A DNA stretch of 64,000 bases, from NCBI GenBank assembly GCA_015179125.1, contig WHVA01000411.1, forward strand, positions 39,759-103,758, read 5' to 3'. Positions within the stretch are counted from its first letter, which is position 1; each line of letters opens with the position of its first letter. A model generated the notes under the pieces. That model saw nothing but the letters and a program-made list of their open reading frames with translations. It was not told where the DNA came from and ran no database searches. Source of the DNA: Gautieria morchelliformis. Taxonomy: Eukaryota > Basidiomycota > Agaricomycetes > Gomphales > Gomphaceae. A program made the translations under genes and the position numbers. Positions 1-64,000 of this stretch are shown here, piece by piece.

Positions 1-494
1 ACAAGCATTCGATATAAGTAGTTTACATTCACATGTATATTCCCCAGTTCAATTATCATACATCATCCATCTTGTGCAAACTTGACCTCGCGGTGATCAT
101 CGTCTTGAGCCTTCTCTTGGAGATTTCTATCTTCGACCAGAAGAGGACTTAGGCATCACTGGTGAGTTCTCATAATTCATCTTCGTTACCTTAGCCTTCG
201 AACTATTTTCTGTGCTGTTGGCGAAGGGCTCCAAAGGAGCACCTTCGCCGACGAAGGGATTGTCGAGACTTAGGCAGCCCTTCCGTGAGACCTTGCACGT
301 TACATCGTCAAGTGCCACGGGCTATTTCGCTACGACTGTAGATAGGGTGAGTCCTGTTCGGGCAACCCTCTTACCTTGTGAATATTCATTGGTTCACCTA
401 TTCGCCGAACGGCATACTTATTCGCACAAGTCATTCGGGCATTCGCTGTGTTCACTAATACACAATATTAATGCCTAAAAAACCAATCTTGACA
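1..494 (+). repeat. LTR family A, 3' part (cut by window start)
   Basis: This is the 3' half of a roughly 1.0-1.3 kb LTR family that also occurs at 5225-6255, 11059-13573, 11083-12326 and 39359-40630. It contains a TATA-like GATATAAGTAG near position 13 and ends ACCAATCTTGACA at 494. It interrupts the integrase of gypsy A1, whose sequence resumes at 495. Open frames inside it recur in every LTR copy and are not genes. The other end and its TSD lie outside the window. Confidence 0.8.
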
Positions 495-818
495 GTGGGC
501 CTCGATCACGTGATACGGTCCAATGTATCGTGGCACCAGTTTCCTGGCCCTTCCTTTGGGCAGTGTCAGGTTCTGAGCGGATAGGTATACGCAGTCGCCA
601 ACTGCGTATGTGTCACTATCCCGGCGTTTCTTATTTGCGTGAAATGCCTGCGACACTCGGTGCTCTAGTATGGTATCGTGCGCCAACATCATGTTCCAGT
701 GAGCCTGTTGTGCGAACCAGGACACTCCCTTGAACGGGGTGTCCATTGTCATGGGCATGTCTATCCTCGGCATGTACCCGTGGTTCAGCTCGAAGGGAGC
801 GAACCCCGTTGTCGCGCT

Positions 819-1169
819 TGTAATTGAGGGATAAGAAGGGAGATAGAGACAGACGGAACGGGACACGAAGCGCAACGCGCGAGAGAATAGACACTAGCGA
901 GGACACTGTTAACTCGCTCGACCGGACTCCTCATGGGAGTGAAGGGCTAAAACCATTGGATTGTTTGTAACTAATGATCTAATACTTGTATATGATGGTC
1001 ATAGGGGTGGAAACCAGTAGAACATTGTGGAACACAGGAATGGCAATCACCGGTGTTAGCAATGGTGACAGGTGACACAAGCGTAACAAGCAGAAGAATA
1101 CTACCTAGAAGGCTAGGAAAAATGGTAGAAATAACAGGAAAAATGCCGGATGATCCTCACTTCATAACA
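819..1169. repeat. Solo LTR, 351 bp, TSD GCGCT
   Basis: The insert starts TGTAAT and ends ATAACA (TG...CA) and is flanked by GCGCT at 814-818 and 1170-1174. Removing the insert and one GCGCT restores the integrase sequence as seen in copy A2. It has no coding capacity, so it is best explained as a solo LTR left by LTR-LTR recombination. Confidence 0.8.
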
Positions 1170-1488
1170 GCGCTGACATTACTGTTGATGGCCACTTCGA
1201 CCATCCGGCACTTGTGTGCCCAGTCCTTCTGGTCGTCTCTGACGACCATCCGTAGGATCTGTCCAATAAAGCGGTTGGCCCACTCAGTGGCTCCATCCGT
1301 TTGTGGATGGAATGCGGTCACCATGAGGAGTTTAGTTCCCATGAGCCGCTGAAGTTCAGCCGGAAGATTGATGTGAACTTTGAGTCTCGATCCGAGACGA
1401 TGGAGTCAGGGACTCTGTGGAGTCTGACAACTTCCTTCAGGAATAGCCAGGCTACTTCCTTCACTGTGACCCTCGTTGTTGTTGGGAC

Positions 1489-2425
1489 TTTTAGGAATAA
1501 TAGATCAGATATATCAGAATTGATATATTTGATGACTCAGGGAGTGGGGACTCTTCGTGCACCCCTGTGCACAGTATATGTGCGAGCTGACTAAGCTCTG
1601 TGGGGCGAGTGCGTCACTGATTCGTGTAGGTCACGTGACTGAGTCAAGGAAGAAACAGGTGAGAACAGAGGAACAAGAGGTCCGAAGCTTTCGCTTTTGG
1701 AACAGTATAGTGTAGCCAGTTAAGTAGACTCTCAACAAAGAATTAGAGAAATCTATCAAGAAATAAGCTCTGTAGCTATCAAACAAGTCTACAGTTACTT
1801 CAGGGGGTGAAACAGCAATTCTGGATATTTATGAATGATATTGTGGATTTTTTTGTTCGTACATTTATGGTAGCTACTTATACTAAAATAGTAATGACTA
1901 CCAGTGTTCAAGATAGTGATAGAATGGGTCAGGATAATGTGGAAATGCTCCACAGGCTGCATACAGCTGTGGAGCAGGAACAATGATGGGGATACTTGTC
2001 CTACTGACAAGTATCTAAGCTGGGACCTTGGAGCAATGTACAAAGCCCCTTTCAACATGCAATACAGCTCGTAATCAGTGGAGCTGGTCAGGGGAATAGA
2101 ATAGAATAGAAAACTGGTGTGTCCTGTGCTGTGTACCTACAGCAGCCTTGGCAAGGCATTTGCCATCTCTGTACCTCTCTCCTGAGGTAGCTATTCAGTA
2201 AGTCCATAGATAGGACTGTATACTGTGATCTCCATCGTGTCTGATGTCCCTGTATGGGACTATTAGTCCAATAGCAATATTTCTTCTGACCAGGGCCCAG
2301 GTGCCTGCTTTCCAGGGCAGGCACTGTGACTGGTGCATGGATTATTTCTCCCAGATGTTAGCTCAGTTAGACGATTGTATAGACCTTAGAATAATGTTTG
2401 ATATAGCTATCCATTTATTCTAACA
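1489..2425. repeat. Solo LTR-like element E, 937 bp, TSD GGGAC
   Basis: This is an insertion in the A1 integrase, flanked by GGGAC at 1484-1488 and 2426-2430. It begins TTTTAGG and ends TTCTAACA. A single G-to-T change would turn a canonical TGTTAG...CTAACA terminus into the observed start. Its interior (about 1560-1935) is clearly similar to 38990-39335, including the shared stretch CTCTGTAGCTATCAAACAAG. No retroelement protein is encoded. The orientation is unknown. Confidence 0.65.
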
Positions 2426-3207
2426 GGGACGAGGTGGATGTGCGAAGTTAGCCTGTCTATGATTACCATGAGGTAATCACAGCCGTCTGAATTGGGCATC
2501 GGTCCCATAAAGTCGATTCCGATCGACTGCCACGGCCTGTCTGGGATGGGCATGCTGTGTAGCAGGCCCTTGGGCTTTTGGGTGCCAGTTTTGTTCATCT
2601 GGCACCTCACGCAAATGTCTCGATGTCAGGGCCCATGCCTTGCCACCAGTATGCTCTTTGAATATAATTCGAAGTCTTCATGTGGCCGTAGTGGCCCACG
2701 GTTCTGTGTGCATGATCAATTATGATTTCGATCAGCCTCCTTCCCCCGTGAAAAACAGTCCGGGGGATGGCAATGACATCACACTTGAGCTGATTTTTTG
2801 TCCATATCAGCCCGTCCTTGATGCCGTACCTTGGGTGGGCATCTGGGTGAGCCATGATCTTCGAGAACATGGTGTCTTCGTGGTATGCATCGCACAGGAC
2901 CTTCGGCAGGTCCATGTCGCCTTCAACGCTTACGCGCAGAGGCGTACCGTCATTGCCTGCGGTGATGGCGTGGACATCATTGTCGGTTTCCAGTGCGACA
3001 TCCCTCTTTGGGTCCCACTCGGGACCTCCGTGCAGGGCGGCAGCCTCTGCTGTCCGTGCCTCCATCTTCTCCACGAGGCGGGTTGACCGTCTCATCGCTG
3101 CTGCCCGCACTTCGATGTATCAATCTGTGGGCAGTAGCTCACCATCCAGATTGAGGCGTTCGTCTGCATTGATGAACACATGTTCTGGATGTTGATCGTC
3201 ACTCATG

Positions 3208-4702
3208 TCACTCGTAGTATCGAGAGAGACAGTCCATGACTTTGTTCTCAACACCGTCAACATGTACGGTGTTGAAGTTGAAACGGGAGAGGAACTCCCA
3301 CCATCTGACCTGTCGGTCAGATAGGTTTTTCTGGGTCTCGAAATACTCGAGACCCTTGTGGTCAGTCCCTAGGGTGAACTTTCGCCCTAGGAGCTTGTCC
3401 TCCCATTTCATCAGGCCTCAAGCACGGCAATAGTCTCATGCTCGTGGGTCCTGTAGTGCTGTTGGGCCATGCTGAACTTCTTTGACAAGAAGCCTGCTGG
3501 CCGGCACGTTTTCCAGTCGGGCCCTGGCCGTACATGGCACCGACGCCCGACTTTGAACCATCCATGATGACCCAGATAGGGCCATTGCTTCGGGGATCTA
3601 CCGGCCGCAGGATGGGGGCCTTGCAGGCAAGTGCCTTTATGCTTTGCAGGCACTTGTCCAGCAGCGGCGTCCATTCGAATGGCCGGTTATTGCGGACGCA
3701 CCCTGATAACGGGGTGGTGTATGTGCTCACATCTGGCATGTAGTGTGCCAGGTATTGTACGAGTCCGAGGAAGCGCTGGACGTCGTTGAACATCCTGGGC
3801 CTCCTCCATTCGCGGATGTGTTGCATTTTGTCCGCATCCACGTGCACGCCTTGGCCGTCTATGATGTGGCCAAGGCACTCCATACGTTCCGAGTAGAGAT
3901 CAACCTTCTTCTTACTCAAGAAGAGGTGATTCTTGCATAGTCTGTCGAAGACTATGCCGAGATGTTCTTTGTGCTCCTTTATGGAGTGTGAGAGGATAAA
4001 TATGTCGTCCATATATACGTGGATGAAGCAACCTATGCAGTCACAGAAGATTGCAGTCATCAGACGTTGGAACGTCAATGGCGCGTTGCAATCTCCCATC
4101 TGAATAACTTGACTTCGGAAGGTGCCAAGTATCGTTGCGAACGCCGTCTTTGCGACGTCTTCAGGGCAAATTCGGATCTGCTCGTATGCTTCAGACATAT
4201 CGAGCTTCGTCCGGTATCGGCAGCGCGCTATGTCGCTGTGGATAGCGTCCTGGTCAGGGAAGGGCATAACGTCCTTCACTGTATTTTCATTCTGCTGTCG
4301 CAGATCGAAGACCGTGCATAGTGTGCCGTTTTTCTTTGGCACGCAGAGCATGGGCACCGCTTGGTGTGCCACTGCTGGTATCCACCACCCTGCGGTGGTG
4401 TATCTTTCCAGTTTCACGAAAAGCTCTTCGCGGAAATGCTCTGGGCATTTCGGCAATCGATACTGCATGTGCTTGGTGGGATCAATGAGATTGATCTTGT
4501 GGTTGACCTTCCGCAGGGGTGGGAGTTCAAGTGGAATACCACTGACGAGGTCAGTGATCTTTTCCATCCATTCCTCACGCAGGCGAGGAATATCATCGTC
4601 CTCACAGACTATGTCAGCAGAACAAGATGCCATTAAGCGCCTTGTGCGTCTATTTGGTCCCGCAGGGCGCGGGAGTGCTTTCTTCTTCCCCAACGCCTTC
4701 AT
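3208..4702 (-). pseudogene. Gypsy A1 reverse transcriptase and RNase H
   Basis: The protein would copy element RNA to cDNA. The frame 4702-3362 shows RT motifs in order: DLRQQNENT, the TKLDMSEAYEQI block, and the catalytic YMDD (in HVYMDDIFIL), followed by the RT connection (FLGLVQYLAHYMPDVS). The RNase H region begins at IWVIMDGSKSG with its first Asp. The frame then shifts near 3480; the continuation is read in other frames (DHKGLEYFETQK, and the terminal DCLSRYYE near 3208). Active-site residues are still visible but the frameshift makes it a pseudogene. Confidence 0.9.
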
Positions 4703-4780
4703 CGTCAGATGGGCGCGTCTCTCCCTGCGTGTATAGGGAGAGCTTGAGGACGAGTCATTTCGTGACTCGTCCTCCTGGCT

Positions 4781-5224
4781 TCAATGGGCTTGGGTGGACC
4801 GTGGCCTGGAGGTGAGCCTGCTCACCTTTGGCGTTTGGTCCTCTTTCGACGAGTCTTCGTCAAAAGATACTTTGCCCGTGGGGATTTTTTCATCTCCCAT
4901 ACGAATCGTCCCTGGGCTAGAGAAGTCCAGGGTGACACCCAGCTTCCTCAGGAAAGGTGTTCTGAGGATCGTGTCATAGTATTCGACGTTAGCTACGTCG
5001 AAATACTCGTCGTGGAGTTTACGACAAAATTTAATGGTTGTGTTCATTCCATAGTTGATTGTGGAACGACTCCCGATGCATGCCAATTGCAGTGCATTTG
5101 GCTGTTCTAGGGCAAACGTTTTCATGCCCGTGGCCCACGTGAATTCAGGGGAGATCAATACCCCTGCACTCCCACTGTCGAGGAGACAGTGGGCCTTCAC
5201 GCCGTTGATTTCCCAGTATCCTGA
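4781..5224 (-). pseudogene. Gypsy A1 aspartic protease region
   Basis: This is a retropepsin-like domain between gag and RT. The active-site loop CLLDSGSAGVLIS is visible near the N-terminus. A pepsin-fold core follows, including the FDVANVEYYD and RTPFLRKLGV segments typical of gypsy proteases. The link to gag is cut by the LTR A insertion at 5225-6255, so the gag-pro frame is broken. Confidence 0.8.
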
Positions 5225-6255
5225 TGTCATGACCTGTCTATTTCTCTTACCCCACTGTCTCTATGTTCCCTCTCGTCACTCCCTAGTATCTTCGCCAGAG
5301 TTCGCCGCACCTACCGACCACTCCCCCTCTACGTCCACTCTACCTGCTGTTCGCCCCATTCTCCGAACCGCTATTCGCCGCTCGCGCATTTCGCCAGCAG
5401 GCATGCCATCAAATATGATCGATACCATTCACCCGGCATGATGGTTCATCATTAACCCCATCATCTTCTTAATCCAACCCCATTGGGTGTTCGTATGGCC
5501 AAAGTGTGTTCGCAGGACATCCCTTCCATAGGTCGTGCGGGATCAACCCAGTAAACGAAGAGTCCGTGCAGGGTAGCATGTATGCAGGTCCCAAGACATG
5601 GTTTTGTCCATAAGTACCTTCGCCACCTTTATTCTCCGTCGTTTCATGTTCACATTCTTCCCTCACTCTATTGTATGTTTATTCCATCTACCCAGTATCA
5701 TGACTGTGCACCCCTATCCGACCCTGACTCACGACAGCCTCTTTCCTATTCGCTAATACCTTGCGAGCATTCGATATAAGTAGTTTACATTTGCATGTAT
5801 ATTCTCCAGTTCAATTATCATACGTCGTCCATCTTGTGCAAACTTGACCTCACTGTGGTCATCGTCTTGAGCCTTCTCTTGGAGATTTCTATCTTCGACC
5901 AGCAGAGGACTTAGGCATCACTGGTGAGTTCTCATACTTCATCTTTGTTACCTTAGCCTTCGAACTATTTTCTGTGCTGTTGGCGAAGGGCTCCAAAGGA
6001 GCACCTTCGCCGGCGAAGGGATTGTCGAGACTTAGGCAGCCCTTCCGTGAGACCTTGCACGTTACATCGTCAAGTGCCACGGGCTATTTCGCCATGACTG
6101 TAGATAGGGTGAGCCCCGTTCGGGCAACCCTCTTACCTTGTGAACATTCATTGGTTCACCTATTCACCGAACGGCATACTTATTCGCACAAGTCATTCGG
6201 GCATTCGCTGTGTTCACTAATACACAATATTAACGCATAAAAACCAATCTTGACA
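5225..6255 (+). repeat. Solo LTR family A, 1031 bp
   Basis: The element runs from TGTCATGACC to ACCAATCTTGACA and sits between gag and protease of gypsy A1. The flanks are CCTGA (5220-5224) and CCCGA (6256-6260), a 5-bp TSD matching 4 of 5. It shares nearly its whole right half with 1-494. No internal domain is present, so it is a solo LTR. Confidence 0.85.
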
Positions 6256-9200
6256 CCCGACAGGGTCCGGTTCTCATGTCGCAGTCGCGCGGGGCATGAT
6301 CGCTGCTTGCTCCGATGGTGGTACATCGGCTCGGCCGCCTTGTCAGGGGCGGCCACCATGCGAGCTGCCATTACTTTGGCAGTTCTGTCGTTGTCCGGCG
6401 CGACCCTAATCGCGCTAGACCTGTAAGCGGTCTGGTTGTCCGCTGTGTCCTCGTCCCAGTCGTAATACTGGGATGGCTCAGCCTCCCATTCATCTGCGGG
6501 AGCCTCTGCTTCTCCCTGATCCTCATCGTTTTGAGGCTCACCCTCCCCCTCTTCATCAATTTGCGAAAGAGGGGCGTGGTCGGGATCCGTGTCCAGATCC
6601 TCATCGTCACCATGTCTTGTGGCTGCTGTCCGTAAGCTGGACTTGAGCCGTGGACACTCTGCTTTCCTGTGCCCTGGTTGGCCACATTCAAAGCATGTGA
6701 CGCTGCTTGGAGTGTTTCCAGGTCGATCTGGTGGTCGGCCTGCTGGTTTCGGAGGGAAGTTCGGCTTCGACGAGCTTCCCGATGCCTGAGGCTGTTTAGC
6801 CTCAGGAGGCCGTCCCGCTCCTCTGGAAGGGGGCAGGCCTGCTTGGGCCTGCCTGCGACGCCAGTTTGCTTTGCGCAAACCGTGACGCTGTGGCCGTTGT
6901 GGCCGCGCTCTCTGCTCAACGCATCCCCATGTTGTAGCAGGAGGTTTCCTCGATCATGCCGGCCACTTCGAAGAGCTGCTTTCTGCGTTGTAGCCCTTCT
7001 TGAGGACCTCATTGTGCAGTGTTTCGTGCAATGCGGATATGAACCGTCTCCGGAACATATAATCGTCGGGCGGCTGTATCACCGCGTATTTTGTGAGATC
7101 GTTCAGCATTTCTTGAACGGTCTTTGTGCCCTGCATGACCGCATCGAATTTGTTTGATGCATGGTGGTATGTCAGGGTGTGCAGGAACCGCTTCTGCCGG
7201 CCCTGCATCACCATCTCTAAGGTCCAATTGTAGAGGACAGGAATTATAGGCAGTAGGGCTGGACTTGGTGCTCAAAAGAAGACTAGAAATTAATTCACTA
7301 CAGGATTTCTAGGTCAACAAATTGAAGAGAAATAAGACTAATTTACTTGCCTGTCTCAGTGAATTTAGTTGTCACTGAGAGAGGGGGGAAATGTGTCTCA
7401 TGTGCATGTACTACTAGCCGGCGCTTTAGCGCCCGTGAGGCCACGGTGTGCCATGCTAAGCGCCCATAGAATGTAGCGCGTTAGTGAACAGCTGCAGCTC
7501 AAAAAGGAAACTTGTCCACAACCACCCACAAAGGGTCGGTTGGACAGAACATGAAAAGAAGTAGAAATACAGCTTTGAAAAATCAAAGAAAAATTTGACA
7601 AATCATAGAATGAATGTCAGCATGGTTTCAAGTCAAAATCAAAAGAAATACGAATGGTGGAATCTATTTGGCTTGATTTTGGTGCAGGAGCATAAATGCA
7701 CCCAACACCAATCGCGGACCTGGCGGTCGAAACGTTCGACATTTCAAAGAAACCACTCTTGGGCCTAGCCGGTGAGGCGGGTGCCCACATATCCGACCTG
7801 CATATCAATGCTGGTCGGTCCCAACAGGCAGTTCATCTTGAGCCATCTCAAGATTGCCGCGACGAAGACCTCGAACTCTTCGAGGTCTGACCCTCCCACA
7901 TATGGCTCGGGATGGGCCAGCTTTACACCGGCCTTTGCCAGTGCAGACTTTTCAGGGTCCATGTCTATGGTGTCGGCCATCGCGACGCGTATCATCCATG
8001 TGATACCGTCATATGGCTCTTGCGCGCTTTCTGGCTGGTCCGGTATGTCGTGGCCCTCAGTTGGGGCCATGGATCGGTCACATGGCTGTGACATCACGCG
8101 GGCCATGTCTGTGTAGGCTCTTATTGGGACCAGGGCCGGGTCTGGCTCTGGTCTGGGCGCCTCAGGTGCGTGGGTCTCTGGCGGGGGCGTGTGATACGTG
8201 TCACCCGTCAGCCCGGCGTTGCGCAGGTGCAGCCTGCTATTGTAGGCTGCATGCGCTTGTCGTGCATCCTGTACGGCACGTGTGAGCAGTTTGTCAGGCT
8301 GCTGGTCAGTGTGGCCTTGTGCCACGGTGGCTGCAGCATTCTGCGCTAACAGCTCGAGAGCCCGTGTGTGGCGATGCGCCGCACTGGCTTCCTTTCTTTG
8401 CCAGTGCATGGCCTCGAGCTCCAGGCTCTCCGTCGTGGTCTCAGAGTCAGGCTCTGAGACAACTTGTTCCCTGACGATCTGTTGGACCGTCTTGCGGCTG
8501 CTTGTTGGTGCAGCCGGCTCTGCATGCGGTTCACTTCTGAATCATATGTCTTGTTCAACAGGGGCGGCCGGCGGCGGCATGCGTCGTCGGTCCTGCTCCT
8601 GTCATCGTTGTCTGTCAGGGGGGCGAGCTTGGTTGCTCGCCGTGGCGCGGGGTGCGCTTCCGACGGACGCTATGGGCTCTTTGTGTGAATGAAGGGCTTT
8701 TTGCACATCTTCTAGAGACGCGGCGTCTCGTGGTCGGATCTCCTCCATTTGGTGGAGTTCCTTATTGAGACGTGACGAGATGTTCTCATGCTGCTTGTGG
8801 CCTGTGAGCATGTTTCGGTGCAGTGCGTCTTGTACTTGCTTGGCCAACACGCCTGCCGTCTCGTCGTTGATGCTGTGCTTCCTCAAGCTTTTGCGGCTCG
8901 AGCTCGAGTATTCCGAGGCTTGCCCGTCATCGTTGGGTGCTTGTCTTTTGGGTTGTCGTTCCCCTTTGGGGGCGACGGTTGTTGCTTGACTCCGTGAGTG
9001 GTGGGCTGAGTTTCTGCTTCGAGATCGTATCGAAGCCTGCCCTACTCTTGAGGCTCTGCTGTCGGATGACGGTGAGATGTCTCTACCCTTGCCCTTGTCT
9101 CGGGGCCAGGGGGAGCGGGGTGGGGAGGCCGGAGGATGGTCTATCGGTGTCCCTCTTCGGCCACGCTGGGTGACACGTGGTCGGGTCCTTGCTCATCCTC

Positions 9201-9362
9201 GATTGGGGGGATGAGCGCGGTGAGATCTATGATCTCTCCGTCTTCTGGCATCCTGGACTCTTGATCCAGGATAGCATCAGCCGTTGTGTCACTAGGCTGC
9301 GCCTGGGGCGTTGTCCACAAGCTAGAGGCTCGTGTTCTTCTTCGACTGCATGGAATCATCAC
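6256..9362 (-). pseudogene. Gypsy A1 gag, frameshifted, with zinc knuckle
   Basis: Gag forms the virus-like particle. On the minus strand the fragments run from about 9362 through 8886, 8409-7765 (capsid start GGSDLEEFEVFVAAILRW) and 7214-6954 (HTLTYHHASNKFDAVMQG) to 6878-6256. The last contains the CCHC knuckle CFECGQPGHRKAECP and a following acidic tail. At least two stops (one as TGA, one as TAG) occur just before the solo LTR that splits it at 7229-7707. The N-terminal part is low-complexity and spread over several frames, so its exact start is uncertain. Confidence 0.8.
7229..7707 (-). repeat. Solo copia-type LTR, 479 bp, TSD CCAAT
   Basis: On the minus strand it begins TGTTGGGTGCATTTATGCTC, the same start as the LTRs of the copia element at 17413-23051, and ends CCTCTACA. 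The flanks are CCAAT at 7224-7228 and 7708-7712. Removing it rejoins the gag reading (RQVRDW to LEMVMQG). Beyond the start and an SACTGAGA-like inner block it has diverged considerably from the copia LTRs, so it is an older or sister subfamily. Confidence 0.85.
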
Positions 9363-9503
9363 GCTTGCAGTCGACAGTAGGGGGGCCTACTGGATGATGT
9401 TCGACGGTAAACAGCCGTCGAGGTGGCGATCTTTCTCAAGATCGCACAGATTTCCACGATTCAGTTGTTCGCTTGGCGAACAACTGCAGGAAGTTCAAAA
9501 AGG

Positions 9504-9706
9504 TGTAAGATTGTGAATCTTATGTCCTTGTGTCACAAGGGCAAGCAGAACTCAACCAAAATGTGGTAATTCCGTGTGCTACATAGTGACAGTTGTAAGG
9601 TAAGATCTGGGGAACCGCCGCGCGGTTCCCACGCAAGAACTATACAGTGCTTATCTAAGCGGTGTGCATTGCCTTAAGGGCAATGCGGGTAAATATTGTA
9701 TTTACA
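9504..9706 (-). repeat. 5' LTR of gypsy A1, about 203 bp
   Basis: On the minus strand the LTR starts TGTAAATACAATATT and ends TTACA, giving a TGTAA/TTACA terminal repeat. It is similar throughout to the 3' LTR of gypsy A2 (60471-60684): both contain a GGGAACCG...CGGTTCCCACGCA hairpin and ACTATACAGTG. It lies upstream of gag, as expected for a 5' LTR. Confidence 0.7.
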
Positions 9707-10356
9707 CTCACTAGGTTGTGCTTAAGTTGCCCGGCTGTCACAGTACTTGTCAACTATCATACATTCTTCATTACCTTATTGGTGTTTTATAAGATGATCC
9801 AGACAAACTACATGGCACCTTACTTATACCCTTATGTTTGGATTGTTATCAAGTCATTTATGTTTCCTCACTGTCATACACTGTAGAAAGATCAATTTTG
9901 ACGCTGACTTATCAGAATATCGGGGAGTAGGACACCTCTCCAGGATGGTGTGAGCGTTGACCAACGGAAGCAATACTGATGCCGTTCATCTACAAAAACT
10001 TTGTACACGCATGGATCTCAACAAAGTTAAAAGCATCGGTGGTACGGCTCAGAATGCCACCATCTGGTGGACACAGGAATCTGCTGCTCAACCCGCGTCC
10101 CTTTCTCCACAGCTGTCCCTCCACACTCAGCTTGGCAGCACTGCAAAGACTTTCATGCTTCTACGCATGCCCTCCCTGCATGATGCTTCAACAGCAACGC
10201 AGGTGCAGGCCGTCAAGGCTGCCATAGGAGGACCTGATAGCATGGCTCACCATGTCAGTACTGCTGCTCACCTTGATGCTCCTCCAGTGCACAGTCAGCA
10301 CATGGTCAGTGCAGAGGGCATTGGTGGCTGGCGCTGCCAGCGCACGGTCATTTTCT
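9707..10356. other. Unassigned stretch between gypsy A1 and a gag remnant
   Basis: No recognisable gene. A 133-codon plus-strand frame (9957-10358) exists but resembles no family I know and overlaps the end of the minus-strand gag remnant. The composition is unremarkable. Confidence 0.4.
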
Positions 10357-11053
10357 GAATGAGGTCTTGGAGGTTGTCAAGGGTTCGGGGTTTGTCAAAA
10401 TGCACAATCTCATCTTTGATTCGCTTCGGCAAGGCCAAATATGCTCAGTGATGCAAAGCCAAATCATTGTACTGGAGGATGGATGCAAGCCTGTAGAAGT
10501 CAACAAAAAACTGAGTTGCCTTGTAGTTATCCTTCTTGACCAGATTCTCGAGCTCAATTTCGGTATTGGCAACCTGATTGTAAGGGCCCAAGTTCAAATA
10601 GAGCTCTTCCGTAAATGCCATATAATCCAAAGCCCATGCAAGTTCATCAGAAGGGTCATCTGCAAGGTAGGGCTCAAAATAATCTAGAGCTGTTCCCTTG
10701 AGGAAGGACAAGACATTGTTCACTTTTGTAGAACCATCTCAGAAAGCTTGGGGTTTGGCATGGAATTTTAATGTGCACTAGAGAAGAAATCCTCAGAGCT
10801 TCTTTGGGTCCGAGCTGTTGAACTGGTTGGGTTCCTGGAGTGTCTCCTGTGAGTCATTCCAGTCTCCACCACCAAGTCCATTATCAGCAAGCCTTTCCAA
10901 AGCCGTGAGCATTCACCCAACCTGTTCCTCACCTTGTTCCGCTGCATTCAGGTTGGGATTAGGTCTCAGGCCTGCTGCATTTGGATTGGAATTATGCTCG
11001 GGGTCACAGTCATGGCCACATCCACCACCATCTCCAGGATCACTAGGTTCCAG
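10357..11053 (-). pseudogene. Gag remnant of a Ty3/gypsy element
   Basis: The minus-strand frame near 10723-10357 reads as a capsid-type gag: VLSFLKGTALDYFEP, then ELYLNLGPYNQVA, ENLVKKDNYKATQFF, and after one in-frame TGA the segment ALPKRIKDEIVHF. This order (assembly helix, FGPYD-like box, LP..IKDEI box) is typical of fungal gypsy gag. The N-terminal low-complexity part continues to 11053 and resumes beyond the LTR insertion at 13579. No zinc knuckle or pol follows on the left, so the element is truncated. Confidence 0.7.
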
Positions 11054-11058
11054 GGGTT

Positions 11059-13573
11059 TGCCATGACACATTTATTTCCTATTGTCAAGATTGGTTTTTA
11101 GGCATTAATATCGTGTATTAGTGAACACAGCGGATGCCCGAATGACTTGTGTGAATAAGTATGCCATTCGGCGAATAGGTGAACCAATAAATGTTCACAA
11201 GATAAGAGGGCTGCCCGAGCGGAGCTCGCCCTATCCACAGTCGTAGCGAAATAGCCCATGGCACTTGACAATGTAACGTGCAAGGTGTCACGGAAGGGTT
11301 GTCTAAGTAGCGACAATCCCTTCACCGTCAGCACAGAAAATAGTTCGAAGGCTAAGGTAATGAAGATGAAGTATGAGAACTCACCAGTGATGCCTAAGTC
11401 CTCTTCTGGTCGAAGATAGAAATCTCCTGGAGAAGGCTCAAAAACGATGATCACAGTGAGGTCAAGTTTGCACAAGATGGACAACGTATGATAATTGAAC
11501 TGAGGAATGTACATGCGAATGCAAACTACTTATATCGAATGCTCGTAAGGTATCAGAGAATAGGAAAGAGGCCGTTGTGAGTCAGGGTTGGATAGGGGTG
11601 CGCAGTCATGATACTAAGTAGATGGAATAAACATACAATAGAGTGAGGGAAGAGTGCGAACATGAAATGACAGAGAGTAAAGGTGGCGAAGGCACTTATG
11701 TATGAAACCATGTCTTGGGACCCGCATACATGCTACCCTGCATGGACTCTTCGTCTACTGGGTTGATCCCGCACGACCTACGGAAAGGACATCCCGCGAA
11801 CACACTTTGGCCATACGAACACCCAATGGGGTTGGATTAAGAAGATGATGGGGTTAATGATGAACCATCATGCCGGGTGAATGGTATCAATTCATATTTG
11901 ATGGCGTGCCTGCTGGCGAATGATGCGAGCAGCGAATGGCTGTTCGGCGAATGCAACGAAGGGCGAACAGAGAGGACATAGGGGAGGAGTGGTCAAAGTG
12001 AGGGGCGAAGCCAAGCGAAGGCGGAGGAGGTATGGCGAAAGGGGAGACGGGGATACCAAGGTACAGGAAATACACAAGTCATGACAATCTGATCATAGGA
12101 ACACCATTGAAAGAGGGTTGAGCAGAGGAGGTGGTAGGACCAGTGATGAACCACCAGGTCGGTCCAAAGATGTCAATCGTGCGTTGATGGCGTGGCTATG
12201 GTGAGTGGCACGAACAGCGAAGATCGGTTGCCGAACAGGGAAAGGGCGATCGGAGCGAACATGGGAAATTGAGTGAGAAATGGGAGGATAGAGTATGCAA
12301 GTATGGGAAATAAACGCATCATGACACCTATACCCAGTCGCTCTGTCCTCCCATTCCTCACTCCACCTCTATGTTCGCTCTGATCGCCCTTCGCCGAGTT
12401 CGGTGATTTGCCTTCGCTGTTCGCATCATTCGCCATAGCCATGCCATCCAAAGATGATCGACGTCCTTTGACCGGCTTGGTGGTTCATCACTGGCCCTAT
12501 CACCTCCTCGGCTCAAACACCTTTCGATGTTCCTATGGTCGGATTGTCATGGCCCATGTATCCTGTGCCCAGCTATCCCTGTTTCCCCTTTCACCACTCT
12601 TCCTCCGTGTTTGCTCGGCTTCACCCTTCCCTTCGACCACGCCTCCTCTATGTCCTCTCCATTCACCCTTCACTACATTTGCCGACCGACCATTCACTGC
12701 TCGCATCATTCGCCAGCAGGCACGCCATCAAACACAATCGACATCCTCTACCCGGCGTGATGGTTCATCACTGGCCCCATCACCTTCCTAATGCAACCCC
12801 TTTAGGTGTTCATATGGCCAGGGATGCATTCGCGGGATGTCCTACCTGTAGGTCGTGTGGGATCAACCCAGCAGATGAAGAGTCTGTGCAGGGTGGCGTA
12901 TATGCAGGTCCCAAGGCGTGTTTTTGTACATAGGTGCGTTCACCCTCTTTCCTCTCCATCGTTTCATGTTCACGCTCCTTTTCCATTCTATTGAATGTTT
13001 ATTTCATCTATTTTGTATCATGACTACGCACCCCTATCCAACCCAGACTCATGACGGCCTCTTTCCTATTCGCTGTTACCATATGAGCATTCTATATAAG
13101 TAGTTCACATTCACATGTATATTCTCCAGTTCAATTATCATATGTCTAGCTTGTGCAAACTTGACCTCACTGTGATCGCCGTCTTGAGTCCTCTCCTGTA
13201 GATTCCCATCTTCGACCAGAGGAAGACTTGAGTACCACTGGTGAGTTTTTGTACTTCACCTTCGTTACCTTAGCCTTCGAACTATTCTCTGTGCTGTCAG
13301 CAAAGGGCTCTGAAGGAGCGCCTTCACTGGCGAAAGGATTGTTGCTACTTCAACAACCTTTTCGTGACACCTCGCACATTACATCATTGAGTGCCACGGG
13401 CTATTTTGCTACGACTGTAGATAGGGTGAGCTCCATTCGGGCAGCCCTCTTGCCTTCTGAACATCTATTGGCTCACCCTATTCGCCGAACGGCATACTTA
13501 TTCGCACAAGTTATTTGGGCATTTGCTGTGTTCACTAATACACGATATTAACGCCTAAAAACCAATCTTGACA
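11059..13573 (+). repeat. LTR family A, forward copy split by a second LTR A
   Basis: The LTR starts TGCCATGACACATTTATTTC at 11059, is interrupted at 11083, resumes at 12332 and ends ACCAATCTTGACA at 13573. The flanks are GGGTT at 11054-11058 and 13574-13578. It therefore inserted into the gag remnant first and was then hit 24 bp from its own end by another LTR A in inverse orientation. Confidence 0.85.
11083..12326 (-). repeat. Solo LTR family A, 1244 bp, TSD CCTAT, nested
   Basis: The inverse-orientation copy starts TGTCAAGATTGGTTT and ends GCATCATGACA. The TSD CCTAT is found at 11078-11082 and 12327-12331. It lies inside the forward LTR A of 11059-13573, so it is the younger event. It also makes a 1.2 kb inverted repeat with the following sequence. 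Confidence 0.9.
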
Positions 13574-13578
13574 GGGTT

Positions 13579-14792
13579 CAGCACTCAGCTTGTTGGGAAC
13601 TTTTCTGACACGCCCTCAGCCAGCACTGATAACTCAGCACCAGGGTACGGGTTGAGCTTATGGGGGGTTGGAATACTGGTGATGGAACAGGGGGCTTTCC
13701 GGGACACTCAAAGCACCTCGTACATGCCAAGCTTCGATTGTTGGTGTTACGCAGCTGCCTTCAGCACGAGTGTATGAACGGGTGATTGGCATTCTGAACA
13801 ACTGACTGTAGAGCGTTCAGATATACTGTTAAGAATATGTGTCATACTGAGGTTCGGCTCTAAACCAGAGCTGAACCAGGATTTCGGAACAGAGGGCTTG
13901 GCTTCAACCTCGTGGGTTGCACCCACTCAGTGTTCCACCCTAATTTTGGGAACAGGTTCAGCTATAAGCGGAGGATTGGGAATGGTATCAGGCGGGAGAT
14001 TTTAGTGTACAAGGAGCTAAGTTGATATCTGAACTGAGGAACTACTATACAAGACTTGGGGGTTTATATAGTAAAGTAGTATGCAGGGTCAGGGGATCAA
14101 TGACCGGAACTAGCAGACAGGGGGAACAAAGGGTTGAACATACGGGAACCAACTAAGAAGGGGAATCAGGGGTGATGGAAAGGTACAAAGATAACCTGAG
14201 GACAGCCAAGTGAACCCAAGGTTCCCGAGTGAGTACCGAAGCTGAGGCTTTGGGACCAGACTCAGGAATGGATCATAACACTGGGGAGCATATATGCTGG
14301 ACAAGTCCTTTTATAGGGAATACATGTATGCTACTGGCGAATGAGAAAGAGGCCGGGTGGTTCAGAACATTATAAAGGATGCACAGTCGCATTACAAACA
14401 AAGGGGAGATATACTGTATAGAGTGAAAACTTCAGCGAAGCTAATTCTGACCAGAAAGAGGGGCTTCTGAAAGATTAATACAGACTACAAGCCTTGGCAG
14501 CTCCCACTGTTCTGTCCAGGGGAAGTACTAGTCCCATTGATCCCAACCTGCATTGAGGCTGCAACTGGCACTATACGAATGCATCCTGGGCATGTGGGTC
14601 TTTCCTACTGGACCGGAGCGAATGTCTAACTGACGCTTTCATGGAGTGGGAGTTTAAGAGATGATGGGTTCTATGATGGATGATGGCCCCAACAACCAGG
14701 GTCCTGATGGGAATGATGGGATCAGTGAATGCAAAAGGGATACTGCAAAGAATACTTCGGTGAAGCATTCGAAGGTCTGACAGCAGGGTTGA
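13579..14792. other. Gag-element leader and unassigned repeat DNA
   Basis: The first about 200 bases continue the gag remnant of 10357-11053. The remainder (about 13800-14792) holds no convincing ORF. A TGTTAAGAATATG at about 13829 could begin an LTR, but I could not find the partner end or a TSD. Confidence 0.35.
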
Positions 14793-15888
14793 TGTCAGGG
14801 GACACCTGGTTTTCCAGTTCCAACTCCATGCCAAGTTCCAACTCCATTTCCAATTCCACTTCCAGTTCCACTTCAATCTCTAACTTCCGCTCTCAGAACA
14901 GTGTCAGAAGTCAAGTGACTCACATAGTAGGTGGCATTAAGGGTTGATCAAGGGTCAGGTCAAGGGGATGCAGGATTGATGGCAAGTGCCGAGTGTTGTC
15001 CCTGGCTGCGGAGCTTAGTATAATACAGGCTCACTGACATTGGGGGTCCTTAGACTTTTCTCTTCAGATTTCCCCTTGTCAGGTGAGAATCCTGTTATGT
15101 ATTGGAAATCCCAGAGATCGGAACTGGAAAGGACAGTGGCTTCAACTTATGTGTTGCGCCCCTGAACTATCGTCCTAAGTATTTTGGATTTGAGTTCTGG
15201 AGGTTAGAGAAGGTGGAAGTCGAGAGGTGGGCACTGAGAGTCAGAGGCCAGAGATCAGAGGTTGGAAGAGGCGGAGGAAAGAGTATCGAAGGCAGAGAGA
15301 GATACAGAGCTTGCAAGACTTGCTGTGCTAAGAAGAGGAGATAGTGTGAAGGAGTTCACATATTGAAGTCGATTATCTGATTGCAGAAACGGAGACATAC
15401 ATGCGGGGTTTTATACAAAGAGCTGAGACAACAGGTAATAGGGTAGTACTAAGAACATTCCAGAGGGAGCAGAAATCGGATGGACATATGGGGTAAGTAA
15501 CTAATGTGGAACAAAGGGACAACAAGGGGGTGCAGGGTAGAGTAAGAACAATGGCAAAAGAGCAAAGGGTGCATAAGTACAATGGGCATCGGAACAAGCA
15601 GAAATCCGGAGATGGTATCTTGCTGTGCTCAGGGTCGAGCACAGGGGCCGATGAATAGAGTCGTCCAGGGGCACTGAAGAACAAGGGTTCAAGATTGTGG
15701 GATGTGGATGTTGCGAAATAGAGTCAGAGGTCTGCGGAGGTGTTCTGGCGGTGGCGGAGATGGTCGAGCAGCATGGTCGTAGCAAATCCCCTCTCTTATA
15801 CACTCAGTTCATTTATACATACTTCGGATTTCCCCTTGTCAGTTGTGTGGTAGTGTGACCTCCACAGCCAGCTAGGGTTGCCCTTACA
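14793..15888 (+). repeat. 5' LTR of gypsy B, interrupted by a solo LTR
   Basis: The LTR starts TGTCAGGGGACACC and ends GGGTTGCCCTTACA. Without the 692-bp insertion and its TSD it is about 399 bp, matching the uninterrupted copy at 59786-60182. It contains imperfect CCAGTTCCAACTCC-type repeats and a TATAATACAGG box. The gag reading frame begins about 110 bp downstream, so this is the 5' LTR. Confidence 0.8.
15093..15784 (-). repeat. Solo LTR family C, 692 bp, TSD AATCC
   Basis: This insertion in the gypsy B 5' LTR begins TGTTATGTATTGG and ends GTCGTAGCA (TG...CA). The TSD AATCC occurs at 15088-15092 and 15785-15789. Its sequence recurs in both orientations at 52480-53515, with shared stretches such as GGTTTTATACAAAGA and GTGCAGGGTAGAGT. 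Confidence 0.85.
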
Positions 15889-15999
15889 GCAGAAAAGTCT
15901 CTCCACTAGAGGACCAGCACCATACTGCACATTGCATTCACCATAGGTGTGTTCGGAATCTGAGACAGTGACTCAGAGATTGCAACCTCTTCCACGCAC

Positions 16000-17412
16000 A
16001 TGGCGTATGACAGCCCTTCTTCTTACGTCGAGCTCCCAACACTGGAAATCCCGTCCCATACTTCTCCTCCTTCGGACATGGATACAGATGATCGTCCTTG
16101 GAATTTGGAGGAGGAGTTGACGCGGAACTGGATGAAGACTGACGCGATTGAAACAGCCTTACAAATGATTTTGGCTAAGTTAGATATTCCACAAAGTGGT
16201 GGAAATGTAATGCAGTATGAGTCATATTTCAGAAAAGTGGAGGTAGCGGAAGAGAGGATGTCCATGAAGTTAGCAAAGGTCAAACCCGCAACTCCGGCAG
16301 GCTTTGACAGAGATCAGGAGAAGGGACGTGCCTTCTTCAACACATGCAGCATCTAGTTCACAATTGTTGGAGACCTCTTTCCGAACGACCAGGCTCGGAT
16401 TCACTGGGCATTGTCCTTTTTTCAAGTTGGACCGCGCAGCCCATTTCGCAAACAAGGTGATCCAACATGAAGCAAAGGGCAAGGGCAACTACTTCCAGGA
16501 TTGGGACACCTTTGAGAAAACCTTCTCCGACCAGGTCTGTCTGAAAAACGAGCAACTCACAGCCCTCACAAAGCTTGAGGGGACCAGCTGGTACCAGGCC
16601 AAGGATCTGGTCAATGACTACATTGATTGCTTCCAGGAGCTCATTGATCTTGCTGAATACAATGATGTCAAGACAATCGTCATCAAATTCCAACAAGGAC
16701 TAGATCCGACACTCCAGAACCATCTCACACTGCTTGGGATGGAGCTCCGGATTTCAATGACCTGGAAGGGTGGTACCAAAGTGCGCAAAGGGTGCCCCCA
16801 AGCCCTCGACATCCGGCTTATGACCATGGAGGAGAAACTCGAGCTCCTTCCAGAGTTCCTCGCACTGGCAGACATAAGGAGAGTGTCCACTGTGGAAGAA
16901 AGTTCTGAAAATGTGGAACATGGTGCATCAGAAGTGGAAGATGCGTCGGATTTTGTGACACACAGCGGGTGAGAGGTGTGCCCCTGCTGCCTGTACATAA
17001 CTAGTTTGCCTGTCTTGAAGTATATAATGAGAAGCCCCCACTCCCCTCACTTCGTGCAGACCCACTGGATAAAGTCACACAAAAGCCAAACCCGACATCC
17101 TGTCCATTCCACATCCACCCTTGGGAGAGATGCCTCCCAAAGTGCTATGTTGTTGCTGCCACCCCTGGCCCCAAGTCACTGGTCATTAAGGTGGAGAGAC
17201 AGATACAGCAGAAGTCAAATCTGGACCCGCCCTTGTCGATGGCGGGCCACTGGTCAGTTTAAGGACCAGGACTACGTGGAATGGAACCGACTGACCACAT
17301 GGAAGTTGCAACGTGCAATCCCAGTGTTCAATGTGGATGGAAGCCCCAATGAGGCATGGTCTATCACAGAAATAGTAGACACAATTCTCCGCTACAATGG
17401 ACACACACAATG
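16000..17412 (+). pseudogene. Gypsy B gag and start of protease, truncated
   Basis: The gag N-terminus starts at 16000 (MAYDSPSSYVELPTLE). A frameshift within 16304-16356 moves it to the frame 16304-16972, which has the capsid boxes NEQLTALTKLEGTSWYQ, YIDCFQELIDLAEYN and IKFQQGLDPTLQN. Further downstream (17280-17405) another frame reads as gypsy protease flank: IPVFNVDGSPNEAWSITEI and ILRYNGHTQ. The copia element begins directly after this and the rest of pol is missing. A closely related gag occurs at 37200-38329. Confidence 0.8.
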
Positions 17413-17901
17413 TGTTGGGTGCATTTATGCTCCTGCACCAAAATCAAGCATAATATGTTCGATTTAGTGTATGGTGTTTCAATCTCTTCTCATATTGTTC
17501 TTGTACCATGCATTCACTTCTCTGCTTATTTTCGAAATTTTCTAGTCACTCTCTACCTCTCCATTTCATTCTGTTATTTCTATTTTCACAGGCGGCTGCA
17601 CCCAGCGGAGTTTGAAATGACTTCGACGCGCGAGCCCTTGGGCGCTAAAGGGCCGGGTGCACGTATATGCTCTCTGAGACAGAATAATACTCCTCTCCCA
17701 GTGACAATAAATTCACTGAGAGAGGCGAGTAGTATCTTTCATATTTACCTAGCATGTTGACTGAAAATCATGTAGTGTATTTGATTCTAGGTATTGTATT
17801 AATATAACAGTGACAATAAATTCACTGAGAGAGTGTATTTGATTCTAGCTTTCTAAGAACTCAACCGAACCTTCCCTGCCATAGCCCCTGAGTTGCTAAC
17901 A
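17413..17901 (+). repeat. 5' LTR of copia element, 489 bp
   Basis: The LTR starts TGTTGGGTGCATTTATGCTC and ends GAGTTGCTAACA. It contains two copies of CAGTGACAATAAATTCACTG, a near-palindrome. It is nearly identical to 22563-23051. Confidence 0.9.
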
Positions 17902-17911
17902 AGTTAAGCTT

Positions 17912-20900
17912 TTGGGTGTGGAGAAGCTTGCAACAGATGGAAGTAATTGGCCTCTGTGGCGAGCTACTCTCACAAGTTATTTTGAGTCCAAAAATCTACT
18001 CAGGCATATAGAAGGGAGAGCCATTCGACATCCTGATCCTCCAGTCATGCCCCCAGGCCATATTCTTACAGAAGCTGAGGAAACTCAGATTGAGAAGGCT
18101 GAGGAGAAGCTGGAAAAGTATCTTGCCAGAGAAGGACAGGCAAAAACCCAAATAATTGTCTCAGTGTCAGAGTCACTAGCTCTGATGCTACAGAAGAAGC
18201 ATACAGCAAAAGAAGTCTGGGATGCATTGGTCAATGAGATGACCAAAAAGCCCAAGATGGTCCTCACCAACCTACAGAGACAGCTTCGCAGTATGGGGTG
18301 TCCTGAGGATGGAGACTTGAGAGATCACTTGGACAAGGCCCAAGACCTCTATGCTCGTCTTAATGAGATGGGAGCCAGAATTTCTGAAGGAGAGTTCACA
18401 GACATCATCCTTGCGTCACTTCCACCCTCCTATGAGGCAGTTATGAATGCCCTTACCACGTCGCTCGAAGAATGTGGAATGCCCTTAGTTCCTGATGATA
18501 TTATCAGAGTACTAAAGGCTCAATACGACAGGAGAAAGACCCTTAATATTTCACAAGAAGAGCAGGCATTTATTGGTTCATCTACGAAAGGGCAGAAGGG
18601 CCGGCAAGACCCGAAGGTGCATACATGCAATAATTGCCACAAGCCTGGACATGCTATTGAGAGTTGCTGGGCTAAAGGAGGTGGTAAAGAAGGCCAGGGG
18701 ACACGTTAGAAGAAGAAAGCAAAAGCCAAAAAGAAGAAGGGCAAAGCCAAGGCAAATGTTGCCGAAGAAGTGTCTTCTGAGGAGGATGAGAGTGGCAGTC
18801 CAGCCGCTTTCGCCAACTTCGACTGCTCTAATTTGAGTAGTTTATCTCTGGACACTGTTGTTATCCTCGACACTGGAACGATCGCACATATGACCCCTCA
18901 CAAGAATTTATTGAGGGATTACAGTCCATTCTCACAGCCGCGCACAATTCGTGCAGCCAACAAAGGCACTTTTGATGCCTTCGGTTCAGGCTCACTCGTG
19001 CTATCTAATAAAGTTGGAGATAAGACTGTGAACATTACATTGAAGGATACGTTCTACGCGCCCAAAATGGCTGTTACCCTCATCTCGATCGGCCGGTGCG
19101 ATGATGCAGGCTATAACACTCAGATAGCCGATCAGAAATGCACAATATCCAATTGTAAAGGCAGGATATTGATGCAAGCACCGAAGCTGAATGGCTTATA
19201 TCGATTTGACTTACAACACACAAGTGCCGAAGCGCATATATGCGCATCAGCCATGGAGATACATCAGAAAATGGGGCACATTTCACAAAAGTCCCTACAG
19301 CATTTGCTCAACCGTGGCATGATATTAGGCATTGAATTGAGCTCAAAAGGTGACAAGGTTGTTTGCGATGCGTGCATTCAAGCCAAGATTGCACATAAAT
19401 CACTTCCTCAAGAACCCAGAAGCCGATCTTCAAAATTCGGTGACAGAATTTATTCTGATGTCTGGGGACCAGCGAGACACTCCACAATTGACAAGAAATC
19501 CTATTACGTGTCTTTCATCGACGACTACTCAAGGGAATCGGTTATCTATTTGATGGCAAACAAATCGGAAGCATTTTCAAAATACAAACTCTACGAGGCC
19601 TTGATGCTTCGACAGAGGAATGTGCACATTAAAGCACTTGTTTCTGACAGAGGGGGCGAATACACAAGCTCGGAATTCGAACAGCACTTAGCCAAGAAAG
19701 GCACGAAGCATCGGTTAACCGTGCACGACACCCCAGAGTCAAATGGTGTTGCTGAACGTCTAAACCGAACTCTAGTTGAAAGAGCTCGTGCCAGGCTATT
19801 AGAATCAAGTCTTCCTAAGACCCTATGGGGGCATGCAATTTTGCACGCCAACTATCTTAGGAATAGGACGCATACAAGAGCTTTGCCAGACAAAACCCCT
19901 TTTGAAATGATCCATCACGAGAAACCGAACCTGAAGGACATACACGTGTGGGGAATTGAAGTCTACGTTAAAGTCAAAGAGGGAAACAAACTAGCAGCCC
20001 GTGCCAAAAGAGCTCGGTGGATAGGAATCTCTGGACAGAGCCATGGTCACTGTATCTATTGGCCTGACTCTCAGAAGGTTTCTGTCGAGCGGAATGTTAT
20101 ATTTGACTCAGAGATGAAGGGGGGCAAAGCTCCAATCATTTCTATTGAAGAGTCACAGCTACCTACGTCCAGAAAGGTGATACAGGCCATTTCGGCGCCA
20201 GCACCTATGCCTAGTCACTTAGTCAGCGAGGAGGCAAAGATCGAGGAAATCGATGATGATGAACCAGAGGAACGTCTGAAAGAGCTGCAACCCAGTCAGA
20301 CTGTTGATGTCAGACCTAAAGAAGCTGCTCCAATAAGGAGAAGCGAGAGGATCCGTCAGCAGCAGGTGCAGCCGGCCCCAAGTGGTCCCGTAACAAGATC
20401 TAAAGCTAAGAGACATGCTGGTGCAGACATCACTACACTAGCTTACAAGGACATTGAGGACCATCAAGACAAATTATTCGAACAAGATTTACCCTCTGAA
20501 ACTGATGGCATCAGTGATTATAACCTTGCCATCAGTACACTTTCGACCTCTGATCAAAACAAAGATAAAGTGCTGCCGGATTTGAATCAGACTGAGCCTA
20601 GCAATGCAGATGAAGCCTTAAATGATCCTATGTGGAAAGCATCAATGGATAAAGAGTACAAGGTGCTACTCGACAAAGGTGTATGGGAAGTGGTTAAACC
20701 ACCTCCTGGGGCAAATATTGTCGGAAATAGATGGGTATTCCTCTGGAAACGCAATCCAGAAGGCGAACCCATTACACCTAGATCGAGGATGGTCGCCCAA
20801 GGCTTTACACAAAGTTTTGGAGTCAACTACAATGAAACCTATGCACGCGTTGCTTGGATGACTTCCTTATGGATTATATGTGCCATTGCTGCCAGGAACA

Positions 20901-22549
20901 ATTGGCCTATTCATCAAATGGATGTGGACAGTGCGTATTTGAATGCTACACTGCCAGAACCTATTTACATGAGACAGCCGTATGGATATGAGACCAGAGA
21001 CAAAGATGATGTCCTCCTGCTGAAGAAAGCACTTTATGGCCTCAAACAGTCTGGAAGGGAATGGTACAAACGTCTGAGTGGTGAATTTCTCAAGTTAGGA
21101 TTCACTAAATCAGCTTCGGATGGAGCTGTATTTTGCAGACGTGGGCCGAGAGGGCATGCGATTATTGCAACGGCAGTGGATGACCTCACTATCACAGCTG
21201 AGAGTCAACCAACCCTCGATGGGGTAAAGCATGACCTTGCCCAGATCTTCAGTATGAAAGATCTAGGCAAGATCCATTGGCTTTTGAACCTCAAAATCAA
21301 AAGAGATTGGAAGAACAAATCGATTGCAATATCACAAGCCGCATACATCCAGAAAATCATCAAAAAATTCAATCTGGATGATGCCAAAACATTTTCCACG
21401 CCTCTCGACCCAGCCGTTAAATTATCCAGAGACCAATGCCCTTCTACAGATGAAGACAAACAGAAGATGTCAAAAATTCCATACAGACAAGCGATAGGAT
21501 CATTGATGTGGGCAGCAGTAGCCACTTGACCAGACATTGCATTCGCAGTGTCACTACTTTCTCAATTCCTCGAAAACCCAGGTCTAACTCATTGGAATGC
21601 AGTCAAACGTGTCTTTAAATATCTAAAAGGCACGATGGACTACAAATTGACACTTGGGAAGAATCGAGACGGTGTGAGGGCAACACTAATGACGAAGCCA
21701 CAACCAAAGATACTCAAGGAGATAAGAGCCGATACTAGGACAATGACCAATTGTGTAGTGGGTATCCTCAGGTTATAACTCTACCAACGATAGATACATG
21801 GGGACTTGCCTGTGTAGTGGGTATCCTCAGAGATCAAGCTGAGGAGACGCCACCACACGGGCTACAGTCTTATAGCGCTGGCAAGGCTTACATAATAGGG
21901 GAGACCGAAACTTGTAGAAGGTTACGGAAAGTGACATGTGACAGAATGTGACAGAATGTGACATGTGACAGAAGGTGACGGAAGGTTATGGAAACTGACG
22001 GAAGGTGACGGAAACTCATGGAAGGAAATAGAAACTTGTGGAAGGAAATAGAAACTTGTGGAAGGAAACGTGTGAACCCTGACAGACGGCCTCATTGGGT
22101 ATTCAGATGCGGATTGGGCTTCACAAGAGCACAGGCACTCATACTCGGCTTATATTTTTCAGATTGATGGAGGGACAGTATCATGGAGTTGTCAAAAACA
22201 ATCCATAGTAGCCCTATCATCAACTGAAGCCGAATTCGTTGCCCTGACTCATGCGAGCAAAGAAGCCTTATGGATGCGCCACTTTATTTCTGAAGTATTC
22301 CAACCGCTGAATTGTCCCATCAAACTTTATTCAGACAATCAATCAGCCATTGCCATTGTCTATGGCACTCAACAACACACGAGGACCAAACATTTCGACA
22401 TTAGATTATATTTCATCCAAGATATAGTCGAAGATGGAGATATTAAGCTTGTGTACCTGCCAACGGAACACATGCTAGCCGATCTTCTCACTAAAGGACT
22501 TCCTAGTCCTAGAGTGAGAATCCTCAACGAGAGAATCGGAATATATTAA
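17912..22549 (+). pseudogene. Copia gag-pol, two nonsense codons and one LTR insertion
   Basis: A single frame runs through the region. Gag (about residues 1-265) ends with the knuckle CNNCHKPGHAIESC. A TAG at 18707-18709 separates it from pol, which continues in the same frame. Pol has protease (VVILDTGTIAHM), GAG-pre-integrase (HQKMGHIS...CDACIQAK), integrase core (DVWGPA...FIDDYSR...ESNGVAERLNR), RT (QMDVDSAYLNA, LYGLKQSGREWY, AVDDLTI) and, after TGA 21527-21529, the [12 protein letters not shown] block. The TGA sits where copia proteins have Arg in R-P-D-I, so CGA became TGA. RNase H (YSDADWASQ, STEAEF, DNQSA, KHFDIR) follows the 412-bp insertion, which keeps the frame by chance. No ATG start is present near the LTR. 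Confidence 0.9.
21673..22084. repeat. Solo LTR, 412 bp, TSD GACGG, inside copia pol
   Basis: The insertion starts TGTGAGGGCAACAC and ends GAACCCTGACA and is flanked by GACGG at 21668-21672 and 22085-22089. Removing it restores the copia reading KNRDG-LIGYSDADW. It contains two copies of TGTGTAGTGGGTATCCTCAG (21749 and 21811) and a cluster of short GGAAGGTGACGGAAA-like repeats near its right end. Confidence 0.8.
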
Positions 22550-22562
22550 GCTTGAGGGGGCG

Positions 22563-23051
22563 TGTTGGGTGCATTTATGCTCCTGCACCAAAATCAAGCA
22601 TAATATGTTCGATTTATTGTATGGTGTTTCAATCTCTTCTCATATTGTTCTTGTACCATGCATTCACTTCTCTACTTATTTTCGAAATTTTCCAGTCACT
22701 CCCTACCTCTCCATTTCATTCTGTTATTTCTATTTTCACAGGCGGCTGCACCCAGCGGAGTTTGAAATGACTTCGACGCGCGAGCCCTTGGGTGCTAAAG
22801 GGCCGGGTGCAGGTATATGCAGTCTGAGACAGAATAATACTCCTCTCCCAGTGACAATAAATTCACTGAGAGAGGCGAGTAGTATTCTTTGTATTTTCAT
22901 AACATGTTGACTGAAAATCATGTAGTACATTTGATTCTAGGTATTGTACTAATATGACAGTGACAATAAATTCACTGAGAGAGTACATTTGATTCTAGCT
23001 TTCTAAGAACTCAACCGAACCTTCCCTGCCATAGCCCCTGAGTTGCTAACA
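22563..23051 (+). repeat. 3' LTR of copia element, 489 bp
   Basis: Same start and end as the 5' LTR. It follows the RNase H stop and a short polypurine tract. The differences from the 5' LTR cluster in CG/TG-type positions, for example GGCGCTAAAG against GGTGCTAAAG. Confidence 0.9.
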
Positions 23052-23874
23052 ATCAGCAGCCAGACGTAAGGAATGGATTCGAAACTTAGTTACTTACCAT
23101 ATGCATATGGTAGAAAAAGGGGTGCATTGCATAAAACTCGGGGAAGTCTAATATTCAGTCACCTTTTTTGTCATAGCTTGTTCAGCCAGTGGATTGGTTC
23201 GAAATGGATAATACTGATGTTGCATTATTTCACAATGCTCCCCACTCAGTGGTACCTATTTTTGGTGTAGAATACAATGATTTTAATCTGTATAATGTTC
23301 AGGTGCATGTTGGGTTCTTCTTCAAGGCCTTCAATTGATTGACCAAGTTAGTCTTCACACCCCTATCATAATTTTGGGTGTAATTCTAGAGTATCACCAT
23401 CAACATCCACTATTGCATCGTCCATGGCATCTACACTGCTGGTTCGTCTATCCTCAGTTGACTATTCATCACTCATACTCCTGTTAGCCTGCACTCGAGC
23501 TTGCAGCCCCTTCAAAGAAGCGGCTCTTGAGTATACATGAACTGCCAGCCACTGCAGCAACATCTCTGGACTTATCATTGACTGCCAAGCAGTTAGGGAA
23601 ATCAACCGACATTGATATGTCTCCCCTTCGTGCACCACTCATTGATTCTCAGGGGTAAGCTACCAATACGATCAAGATGCTAAGTCCAATTAAAACACCT
23701 TCAAGGATAACCTTTATAGATTTGACCGCTTCTCCGGATGATGTTTCCATGACTAGTGCCTCTGATAATGATGGGACTAGTGATATAGTTGAGATTCTTT
23801 CCTCTGCTTCATCAGACTTACCGTCACCCATTTCCTTGATTCAATGACGTCACATCAGATCTTCCACTGCTGGT
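23052..23874. other. Unassigned stretch before the MULE transposase
   Basis: No gene recognised. A short open stretch from about 23207 (MDNTDVALFHNAPHSVV) looks coding-like but stops by 23335. It may be the worn N-terminal part of the MULE or another transposon. No clear terminal inverted repeat was found. Confidence 0.35.
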
Positions 23875-26826
23875 TTGGATATCCCAGTGACACCCATTCA
23901 TTCTACAAGGGATGAGGTCATTGTTCTTAGTTCAGATACAGATGAAGTCGAACCAGCACGCACTCAGCACAAGACCAACTGCAAATCTGGAGATTTGTAT
24001 TTGGGAAGCATCAAAGCTGCCCCGAAGTCAAGGGCATGGAATCTGGGTCATACAGCCAATCACAATGGGGATGACACAGAAATTGCTGGCATTCAAGATG
24101 TGCCAAATGGGGCCCCCCCACTCCTGAGCGTGTATAAGAGCCTCGAGGATGCACGCAGCGTGATCTATGATTTCGAGGAGTCTCGGGGTAATAAGATGCG
24201 AGTGGGGCAGAGTAAACGAGTCAGCAAGTCTGCAGAGAGTGGCTTAAAGAAGGTCACCTATTGCTGCTCCTGTTATGCATCACACACACCAAAACACAAG
24301 CCCAATATTGACCCATCCGATTTTCGTTCCGGGAAGTCCATTCGCAAGAATTGTCTTGCTCATGTCAATGTTAATCGCATTCTTCCCTCATACCAATGGC
24401 ATATCACTGCCGCCAATTGGACTCACAACCATGATGCTATACTTGCTCCTGGGGCTGCTGCACCTCGGCCCCCAGCCCCTGACCAGCGAGCAGCTGTAAG
24501 GCAGTATGCCTGTGCTGGTAACTTCACCCGAGACCATCTCAGGACTATACTAGCTCAGGAGTTCCCAGGACATATCCTTGAGGACCGTCAGATTTCTAAC
24601 ATCATGAACGCTGCTGGTGCAGCGGGTAGGGCCGAGGTTTCCAGACTGGGCGGTGATATCGCCACAGTAATAGCACGCCTGGATTCTCAAATTGCTGATG
24701 GAGAGGCCTGGTGATACAAAGTCCGGCTTGATGACTCCCAGGTGGTCTTTGGTCTTTGGTGGCAGTCACCTGAACAAGCTCAGTTAGCTACTCGGTTCTA
24801 TGACATACTAATTAATGACAATTCCCATAACCGCAATCAGTATGGATACCCTCTCAATATCAGCATTGCCATCGACAACTTTGGACATAGCCGTAATGTT
24901 TGGTATTGCTTTCAGGAGCGGGAAGATGCTACCAGCCATTCATGGGTCTTACGCAATCACTTGGAAACTGCATGTCATGCACCTGAAGTATTTGTGTCAG
25001 ATAGAGATGCAGCACTATGGGTGGCCATAGCAGACATTATGCCTACCACATACCATTTGTTTTGTCTGCATCATCTGACAGGAAACATTGGTGACCATGT
25101 TCGCCCTATGCTTGGAGGGCGGTTCCAATCATTCACTCAAGATTTTTGGTCTGTATACCGTGCTGTGTCACCTGAGGCATTTGACCATGGGTGGGATGAA
25201 TTACTATCCAAGTACCCATGCACACGTCCCTATCTCGAAGGGCAGATGTACACCGATCACGAACATTGGGCATGGGCATGGGTCTCTCAGGTTTTCACTG
25301 CAGGCATTAGGACCAATGGCCATGTGGAGTCTGAAAACCGAGTTCACAAGGCCTTTGGTGGGCCAAAAGTGCCACTTGCGCAACTTTTTGACCAACTCAA
25401 TGCATGGACAGCAGAACAATCCTTCCACGAGCAGATCCGTGTTCGAGAGGTGTGTATTGATACTTTTTCCTAAGCTACAATGCTGAGGACACATCATCAG
25501 GCTACACGGCGCCACCATGCTACCAACCTAGAGAGCCTTTTTGCTCGCCCACTCACACTGCTTCGACAATATGCAGGCCCCTTTGCCCTTCAGTGGTCCT
25601 ATCGGGAAATGGGCCAAAGCCTTTACTATCATACTGAAGTCTTGCAGCGACCAGAGGGTTTACGCACCTGGGTGAGAAACCAATTTAAATTTTCAGTGTG
25701 TATACTCAAATTAGCTTAGTCTGAATATGCAGTTGCTGCACAGGAGGAAAATGGTTATCAATGGGAAGCTGGAGAAGAAAAGGTACCGACCATACCTGTC
25801 CTGACTAAATGGATTGACCGTAAGCTGGTTTTGCAGAGAATGACAGACTTGTTCGAAAATGACCAGAAGTATGTATCAACCAAGTGGCTGATCAGCCTTG
25901 TTATTGCCCAAGGTTTGCAGATCACACATCTGCTGCGTGTGACACATAAAAGCACTGGGACAACACACACTGTTGCTTTGCTTGAATCAGGTCTGTATGT
26001 TTGCGACTGCTGCATGGGGTCAAACCTTGGGATACCATGTCGCCATTTCTTCAGTGTTCTAACCTCAGTGAAGTCACTGCCATTTCATATTGGCCTGGTT
26101 CGCCGCCAGTGTGTACCACATCCATTGTACAACTAATCCACAACTGATTGGCATCAGTTGGCTGCAAAATTCATACCTGGAGGTGCAAACTATACCACCT
26201 GTCACACTGACACACTCTGTCCCCGACCAGCAGCTCAGTCTACGTTCACAACCCCTCCCTACAGCCCTAATCTTGAACCCTCTTGACCGCTCTCATGCCA
26301 ACAGCATCCCTGATCCTCCAACCCAGACACTACCGTCACATGCTGTGTATGCAGAAGCTCAGGCACACCTCAAACCACTCCTGAGAGGCATCCAAACTCG
26401 TGAGCAGCTTGATAAGCTAGTGATAGATCTTCGAGTAGTCCAGTGAGTTATCTGATATTCAGTGTGAGAAATGACTCACCACCACTCAGGGCTAGCCAAG
26501 AACAACAACTGAACCCATCCCCACCCTTTAATGACCCTCCCCTCATTCAACAAAAAGGCCGACTGCGAACTGCACGTATTACGTCTGGACGTGAAGGTGT
26601 TCCTCGTGGAGGTGGACAGCATCGGCGATTAAAACCATCAAGCCATCCTGTTCAACAAGCTGTCAATGAGAGGAACCCAGTGACCGAATCTCCACCACGA
26701 AAACGACGTGCTCCACCTACCTGCAGCCTGTGCCACCAGCCTGGTCACAACCGACTCGGCCATTACCAATATGCAACTGAAGTGCAGGAAGCTGAAGTCA
26801 GGAAGTGGAAATCCCTGAGGGAATAA
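23875..26826 (+). pseudogene. MULE (Mutator-like) transposase, three nonsense codons
   Basis: One frame can be followed from 23875 to about 26110. It has a FAR1-type DNA-binding region (YCCSCYASH...GKSIRKNCLAHVNVNR), then the MULE catalytic core with Asp in AIDNFGHSRN, Asp in VSDRDAAL and Glu in GHVESENRVHK, then a SWIM zinc finger (CDCCMGSNLGIPCRHFF). The C-terminal part, after a frameshift near 26110, has GRLRTARITSGREG and a knuckle-like CSLCHQPGHNRLGH. In-frame stops are TGA 24712-24714, TAA 25471-25473 and TAG 25717-25719, each one C-to-T change from CGA, CAA or CAG. The element can no longer make a full transposase. TIRs and TSD were not identified. Confidence 0.85.
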
Positions 26827-27218
26827 TGAGAGAGAAGTAATTGAAATGGTGGAGTTCGGGAGATGGGAGCATGTTGCCAACAGTGTTAGCTCGAGATAGT
26901 ATGCAGTGATAGTACACAAAGGGGCACCAGAAACATACCTAATGGCCAGATACATGAATCTGCATTAGCACCTCACAGGCCACTGGTTGTCACGACGCAG
27001 CTCAGCGCGAGTCCAGAAAACCTGCGTAGGCACTATCGTGAGACCGGTGAAAACGCACGAGCGTTAGGTAGGACCAGGAATTTGGCTAAATCCCAACAGC
27101 GGCCGAGAATTTTTGCCGCTAGCACGCGCAACCCGGGTTTCCAGAGAGCCAACTATTTTGGAGGTAGGGTTGCTATTCCCATGGGGGTTTCGAGGGGTTT
27201 CCAAATAGAATAATCCGG
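26827..27218. other. No gene; unidentified repeat-like sequence
   Basis: Probably the 3' flank of the MULE followed by sequence of unknown origin, with a GC-rich patch (27085-27210). It ends at the truncated LTR B. Confidence 0.35.
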
Positions 27219-27479
27219 TATCAAGGGTCGATCAAGGGTCAGGGAGGTCAGGGGGATGCAAGGTTGATGGCGAGTGCCAAGTGATGTCCCTGGCTGTGGA
27301 GCTTAGTATAATACAGGCTCACTGACATTGGGTGTCCTTAGACTTTTCTCTTTGGAATTCCCCTTGTCAGGTGAGAATCCCCTCTCTTGTACACTCAGCT
27401 CATTTATACATACTTTGGATTTCCCCTTGTCAGTTGTGTGGTAGTGTGACCTCCACAGCCAGCTAGGGTTTCCCTTACA
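27219..27479 (+). repeat. LTR family B, 5'-truncated
   Basis: Matches the 3' two thirds of the gypsy B LTR (TCAAGGGTCGATCAAGGGTC onward) and ends GGTTTCCCTTACA. The uninterrupted sequence here defined the site of the solo LTR C insertion in 14793-15888. No internal gypsy sequence follows. Confidence 0.75.
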
Positions 27480-27550
27480 GTTGTTCGTTCACTGGAGGTT
27501 GATGGCTGGTTTGTAGAATAAATGAATCGTGACACCCTTACATCACCAGC

Positions 27551-28355
27551 TAGGGCTGTCCATAGTTATGTATATATAATAATATCTTTTTTATACTTAA
27601 GATTAAATACATTATATTATGGTGTCCCTGTAATTGGTCCACCACATAATATCATATAATATATTACTATTATATTAAATTACAGAGGCTGTAATTTCAG
27701 AGATATATAGTAGCTAAATGCTCACAAATAGCCAGCAGTCTGACAAGCTATTATTTGCTATTAAATGGTACATTCTTGGCCCATATCCCCTACAACAACA
27801 TCAACATCAATGTTTGCTTTGGCTATTAGGAATACATGTTGGGGCATAAAGTGCAGTGGCAGTGAGGCAGGAAGTTTCTTCAGTGCACTATAGCCTTGCC
27901 AGGATGATGAGGATGTACTGAGCTGGTACAAAGTAAGCTCTACTGTTGACAAGCCGAAGAATAACTGACTGTAGCAGCAACATAGACTCACATCCCACAA
28001 TTCCCAGTTATTTCACATATCGCATCTCATGTGCTCTGTATCCCAGGTGTGAGTGTGTCTGTGAAATGGCTATTCTCTAGCAGCTATGGCACTTTGACAC
28101 TTTGAGTGATGTTTGATCCTCAATGTTTGCCATGACAGCTTCCAAAATGAGAGTCTCCAAAGATTGTCTCAAACACAGTCTTGGCACCAGCAGTATCCAT
28201 GAATAACTAGTAATTGCAGTTAATTATGAATATTAAAAGATTAGATTAGATTAGATTACAGGTACAATTAAATACTAGCTGCCAGCTTGAAATAATATTA
28301 TGGTTATAATAAAATACTCTGTATTTTTTATTATAATCATAATTGGACAGCCCTA
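27551..28355. mobile_element. hAT-like non-autonomous element (MITE), 805 bp
   Basis: The terminal inverted repeats are TAGGGCTGTCCATAGTTATG at the left and its near reverse complement at the right (CATAATTGGACAGCCCTA). The flanks TCACCAGC (27543-27550) and CCACCGGC (28356-28363) match at 6 of 8 positions, consistent with the 8-bp TSD of hAT elements. The interior is AT-rich with several palindromic ATAATAT/TTATAAT runs and no transposase frame. Confidence 0.7.
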
Positions 28356-28363
28356 CCACCGGC

Positions 28364-30266
28364 ACTATTGTTGGAAAACCCCTTTAGAGTTTTAAGGGAT
28401 TCTCCTTCTGGCCTGGCTAAAATTCATCCACCTAAGGGTTCAGTGGATGCAACTCCTGTGGATTTCCAGTTTTCCAACAGGAGTTTGGTGGAGTTTTCCC
28501 ATTGGATAATAGGAAGCCAAGTGGAAAAAGTGTTGTTCCAAGACTCCATCATGACAACAGTCACCACCTTTACTCTACCAAGGCCTTGGCTCTCCGGGAG
28601 AGTCAGTCTAACCCACCCAGTTCAGTAGTGATCTCACGCCCGGAGCCCCACGTGTTGGGTCGCGACGTCCATCGAGCAGACATATATTCACCTGACAGAC
28701 CTGAGAAAGTGAGAGCTAAAGCACCCAAACAGTGTTCGATATCAACTGTGATAGGCACCTGAAAACTCATATATATGGAGCTGGGGATTGGCTCACAAAG
28801 CTACCGGCCCATGTGAGCGCCATCCCCTTGCAACTGAGATCATCAGGGCGGGGTTTGATACTGTATGCGCGAATAAATATCACAGTAAATATGGCATATC
28901 TTGAGAACACTGGCAGGACGGTGAGTAATGGTACGAAAGGCTCTCCATCAGCCGTAATGGAGGTGCAGAAGACCAAGAAGCACAATGCGCAGTATAGTAA
29001 TTCCACACACATGGATCTAGCCTTATCAGTATCACGTACCCAAACCTGTAAACGGCAACATGATTATTTAAAACTAGCATGCCAGTCAACAAGTTAAACC
29101 CCCCCACCATAAAAAAAAGGCTTCTACATTTGTTTCCGTCCATGGGTATCTGAATTTAGAAGATACAACACATTTCTATACCTTACTGTACTTCTCACTT
29201 TTGCTCCATGCCGGTCGATCTTGCTTTCGCCGCATAGACACCAGGCCAGTTACGACGAACATCCGATGGTCCCTTTCGCTGTTACTTCGGGCCCAGGCAA
29301 TGACACTTACGACATGCGATATGCCCCTATCTCTTACTTTTGAGCCCAAACGAACTAAACCTGTAAAGATTTCGATGGCGGCATAGATCGGCCGCCGCGA
29401 TTTGGGTGAAACTAGGTGAAACTCCAGACGACCCTACCTAAATTGTAAGTGAGCGCGTCGGAACTGAGGTACATTGGGGACCTAGAGGCTGGGATTGCGG
29501 AGAAGGGATAGGAGCCGAAATCGATCCATATGCATATAGAACAGTGAAAGTTCTGGGTAGTACAAGTTCTGGGGTATCTTCTAGGTAGAAGGACGCGGTT
29601 CCTGTTTCGTGGTTGTTGCGTGACATACTTCCGCCTGGACGCGGGACTGAGAGCCCAGTGGTGGCCCAGGGATGGTTCAAGGAAGAAAACGTCGATGTTT
29701 ATGACGGGGATGGTCCTAAGCAAGGCGAGGTCCAGAACATTCCAGGCACGGCCCGCCCTGATCGACAAGCCCAATCACGAGCCGGCGCCGGATAGAGGAT
29801 GGATGGCGTATAGTTTGATTCTCTGGTAGCCGAGGGACTCATCTGCTCAGGATATGATGACACCCTTCATGGCTCGGCAGACGCGACTAACTCCGATCAA
29901 GCGGCTGCTTGCAATGTCCAGGTATGTATAAGAACTCCCACTACAGTCGCCACAGACAGACCAGTGTATGACGTATGACCATTGCAAGGCTCGAATACTC
30001 ACATAGTTTGTTGTGTGGTACGCGTTCTATCAGGAGAATGTTGGCCCTTGCGTCGGAGCTCAAAATATTGTTGGCGCCAGTACCGGTCTAGACCTAATCT
30101 GGCGCTTACTGCATATGACTTTCTCGAGGCACTTGACATCGACCACCACCACCTTAGCTTGCTCCATATTTCTCTCTCTATTTCAGAGGTATTGTCGTCT
30201 AGGCTCACAAATCCTCACAGTACTTACCGTTCTACAGGCATTGCCCTCGCCGCCACTCATTTCGTC
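28364..30266. other. No confident gene; weak minus-strand coding signal
   Basis: On the minus strand 29143-28767 has two overlapping frames with hydrophobic segments (CALCFLVFCTSI, RYAIFTVIFIRAYSI) and possible short introns. They faintly recall fungal multi-pass membrane proteins of the DUF6533 type, but I cannot assemble a model. The last about 280 bases are the promoter side of the gene at 30267. Confidence 0.25.
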
Positions 30267-31502
30267 ATGTTCACACCCCCGCCATCTCCCATGCCTTTCC
30301 CAGCACCCGCTGGCGGGGAGTCTTCTCCCCCCGCGCTCACGCTAACAACCCCACACAATGAGCCTGGGTATCCCTTCCCTCGCGTGCCCTCGCCGCCTGC
30401 GAAGGCTCCATGTACACCTGAGCCGAGCCCATCCTGGAATCCACTCGACGTGAAGAAGCGATCGGGCAGACGCATTCTGTTTCTGGTTGCGCTTCTCCCC
30501 GCTGCTTTTATTCTTTCCGCCGCGCTCCGACATCTCATACGTCTACCAGCTCCAGTTGTTCTCGACGAACCCAATCTATTCGACAAGCGGCAACTGATCA
30601 CAACGGACGCCGCAACCCCTACCTCTTCTCTGCCCCAATCCTCCTCATCGTCTCTTTCTCAATCTACCGCACCCTCCTCCACCACCTCTCTCCCCACAAT
30701 TCCGAATCCTGCAATTCTTCCCACCCCCTTCCCGCAGCCCTTCGATGCTAGTCTCTCCGACAACTTCACAACCATCGGTTGCCAGGCCTTCTTTTCAAAC
30801 TTCACTCAGGATACGAGCTTCCGCCAGTGTCGCTCCTTCTCCTTCCTCCTCAACTCCTCCGCTGCTTTCCTCGGGGCACAGCGCAACCTCACCCTTATCA
30901 ACGCCATCATTTGGGGAACTTGCAACACCCCTCCTACGGCACAGAGCTGCGACGCCACCATGGCCAGCTACCTCTCCCAGCTCAACTCCGTCTGCAAAAG
31001 CGACTTGAATGCCGAAAATCCCGTCGTTCTTCAGGCCCAGATCGGCTTCCAAAGCTACACCGCCATGCGCACTGCCGCCTGTCTTACCGACCCGACTAAT
31101 AACGCCTTCTGTTATATCGATGCCCTCGCTGCCACCACCCCCGCAGACTTGTATTTCTACGGACTCCCTCTCGGCACCCCCGTCCCTAACACCACAAAGC
31201 CAAGCTGCAGCCCCTGCGTCAAGAGCGTGCTCGCTGTCTATGCCCAGTATGTCACCCCCTCTTCCGGCTCGGGCGCCATTCAGATTGGTGCTGAGACCGG
31301 GAACTCAACTACGAGCCCCACTACGCCATCTCCTCTCCCTGTCCTCGGCAAAACATACCCCGCCGCCGCCCGTCTCGCCGTGAATCAATGCGGTGGAACC
31401 TATGCCAGCGTGGGTGTTGCGCAGCCAAGTAGGGCTGAACGCCACCGGATCGCATGGGGATGCGTTCTCTTAAGCCTCATCCTGGCCTGCTTTGCCTTAT
31501 AA
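30267..31502 (+). CDS. DUF7729-like membrane/cell-surface protein, 411 aa
   Basis: An intact single-exon frame. The ATG at 30267 is preferred over an upstream in-frame ATG (29982), because the added N-terminus is unlike protein and lies in promoter-like DNA. Order: proline-rich cytosolic tail (residues 1-60), basic stop (KKRSGRR), one membrane segment (about 69-91, ILFLVALLPAAFILSAAL), a Ser/Thr-rich linker, then a Cys-rich domain (about 165-345). That domain has CQAFFSNFTQD, CRSFSFLL, LINAIIWGTC, CYIDALAATTPADLYFYGLP and CSPCVKSVLAVYAQY, the pattern I associate with the fungal DUF7729 family. A hydrophobic C-terminal tail (WGCVLLSLILACFAL) suggests a GPI signal or second anchor. Function unknown. 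The family name is from memory of the motif pattern; that it is a real gene is more certain. Confidence 0.8.
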   Translation: MFTPPPSPMPFPAPAGGESSPPALTLTTPHNEPGYPFPRVPSPPAKAPCTPEPSPSWNPLDVKKRSGRRILFLVALLPAAFILSAALRHLIRLPAPVVLDEPNLFDKRQLITTDAATPTSSLPQSSSSSLSQSTAPSSTTSLPTIPNPAILPTPFPQPFDASLSDNFTTIGCQAFFSNFTQDTSFRQCRSFSFLLNSSAAFLGAQRNLTLINAIIWGTCNTPPTAQSCDATMASYLSQLNSVCKSDLNAENPVVLQAQIGFQSYTAMRTAACLTDPTNNAFCYIDALAATTPADLYFYGLPLGTPVPNTTKPSCSPCVKSVLAVYAQYVTPSSGSGAIQIGAETGNSTTSPTTPSPLPVLGKTYPAAARLAVNQCGGTYASVGVAQPSRAERHRIAWGCVLLSLILACFAL

Positions 31503-32470
31503 TGGTACGTGTTTGCTTACTGCTCGTCTCTTGTTATCCTGACCACCCTGCAAGATATCTTTTCAACATATTTATCAGGTTGTTACCGTACATTTGGCAT
31601 TTATTTCACATCAGTCCCGGGTTTAGAATTCTGCCTGCCCTTTACACCAGTTTCTTTTCCTTTGGGTTCTAGGTTACCTGTTTTGAATGCGAGTCACTCA
31701 CTATCGGAGTTGTTATTCCTTCTGTAAACTTTCTTACAGCCACTTTGTGTGCAAGGGTTCCTTTTACCCCCTACTATGTTGGTACGGACGCTTAACAAGT
31801 TGAAATGACAGTATGACAATGCATGGATCGTTCTCTTCCTTACCATGCTCTGATTCACTATATACATACATATTTGAGACGGATGGACCGATGTGTGGGA
31901 CTAAGCAAAGCCAAATAAGTTTTTAACTTGCAGCGATGGGTGCTAGTGAGCTTGATAAAGGATGCTCCAACACAATTCTAGACGCAGTTTCAATTCAGAC
32001 TCAACAACGTACCTTGCGGACAGGAGAGAGGAATATGTATAAAAGTTTGTCTTTTGGCAAGATTTGCACCCGATACGCACTTGGTACCTTTTCCAACACC
32101 CTTTGGCAATGCTATGCATACAGCAAGGTTACACACATTTAGCAAGGTTCCGGGGCACGAAGCTCGCGGGGAGGTGAAACGAGGGTGTAAAGTTTACGAG
32201 CGGCTACCCCCCTTACTTGTAATGGGATGCCTATTCTCATGCAGCAATGCAGCATTCTCAATTTTAATGCTAGAAAGAAAGCAACTATGAATTATCTTCT
32301 ACAACCAACTTGGATGCTCAAAGGGCACCAGGGAATGGAAAATGATGCCCCCTTGCTTGATGCATGATGCATCCGCGATTCAAGCTTATGTTCTTCGCCC
32401 TTCACTGTATTTAGTCGCTGCCCCATGTCGCGCGCGCGCATCAAGTGGCTGAGACGCAGGATAGAAGTGA

Positions 32471-32489
32471 GATGATGATGATGATGATG
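32471..32489. repeat. Trinucleotide microsatellite (GAT)n
   Basis: About six units of GAT in non-coding DNA. Confidence 0.85.
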
Positions 32490-34047
32490 CAGTCAGGTCA
32501 GCAACGCGACATACACCGTACTGTGCAGTGAAACACAGAGGGCTATACATTTTCAGTTTGCATGCCGACGTACTGATTTGACCTCATGTACGGCCACAGA
32601 AGCACAGTTACTACAGTACATTTGTGGAGCTGAAAAGACCAGTGACAGTAAAAGGGACGAGGGAAGCAATCAAGCATGACCCAATGAGTGCAGACACACT
32701 GCAGCGATGCAAGCAGCAGAAAAGCCACAGTATATACGAATGAGCCATCAGCGCAAGATGAACTACTATCCAGCTTCAGCGGGAAACGGACGAGACAGAA
32801 ATAAAGCTGAGCGACGTTCCAAGGTATCTACGAGCATGTGACCTTGCGGGGCATGACGCGCAAAGCAGCTAGCCGAGCCGAGCCGGTCAATAGAGTTCAA
32901 AAGAAATGCAGTGAGCCAAGCAGTGGCTTTGGAGGTTCTGGTGCAACTCAGCGATCCAGCACGAGCCGGGCGCACCGCGCAGCCAAGTTGCGACGCGTAA
33001 TTAGGGGCGAAGCGAGCAAAGAAAATATGTAGCAAAATAGCGGCTGCCTGGCTATCCCTTCTTTCCTTGAAACACTGTGATATGACTGCGTATATACCTT
33101 GTTTGGCCCTGAGCTGTCTCAGAAACTTGAGAAGCCGGACACAGATGCCAACTGACTTTAAAATTCCCAGTGATTATACGAATTGAGCAAGGAACTTGGT
33201 ATGCCAAGGCCCTTCAAGTTACGAAGCGACAAGAAGTCCGTTTCATCTTGAGAACTTGACATGAAAGGGAAAATATGATGTGCTAACCACTAGAAAATTT
33301 TGGACGGACAATATTGAGGAAGAAACGCACAACTTGGTATTCAGATGTATTGTCACCCACTCTCCCAGTTGGCTCTCGTCCTGATATATGGATGTCAGCC
33401 CCTAAAGCAGCAAGATACGACTCACGGTGATGGCGCCGACAGCTCCTGCAGGGTCTGATGGGTCACGTACAGACTAGTGATAAACAAGCAAAGTATTGCG
33501 ATGAGCTCTCAGGGGATAAGCCACCCACAGCAAACGGGGGAAGACTTGGTTAACATCAGCTCGTGGTTGGAACGGTGGGTTGTCAACCTCCCAGGAGTTG
33601 GCGAATTCTGCTTTGAATTTAGTTTGGGGACACCAGCCAGACAATTCGGCAGCAGCAGCGACTAGGCGATGATCTCCCGCACTGACCAGATGAAAAGAAT
33701 GGAAATAAAGCCTCAACACTGTCAGAGATGCCGCCGCTTCCGGAGTCAATGACCTCGACAATGGGGAAGGTGCGTAGACCCTAATCAGACGGTGTCCTTG
33801 ACTTCACCCAACCCCATCGATACCCAGATCGTCCTCAAAGTTCTTGAATAGTTCCATCACCGAGGTATCAGTCGTCGGCTGTCTATAAGTCAAGGGCTTC
33901 TAGTATGCTAGCCTGTCATACATATTAGTATTGAAGCGTTGTGAACTTGAAGGCGGGATCTAAACAGACACATCGACGATGACGTTGCCTGCAATCGGAA
34001 CGGTACGTACACACACCGTATGCCAGTAGCTTTGAGTTGCCATCGTC

Positions 34048-35026
34048 GTATGATCATCAGCGCTGAATTTGAAAAGGAAGAGAACCGTGAAGTTTGAACA
34101 TTGTGTGCATGCTTGAGTCTGGGAACTCGAGCGTGCCAGACAGCGCGAGCAAGAATATCAGTAGAGCACAAGCTCAGACTACGTTCTAACTTTCCAGTAA
34201 TAGAGTCTATAGGTACCGCTTGCTTATGCTGAATGGTATTCACCATCAATCAGCCTGCGCCGGGACTCGCGATGTATGTCGTCTCTCGATCTTCAGGGAA
34301 GAACCCAGCTCGTGCCGGTGCGGTCCATTCGCCGTAGCTGTCACCTCATCCCTTCCTTCAGCCAAAAAAATTCACCTGTCCTTGAGTACAGAGGAATCGC
34401 TGGAGCGCTGTCGAGTCGAAGATTTTACGTTAGCGAATTCTTGGACTTATACTACCATTTCTTTAATGATTTGTACTTGCCCCCTGACCTCTGAAGACTT
34501 ACTGTAGGAACCAGCCTAGAGCGAGAGTTCCCACCATGGCACCGTAAGTCTGAGAGCCGCACAGGCCAAACCGGATAGCAAGCTCTCCAAGCTCCATGGA
34601 CGGCATCGGCGACGGCCACGGCGCATAGACTACGGAGGCCACGGCGATGGAGCCCCGATTTCGCTATGAAGGAGGGCTGACGCACCTCAGGCTGCATACT
34701 GTAGACTTGGAGAAGGCCGCTACCGCGATGGAGTCCAGATTGCGCTATGAAGCACGGGGCTGACGTAGTTCGGGCCGCAAATATATGGACCCTTGAAGCG
34801 TATCCGACTAAATAGCTTCGGCCCCTTCCGGATCGGGGCATTTCTGGTTTTTACTGATGTGACTCTAGAATGGTATGATCATCAGCGCTGAATTTGAATG
34901 AGAAGAGGGCCGCGAACCTTGTGTGCATTCTGGGAACTCGAGCCAGACAGCGTTAGCGAGGCAATATTATTGGTAAAGCACAAGCTCAGCTACGTTCTAA
35001 CTTTCCAGTCCTAGAGCTTAGAGTCT
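34048..35026. repeat. Direct duplication of about 160 bp (34048-34210 and 34873-35026)
   Basis: Both copies start GTATGATCATCAGCGCTGAA and share GGGAACTCGAG, CAGACAGCG and CTACGTTCTAACTTTCCAGT. They are about 85-90% similar with small gaps and lie about 825 bp apart, so this could be a remnant of terminal repeats of an unknown element or a local duplication. Confidence 0.7.
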
Positions 35027-35465
35027 GTGCTGTAGGTAGACATGTTCGTGTCAACTGTCAGTATGGTTGGTCGTGTCGGACACGACCAACCATATTTGTG
35101 CCAGCTACCTAATTAACTTTATGTAGTAGTAAGTACTTCACGCAGCTGTGTAAGTATTCGGCAAAATTGGCCGCTTTGGCGTGTAGCGCAAACGTCGGGA
35201 CTCGGCCAAGGGAACAGATCATACCATGACTGTCATACTTACTCATTTGCCCCATAAGTAAGTCGTCTCAGGTTCTGAACCAACACTATGAAACATTGAC
35301 AGATAGGAATGCCTCGTGAAGTAAGAGTTCCTTTGAAGGTCCCGCCCAACCGAATACTATGCCGGGTACAAGTACACGTATACCGTTCTCAGGACTTCGG
35401 CAGCGCTCCATATAAAAGATCAGCACCTACTGCTGCGTCTCCTTCTCAACACAAGCCCAGTTGTC

Positions 35466-36953
35466 ATGCCGTACTCTACTCGCAAAATTGGAAATACACA
35501 TGTCCCCGCCATTGGCTGGGGCGCCATGGGTATCAGCGCGTTCTAGTGAGTCGTTCACACAAAATATGCTAACAAATATTCAAAACTTTCATTAGTGGGT
35601 CGATTCAGCAGACTGAAGAGGAACGCTTGAAAGTCAGTATCGGTGGAACAGTGTAGCAATGTAACGTTTACTTAATACATGCCATCAGGTTCTCGATCGT
35701 GCATTTGAGCTTGGTATAACTCACTGGGACAGGTACGCTGAGCCCTCCCCTTCACTCATATTTTCTTAGGAAATAATGTTGATCGCATGTGCCCAGCGCC
35801 GATGTATACGCAGACAGCGAAGAGCTGATTGGAAAGTGGTTCGCGAAAACGGGCAAACGAGATTCGGTATTTCTGGCCACCAAATTCGGCTTCCAAAACC
35901 CGAATGTGGTCACTTCGGACACTACTTTCACTGCCGAGCCCACCTATATACGACAAGCCGTGGAAAGTTCTTTGAGACGTCTAGGGATTGATTGCATAGA
36001 TTTATATTATTCTCATCGGTAAGCATGAACTGAATCACATCGGAGATGCTTCTTGACTTCTAGCTTATTAGGGTTGATCCGAAAGTACCAATCGAAGACA
36101 CCGTGGGCGCAATGGCCGAACTTGTAAAGTCCATAATATCCATTTCTCCCTCACCATAAAATTTTGATCATTAGTGAAGGGAGGGTAAAGTTAAATACAT
36201 CGGCCTTTCCGAGCCGTCTCCAACCGCATTGCGTCGCGCGCATGCTGTTCACCCCATCTCTGCCGTCCAGGTAGAGTATTCGCCGTTTACACTCGATATC
36301 GAGAACCCAAACGTCGGGCTTCTCGCCACCGCACGTGAACTGGGGATCACAGTTGTTGCGTATTCACCATTAGGTCGAGGGTTACTTGCGGGAAAGTTTG
36401 TTCGTGACATTTTCCCACTGAGGTGACGATGCAAGCTAACAAAGACACCAATGGCTCAGAATTCAGCAGATGACATCGCTCAAGATGATATGCGACGCTT
36501 CTACCCTCGGTCGGTAGATCTTTATTCAGGTCAAAGATGGACATTCACAAGTACCACTTATGCAGTTTCTCGAAAGAGAGTTTCCCGAAAATATTAGCCC
36601 TCTTGGATAGCCTGAAGAAAATCAGTGAGAAGCACAACGCAACCACTGGCCAAATCTGCTTGGCGTGGTTGCTTGGACAAGGAGAGGACATCATCCCTAT
36701 TCCAGGGACACGTACTATTAAAGTACGTTGCGTCTACTACATAATCATTGCGAGTTCTTACATATGCGTTATTTCCGATTAGTACATCGAGCAAAACGCT
36801 GGTGCGGTGAATATTGAGCTCACGCCCGAAGAAAGTGACACAATACGAAGGGCTGCAATTGCCAGTGGTGCTACAGATATTCCACGCTATACAGAGTCAT
36901 CCATGAAATGGTCGGGGGTGGATTCACCAATGCCCCAGGAGAGGCGGGAATGA
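35466..36953 (+). CDS. Aldo-keto reductase, nine exons, about 342 aa
   Basis: NAD(P)H-dependent reductase of aldehydes and ketones, probably cytosolic. Exons: 35466-35545, 35596-35632, 35689-35732, 35797-36018, 36072-36123, 36184-36399, 36460-36509, 36566-36722, 36783-36953; phases agree. The N-terminus [20 protein letters not shown] leads into the TIM barrel. The catalytic tetrad is visible as Asp and Tyr in [14 protein letters not shown], Lys in LATKFGF and His in YYSHRVDP. Later marks are [34 protein letters not shown] and [15 protein letters not shown], as in the AKR13-like fungal group. One oddity: the usual [12 protein letters not shown] has no clean splice. The obvious acceptor (36174) would read into TGA, and the frame-keeping acceptor (36183) drops the VKE residues. 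So the gene is near-intact, with one doubtful junction. Confidence 0.85.
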
Positions 36954-37199
36954 GACGAACTTTCTGTGACAAGACAATCATTTCTTTGTTCGAATTATGC
37001 TAGTGATTATTTTTGAAGACTATCGAATTAGTAGGATACACGCGTACCACACACAAATCAGTTCTCTCATCAACTACACGCCATCCTTCTCAAGCCCTGC
37101 CAGTGTATACCAGCCGCACTGCATGTCCATACTGTACAGTGCTGCTGAACCATCAGGCGATTTATATCGATGACAGTATAATAACATCCACCAGGATTC

Positions 37200-38329
37200 T
37201 AGTGGAAGAAAAACTGTGCTTCTATTTTTTCTTCAAAGGCCTGGGGGCACTCTCGGGCATTGTGACCGGCCTTGTGGCACCGGTGGCAAGTTACCGCTGG
37301 GCGGCCGCTTGAGTGTGTGGTCTACATCCATCAGGGCTGGGCCATCCCTCAGTGGAACTGGGGGTTTGGGCTAGTTTGGGCCCTTGGAGTAGGAGCTTGG
37401 AGTTGAACATCGGGACTCCAGCTGCCTTTGGGAAGGTGCTGGTACCTCGGATGGGTTTGCTGGCACTTCAGCTTGTTTCAAGGAACACCTCATTCATGTC
37501 TTGGTTTTGGGACACCCTTCAGGTGGCCTCAGACCATCCTTCGGGGTCATCAAAGTCTGGGGCACTGTCTCCGAGTAAGGTGACCTTGTTCTGTAGGCTC
37601 AGGTCCAATCAGAACTTGATGACCTTCATTATATCATCATCGTACTCCGCTAGGTCTATCAGCTCCTGGAACCGGTCAATGTACTTGTTGATTGGGTCCT
37701 TGCCCTGGTACCAGCCAGTCCCTTCAAGTTTTGTAAGGGCGGTGAGCTGCTCATTCCTTGGGCAGAACTGGTCTATGAAATCCTTCTGGAAATCCGCCCA
37801 AGTCTGAAAGTGCACTTGGGTTTTCACTTCAGCATGTAGGACTTGGTTGGCAAAATGCGTTGCTCAGCCAGACTTGGAAAAACAACAGGGCCCAATGGAT
37901 GCAGGCCTGGTCTGAGGGGAACACGTCTCCACTGATCACAAAGTATAGGGTCAGGGTGTTCAGGAAGCCTTGGCCTGGGGAAATCCAAGGGTGCTGCCAG
38001 CTTCACCTTCCCTCGTCTTGGACCCATCACCACACACTTGGTTTCCTCTTCTGAATCTTTGAACCCTCTGTGAACTCTTCAGTTTGTGCTTCTTCTGTTC
38101 TCTGCTCTTGGACCGTCGGCCTCACAACTAATTTAGCCATGATGAGGTGCAGTGTGTTTGATATTTCCTCCTTCTTTGCTTGGCTGGCCTGGAGCTCTTC
38201 TTCAATGTTCCAGATCCATTTGGACGAATCCATCATCACAGGATTCAAAGGGACACTCAGGGGCTGACACAAAGCTGAAGGAATCACTTTGAAGGAGGGG
38301 GTGTCGGGTGCGGTATGCTCGGATGGCAT
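37200..38329 (-). pseudogene. Gypsy B-like gag, frameshifted
   Basis: Minus-strand pieces: N-terminus 38329-38027 (MPSEHTAPDTPSFKVIPSAL...WNIEEELQASQAKKEE), middle in shifted frames, capsid part 37827-37609 (DQFCPRNEQLTALTKLEGTG, DRFQELIDLAEYDD), and the CCHC knuckle CHRCHKAGHNARECP at about 37230-37290. It is clearly the same gag family as 16304-16972. No protease or RT follows; the copy breaks off near 37000. Plus-strand frames here are shadows. Confidence 0.8.
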
Positions 38330-38422
38330 TCTGAAATCTGATTTGGAATCACTGATGCCGAAGTTGCCTATGGTGTTACTGCATGAACTGACAACTGGTC
38401 CTTGGGGAAGAGCATTTCCTGC

Positions 38423-38829
38423 TGTAAGGGCAATGGCAACTCTCCCTAGATAGCAGAACTCATGCAGTCTGGCAGAGAAGGATACAAAGATGAATAAGAG
38501 CTATCTATGACATACAACTCGCCTGGCAGAGGAGGATCCAAAGAGGAAAGGCTGAGGACCTCTGCTGCCACCACACTACCTATATATCTCATGCCCCTGA
38601 TCAAAGTCAGGCATGCTGGCTCCACTCCTGACACAAGTCCGCACCTCCACGGCACTCGCCTAACACACACATCTTGACCCACATCCTTGGTGCCATTCCA
38701 GGATAATTCCCAAAGTTGAAGGTTTGTGAACTTGGCCTGGCCCTTGGGATGTGCTTGGGTTGGAACCGGCCCTTGGGTCAGAACCAAAGCTGAGACGGGA
38801 AATATCCTTGGGAGGGGGTTCCCCTGACA
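38423..38829 (-). repeat. 5' LTR of the gag remnant, family B-like, 407 bp
   Basis: On the plus strand it runs from TGTAAGGGCAATGGC to TTCCCCTGACA, the same ends (inverted) as gypsy B LTRs (TGTCAGGGG...CCCTTACA). It lies directly upstream of the minus-strand gag. The interior is considerably diverged from the other LTR B copies. Confidence 0.7.
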
Positions 38830-38989
38830 GGACACCCACCTGAGACTAAACAGCCTCAGGGATTGTTCCTGAGTGGCATCAGGTTGTATGCAGGGTTGTC
38901 CATATTAGGTGATTGCTTTTAGATTAAGATGTTAAATGATGCCTTTAGCAAATAAATTCTATTGCTTTGTGGTTGGGACCGCTATGTTC

Positions 38990-39358
38990 GTCCCTCCTCT
39001 GTGTGCTGACTAAGCCCCTCGAGACGTGTCCGGCACTGATGTATGGAAGTCACGTGACCATGTCGATAGGAAAATGATGTCGATCTAAGGAATAACTAAG
39101 TCAAAATAGTTCGCTTTTGAGGTAGTTTAGAGTAAGCAGTAATAGTGAACTCTCAACGAAGAATTGGAGTAAACTATCGAGATCTAAGCTCTGTAGCTAT
39201 CAAACAAGACTACAGTGACTTCAGGGTGTGAAACAATTGATTCTGGATGATTTCGTTCATACATTTGTAGTAGCTACTTATACTATATTAGTGGTAACTA
39301 CTGGTGTTCGAGATAGTGAGCAGATGGGTCGAAAAACCACTTGTAACTAGAGGGGTGA
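38990..39358. repeat. Second copy of repeat E, partial
   Basis: Similar to about 1560-1935 of the 937-bp element, including GAGACTCTCAACGAAGAATTGG-like and CTGTAGCTATCAAACAAG stretches. It is cut at 39358 by the LTR A insertion. The left boundary is unclear. Confidence 0.7.
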
Positions 39359-40630
39359 TGTCAAGATTGGTTTTTAGGCGTTAATATTGTGTATTAGTGA
39401 ACACAGTGAATGCCCGAATGACTTGTGCGAATAAGTATGCCGTTCGGCGAATAGGTGAACCAATAAATGTTCACAAGATAAGAGGGCTGCCCGAGCGGAG
39501 CTCGCCCTATCTACAGTCGTAGCGAAATCGCCCATGGCACTAGATGATGTAACGTGCAAGGTGTCACAGAAGGGTTGTCTAAGTAGCGACAATCCCTTCT
39601 CCGGCGAAGGTGCTCCTTCGGAGCCCTTCGCTGCCAGCACAGAAAATAGTTCGAAGGCTAAGGTAACGAAGATGAAGTATGAGAACTCACCAGTGGTGCC
39701 TAAGTCCTCTTCTGGTCGAAGATAGAAATCTCCAGGAGAAGGCTCAAGACGATGATCACCGCGAGGTCAAGTTTGCACAAGATGGACGATGTATGATAAT
39801 TGAACTGGGGAATATACATGTGAATGTAAACTACTTATATCGAATGCTCGTAAGGTATCAGCGAATAGGAAAGAGGCTGTCGTGAGTCAGGGTTGGATAG
39901 GGGTGCGCAGTCATGATACTAAGTAGATGGAATAAACATACAATAGAGTGAGGGAAGAGTGCGAACATGAAACAACGGAGAGTAAAGGTGGCAAAGGCAC
40001 CTATGTATGAAATCATGTCTTGGGGCCCGCATATACACCGCCCTGCACGGGTTCTTCATCTGCTGGGTTGATCCCACACGACCTATGGGTAGGACGTCCC
40101 GCGAACGCACCCTGCTCATATGAACACCAAAAGGGGGTTGGACTGAGAAGCTGATGGAGCTACTGACGAGCCATCATGCCGGGTAGGGATATCGATTCTG
40201 ATTTGATGGTGTGCCTGCTGGCGAATGATGCGAGCAGTGAGTGGCTGTTTGGCGAAATGTGAGGAAGGGCCAACGGAGATGACATAGGGCAGGAGTGGTC
40301 GAGGTGGAGGGCGAAGCCGAGCGAACACGGAGGAGAAGTGGCGAAAGGGGAAATGGGGATAACAAGGTGTAGGAAATACACACGTCATGACAATCCGATC
40401 ATAGGAACATCATCGAAAGAAGGTTGAGCAGAGGAGGTGATAGGCTCAGCGATGACTGCCAAGTCAGTCCAAAGACGTCGATTGTGCTTTGACGGCGTGG
40501 CTATGATAAATGGCGCGAACAGCGAGGATCGGTTGCTGAACACGGCGAGGGTGATCGGAACGAACACGGAGGTGGAGTGAGAAATGGGAAAACAGGGCAT
40601 CTGAGTATGGGAAATAAACGCGTCATGACA
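39359..40630 (-). repeat. Solo LTR family A, 1272 bp, inverse
   Basis: Starts TGTCAAGATTGGTTT and ends GCGTCATGACA. The flanks are GGTGA (39354-39358) and GGTGT (40631-40635), matching 4 of 5. It retains the GAAGGTGCTCCTTCGGAGC palindrome that is missing from the 11083-12326 copy. Confidence 0.85.
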
Positions 40631-42213
40631 GGTGTTATCGAATGAACAGCCAATCTTTTTATTCATCTCCTCCGAGGATAACGCGAATCGGGTCTGGGTG
40701 AGGTAGAGACCAGATCAACGGTAACCAGCGATTGTCAGGCCTTTGCTCACCTGTGTTGTGACATATGCCAGAGATTGGCGAGTAACCTGTAGCATGTCAG
40801 CCAGTTGCACATTCAGAGTCACAAAGAAACGCTAGCCTACTCTAATAAAACACAACACACTACCCACAGTATCCTATGCTTGGATGTTGTTGATACTACT
40901 AGTGCTCCTCCGGGGTGGTAATGGTGGTTGCCACTTTTTGCTCCCGTCCCCAGGGGCCGGTGGCTCCGGGGGCCGTGGGGTCACAGCGCTGGTGCTTGAT
41001 GACTCTGCCTTTGAGCAGCATCGGGACACGTGGTGTGTCGAGGTCGGACGGCAATGGGGAATCCAATGCAGACAGGGGCGGCGGGGACGCGCAAATTGCG
41101 GTGGGAGAAGAGTCGCCTATTGTCAACAAGGCTTGCTCCGACGCGTGCCGCATAAGCAGCGGGGGCGGCTTTCATGTGGCATCCTGCTGGATGACACTTT
41201 TCAGTGCCTGAGATGCGGGGATTTGACATCTGCAGGTGAAGGTGATGCAGGTGATGCGGATGCGAGGGCTGGCACCGGCTGTCCGGACGAGCGGGGGAGG
41301 TGTCGGGTGTCCCCAACTCAGGGTCGAATATGGAGCCACCTCCGAGGGAGAAGATACATGGCTCGCGTCCACCGCCCCTGTGGCCCCCTCCACTGCGCCG
41401 TCACCCTCCAGCTGCACCTGCACCTGCACCTGTGTGCTCCCGCTCCGGAACAGTCTACAGATTCTGGATCGTCTTCCCAGCACCCATAGTCTACTCCCAC
41501 CTCCCCTACATCCTCCACCTGCCCACTCGCCAGCACTGGCGCGGACCCGAGCACTATCACCTCCCTGCAGTGCAGCGCGTGATTCCGTTTTTGAGACTAT
41601 TAGTGTCAGCCTGCCACGCTATTTTGGCCCTCCTTTAGCTGAAAGTAAGGTGCAGTTAACTGTTGTGCTTCCGAAGTATGCGCACCCACCTCTTTGAACC
41701 AGAGTCTGACGAGTTCGAAGGCGTATCAGACAGCGAAGATGACGAGGATACGAGGATGAGGATGGAGATGGTGGTGAAGGATATAGCTGCGTGAGCTACC
41801 GCACCATGACAGTGCTAACATGATATCGATGAGAGAGCTGGAACGGTTACTTCAAGCTTGTAAGTAGGTGAATCCCTTGGACAGTACTTACAGAGTCTCC
41901 ATGATGCTTATTAGGTGATTATGATGGTTTGAAACGATTATAACGTAATATACGGCAGCCCCAAGCCTGCCTGCACATTATAGGGCCTGTAAGGCTAACC
42001 AGCACTGTACAAGTGTGTATCAGCTTACGAATTCCGCAAGTGCTTATACAGTAGTAGCATCCAACAACGTTGGTCATTACCGTGCATCTGTCCTGTCTCC
42101 TCCACTCAGGTAGTTATACAGGCTACAAGACTTGTCACGGCATCCGGGGATGATACTTGGCCGATCAGTATGAGTTGGGACCTACAAAACACGCACACTC
42201 AGGAAAAGGTGGG
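40631..42213. other. GC-rich stretch with long overlapping frames, unassigned
   Basis: The part 40880-41640 is GC-rich and open in several frames on both strands, with a (CACCTG)n patch at about 41415. A minus-strand frame (41483-41172) and the next (41153-40899) could be exons of a low-complexity protein, but no family is recognised. Near 41730-41770 a short acidic run (SDSEDDED-like) is encoded. It may be more captured gene debris. Confidence 0.3.
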
Positions 42214-42592
42214 TCACCATGGCAGGCTATCTTTTGGGTGCAGCACTGACTGTCAAATAAGTCTTCGATGTGCATCCCGATGACCACTTTGCATGCATGG
42301 CAGATGTTGGATGGACCACAGGTCACACGTATGTCACCTCGTTCTTGCATCTCATCGTTCTTCACGTCGTGTAGCTATATTATCTACAGTCTGCTCACCA
42401 ACAGCATTACCATGACCATATTCGAGTCCACGCCTGTATACCCCACCGTCCTGTTCACACACTTCTAAACCGCGATCATATATGAAGCGGATGAGCCAGG
42501 TGAGGGTCACAACATCACATTTGCTGAGCTACTGCGCGAGGTCTGCTCGGTTGCCAACGTTCTCAAGTGTTTTGGGGTCAAAAAGGGCGACA
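42214..42592 (+). pseudogene. Acetyl-CoA synthetase fragments, order reversed
   Basis: Two pieces of an AMP-forming acetyl-CoA synthetase. Piece one (42214-42447) reads MAGYLLGAALTVK, TAA (42258-42260), then [20 protein letters not shown]. After a 46-nt intron (42329-42374) it continues NSITMTIFESTPVYPT. Piece two (about 42470-42592) reads [20 protein letters not shown] and [14 protein letters not shown]. In the enzyme, piece two comes from about residues 110-150 and piece one from about 290-345, so their genomic order is swapped. The retained intron shows that genomic DNA, not cDNA, was copied. The last codons run directly into SEC31 sequence. Confidence 0.8.
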
Positions 42593-42706
42593 AAGACACA
42601 GAAGGCTTATTTCGAACGCCAGACGACTACTCTACCATACCTTCGTCTATATCAGTTGATCGTGACCAACGACCTCGTGGACATCGTTCAAAACACAGAC
42701 CCGCAG
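42593..42706 (+). pseudogene. SEC31 (COPII coat) fragment 1
   Basis: Reads [20 protein letters not shown] and [18 protein letters not shown], the well-conserved segment of the SEC31 alpha-solenoid. SEC31 forms the outer cage of COPII vesicles at ER exit sites. The fragment joins acetyl-CoA synthetase at its left and TOF1 at its right with no spacer. A second copy of the same segment lies at 46750-46885. Confidence 0.8.
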
Positions 42707-44525
42707 TGAATTCATCGAGTCTTGCTTCAATTGTGTGTCCTTTCATTACACTTTGTTTCTTTCCTAGAAGCAACCTCGCAATAGTGTTTTTGGGATCCTT
42801 GCTCAAGGATATAAAGTTGGAGCGTCTGAAGATAACAGAGAAGGACAACTTATGCCTTATTTTCGTGACCAAGTGGTTCCTTGAGTTCTTCATGGCTGCG
42901 CTCACCAAGGACAGTGGTGTGGGCACCGGTTGGGGTTGGGGTTTTGAACTGGTGGCCGAGGTGGTTGACAGAGGATGGATAGTCTGGATTCTATGCCAAA
43001 TGAGAGGTGCGATCGAGGAAAAGGTAGGGCGAGTGCTCTAGGCGATGTATGCGCTGACAGAAACATTTCATTGTACCATAGCCCAAGCAGTGGACAGAAC
43101 TGCAAGCTGGGATCGGGTGCCTGACTCAGCTACTACGTCTCATCGACAGCATGTCACTTGTCTCAGACCCTACGCTTTCTGAGGTGGCTGAGATTTTGCA
43201 AGGTCAATTATACTATAACGGTGAAGTGCTCGACCTTGGATTTGAAGGACTTCAAAGCTACAAAGAGCAGAGCATAGCGTAAGTGTGTTTGGTCACCGTG
43301 AGATCCGCATTAAGGAAATCGCATTGTATAGCTACCTCGATCCAGCTGGCTTATGTTCTTTTGCAGATGCTAGAGAAGTGGGGTAAGCAGAAGGGGGATG
43401 TTTATGTCCGAAGATGACATGTGCAAGCAAAGAACAGAGGCAGGGGAAAGGGAGGCAGAGGTTTATCTTCTGATCAGCATGCATCCATGCGGGTTCTAAT
43501 ATCGTATGTCTAGGCAAAGGCGTCCCAGAAGAAGAGGGCGTTTTGGATGTAGCCGATGTGGATGACGAGGTGGCCGTGGAAGATGAACACATAATTGAAG
43601 AGCAGATGTTCACCTTCAATAAATTTGAAGCTGTGCGTCTTTTATATCTCCCTAACTTCCAACTATTGGTTGATGTTGGCCATCACAACAGAAATTCACC
43701 AACGAGGATATTACCCATACCCTTCTTGTCTACCTGGCTCGATTTAAGGAGTTATCTGCTGAGAATATGAAGCGAGTGGTCAGCTTGTTGCATCGCCAAG
43801 CCATCAAGGCTAAAGCTGGGGGTCTTTTCTTTAAAGTACGTGCTGTGATCAATAGCTACAGATCTGATCAACATCCCATACAGGTTTCCACCCTCGATTT
43901 GTTCAGGTCCATCCTAGCGGAACGGAAGTCATTGCTGCGGACTCAGCCTTATAAAGATCTTGTTCAGCTCATCAATTACATACTTAGACAATTCTTCAAG
44001 GCGGCCGAGAAGGAACCCTTTCTGCTTGTGGAGGTCGGTCTCATGAGCACATGTCTATATACACGGGCTTACTCAAGGTCCATAGGCTTTCTTTCCTAAA
44101 AATCGTGGCCAGTGGAAAAACTTCTCCAGCTAGGACCCCAAAACGCACGACAAAAAAGCCGACAGGGTGCCTGATTCAGTATGTTGACCATACAAAACTG
44201 ATATTTGACGTAACATTTATATCACGGTGGCGTTACAGACATGGAAGCATTCGCAAGATGTGCAAGTGAAGAAAGGCTACTCACGGAGCGAGCAGCTTGG
44301 AATCGCTGTCGCATGTCTTATTGAGAATGATCAGTGAAATCTTGTCAACTGGATCAAAGAGGTAGATAGTTTCGCAGCATATTAGCTTGTTACTCATCTT
44401 GCACCCTCGTATAGATACTAGCAACTGTTGTCGGTATCAGACAACGCATCGTGGAGGAGATGGATGGACCAGATAAGAACAAGGATTCTGACTCTGAAGA
44501 AATCAATGAGGATGAACAAATCACG
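42707..44525 (+). pseudogene. TOF1/Timeless (fork protection complex) fragment
   Basis: About the middle third of a Timeless-family replication fork protection protein. It starts EFIESCFN, then [16 protein letters not shown]...[65 protein letters not shown]...KFTNEDITHTLLVYLARF, MKRVVSLLHRQAIKAKAGG, VSTLDLFRSILAERKSLLR and PFLLVE-AFFPKNRGQWKNFS. It ends near GIRQRIVEEMDG. Several introns are preserved, for example 43840-43883. The coding is broken by a frameshift at about 43340 (after AYLD), a lost donor near 43624 and a TGA near 44335. It begins and ends inside exons and is bounded by SEC31 on both sides. Confidence 0.85.
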
Positions 44526-44530
44526 AATGG

Positions 44531-45105
44531 CAGGAATTTTCGTCGTTCTTTGCACGTTTGCGAAGCAGGAGGAATTTCCGGCCTTGGCAGAGTTGGGCAA
44601 CGTCTCGAGTTCCAAGGCAATCTTATCAAGGTGTTGTCCGTGGACAATTCTGTGGAGAAAGCCTTGGAGTTCAGGAAGCATGTGACACTGTGCTATCTGG
44701 CAGCTACCAAGCTAGAAAAAAATAGTGAACGTCTGGGTGGACGAGATGCGAGAGGAAGAAGAATCACTTCAGCGGAACACCGAAGAGCTGCCCGATAATG
44801 TGTCGCATTACACTACCCATGCTCAAGCTTTACAGACATTCATTGAAAAGGTTACTGTTTTCCACAGCACGACGGACTACATTGACGTTGATCTAAAACA
44901 AACGCCTGAGGACACTGATGCCAAATCATACAAGCTGGCTCTTTATGACCGTTACTTTGAGTATACAGATCTTCTCACCTCTCAGGGCCTAGTAACTCAT
45001 GCCGTGAAGTATTTGGAGTACACAGCCACGGATTACAAAGGCAGCCAGGGCTCTGAGGTGGACTTTGATGTCGCTAGGCAGCAACTGCTTCTTGCTGCTA
45101 TATAT
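44531..45105 (+). pseudogene. SEC31 fragment 2
   Basis: Continues SEC31 within about four residues of where fragment 1 stops: IFVVLCTFAKQEEFPALAEL, then after a one-base shift GQRLEFQGNLIK, LEFRKHVTLCYLAATKLEK, another shift in an A7 run, VNVWVDEMREEEESLQRNTE, HAQALQTFIEKVTVFH, and LYDRYFEYTDLLTSQGLVTH...DYKGSQGSEVDFDVARQQL. It ends abruptly near 45105. Frameshifts show that it is not expressed as SEC31. Confidence 0.85.
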
Positions 45106-45264
45106 GTGCACAAAATACTCAAAACTCCAACACTTTGCAGAGACAGCTTGTCAAAACGTTGGCACATGCAGGGAATGGTAGGGGTGATCTATGTATTGTT
45201 GAACAAGTGATGCGATGCTATTGTGTTTCAGGTGCAAAATTGCGGGTGGGACGTTCCTTATTCT

Positions 45265-45744
45265 GGTCTATGGCATTCTCCCTGTTCTCATTGCCTTTTT
45301 CTTCACCCCTTGTCATTGGTGGTGCGCTATAGGTTGGTTTGGCTGCTGGCTTGGTGGAACCATCATAGTCAGCAGCTTCCATGGTGTAAGTTGTGTTGAT
45401 TGTGGTTTCTCGTGGTCTATCCCATCCCTTCTTGCATCAGGACAACTCCAGGTCCTTATATCTAATGTATGGTTTTCTCAGATATGCATGATGATCTACA
45501 TTTTGGTCTATGGCATTCTCCCTGTTCTCATTGCCTTTTTCTTCACCCCTTGTCGTTGGTGGTGCGCTATAGGTTGGTTTGGCTGCTGGCTTGGTGGAAC
45601 CATCATAGTCAGCAGCTTCCATGGTGTAAGTTGTGTTGATTGTGGTTTCTCGTGGTCTATCCCATCCCTTCTTGCATCAGTACAACTCCAGGTCCTTATA
45701 TCTAATGTATGGTTTTCTCAGATATGCATGATGATCTACATTTT
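45265..45744. repeat. Tandem duplication, two 240-bp units
   Basis: Two head-to-tail copies (45265-45504 and 45505-45744) differ at only a few bases. Each contains what looks like a plus-strand intron (GTAAGTTGTG...CTTGCATCAG). The plus frame is long and hydrophobic, the minus frame reads proline/glutamate-rich (KPTYSAPPTTRGEEK); neither is recognised. Near-identity means a recent duplication. Confidence 0.85.
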
Positions 45745-46330
45745 CGGTGACCTCCGGCAACTGCGCTCCTTTGAACTCGCATGGCCCTCCATTTCCGGCC
45801 CTCAGGCGATCGCCCGCACATGCCCCAAGCTCAAGAGCTTTTTCACGTGTGAAGGGAAGGAAGAACAAACTGACAATGGCAACCCTGGGAAGAGCACAGG
45901 GTCAGGAGGGGGGACGGGGATGGACCCAGCACCATCTCAGCCACCCGCCCGCCATGCTGTTGAACTCCCCAAACCGCTTGAAGCACAACAGAACATTGGT
46001 GAGGAAAAGGGCACAAAGATATCACCTGGAAAGAGGCCATGGTCTGCAGGTTGCGCATCGCACACGTCCACGGGTACGCCTATTGTACATTTGGGCGCCG
46101 GTGTGTTCAGGTTCAGCATGGGTACTGGGACAACGGAGTCCGAGGCATCGCCTACCATGGGGAGCGGAGATATTGTCGTTGGCGGGACTAACAACGGAGG
46201 GGCGCAGCTGAATGATGATGACTTTGGGATAGAGATAAGCCCTGTGTATTATTACTCGGGACAAGGTCCAGTTCCGGTTTGGTTGGGAGTGTCGTTTGCC
46301 TCGGCTAAGTCCGCAGTGTACAGTTTTTGA
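45745..46330 (+). pseudogene. Unrecognised gene fragment
   Basis: An open plus-strand frame starting FGDLRQLRSFELAWPSI and continuing through CPKLKSFF, a Gly/Pro-rich stretch, VHLGAGVFRFSMGTGTT, NDDDFGIEISPVYYYSG and VWLGVSFASAK to a stop at 46328-46330. The composition is coding-like. No family is recognised and no start codon is evident. Position and style suggest another captured fragment. Confidence 0.4.
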
Positions 46331-46529
46331 TTCACCATGCTGACATTCTTTGGTTACTGAATAGCTCCTAGAGATTGTAGCCACATCCCAGAGTCGTCTA
46401 AGCCCACATATAGCATCCTCTCAGAGGAGCTGAGGCGTTTAAGGCAAATTTCCCCCATACACACAATTATTATGTTAGTTGCCTGTTCCTGAACTGTTGA
46501 GTTAGCCACAGCAAAAGCGTATGGTTGAT

Positions 46530-46885
46530 GACACTGAATGACAGATGCCCTTTTCGATGCTCTCAACTGTGAGACGCTCTCAAAACCCGTTGTTGAGCAG
46601 TTGGTGAATTTGACAAACGGTAAGATATTATCTTGGGGTAACCTTGATGATCTTCAATGGAGTTTTCTTTTGCAGCAATGTCCACTGGAAATCGAGACAT
46701 GGCTTCGAGTCCATGTATCACTCTGCATTGCCTCCAACCATTTCACAGACGCGATTTTACTTGCAGTCAAAGGAGGCGTGGAGCTCTTGCAAAATACGCA
46801 GGCCTATTTCGAGCGCCAGACAACTACTCTACCATACTATATCAGTTGATCGTGACCAACGACCTCACGGACATATTGTCCCAAG
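46530..46885 (+). pseudogene. SEC31 fragment 3 (second copy of fragment 1 region)
   Basis: Reads VSLCIASNHFTDAILLAVKG, then [20 protein letters not shown] and, in a shifted frame, [12 protein letters not shown]. It overlaps the same SEC31 codons as fragment 1 (42593-42706) and extends further upstream in SEC31. A clean intron (46620-46676) lies upstream. Differences from fragment 1 include loss of the LRL residues, so the two copies are independent or old duplicates. Confidence 0.7.
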
Positions 46886-47615
46886 TGCGTTCAATTCTGC
46901 CGATTGCCCAGAATGCTATCCAATGTGGTAAACTGGTCATTCTGTAAGTGAAGCCGGGATCATCGATTTCTGAGCATCTCAGTTACCTCCAGTTGAGGGG
47001 CCCTGCATCAGTGAAAGTATTGACTTCGGTCGCAGTAATAAACCCAGATTGTCATCAAAGGACTCACTGATGGGTGGTAACCAATGTATATTCAAGTATG
47101 CTAGAGCCCATTCGTCCGAGTTTGGATTTACTGCTGCACTGGGCGCATCACTTTCTTTAGCAGCTTGAACTTCTGAACCCACTTATTGTGATAATAGTCG
47201 CGTACTGTCATGACAAAATATCGTGATTTGACACTACCTCGCCAACCCTACGCAGTTTCAGCTCAATCCAACCGTGTACATCTCGTCACGTACTGTTTCT
47301 TTCCAGAGAATATGGTTGTCCTGCTGTAGCAAGTGAAAAGTATGGGTGGTGAGCAACAACACGGAACAGGACAATTACAGGGTCAATGATTCTGTTGTGT
47401 GGTCCGGCTTCAATGGCTTCAATAACGCGGTCACCTTCTCTCCTGACTGTCACCTTCGTCTCCTCTACAATACGACTCTGCTGCACCTCTATCTTTTGTG
47501 CAAAAACAACATAACAATACATTATATTTAGACTGATGTTCATCAATAACGCATGCGCTTATAGTAATGACTCGTGTTCTACTGATCCTCATAATGATGC
47601 ATGACCGTCTCCCAC
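46886..47615. other. Unassigned, coding-like but unidentified
   Basis: A plus frame after a possible intron reads LPPVEGPCISESIDFGRSN...FTAALGASLSLAA (about 46983-47167)); a minus frame over the same bases is also open. Then an A/T-richer stretch with no gene. Probably a further gene fragment joined to SEC31. Confidence 0.3.
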
Positions 47616-49263
47616 CTATTCCCTGACAAGATTCCTAATAGCTTTCCTGACAGCCTGTGTGATAAAATTAGCGTCACCCCATGACAATCCAATGTTTGCC
47701 ATGATAGTATCTACCGCTACGTCCTTTAGTTCGTTTAGAAAATACACCTGGTTCATTTCAAATTTTTCTTTGAGGGAATCGATGTTTCGGCCTCTGGATT
47801 TGGGCCAGGTACGAACCTCCTCAAGAAAGTCATTGATGCTAGGAAAATCAATGCTCCCAGGTGTTGTAGGAATGGGCTCACTCTTTCCAGAGTTGGGTGG
47901 AGTGGTGGGATGGATGGGATGAATGTTTTGAGCAAATGCTCGATAGTCGTATTGTGGGAAGAAGCCTGGAAACTGCATGACAGGAAAAGAGCCTTGAATA
48001 CCGAGTGGGGCATGACCGGGTATGTTCTGCATCGGCACCTCTTCAGACTTTTCTTTTGGAATCGCGTTTTCTTCTTTACGGTAATGGAAGTCTCGGAAAT
48101 GTGAATTGTTTGGTGGAGTTTTCAGAGTGACACCATGCATCTCAGAAACCTATTTGTGCATTATTAGCAGTGAGTAGCATGGATACAGTGTATGTACATA
48201 CCAAGGCCACCACCCAGGATTGCAGTTGGTTCCAGGACAAATGTGCATGCTCTCCATTCTTGGTTAGCTTGCAAACTTTTGAAACGCAAGTGCTCTTGCC
48301 TCAGTTAGAATATTCCGCGTTCAACACCTCCATGTAATCCTTTTCCCATTTTGTCAACTGGCCACACTCTTCGATGTCAGACCCTGAATTGGCATCAGAC
48401 TCAGTGTTCAAATTGTGGATCCGAGCTTCTCTCTTCTTTCTGCCCCGGCCACCATTATTTGCCACCGTTTTTCCTTTTTTGCCAGAAAGTGCGTACCGGA
48501 GCGACACCATGTACTATAATACTATATCAGATACGGCTGCCATGGCGATCCATATGCACACTTACATCTTCATCCAGGACAATTTCTACTCCTACCCCAC
48601 TCGCATCACCCTTTTTCTTCTTTACCTGAGCGCTCCTCACATCATCCTTGAGAGTGGCCCAGTCATCTTCCTTGGCAAGCTTCGAGAGATGCTTGTTGTG
48701 CACTCCTTTGAGGTGGTAAGCTAGCTGGGGCATTGTTTTCACATTTTTGTAGCACCCAATAGCTTTGAAAACATGCTCCTCCACGTCATTGAAGTGCGCA
48801 CTAGCTGGGATTTTGACATGTTCAATAAATCCTTCCGCTTTGGTACAATCTGGAACACACAAGACAATGTCTAGATAAGACATGAGCATATATATAATAA
48901 AAATATTAAAATACATACTAGGCTCATCCTTTACCTGTTTGTGAACGACATCTACTGGCTCCTCAGATTCTGAGCTGTCCGGTAGCTCATTGGACTTGGC
49001 CTCGGATACGGTTTCCGGTCGAAACTCTTCTTGATCTGAGGCCGGTTCCATCATGTCAGCAAATTGGACCTTTTTCGCTGCCTGACGCTTCGGTCGAGAA
49101 GTGCCGGTTTCATCAGCTGGCAGATCATTTTGTCAGTTCCTGATGAAATTCCATTGTTAGGTATAATATACTGACCAGGTAATATTCTTTCCGATGATTC
49201 ATTGACCATATTATCTCTGGTTGACTTAGAAGCCTTCCTTTTGTTCTTACCATTCCCCATCAT
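47616..49263 (-). pseudogene. Five-exon hypothetical gene with C-terminal SAM-like domain, one in-frame stop
   Basis: Exons on the minus strand: 49263-49176, 49116-48919, 48849-48566, 48513-48202 and 48149-47616, with four introns of 52-69 nt and consistent phases (472 codons). Order: basic N-terminus (MGNGKNKRKASKS), acidic linker, a conserved-looking domain (KTMPQLAYHLKGVHNKHLSK), a Lys/Arg-rich patch, a Cys-containing segment (CVSKVCKLTKNGEHAHLSW, WVVALVSEMHGVTLKTPP), a Pro-rich stretch and a SAM-like domain (INDFLEEVRTWPKSRG...DANFITQAVRKAI). The only defect is TGA at 48301-48303, where a Cys codon is likely. Such proteins are repeated in Agaricomycete genomes and may be transposon-associated; function unknown. 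Confidence 0.65.
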
Positions 49264-49689
49264 TGCAGCGGCACAGCAAGTCAAATCGGGTCGGATAATG
49301 CCGACTCAGGCCTTTTTACGTGTGAGTACTTCATGCTCACTTGTTCTTTTCCGCTCTGACACGTATATTAGCGCACCTGCAGACACAGTGGAGGTAAGTT
49401 TTTCTTCTTTGAATCTTCATTCATGGTTCTGACTGGATCTGCACTTTGTTGCATTGTGCCCTCGAGAGTGCTTGCCGCAGGCTTTTTTCTATCTTTTTGA
49501 AATAGCAAGTCCTGTGTAGAATAATGGAAGGCCCCCTATGCCAGTCATATCGTTGGACTCAATTACCCAGCTTGGGTTTATTGTCAATTCCCGGCCCAAA
49601 GCTAAGGTGCACATTCTCTATGATATGACGTGCATTTATTCTCATCGCCAGCAATCATATTATGATTTTAGATCTCACCTACCATGCAG

Positions 49690-50215
49690 GCTGCAGAGCG
49701 CTTCTCGCATCCGTACATGCGCACCGTCGCATACGATTTCAAAGACGCTTGAGGAGCAGGGGATCTCTCTGGGCCCCCTCCATGTCATAGCGGCGCTGCA
49801 AGTCTTGCATGCAACCACCACACTCGCTCACAGGATGAGCTCCATCTCGGATCTGCTCGTCCCCGGAGGCTATGTCCTTACGGTCGACTTTGATGGCAAC
49901 GCTTGGCACACCAGCTCCCCTGGTACACTCTGGTATGATTTCATCATTGGTTGTTTCCAGGAATGGTGTGTTTTCTGTCTCCTATGTTCACGCTTCTCTT
50001 TTTAACACATTTTTTTAACTGGATAGGTTTGACTATGGCGAGGACCGGACGAAGCATTGCACGATTTCCCTCGGACAGTGGGGGAGGCTCCTACGTGAGG
50101 GTGGGTTCAACTGTGTTACGTTCTCGTGCATTCACCGGACAGAGGACCACTCGCTCATGTTCCTTGTGCCGAAAGCCAATGCCAACCACCACATACTTCC
50201 CCCTCCCATGATTAA
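49690..50215 (+). pseudogene. Methyltransferase domain fragment of polyketide-synthase type
   Basis: Reads AERFSHPYMRTVAYDFKD, a frameshift, LEEQGISLGPLHVIAALQVL, SDLLVPGGYVLTVDFDG, SPGTLWYDFIIGCFQEW, then a 60-nt intron and FDYGEDRTKHCTISLGQW. A second frameshift in a G5 run is followed by LLREGGFNCVTF and EDHSLMFLVPKA. This is the C-methyltransferase type found inside fungal polyketide synthases; a stand-alone relative is possible. The SAM-binding N-terminal half is absent. Two frameshifts make it non-functional. Confidence 0.65.
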
Positions 50216-50327
50216 TGGTCGTGTGTTTTCACTGTACCCTAATTCCTTAGCCCTCTCCCAGTACGTCCTCTCCCTCCATATTTTGACCCGCTCTGACTGC
50301 ACTCTTCCCAGAAATTGTGGTGTTCTA

Positions 50328-51262
50328 ATGCGTGCATTATCGTCGCCCTTGCTTCTCGCCCTCCTGCCCGCATTGGCCGTCTCCCAGTCCTCGCCATCCG
50401 CCCCACTCCCAGACCCCACCCAGATTCTGTGTCCCAATGTGCCACTCATTCATTCTGCATGCCTGCCGGCTCAGCAATCCCTGTCCCCAGGGGAATCCTC
50501 GTACATCTCCTCCCGCACCGACAATGTCCTCCCTGAAGCATGGAAGGCCTACCTGGGCAACGTCAATGCCGCGTCCTCCCCACCTTTGCCCCGCTATGTG
50601 GCCGAGATCTTCACCTGCCCCTCAGAAGGTCTTCCAAAGCTTGGCATAGCCACCTCAGGGGGTGGATACCATGCCGCATTTTTCGGAGCGGCCTCCCTCA
50701 CCTCTCTGGATGGGAGACACACGACCTCCATCACCAAGGGCACCGATGGGCTCCTCCAGGCCACCACCTACCTCACAGGCCTCTCGGGCGGCTCCTGGCT
50801 CACCCTTGCCCTCTCGCAGGCCAACTTTCCCACCTTCCCCAACCTCATCTTTTCCCCTCCACCTGCGACGTCGCCTACTGACCAGAATGCCACCTTTGGT
50901 GGCTTCATCCCCCAGTTTGACATTACGGCCTCAGGGCCCACCGCACAGGACACGCTGGCATACATCGAGGTCCTGCTGGCCAAGTCCTAGGTGAAACAAC
51001 TCTCGTCGGGGCTGCCTATTACCATTACGGACCCGTGGTCCCGCGGTCTGGCCAGACATTTCGTCAACGGCACAACTCCCCAGAATGTGCTGGGAAACGG
51101 TACCCACAGCGCTGGTATCCTGCTCTCAGGGCTCACCAGTCTGTGAGTGATGCCATTCCTGTGTGGCATTGCCATCTAAGTCGAGCAGGCGATCGTTCCA
51201 GGCCCATGCTCAGCTGTTCCCCATTGTTGTCGTCAACTCCATTCCACCAAACCCTAACAGAT
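50328..51262 (+). pseudogene. Lysophospholipase (phospholipase B type), N-terminal part
   Basis: Starts with a signal peptide (MRALSSPLLLALLPALAVSQ), then ILCPNVPLI, PKLGIATSGGGYHAAFFGA and the nucleophile elbow GLSGGSW with the catalytic Ser. A TAG at 50988-50990 (from CAG by C-to-T) interrupts it; the frame continues LSSGLPITITDPWSRGLARH to a donor near 51143, and an exon to 51262 reads LFPIVVVNSIPPNPN. The catalytic Asp region and C-terminus are missing. As annotated it could at most yield a truncated secreted protein. Confidence 0.75.
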
Positions 51263-51840
51263 GCCTTGCTTGCAGTGAAAATTTTTAGTATCCAAACACC
51301 CGACGATATTCAGCTTCTGGGGATGTTATCTCTGTTGGCAAGGATTGTTACTCTCCCGAACTCGTCGCTGTCAATGGTCATGCTTCTTCGCCATCCCCTA
51401 CTGGCAAGGAGTGTGACTCCCCCAAACTCGTTGCTCTCAAACATCTCTCACGCCTCCATTTGCAACATTGAAGGTACGATTTGGGGAGATGACCACACTC
51501 GAGTCCAAGGAATGGTTTCAAGTCATGCTCTCTCCCCTGGTGTATGAGCTCTTTCTTTTTTTTTTTGAGAAGTATCACTGCACAATGGAGCGGCGCACGT
51601 GGTGGACCTCGCCGTGCCATGGCCAAACAGCCATTACCAATCCTTGCCGGCCCAAGCAGCAAGTGATCACCCTCCACCCGGTGTCTTAGATGTGGAAGTT
51701 GTTAAGGGGTTTAATATCTTCAACTTCACGATCGCCATCGCAATCATATTCAATCCGTCAGTCCCAGCGCATGCCGCCTCACCTCAGCTGCCTCCAGCCA
51801 TGCTTACGCGCATGTTTTTTTTTTTTTTTTTAGATATGTG
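51263..51840. other. Unassigned between lysophospholipase and transporter fragments
   Basis: Contains an imperfect internal repeat (GGCAAGGATTGTTACTCTCC / GGCAAGGAGTGTGACTCCCC), poly-T tracts at about 51555 and 51818, and short open frames without recognised domains. Confidence 0.3.
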
Positions 51841-52140
51841 AACCCAGTGTGCTGGGGAGTACTACATCGTGTACGACTGCTGGCTGCTGTTGAAGCCCAT
51901 GTTCTGCTACCTCTTCATCGTGGAGACGCGGAAGCACACGCTCAAGGAGATGTCTGTGTACATTCCCCCTCCCCCAGCCCATGATGCCTCTTACATCACC
52001 CACACTGACCGTGTTCGATTGTGCGCAGGATCTTCGATGGGGAGGGCGCACAGAGCATGTTCAGCAAGGCGGCGGCAGTCATGGGGCTCAGGGACACACA
52101 CGAGAGCGAGCTCGACGAGAAGGCGTCGGGGGGGGGGCCG
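51841..52140 (+). pseudogene. MFS sugar transporter, C-terminal fragment
   Basis: Reads AGEYYIVYDCWLLLKPMFCY and LFIVETRKHTLKE, an intron, then IFDGEGAQSMFSKAAAVMGL and THESELDEKAS. This is the last transmembrane helix, the ETR/K motif and the cytosolic tail of fungal hexose/lactose-type transporters. Everything upstream is absent. It is the last recognisable fragment of the mosaic. Confidence 0.75.
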
Positions 52141-52479
52141 CGATGTAGTCAGTCCGCTGACGTCCCAGGATCTATACCTATTTTTTCACTTTGTGGTAAT
52201 AGTGGGTCTTAACATTATTACCAAGTAGCAATAAAGCTTGTATTGAAAGTACAACAAGCCAACTTGACAATGTTGCCACCCCTCAGCACCAAAATGTGAC
52301 ATATAAAAAGTTGGTTTTGCTTGGATTTCATACTTCTGTGCCCTAGCTATGATCAACTTATGTTCAGGTACAAAATCTCAAGGCAATCCAAGCAGAAACT
52401 AGCGAGAAATCGTTGTTCGAGTCTTGCATGCTAAAATGGAGGCAAACTTGACGCGCACCTTGCGTACTGCAAACAGGTG

Positions 52480-52871
52480 TAATTACCCCATATGTCTATC
52501 CGACTTCTGCTCCCTCTGGAATTTGCTTAGTACTACCCCATTACATGTTGCCTCAGCTCTTTGTATAAAAGCCCCTCGTGTATGCTCCTTATTTCTGCAA
52601 TCAGATAATCACCTTCAATATGTGATTTCCTTTGCTCTATCTCCTGTTCTTAGCACAGCGAGTTTTGCAAGACCTCTGTCTCTCCACCTTCCACCTCCTG
52701 CCTTCCAACTCTGTTTCCAACTCAAGTTCTGACTTCTGTTTAGTTCAATACTTTCCGACTTCCGACTCCCAACCTGAAATACTTAGGACGATAGTTCATT
52801 GGGGGCCCAACATATAAGTTGAAGCCATTGTCCTTTCTAGTTCCGACTTGCGGAAATCTCGATACGTAACA
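52480..52871 (+). repeat. LTR family C, truncated, forward
   Basis: Matches the reverse complement of the left half of 15093-15784 (CTTTGTATAAAA..., CTTAGCACAG...) and ends GATACGTAACA. The 5' part is missing. Confidence 0.7.
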
Positions 52872-53515
52872 AAGGTGGAAGTCGGGAAGTATCGAGGTAA
52901 GTCAAAGGTTGGAAACTATGTCAGAAGGTGGAAGTCGGAAGGCGGAGAGGCAGAGGTCAAGAAGAGGAGGGACAGAGGTCAAGATGAGAAGGGACAGAGG
53001 TCAAGATGAGGAGGGACAGAGGTCTTGCAATACCTGCTGTGCTAAGAACAGGAGATAGAGCAAAGTGAATCACATATTGAAGGTGATTATCTGATTGCAG
53101 AATCAAGAGTATATATGAGGGGGTTTTATACAAAGAACTGAAGCAACATGTAATGTTGTACTACTAAGCATATTCTGAGGAAAGCAGAAGTCAGATAAGA
53201 TATACAGGGTAAGTCACTAATCAAGAACAAAGAACAAGGTGGGTGCAGGGTAGAGTCAAGAACAATGGGCAAAAGAACAAAGGGACAGAAAGCATATTTG
53301 GCATGACAACAGGACTCCAGAGGGGTCAGACATATGGTCTTGCTGTGCTGCAAGTCAAGTCCAGGGGGTCCAAGTGATAGAGTTGAATGGGGAAAGGATA
53401 TAACAAGGGGCAGGACTATCAGATGTACCAGAATGTTGGAAATGAGGCGGAACTGAGTGTCAGAAGTCAGAATAGTATGGTCATAACACCCATCAGGTTG
53501 GGAAGTCATTGAAAT
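52872..53515 (-). repeat. LTR family C, inverse copy
   Basis: Follows the forward copy directly, making an imperfect inverted repeat centred near 52871. It shares GGTTTTATACAAAGAACTGA, GGGTAAGTCACTAAT and GGTGCAGGGTAGAGT with 15093-15784. Confidence 0.65.
52951..53016. repeat. Minisatellite, three 22-bp units
   Basis: Three units of CAGAGGTCAAGATGAGGAGG plus GA with small differences, inside the inverse LTR C copy. Confidence 0.85.
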
Positions 53516-53519
53516 CAAG

Positions 53520-53674
53520 CTTATCGATATGCCATGTGGGTCTGGTTTCAATGTGTTTCTGATGTGGCGCCACTTGTCGGAGCCAGGGTCTTTCTCAACC
53601 AGGCCCAGCGGTGAGGTGCGGAAATGGCCATTGAATATGATGTGGGCCTCATCGGTGGTAAAGGGGCCTGACAT
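53520..53674 (-). pseudogene. Short retroelement RT fragment
   Basis: The minus frame starts MSGPFTTDEAHIIFNGHFRT and continues SPLGLVEKDPGSDKWRHIRN, a motif (P-x-G-x-V-x-K...KWR-x-I-R) typical of the start of the RT domain in DIRS-like or other retroelements. It dissolves into LTR C sequence. Confidence 0.4.
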
Positions 53675-54972
53675 GTATAGGTCAAAGATGCTTACAAATG
53701 AGATATGAAGGTAGTTGGATTTGATGATCAGCAGTGACCTTCAGTTGCTGCCTTAAATATATGAAGACTTGTTCTAATTATAATCCATCCCATTGTCTGT
53801 TCTACTCATTGTCTTCTCCACATCCCTTGTCTCTCTTCTATTTGTTCATCCTTTGTCTGTGTGAGTGTACACATCATTGTGCCGAAGTGCCACACTGGGT
53901 ATATATGAACATCCCATGTAGTGGAAACACTTATAATCATCAATATACACATGGGGATACACCACACACACTACACACCAGGGACACACTGCACACACTT
54001 CACATGGGGGGACACACTGCCACTCAGAAGACATATTATGCATGGGGGACATACATGGGGGACACAACAGACATGGGAGAGATGTGTGGAGACATTACCT
54101 ACCCTGATGTGTTACTTAGAGCTACTTTCAATTGCAATAAGAGCTAGTTGTTGCAGCTTCAACTCAATGATAGAATGACCAGTTTGAGTTGGATGTCATG
54201 TTCTATTTCAACATACATATCAACAACTGTTCAAAGGCTTTGAGAGTCTCATCCCACAGCAACGTAAATGAAGAAATATATTCATCTGATCTGAACATGC
54301 GTGAATCGATAAAAGTGGTTGCAAAATTCTTTGATCCAGCATGGTCAGACCGGCACCGTGGTTTTCACCGACCTGAACGCTGCGACCCCCCCGGATACGG
54401 GTGGATTCTCACTGGGGATGAGACCTCGTCGATGAGTATATTCAAACCAGCATAATCAAAATACATACGCGCGTCGTCTTTTCCACGCTTCTTCTCAAAC
54501 AGTCAGCAAATCAGAGACCTTTCTCTCGACATCTGCAGAAGAAAGATTATCTAGCTCGACATGTTTCTCGACGCCACGTTCTGAGCAGCAAAGAATGAGC
54601 AGACAAAGAAAATCTGTGCTCGGAACGTGAAGCACGCACCAAACCTTGCAAATACTCGAGCGGGCGTGTCTTGGACTTCCCGTATGAGGACTGGAAGGTC
54701 AGGGTTGTTCTTCTTTAATAGAGGGTACGATGTCTGTATGAATTGCCTCCAATGCGGCGTTAGACTTGCAAGCTCATACTAGTGCAGTATACACACCTGG
54801 TACCTGTAGATGCTTGGCCCGACTGAGATAGCAGGACTCTGATTTCTCTGATAGTTGGCGACAGAGCCCTTGTGAGGGTGGACATCTTGACGCAGGCCTT
54901 GGAAACCGTGGGTAGGCGCCTAAGCCAAACCTTGTGTAAACAGCCCAACGTCACACCTTTCCTTTCGACGCT
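53675..54972. other. No gene; low-complexity CACATGGGG stretch and RAX1-like upstream region
   Basis: 53940-54085 is rich in CACACA and CATGGGGGACAC units. The remainder shows no gene; the last about 150 bases are the promoter and 5' UTR side of the RGS gene at 54973. Confidence 0.45.
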
Positions 54973-56303
54973 ATGGAGAACGGAGTGTCCCAGGACGATT
55001 GGTCGCAAGACAGGCTCAACAGGTGTTTATTCTCTTGTTACAGCCTTCCTCTGTTTAACATGCTGCCAGGCTTCCATCCTTCACAGAAGTTCTGTCACGT
55101 CGGACTCGACCACCTGTGGATCTCTTCATGTTCTATCTCTTCTTACAACGCGAGGGTCAAGAGGATGTTCTGGATTTCTGGCTCGATGTTCAGCAGCATG
55201 AGAACCTTTGTCGAGCGTATTTTAAGGACGTCCGCAAGTCTGGCCGTGCCATAAAGGACGACTGGCCTCAATACTGGGACTACGCTCGCAAGCGTGGCAG
55301 TATTTACGGAAATGTCGTAGGTATCAACCCTGGAGCAAATACTAAACGAAGCACTGCAAGCACGGGGGAGATGCTCACGGATGGTGAGAAAGCGGCGCTT
55401 GCAAGGGCGGGACCGTCATCGGTTTCACCGCAGCTTGACGGAAAGCGGTCAGTTAGTCCCGGACCAGCTGTAGCAATTTCCGCCGATGAAAAAGAGCGCG
55501 ACGTTGCGCGCTCTTCGACGCCCTTTTCCCAACTTCGCGCACGCCATTCCCTTTCTTCGAAACGCGCCTCTCGCGCGCCCACAATCATACCCCGCTCATC
55601 TGCCATTACCCGAGTTGACCTCATTTCGTCTGCTGAGCGTATTTTCTTCCGCTATCTTGCACCCCCTCCCCCAAATCAGCCCTCACATGAAATATACCTC
55701 CCACCGTCACTCCGCATTCATACCTTCCCGCTATCCAGCACACAACTTCCTAATACGACTAGCCCCGAATACGAGATCGAAGCATCAGCCCTTGCACAGG
55801 TGCCCGATATGTTTCATGCGCAGAAGGAGTATTGTTTTAGAGCGATGGAGCAGGATGCCTTCCCTCGGTTCTTGAGGGCGAAAGCTTTTGGAAATTTGAC
55901 TCCTGTCAGCGCGCTTGTGAGGCTAGTAGTTGGTTTGCTGGTTCTTTGGGCTGGTTTAGGCACAGCATTCGCTCTTGTTTTCCTCGATGTCCAGCCAAAA
56001 TCAAAGCGGTTCTTCGTACGTGTCACTCTTGTACGCCCGACCTTGAATTTGACTTCATTTCCACAGCTTTTCATTCCCTTCGCATTGGCCATCTTTCTCC
56101 TCATCTCTCACCAATATGAACTCGATCCTATTCTTGTCTTCCTCGGCCAGTCCGAGACGACACCTTTCCGAACACTCGCTATCAAGGAGCCATTTGTGGG
56201 GAGACTGCTTATGTTCCGAGCTTTATGGGTGTCTCTTGTCATTGCGGGTCTTGTCGCAGCCTTGACACTTTTGTTCTGGGCTGTACCGGGCCACAGACTC
56301 TGA
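54973..56303 (+). CDS. RGS-domain membrane protein, Rax1-like, about 410 aa
   Basis: Exons 54973-55022, 55070-56015 and 56067-56303 (introns 47 and 51 nt; the second is a multiple of three without a stop but has clean GT-AG ends and interrupts a helix). The ATG at 54973 gives MENGVSQDDWSQDRLNRLPS, joining in frame to the RGS domain. RGS first half: FTEVLSRRTRPPVDLFMFYL, DVLDFWLDVQQHENL. A Ser-rich insertion of about 110-130 residues follows, then the second half: MFHAQKEYCFRAMEQDAFPR, FLRAKAF. Three membrane segments follow (about 299-323, 333-350, 385-405). An RGS domain plus three C-terminal membrane helices matches fungal Rax1, a bud-site/cell-polarity cortical protein. The name is by architecture; a different fungal RGS protein is possible. 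Confidence 0.8.
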
Positions 56304-57288
56304 CCAACTTACAACGGAGTCTCCGGTTGCGCAAGCCATCATGTTGGAATTGTCGTTACTGGATCCTTTACTTAGATATTCTTTATTCCATGATTGTATG
56401 TTAGTAGTCTTTTGCTGCGGATGCATTCCAGAGGCCAGCTGGGTGGATCTCTTGTGGACCTCGATACCCCCTCCCTTTACGCTCTTTCCATGACTATTCC
56501 ATTCATAATCTATGCACGACTTGGGATCATTCATGTTCTTCGTATCGTGGTTTCTTGGCAGGTGACCCGCACCTCCCAATGCACAGCTTACGTTATTCAC
56601 CCCAACGCCGTGCCCTTGAGCTTATGGGTGTCTTCCGGCAACATTGTTCGGTGTATTGTGAAACCCAGGCTCCCGCAGAAATCAGGGCTCATAATGAGCT
56701 GGTAGCGTCACTTGAGATGATCAAGTGGCCCCTAGCAGAACGTGATTGATCCGTTACGGATGCGCATCCGGCTCTACCGACAAGTGTGCGACATAGAACG
56801 TCACGCACGAGTACAGAACGTGATATCCGTTACGAAGGAGCATGATAAAGGACCAAAGCCGTGTATGCTGGCGAGCAGGGCCGCTGCCAGCGTTTTGGGC
56901 GCATATCTGGGCCACAAGGCTATGCCCCTCGCTGACCTGGAGCAACAACTATAGGGTGCAAAGAAGTCTCGGAAGCCCCCAACCACATAATCGAGGTCGA
57001 TGCTTCATAACCGATATTTTGCTGTGTATATGGGCAAACCATTGTGAATCTTGTACGATCACTTGTCACCTCAGAAATGGCATACAACTAACGCACTGTA
57101 TAGCATTGCAAGATCCAGTTTCATCACGAGGACAGGGAATACAAGGATGATACCTATACGACAGAAAGCTTTTGGGAGGCACCTAGGTAAATGTTATAGC
57201 ACAAGAAATTACTGACGCAACTAATATCAATCAATGTCTGCGACACGTCGCGGGGATAACATAATTGACAATTGTCGCGGCTAGCTGT
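56304..57288. other. Intergenic, convergent 3' regions; coding-like scrap unassigned
   Basis: Lies between the stop of the RGS gene (+) and the stop of the Aly gene (-). A plus frame at 56555-56749 (ELMGVFRQHCSVYCETQAP) and an overlapping one to 56954 look mildly coding-like, but I recognise nothing. Confidence 0.35.
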
Positions 57289-59079
57289 TTATACGGAGGC
57301 CGCTGTAGCAGCTGGAGCTGTTCCAGTGTAGTCCTGTGGCCGAGCATTAGGATAAAGCGATGGTGAAAGATTATCAACCCACCTCCATCTCAGCATCCAA
57401 ATCCTCTGCCGTCTTAGCAGGCCGGTCATTATCCTGTCTCCTGCCGCCCCTTCCCCTTCTGGGGCCCCCACGTCTTCCACCCATACCCCGGCCGCTTAAA
57501 CTGGGGCTTTCCGGTGAGGACATCATATTATAGTACAATCGCATGACCATACCTCTGGGCAGTGCCGTTCTCAGCTGTGGGGGCAGCAGCCACGCGGGCG
57601 ACCAAGGAAGCTAGGGGTGCAGGCTTCGAGGGATCGAGAACTATCTCGATCTTCATGGGACGCTCTGCTTAAATATGAAGCAAAAGGATGACAAAATATG
57701 TAAAAGAAAAAGTCGTGGTGAATGAGAGAACAAAAAAAGGGGAAGAAAGCAAAACAAAGTAAAATAAAACCAAAAATGTGTGGTTAGCCATGTATTCAGC
57801 GGCAAGGACACGCAGAAAGATAGACGTAAGGATGGTGGATGAGGGTTCCAGTGGCATGCGTTGCTTCGTGTTCTCCGTGTTCTCCGTACTCCCCGATCTT
57901 CAAGATGGCGGCCTCGTAAATAGGTCCAAATTGTAAGGTCCAACCCCACCAAAAAGTAACCCCGCCAAGCTAAGAAACAAACCACCCCCCTGCAATGCAT
58001 TCTTCCTCAAAAAACTCACGAAACTGCCCCTTGCCCTCGGCAACCCACCGCTTACGGCCTGTGATACTCGTGACCTGCGCATCACCGCAGGATAAATCTG
58101 CCGAGACCACGGGCCTGTCATACCACATCATCTAGGATGATGTGATGGACGAGAGCGGACGAGCGGTTATATTGTTTGGCCCGAAGGCACAACGTTCCCG
58201 CTCTGAAAAGGGTTCGAACCAGTGAGGTCCGCATGCCAGAGACCGCCACGTTCGGTCGGGCCCTATGTCAACGTTCCACGGGGCCTACATAGAGTAAATG
58301 GTCGACAATAAAATGATGGGGTGGTGACCGGAAGTATTAAGAATAACATCCTCTCAAAATCAAACCAGTGAAGTAATTTGCGAAAGTAACGGGGTGTGGG
58401 GTGCGCCAACGTTGCCGATTGTCGAGAGGGTATCGCAGTGTAAGAGGCTGACCGAGATAAATAATCTTGATCAATCCCGTGGCACAGGGAACGCGAAGCA
58501 ACGCATGCTAGAAAGACGTGATGAAGGTGGGAGGTAGGGTATAGGGTGAGCCGGACAGGAAATTGGACACTAACTCCCATCAATGAGACGATTGTGATAC
58601 TGTGTATACGCCTTAGTGCCATCTCCCTTCCTTTGAAAGACCACGGAAGCAACGCCTTTGGACCGACCGGTAGCGTCGTATGTGAGGGTAACTTCTCGCA
58701 AGGGACCGATCATGGTTTGAAAAAGTTCCTGAGAGGAGGTGGACTATAAGGTCTACTATTCCACCACAACATGAAGGACATACTCTGATTTGAGATTCAT
58801 TCACGTCTATAGGTAGGTTGGAGACAATGATTTTGTCAGCAACTTGTTGAGCTGTAGCGTGGGCAAGGGGGACATTGGCTGATCTAACGCGTGCGTGCGC
58901 AATGGTAGGCGACCCAGAACCAATTAAGCCGGCCTTCGCGCCACGATGAGGAAGACGACGGCCAGTTTTACGAGTTGCAATAACCTATTTGTGGCAGAAC
59001 ACCTTGAGGATGCTTCAGGGCCGATCTATCAGTTCGAAAGCGAACCTCGTCGAGGCTCTTGTCCAAATTTGTAGACATA
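57289..59079 (-). CDS. Aly/REF (Yra1-like) mRNA export adaptor, six exons, 220 aa
   Basis: TREX-complex adaptor that binds spliced mRNA, the helicase Sub2/UAP56 and the exporter Mex67. Exons: 59079-59047, 58984-58784, 58728-58575, 57664-57553, 57500-57383, 57333-57289; all phases agree. The N-terminal Sub2/UAP56-binding motif is NLDKSLDEVIATRK, the RRM spans about residues 61-137 (RNP2 KIIVSNLP, RNP1 GRSKGVASVVF, end HNRLIDGKRPMKIEIV), followed by an Arg/Gly-rich stretch and the C-terminal motif KTAEDLDAEMEDY. Everything needed is present and uninterrupted. Introns 1, 2, 4 and 5 are 49-62 nt, but intron 3 (57665-58574, inside codon 130) is 910 nt with a long pyrimidine tract before its acceptor. 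A large intron in the same gene controls YRA1 expression in budding yeast. Confidence 0.92.
57665..58574 (-). promoter_or_regulatory. Unusually long intron 3 of the Aly gene (910 nt), possible regulatory element
   Basis: The donor GTTAGT and acceptor TTTAAGCAG join RLIDG to KRPMKIEIV without a gap. The last about 110 nt before the acceptor on the minus strand are T/C-rich (CTTTCTTCCCC and TTTTTTTGTTCTCTC runs). No conserved extra exon is needed, and no transposon ends were seen inside. Regulation is inferred from the yeast YRA1 parallel. Confidence 0.55.
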
Positions 59080-59300
59080 TTACCCGGTAGGCTTGAAGAA
59101 ATAAAGGTCTTGGTTTAGTAGGATTGGTATGAGGTGGCAATAAGGAAAGAGCTTATCAGAGGCGGTGTTTCAAAAAATCTCCCTTGTTCTATTGACTTTT
59201 TGGTCGCAATTTCCCACATGCACATAAGTACTCTTAGTCATTTACTGTGGAAAATTGGGACGAGTCGTCCGTATACAAATCATTACCGAAGCTTGTCTAA

Positions 59301-59396
59301 GCACCTATAGCTCAATGGCAGAGCGCCAGACTTCTATTTCTGGTAATTTTAGTCATTGCTATCTGGAGGCTGCGGGTTCGAGTCCCGCTAGGTGTA
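59301..59396 (+). tRNA. tRNA-Arg (anticodon TCT), with 24-nt intron
   Basis: Cloverleaf: acceptor GCACCTA pairs with TAGGTGT (one G-U), D stem GCTC/GAGC, anticodon stem CCAGA/TCTGG, T arm CGGG-TTCGAGT-CCCG. The anticodon TCT is at 59333-59335. The intron 59337-59360 sits one base 3' of the anticodon, the canonical nuclear position, and the mature form is 72 nt without encoded CCA. It decodes AGA. It lies 222 bp upstream of, and divergent from, the Aly start codon. Confidence 0.92.
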
Positions 59397-59406
59397 CTTG
59401 CTTATA

Positions 59407-59410
59407 TTTT
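59407..59410 (+). terminator. Pol III terminator of tRNA-Arg
   Basis: The first TTTT run, 11 bases after the tRNA 3' end. Confidence 0.6.
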
Positions 59411-59785
59411 GTAAAAGAACTTCCTACTTATATTTCACCAATCACCATTGTGTTAGTACAATTCTCTAATTTCTTTTGTGAACCTTCCTTGCTGACTCTG
59501 TGGACTTTTCTACACAGTGTGGTATTAATTTTGTCATTAGCTAAAACGACATGAGTACTACCATTAAACATGTCTAGAAGTGTCAGGACACCCTTTTCCA
59601 GTTCTGAATCCACCACAAGTTCTGCTTACTCTGTTCCCAGTCCCCCTTCTGCTCCAAGCATTTCCAATAGTTCTGGCCTGATCATCACTTCCACTCCACT
59701 TCCACACCTCCACTTCTGGACCAGCATTGGAGTGAAGTGGAGTCAAGATTGGATTTGGATGTTAATATCATGTGTCAGCAAATAC

Positions 59786-60182
59786 TGTAAGGGCAACCCT
59801 GGCTGGTTCTGGAGATCACACTACCACACAACTGACAAGGGGAAATCCAAAGTATGTATAAATGAATAGAGTATACAAGAGAGGGGATTCTCACCTGACA
59901 AGGGGAAATCCAAAGAGAAAAGTCTAAGGACCCCCAATGTCAGCGAGCCCGTATTATACTACGCTGCGCAGCCAGGGACAACACTTGGCACCCGCCATCA
60001 ACCCTGCATCCCCCTGACCTCCCTGACCCTTGATCGACCCTTGATGCCACCTATTATGCGAGTCGCTTGATTTCCGACACTGTTCCGAGAGTGGAACTCC
60101 GGAACCGGAGTCGGAATGGAGTCGGAACTGGGTGTGGTGTCGGAACTGGAAATGGAAATGGAAAACAGGGTGTCCCCTGACA
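59786..60182 (-). repeat. Solo LTR family B, 397 bp, TSD AATAC
   Basis: On the plus strand it starts TGTAAGGGCAACCCTGG and ends GTGTCCCCTGACA. The TSD AATAC is at 59781-59785 and 60183-60187. It is the reference uninterrupted copy for the gypsy B LTR. The host DNA around it (59565-60470) shows a CAGTTCTGAATCC/TTCCACTCC-like stretch resembling a worn forward LTR B, but no gene. Confidence 0.9.
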
Positions 60183-60470
60183 AATACCAGATATGAAAAC
60201 ACAGTGAATCCCAGAATGCCTTGTGTGGCAAGGTATGTGGTTTGGTGAAGAATGCCAAACCAGTAAAGATTACAAGATAGAGGGTGATGCAAGTAAAATA
60301 CCCTAATCTACAGTTTAGGCAAATAGCTCATGTTGCTCATCAATGTAACATGTGAGGTTTGGTGAGAAGGCTGTTCAGAGATGAACAGTCCTTTCATAAG
60401 GCTCTCCTTCAGAGACCTTCACCAACAGCACGATGAAGACCCAAAAGGCCAAAGTAGTAAGGATGAGAGG

Positions 60471-60684
60471 TGTAAAGGTGTCGACCTTACGAGCTTGTAT
60501 CACAAGGGCACTGCAGAACTTGACCAATGAGTGGTATTCTGAATGCTACGTAGTGACAGGTAAGAGTAAGATGCGATGGGAACCGCTGGCCGGTTCCCAC
60601 GCATAAACTATACAGTGGGTCCCTAAGGGGCCCACTGGGATTATGTAATAACTATTGTACATGTAGATACATAGGTTATTTACA
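60471..60684 (-). repeat. 3' LTR of gypsy A2, about 214 bp
   Basis: On the minus strand it starts TGTAAATAACCTATG immediately after the polypurine tract and ends TTTACA. Similar to 9504-9706. Confidence 0.75.
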
Positions 60685-60717
60685 CCCTCCCCCTCTATAG
60701 ACAACTATAGGGGTCAA

Positions 60718-62645
60718 CTACAACTCATAGAGGTCATCCATAATGGAGTCCTCTAGAGTGGCCGATACGATGACGTCGTCGTCGCACGGGGCCGGTGGAG
60801 CGTGTGACTCCTCCGGGGGCACCTCCACGTCATCGGTGGTGATTGGGTGAGGCTGGTCGGCCTCACCACTAGCGGCGGTATCCACTTGGGTGATGAGGCC
60901 AGCGTCCTCACGGAGCATGGCCTCAACGGCCGGGTCCTCAGTCTGAGGAGGGGGCCGGAAGCGTGCCAGCTCTTGGTCGGGCTGAGCGTGAGTGAGGGGT
61001 CGTGGCACCGCGGCCCTCACATGGCTGGTCTCGAGGACCTTTTGTTGGCCCTCGCGGGCGGCAGCACTGAATGCCGCGCCGGTGATGCTGCGTTGAACAT
61101 AGTGTTCAATGCATGCCACTCACCCGCGAGTGACCCCCGTGTAGCGGGCCAACCATCTCGCGATCTCGGCGAGGGGGATGTCGGGGCCGGCTCGGCCCCC
61201 CACGGGGAATGGGCCTGTGATGGAGAGCCGCAGGGTGGTGCTCTGAGGTGTCAGCACTTCCCTGGCGTCGACGAGGCTCGACCATGGGTCTGTCGAGCCA
61301 AATAGGTTGAGTAGCCTCGCCCTGAGAGGTGATGCGACCCCTTTGACCCAGGGCGCAAGGGCCTTCAACCACATCCAGACGTCCATGTCGTCTAGGTTGA
61401 AGGTGCCATCCGCGTTGTCACGGATGGCTGATGGGATTCCATCAGGGTTGTGTATCCAACCCTTTAGGATGGCCGCGATATCGTGTGGGGTACCGCCCGC
61501 TATCACGAGACAATCCCTTTTGGGATTGCGAGCACGTTGTTCGCGCTCGATGCATTTAAATACGCCGATCATCTCGCGCGTACGCGCGAGCTGTGGCATT
61601 TCTTTCGCCTGCACTAGGAGTTCGACAAAGCGTGGGTCATCGAGCGGGCAGACGTCGTACCATTGAGTACGATGCTGTTGGGCCTTCCCTACCGGCCGTG
61701 GTAGGAGGCCTGCCTCGGAGATCGGTGGGTCTCCGAGTGGGATGAGCATCCCCTCCCCCGGGTAGGGAGGGTGAACTGTCCCCACCGGTGGAGGCAGGGT
61801 CACGCCAGGCCCGATGTACTGGGCCTTGACCTGTGCTATCCGCCGTTGAAGGGCGGGGTCGTTGATAGTGTGCGACCCGCTAGGTAAGCGCTAATCGTGC
61901 TTTCCCTCGCAATGGCTAGCCCATTGATGGTGTTGGGGGTGCCGCGCAATTTCTTGCGCTTTTTCTTTGGCTGCTCTGCCAGCCGCTGTGCCCTTTCTGG
62001 GTCGTACGTCTTCCAGACGGACGAGTCTGACTCCCATCCTTCTGGGACGCCGTATGCAGAGTCGGAAGGCGCGCTATGCCCTTCTGTCGGGGTCGGCACC
62101 GACAATCGGGACGCTAGCCCCGATGTTGCGCACACCAGCAAAGGCGCCGTCGCGTGAGGTGATGATGGCCCGGCCACTGGGTCCATGGCCGGGTCATGTG
62201 GCGGCCTTTTTGAGGCAGTGTGGACCACGGTAACCTGGAGCTGGGCTGTGCTCAGCTGCTGCTCCAGTTCCTTGATCTTGGCGTGCTCGGTTTCGAGCGC
62301 GTCATCACGGTCTTCGACCGCGCGTTCCAACTCCTTGACCTCTTTTTTGAGGTCGTGGATGTCCCGGAGGAGCTCTTCTCGCACGTCACGCACGATGCCC
62401 CTTGGGAGCCATCCCCAGGCTGCATCGACGGCGTCGCCGATGTCTTCGTCCCGCAATTTGACCTTGCAGGTGCCTGTCGCGGCCCTTAAGTGCACAGCGT
62501 AGTCCGCGCACGTTGCGCGATCGTCCAGGTGGACGATGGTGAGGGCGTCCTCCCATCCCACGATCATCCAGTCCTCCTGGTCTACTGGAGCACGGAGAAT
62601 ATCTGTGGCCCCCTGTCTCAGGGACGTTGCTCGCGTTGTGGACAT
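60718..62645 (-). pseudogene. Accessory reading frame downstream of integrase in gypsy A2
   Basis: It starts at 62645 (MSTTRATSLRQGATDILRAP), 157 nt after the integrase stop. The first part (to about 61900) has a coiled coil (LKKEVKELERAVEDRDDALE...KIKELEQQL), a Pro/Ser-rich linker and a basic patch (PKKKRKKLRG, a likely nuclear signal). A one-base shift near 61880 leads to a second globular-looking part (61803-61123: YDVCPLDDPRFVELLVQAKE, CIEREQRARNPKRDCL, DVWMWLKALAPWVKG). Then TGA 61120-61122 and a 133-codon acidic tail in the same frame to 60718. Without these two lesions it would be about 640 aa. No retroelement domain I know matches; a gag-like or host-derived role is open. Confidence 0.65.
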
Positions 62646-62801
62646 TACGGATCAACGTCCATCCCCTCTTTGGGGGCATCATCTTTGTGGGGATGATGGT
62701 GGTAGGCTTCCAAGAGGCGATGCGCCCTCGGAAAGATCCGAGGTGAAAATTTAACCGCGCCATGGCCGGCGTGTCACGTGGTCTGCACATGACAGACGCG
62801 T

Positions 62802-63990
62802 CTAGCGGTGTCTGGGGAGGTCGCATGGCTTGCTCACCCCCCGAAGCTCTAGATAGCTATCTAGGGCTTCAAGGTCCTTGCAGGACGACATGGGTTCCCA
62901 TGTCACGCCGCCTAGGGTCCAACGGACCTGGAACTCCAGGTCCGTCGAGTTTATCCATCGATGTGCAATAATCTCATCGACAAGCCACTCCTCGTCGTCA
63001 TTCGCTCTGAAGTCATAAAATGACTTGGCCTCACGACGAGGGAACAATTTGTCGTTGTTAGCCTCGTATCGCCGTACGAGGCTTGAATGGAAGACCGGCG
63101 AAATGCGATGGCTTTTCAGCTCGTCGGGAAGATCAAGGGTCACCGTCGAGGCGTCATTGTGAACCTCGACGATGCGGTATGGTCCGATGTACCGCAGGAC
63201 TAGTTTTCTGGCTCTTCCTTTCGGGAGAGTTAGGTTTTGTGTCGAAAGGTAGACGTGGTCGTTGGCCGCGTACCTGTCGCTCACCATACGTTTCTTGTTT
63301 GCATGAAACATTTGCGTCACTCGATGCTCTATGATTGCATCGTGTGCCGCCATCAGGTTCCATTTTGCCTGATGTGCGAACCAGGCTACCCCCTTGAACG
63401 GGGTGTCCACGGCTATGGGGAGGTCTATCCACAGCATATAGCCGTGGTTCAGCTCGAAAGGTGCGAACCCTGTGGTCGCACTGACGTTGCTGTTGAGGGC
63501 GACCTCAACCATTGGGCATTTCAATGCCCAATCCTTCTGATCGTCTCTGACGACCGCGCACAATATCTGGCCGATCGAGCGGTTGGCCCGCTCGGTGGCT
63601 CCATCTGGTTGGGGATGGAAGGCAGTTGACATGAGGAGCTTAGTCCCCATGAGTCGCTGTAGTTCACGCCAGAAGATCGACGTGAACTTCAAGTCTCTGT
63701 ACGATGGAGTCGGGAACTCCGTGGGGTTGAACGACCTCCTTCAGAAACAGCCAGGCTACTCCCTTGGCTGACACGCTCGTCGTGGTTGGTACGAGGTGTA
63801 CAAGCGACGTTAGTTGGTCGATGACTACCATCAGGTAGTCACAGTTGTTGGATTTGGGCAGGGGCCCCATGAAGTCGATGCCAATCGACTGCCACGGCCT
63901 ATCCAGAATGGGTAGGCTGTGTAGTAGGCCTTTGGGCCATTGTGGTCCGGTTTTCGTCATCTGACACCTCGCGCACGGTGTGCAGAACAC
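62802..63990 (-). pseudogene. Gypsy A2 integrase with chromodomain
   Basis: Two overlapping frames: 63990-63664 (zinc-binding end CARCQMTKTGPQWPKGLLHS, core start IGIDFMGPLPKSNNCDY) and 63692-62802 (LMGTKLLMSTAFHPQPDGAT with catalytic Glu following, then RARKLVLRYIGPYRIVE, the GPY/F region). The C-terminus is a chromodomain (EEWLVDEIIAHRWINSTDLE, VRWTLGGVTWEPMSSC), which in chromoviruses directs insertion into heterochromatin. A frameshift at about 63670-63690 separates the two parts. The second active-site Asp lies in the first frame (VVIDQLTS). Confidence 0.85.
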
Positions 63991-64000
63991 TTCTATGTCT

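Follow-up and report, generated by a model that had tools for sequence, protein, structure and literature searches.

The DNA analysed here, a stretch of 64,000 nucleotides referred to as the window, belongs to a draft assembly (122 Mb, 1113 contigs) of Gautieria morchelliformis, a truffle-like mushroom. A preliminary description, made from the letters alone, had read positions 42214-52140 as consecutive pieces of unrelated genes. This mosaic is real: upon comparison with the same assembly, 6,992 of its 9,927 bases match seven other loci at 85-96% identity, so that the parental copies for which a search had been proposed do exist elsewhere in the genome, and 133 bases are left with no assigned source. 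Its extent and content had to be revised. The feature runs from about 40632 to 52484, and one of its largest parts is not captured but is a transposon's own second gene, called gene D (Table 1).

Table 1. Parts of the window from left to right (C numbers denote contigs of the assembly, percentages denote identity)
Feature	Position	Strand	Matches and remarks
1.27-kb high-copy repeat	39359-40631		adjoins the element's left end, which it probably replaced
Transposon backbone block A	40632-40805	+	95-98% to C667, C425, C271, C1004, C164, C1, C400, C763
Window fragment	40813-41581		87-88% to C846, C204, C181; C425 has syntaxin-like and HUWE1-like pieces at the corresponding place
Backbone block B	41683-42062	+	85-86% to C425, C1, C271
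SEC31 fragment	42057-42220	+	91% to C659:3739-3903
Acetyl-CoA synthetase fragment, downstream piece	42215-42446	+	88.8% to C257:162694-162925, minus strand
Acetyl-CoA synthetase fragment, upstream piece	42447-42592	+	95.9% to C257:163396-163541, minus strand
SEC31 fragment	42592-42704	+	92.9% to C659:5278-5390
TOF1/Timeless fragment, nested in SEC31 fragment	42708-44522	+	94.3% to C147:24754-26575
SEC31 fragment, continuation	44524-45098	+	93.4% to C659:5392-5972
Fragment of a gene without a name	45097-46270	+	86-93% to C920 and C138; related to hypothetical protein P0003; 240-bp tandem duplication at 45260-45739
Inverted 67-bp piece of the C920 locus	46271-46337	-	93% to C920:884-946, strand opposite to the 45500-46270 match
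Backbone block C, an older SEC31 capture in scrambled order	46336-46874	+	on seven other element contigs, 88-93%; C659:7248-7616, then 5189-5370
Fragment of a locus on C781	46875-47510	-	95.2% to C781:45618-46251; open frame on the minus strand
Backbone block D, the transposon's second gene (D)	47519-49681	-	on 14 other contigs, 87-95%, plus a 69-73% subfamily
PKS methyltransferase fragment	49682-50241	+	85.5% to C299:48302-48884; older capture, also in C333, C763, C801
Lysophospholipase fragment, nested in PKS fragment	50243-51258	+	89.9% to C137:175393-176411; PLA2_B
PKS fragment, continuation (repeat region)	51336-51458	+	C299:48886-49074
Piece common to sister elements (MFS-like on visual inspection) with subterminal sequence	51502-52305	+	92% to C763; 84-91% to C333, C801, C309
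Right terminal inverted repeat	52306-52484		179-bp terminal-repeat match closing the mosaic

Composition and decay of the mosaic

The abruptness of the joints had been recognized correctly: of the 14 examined, 11 leave 0 to 8 unassigned bases. The joint at 46270/46336 is bridged by the inverted piece of the C920 locus, while 77 bases are left at 51258/51336 and 43 at 51458/51502. The earlier list of fragments holds in its main lines and is incomplete. The acetyl-CoA synthetase sequence consists of two pieces in swapped order with respect to the parent, and the C781 fragment, the inverted C920 piece and the fragment at 40813-41581 are additions. Neither do all parts share one strand, as had been stated, since gene D and the open frame of the C781 piece lie on the minus strand and a HUWE1-like piece in one of the sister elements, the related transposons on other contigs, is antisense.

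Several of the gene names are supported by Pfam matches above the curated cut-offs on the parental loci: AMP-binding on C257, TIMELESS on C147 (E 1.5e-52), PLA2_B on C137, and PKS dehydratase with Methyltransf_12 on C299. On the window fragment at 42447-42592 itself, AMP-binding falls below the cut-off. For the C659 gene the matches (WD40-type propellers, Sec16-type TPR) are all below their cut-offs; we take it to be SEC31, and the AMP-binding gene to be acetyl-CoA synthetase, in part on the strength of the first sequence-only reading. The MFS transporter label could not be upheld. A Pfam search of two ORFs at E 0.01 gave no match, a full parental gene was sought in the genome and not found, and the likeness is one seen by eye. 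C304 was rejected as its parent: the 205-bp match there, the best one covering much of the piece outside the sisters, adjoins a DDE_Tnp_4 gene and not an MFS gene. Two ORFs of the fragment at 40813-41581 likewise gave no Pfam match.

The TOF1 fragment aligns to its locus in one contiguous stretch of 1,822 bp, which spans parts where the frames of the parent are closed; genomic DNA was therefore copied, as had been proposed. The 13 aligned fragments diverge by 4-15% from their parents, and their summed differences include 298 C>T/G>A changes, 211 of them at CpG, as compared with 84 T>C/A>G, which indicates the direction of copying. The window copy is thus decaying by CpG mutation. The differences also favour third codon positions (SEC31 10/8/20, lysophospholipase 30/13/45), which may reflect selection acting on the parents or third positions rich in CpG; coding constraint, in some measure, on the captured copies is an alternative to be kept in mind. 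As a control, three 10-kb stretches of the window were compared with the same parental loci and gave 9, 5 and 1 matches (those printed being 53 to 1,031 bp long, apart from one of 48 bp), a weak control because repeats are common in the genome and the loci had been picked with the mosaic.

The carrier transposon family

The order of blocks A, B, C and D and the terminal repeat in the window is that of the complete element on C425. The preliminary description had recommended a search for long terminal inverted repeats, and these are indeed present, at 179 bp, as pairs in the sisters; the window has the right one only. Among 40 places scored of 255 candidates in the genome, 18 are arranged as nine outward-facing inverted pairs with a spacing of 4.7-26 kb. 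All nine paired elements match the transposase region of C425, which is of the DDE_3 type, and five of them are also among the matches listed for gene D. In the C425 region DDE_3 is above the curated cut-off in one exon and below it in two, and 34 residues separate the second D from the first E, a DD34D/E spacing read after one intron had been spliced out by eye. For gene D, a Pfam search of two ORFs gave no match and a protein search returned two Gautieria proteins only; its substitutions are in excess at the third codon position.

All ten copies with two ends have the termini T-TA-CACCTG...CAGGTG-TA-A. At the right end in the window, CAGGTG ends at 52479, followed by the duplicated target TA at 52480-52481 and by A at 52482. 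The joined flanks match uninterrupted, empty sites in three of ten sisters: C271 (122 of 122 bases, 100%, in 18 rows of empty-site matches), C1 (99% and 96%) and C14 (98%). For the other seven, a complete empty site was not found among the 40 scored of 2205 candidates. Since it is the flanks joined with a single TA that match, the family inserts at TTAA and duplicates TA. C271 and C1 are chimeric elements of 10.2 kb, and their empty sites imply that chimeras have moved. Furthermore, the stretches compared between C425, C271 and C1, transposase region included, agree at 99-100%, and in all three the captured fragments lie between the two terminal repeats of one element.

The copy in the window is incomplete: a search with the right repeat for a left one gave chance-level matches only, and neither blastn with the C425 region nor tblastn with two peptide pieces detected a transposase there. 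The carrier is very probably an IS630/Tc1-mariner transposon, of which the window holds the right part of a degenerate copy whose left end is lost. The 1.27-kb repeat at that side has at least 39 other copies at 91-95%, most matches ending at 40630-40632 (40 scored of 5976 candidates).

Nested captures and their origin

In three cases one captured piece lies within another: TOF1 in SEC31, lysophospholipase in PKS and, in the sisters, HUWE1-like in syntaxin-like sequence. One base of the SEC31 locus is missing at the TOF1 insert (5390|5392), and one of the PKS locus at the lysophospholipase insert (48884|48886). An open frame of 323 aa crosses the PKS/lysophospholipase joint. The HUWE1-like insert provides a pair of states before and after capture. 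C425 and C1 carry it as 2.58 kb replacing 5 bp, read across both joints, and it is absent from the elements on C164, C1004 and C763 as well as from the putative syntaxin-like parents (C281 twice, C560). Its joints have 3- and 2-bp microhomologies, CGA and CT, in common with the donor locus on C286. On visual inspection, microhomology is clear for this insert alone. It is ambiguous at the TOF1 and lysophospholipase joints, and one joint of the lysophospholipase insert holds the 77 unexplained bases. Each joint special to the window is present in a single copy.

With high probability, this is a left-truncated, degenerate copy of a Tc1-mariner family that accumulates host-gene fragments by templated insertion and then transposes. 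An unlinked gene would serve as the template from which a break inside the element is repaired; the ends would join through 0-5 bp of microhomology at the cost of few bases, and transposition would then multiply the chimeric element. Later breaks inside earlier captures would give rise to pieces within pieces. The window copy would have lost its left terminal repeat and transposase, the 1.27-kb repeat now adjoining there. Repair with template switching, which had been suggested at the outset, is in this respect a reasonable mechanism for a capture step that we infer.

Helitrons, which are marked by a 5' TC, a 3' hairpin with CTRR and a RepHel protein, are not known to have inverted terminal repeats, a DDE_3-type transposase or target duplication, and MULEs have a MULE transposase and a target duplication of about 9 bp. 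The sisters, on the other hand, combine terminal inverted repeats with a DDE_3-type region and a TA duplication, and no RepHel domain was found among the chosen ORFs given to Pfam. The original proposal of Helitron or Pack-MULE capture was therefore right in that a DNA transposon captured genomic DNA, in a Pack-MULE-like manner, and wrong as to the carrier, which is neither. That rolling-circle elements picked up the fragments is very improbable, even though Helitrons are known to capture gene fragments and occur in basidiomycetes (PMC4289320). Wrongly joined contigs, which the preliminary description had named as a possible refutation, are just as improbable. The assembly is a draft and the window-special joints are seen once, but misassembly of parental loci would not yield 13 pieces with such divergence and CpG-directed decay, and the joints of block C recur on seven other contigs; this judgement comes from divergence and decay, not from reads.

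Break repair at an ordinary chromosomal locus, with transposon pieces merely forming part of the patchwork, would account for the lack of a left terminal repeat, and the scrambled or inverted acetyl-CoA synthetase, C920 and SEC31 pieces do resemble serial template switching. It is nevertheless improbable, as the backbone blocks and terminal repeat are ordered as in the complete C425 element and the older SEC31, PKS and MFS-like cargo is common to other sisters. Gap repair after excision of the transposon, instead of breaks within it, has a better though still small chance of being the source of the captures. A break does remain after excision, and its repair is among the published routes (PMC8277862); the HUWE1-like, TOF1 and lysophospholipase inserts, however, are internal, with a recipient loss of 1-5 bp, which an internal break fits better. 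More speculative still, the preferred templated insertion could be an element property and not an accident. The family would then grow by serial accretion, its interior being a hotspot in which captured pieces are targeted again, and protein D, conserved under selection, might process or hold internal breaks.

Relation to known systems

How host-gene pieces enter cut-and-paste transposons is still debated. In this family a single genome preserves one capture at base resolution in its states before and after, two further captures for which the parental gene reveals the recipient sequence, and chimeric copies that have recently moved. The family suggests that gene fragments in a basidiomycete can be shuffled by a Tc1-mariner element as well as by a Helitron.

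The Pack-TIRs of animals, for which gap-filling and FoSTeST models were put forward by Tan et al. 2021 (PMC8277862), are similar in that host DNA is copied into terminal-inverted-repeat transposons with small gaps and short microhomology (median 2 bp there) and amplified later by transposition. Here, in contrast, the host is a fungus, several loci contribute to one element, captures are nested in captures, the chimeric sisters keep their transposase region, and pre- and post-capture copies are found in one genome. Pack-Mariner/Pack-TYPE elements of rice and maize (PMC8903248) share the mariner affiliation, the TA duplication and gene pieces, sometimes from several loci. They are described as non-autonomous, with examples of a few hundred bases and 15-nt terminal repeats, whereas the present elements have 179-bp repeats, reach at least 10 kb and contain a transposase region and a second gene.

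Among fungi, transduplication in Pyrenophora tritici-repentis (PMC3538342) also shows DNA transposons multiplying acquired sequence, including a Tc1/Mariner whose terminal repeats enclose an osmosensory-transporter ORF; whole ORFs are involved there, and many partial, nested genomic fragments here. The capture of histone H3 by a hAT element of Dothideomycetes (PMC6710886) is a similar amplification of housekeeping gene sequence by a fungal DNA transposon, though from an intronless transcript or retrocopy and not from genomic DNA. TIR_1 of Pleurotus ostreatus (PMC4905642) is, like the present carrier, a basidiomycete Tc1-mariner with DDE_3 transposase; it measures 1.6 kb, and the consulted part of its description mentions no captured host genes for it. 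Nested multi-gene capture by Tc1-mariner elements in basidiomycetes was not found in the literature searched. Transduplication and Pack-TIRs are thus already known, and it is the serial, nested accretion that appears to be new here.

Composition of the mosaic and its parental loci

The window corresponds to C462:39759-103758 in the draft assembly (122,073,039 bases, 1113 contigs) of this truffle-like basidiomycete. Used as query against that assembly, the mosaic at 42214-52140 falls into sharp-bordered blocks. Seven host loci account for 6,992 of its 9,927 bases and the second-gene region of the transposon for 2,163; 639 are common to sister elements, the other copies of the transposon family, and have no full parent, and 133 are left over. 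The preliminary description had named two of the sources acetyl-CoA synthetase (ACS) and SEC31. The former locus holds an AMP-binding gene, the finer name being that of the description; the matches in the latter are of WD40 and Sec16 type, all below threshold.

Parental loci, shared blocks and neighbouring features (C numbers, contigs of the same genome; plain coordinates, window positions)
Feature	Location	Observation
Parent of ACS pieces	C257	AMP-binding gene (Pfam, above cut-off)
Parent of TOF1 piece	C147	TIMELESS gene (Pfam, above cut-off)
Parent of lysophospholipase piece	C137	PLA2_B gene (Pfam, above cut-off)
Parent of PKS piece	C299	PKS, dehydratase and methyltransferase domains (Pfam, above cut-off)
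SEC31 parent	C659	WD40-type and Sec16-type Pfam matches, each under its cut-off
Further parental loci	C920/C138; C781	
TOF1 locus arms	C147:23254-28075; 47951-52772	inverted, ~20 kb apart, 99.7% identical over 4,822 bp
SEC31 copies	C36:141648-146989; C550:78232-82636; C659:1200-9116	C36 vs C550 99.8% over 4.4 kb; C36 vs C659 97% over 4.1 kb; either haplotypes or duplicates
Sister element	C425:103526-113742	
Blocks in same order in window and C425	40631-40805; 41683-42062; 46336-46874; 47519-49681; terminal repeat	
Left of mosaic	37233-38829	repeat/gene-family piece, 71-80% to C387, C47, C197, C283
Left of mosaic	38916-39355	high-copy repeat, at least 440 bp
Directly beside element's right end	52497-53197	MITE-like repeat, two inverted-arm pairs (98 nt, 92%; 97 nt, 80%)
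Open frame, 323 aa	50019-50990	crosses PKS/lysophospholipase joint, includes lysophospholipase N-terminus
Parts of one element type	C400:24904-27338; 86643-89150	~60 kb apart, orientation consistent; may be one element that was greatly enlarged or rearranged

In separate alignments of 13 fragments, identity to the parent is 85.5-95.9%. In the direction from parent to window there are 298 C>T/G>A changes (211 at CpG) against 84 of reverse sense, and because of this excess the window pieces, not the parental loci, look like the decaying copies; the pattern would be that expected of methylated repeats. Differences by codon position are 10/8/20 for the SEC31 piece and 30/13/45 for the lysophospholipase piece. 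This third-position lean in the two tested pieces argues against neutrality throughout; it may stem from parental selection or from third positions being rich in CpG.

The carrier transposon

The terminal repeat at 52306-52484 matches at least 40 places, the window included (40 scored of 255 candidates). Eighteen of these form nine outward-facing inverted pairs, spaced 4.7 to 26 kb, and all nine elements match the transposase region of C425. The left part of that element encodes a DDE_3-type transposase (one exon over the Pfam cut-off, two under), with 34 residues between the second D and the first E on a stretch joined by eye across one intron; 43 stretches, its own included, match the region at 77-100%. 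Copy counts of elements and repeats are lower bounds.

All ten two-ended copies end in T-TA-CACCTG ... CAGGTG-TA-A. Their ten flank pairs, each joined with one TA, were searched for empty sites among the best 40 of 2205 candidates. Uninterrupted sites were found for C271 (18 rows identical across the full 122 bases, more at 98-99%), C1 (two, 99 and 96%) and C14 (one, full-length, 98%); the remaining seven pairs had no match there. Together with the end sequences, these sites establish that the elements insert at TTAA, duplicating TA.

The block 47519-49681 is a minus-strand gene, the second of the transposon (gene D), present on at least 14 other contigs at 87-95%. There is also a 69-73% subfamily; about 4 kb from its members on C610, C985, C156 and C150 lies a stretch matching the transposase at 77-78%. 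When C425 is compared with C186, the two longest frames have 35/31/74 and 39/26/82 substitutions by codon position, although no more than 15 of 45 indels are multiples of three (whole alignment, introns included). Because substitutions pile up at third positions, gene D seems to belong to the element and to be under selection; the two ORFs searched gave no Pfam match.

The left terminal repeat and the transposase were sought in the window by sequence comparison and neither was found. The first block stops at 40631, the end of a 1.27-kb repeat with at least 39 other copies.

Nested captures and their order

Captures are found within captures. The TOF1 piece sits between 5278-5390 and 5392-5972 of the C659 SEC31 locus, and the lysophospholipase piece, with 77 further bases, lies between C299 PKS sequence that breaks off at 48884 and resumes at 48886. 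A syntaxin-like piece in C425 (peptide judged by eye; Pfam Syntaxin E 5.9e-5, under cut-off) is split by a piece with DUF913 and UBA domains, 97% identical to C286, which we take from this domain pair to be HUWE1/TOM1-like. Uninterrupted CAACGA-GAAT(G/C)-CTCATC occurs in elements on C164, C1004 and C763 and at syntaxin-like loci, two of them on C281 and the other on C560; these loci look parental because they are absent from the matches of the first block. C425 and C1 read CAACGA-[2.58 kb]-CATC. At the joints, CGA and CT are common to element and donor C286, the one clean event in the case for microhomology. The insert is whole in C271, nearly so in C400 and partial in C316 and C667.

Locally, the order is scrambled: the two ACS pieces are swapped relative to their parent, 67 bp from the C920 locus stand in inverted orientation, and the older SEC31 capture follows C659 as 6265-6303, 7167-7628, 5189-5412. 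Since one template is revisited in changed order, these arrangements point to template switching rather than ligation of unrelated ends.

Several sisters have in common the older captures, namely the older SEC31 and the PKS with an MFS-like piece. Deletions at the PKS border are private (49866|51671 in C333, 49890|51502 in C763, 50007|51540 in C801), and about 790 bp of PKS kept by C333 and C763 are lost from the window. Among the places scored (in two of the searches the best 40, from 159 and from 313 candidates), the TOF1, ACS, lysophospholipase and C781 pieces occur nowhere but in the window and parents. Where compared, C425, C271 and C1 agree at 99-100%, so chimeric elements have moved in recent times.

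Comparison with known systems

Ascomycetes provide described cases of transduplication (PMC3538342, PMC6710886), and rice has Pack-Mariners (PMC8903248). For animals, Pack-TIRs have been reported together with a model of gap filling (PMC8277862). The Gautieria family fits the Pack-TIR idea. It differs in its serial nesting, its size and the kept transposase region, and its pre- and post-capture copies coexist.
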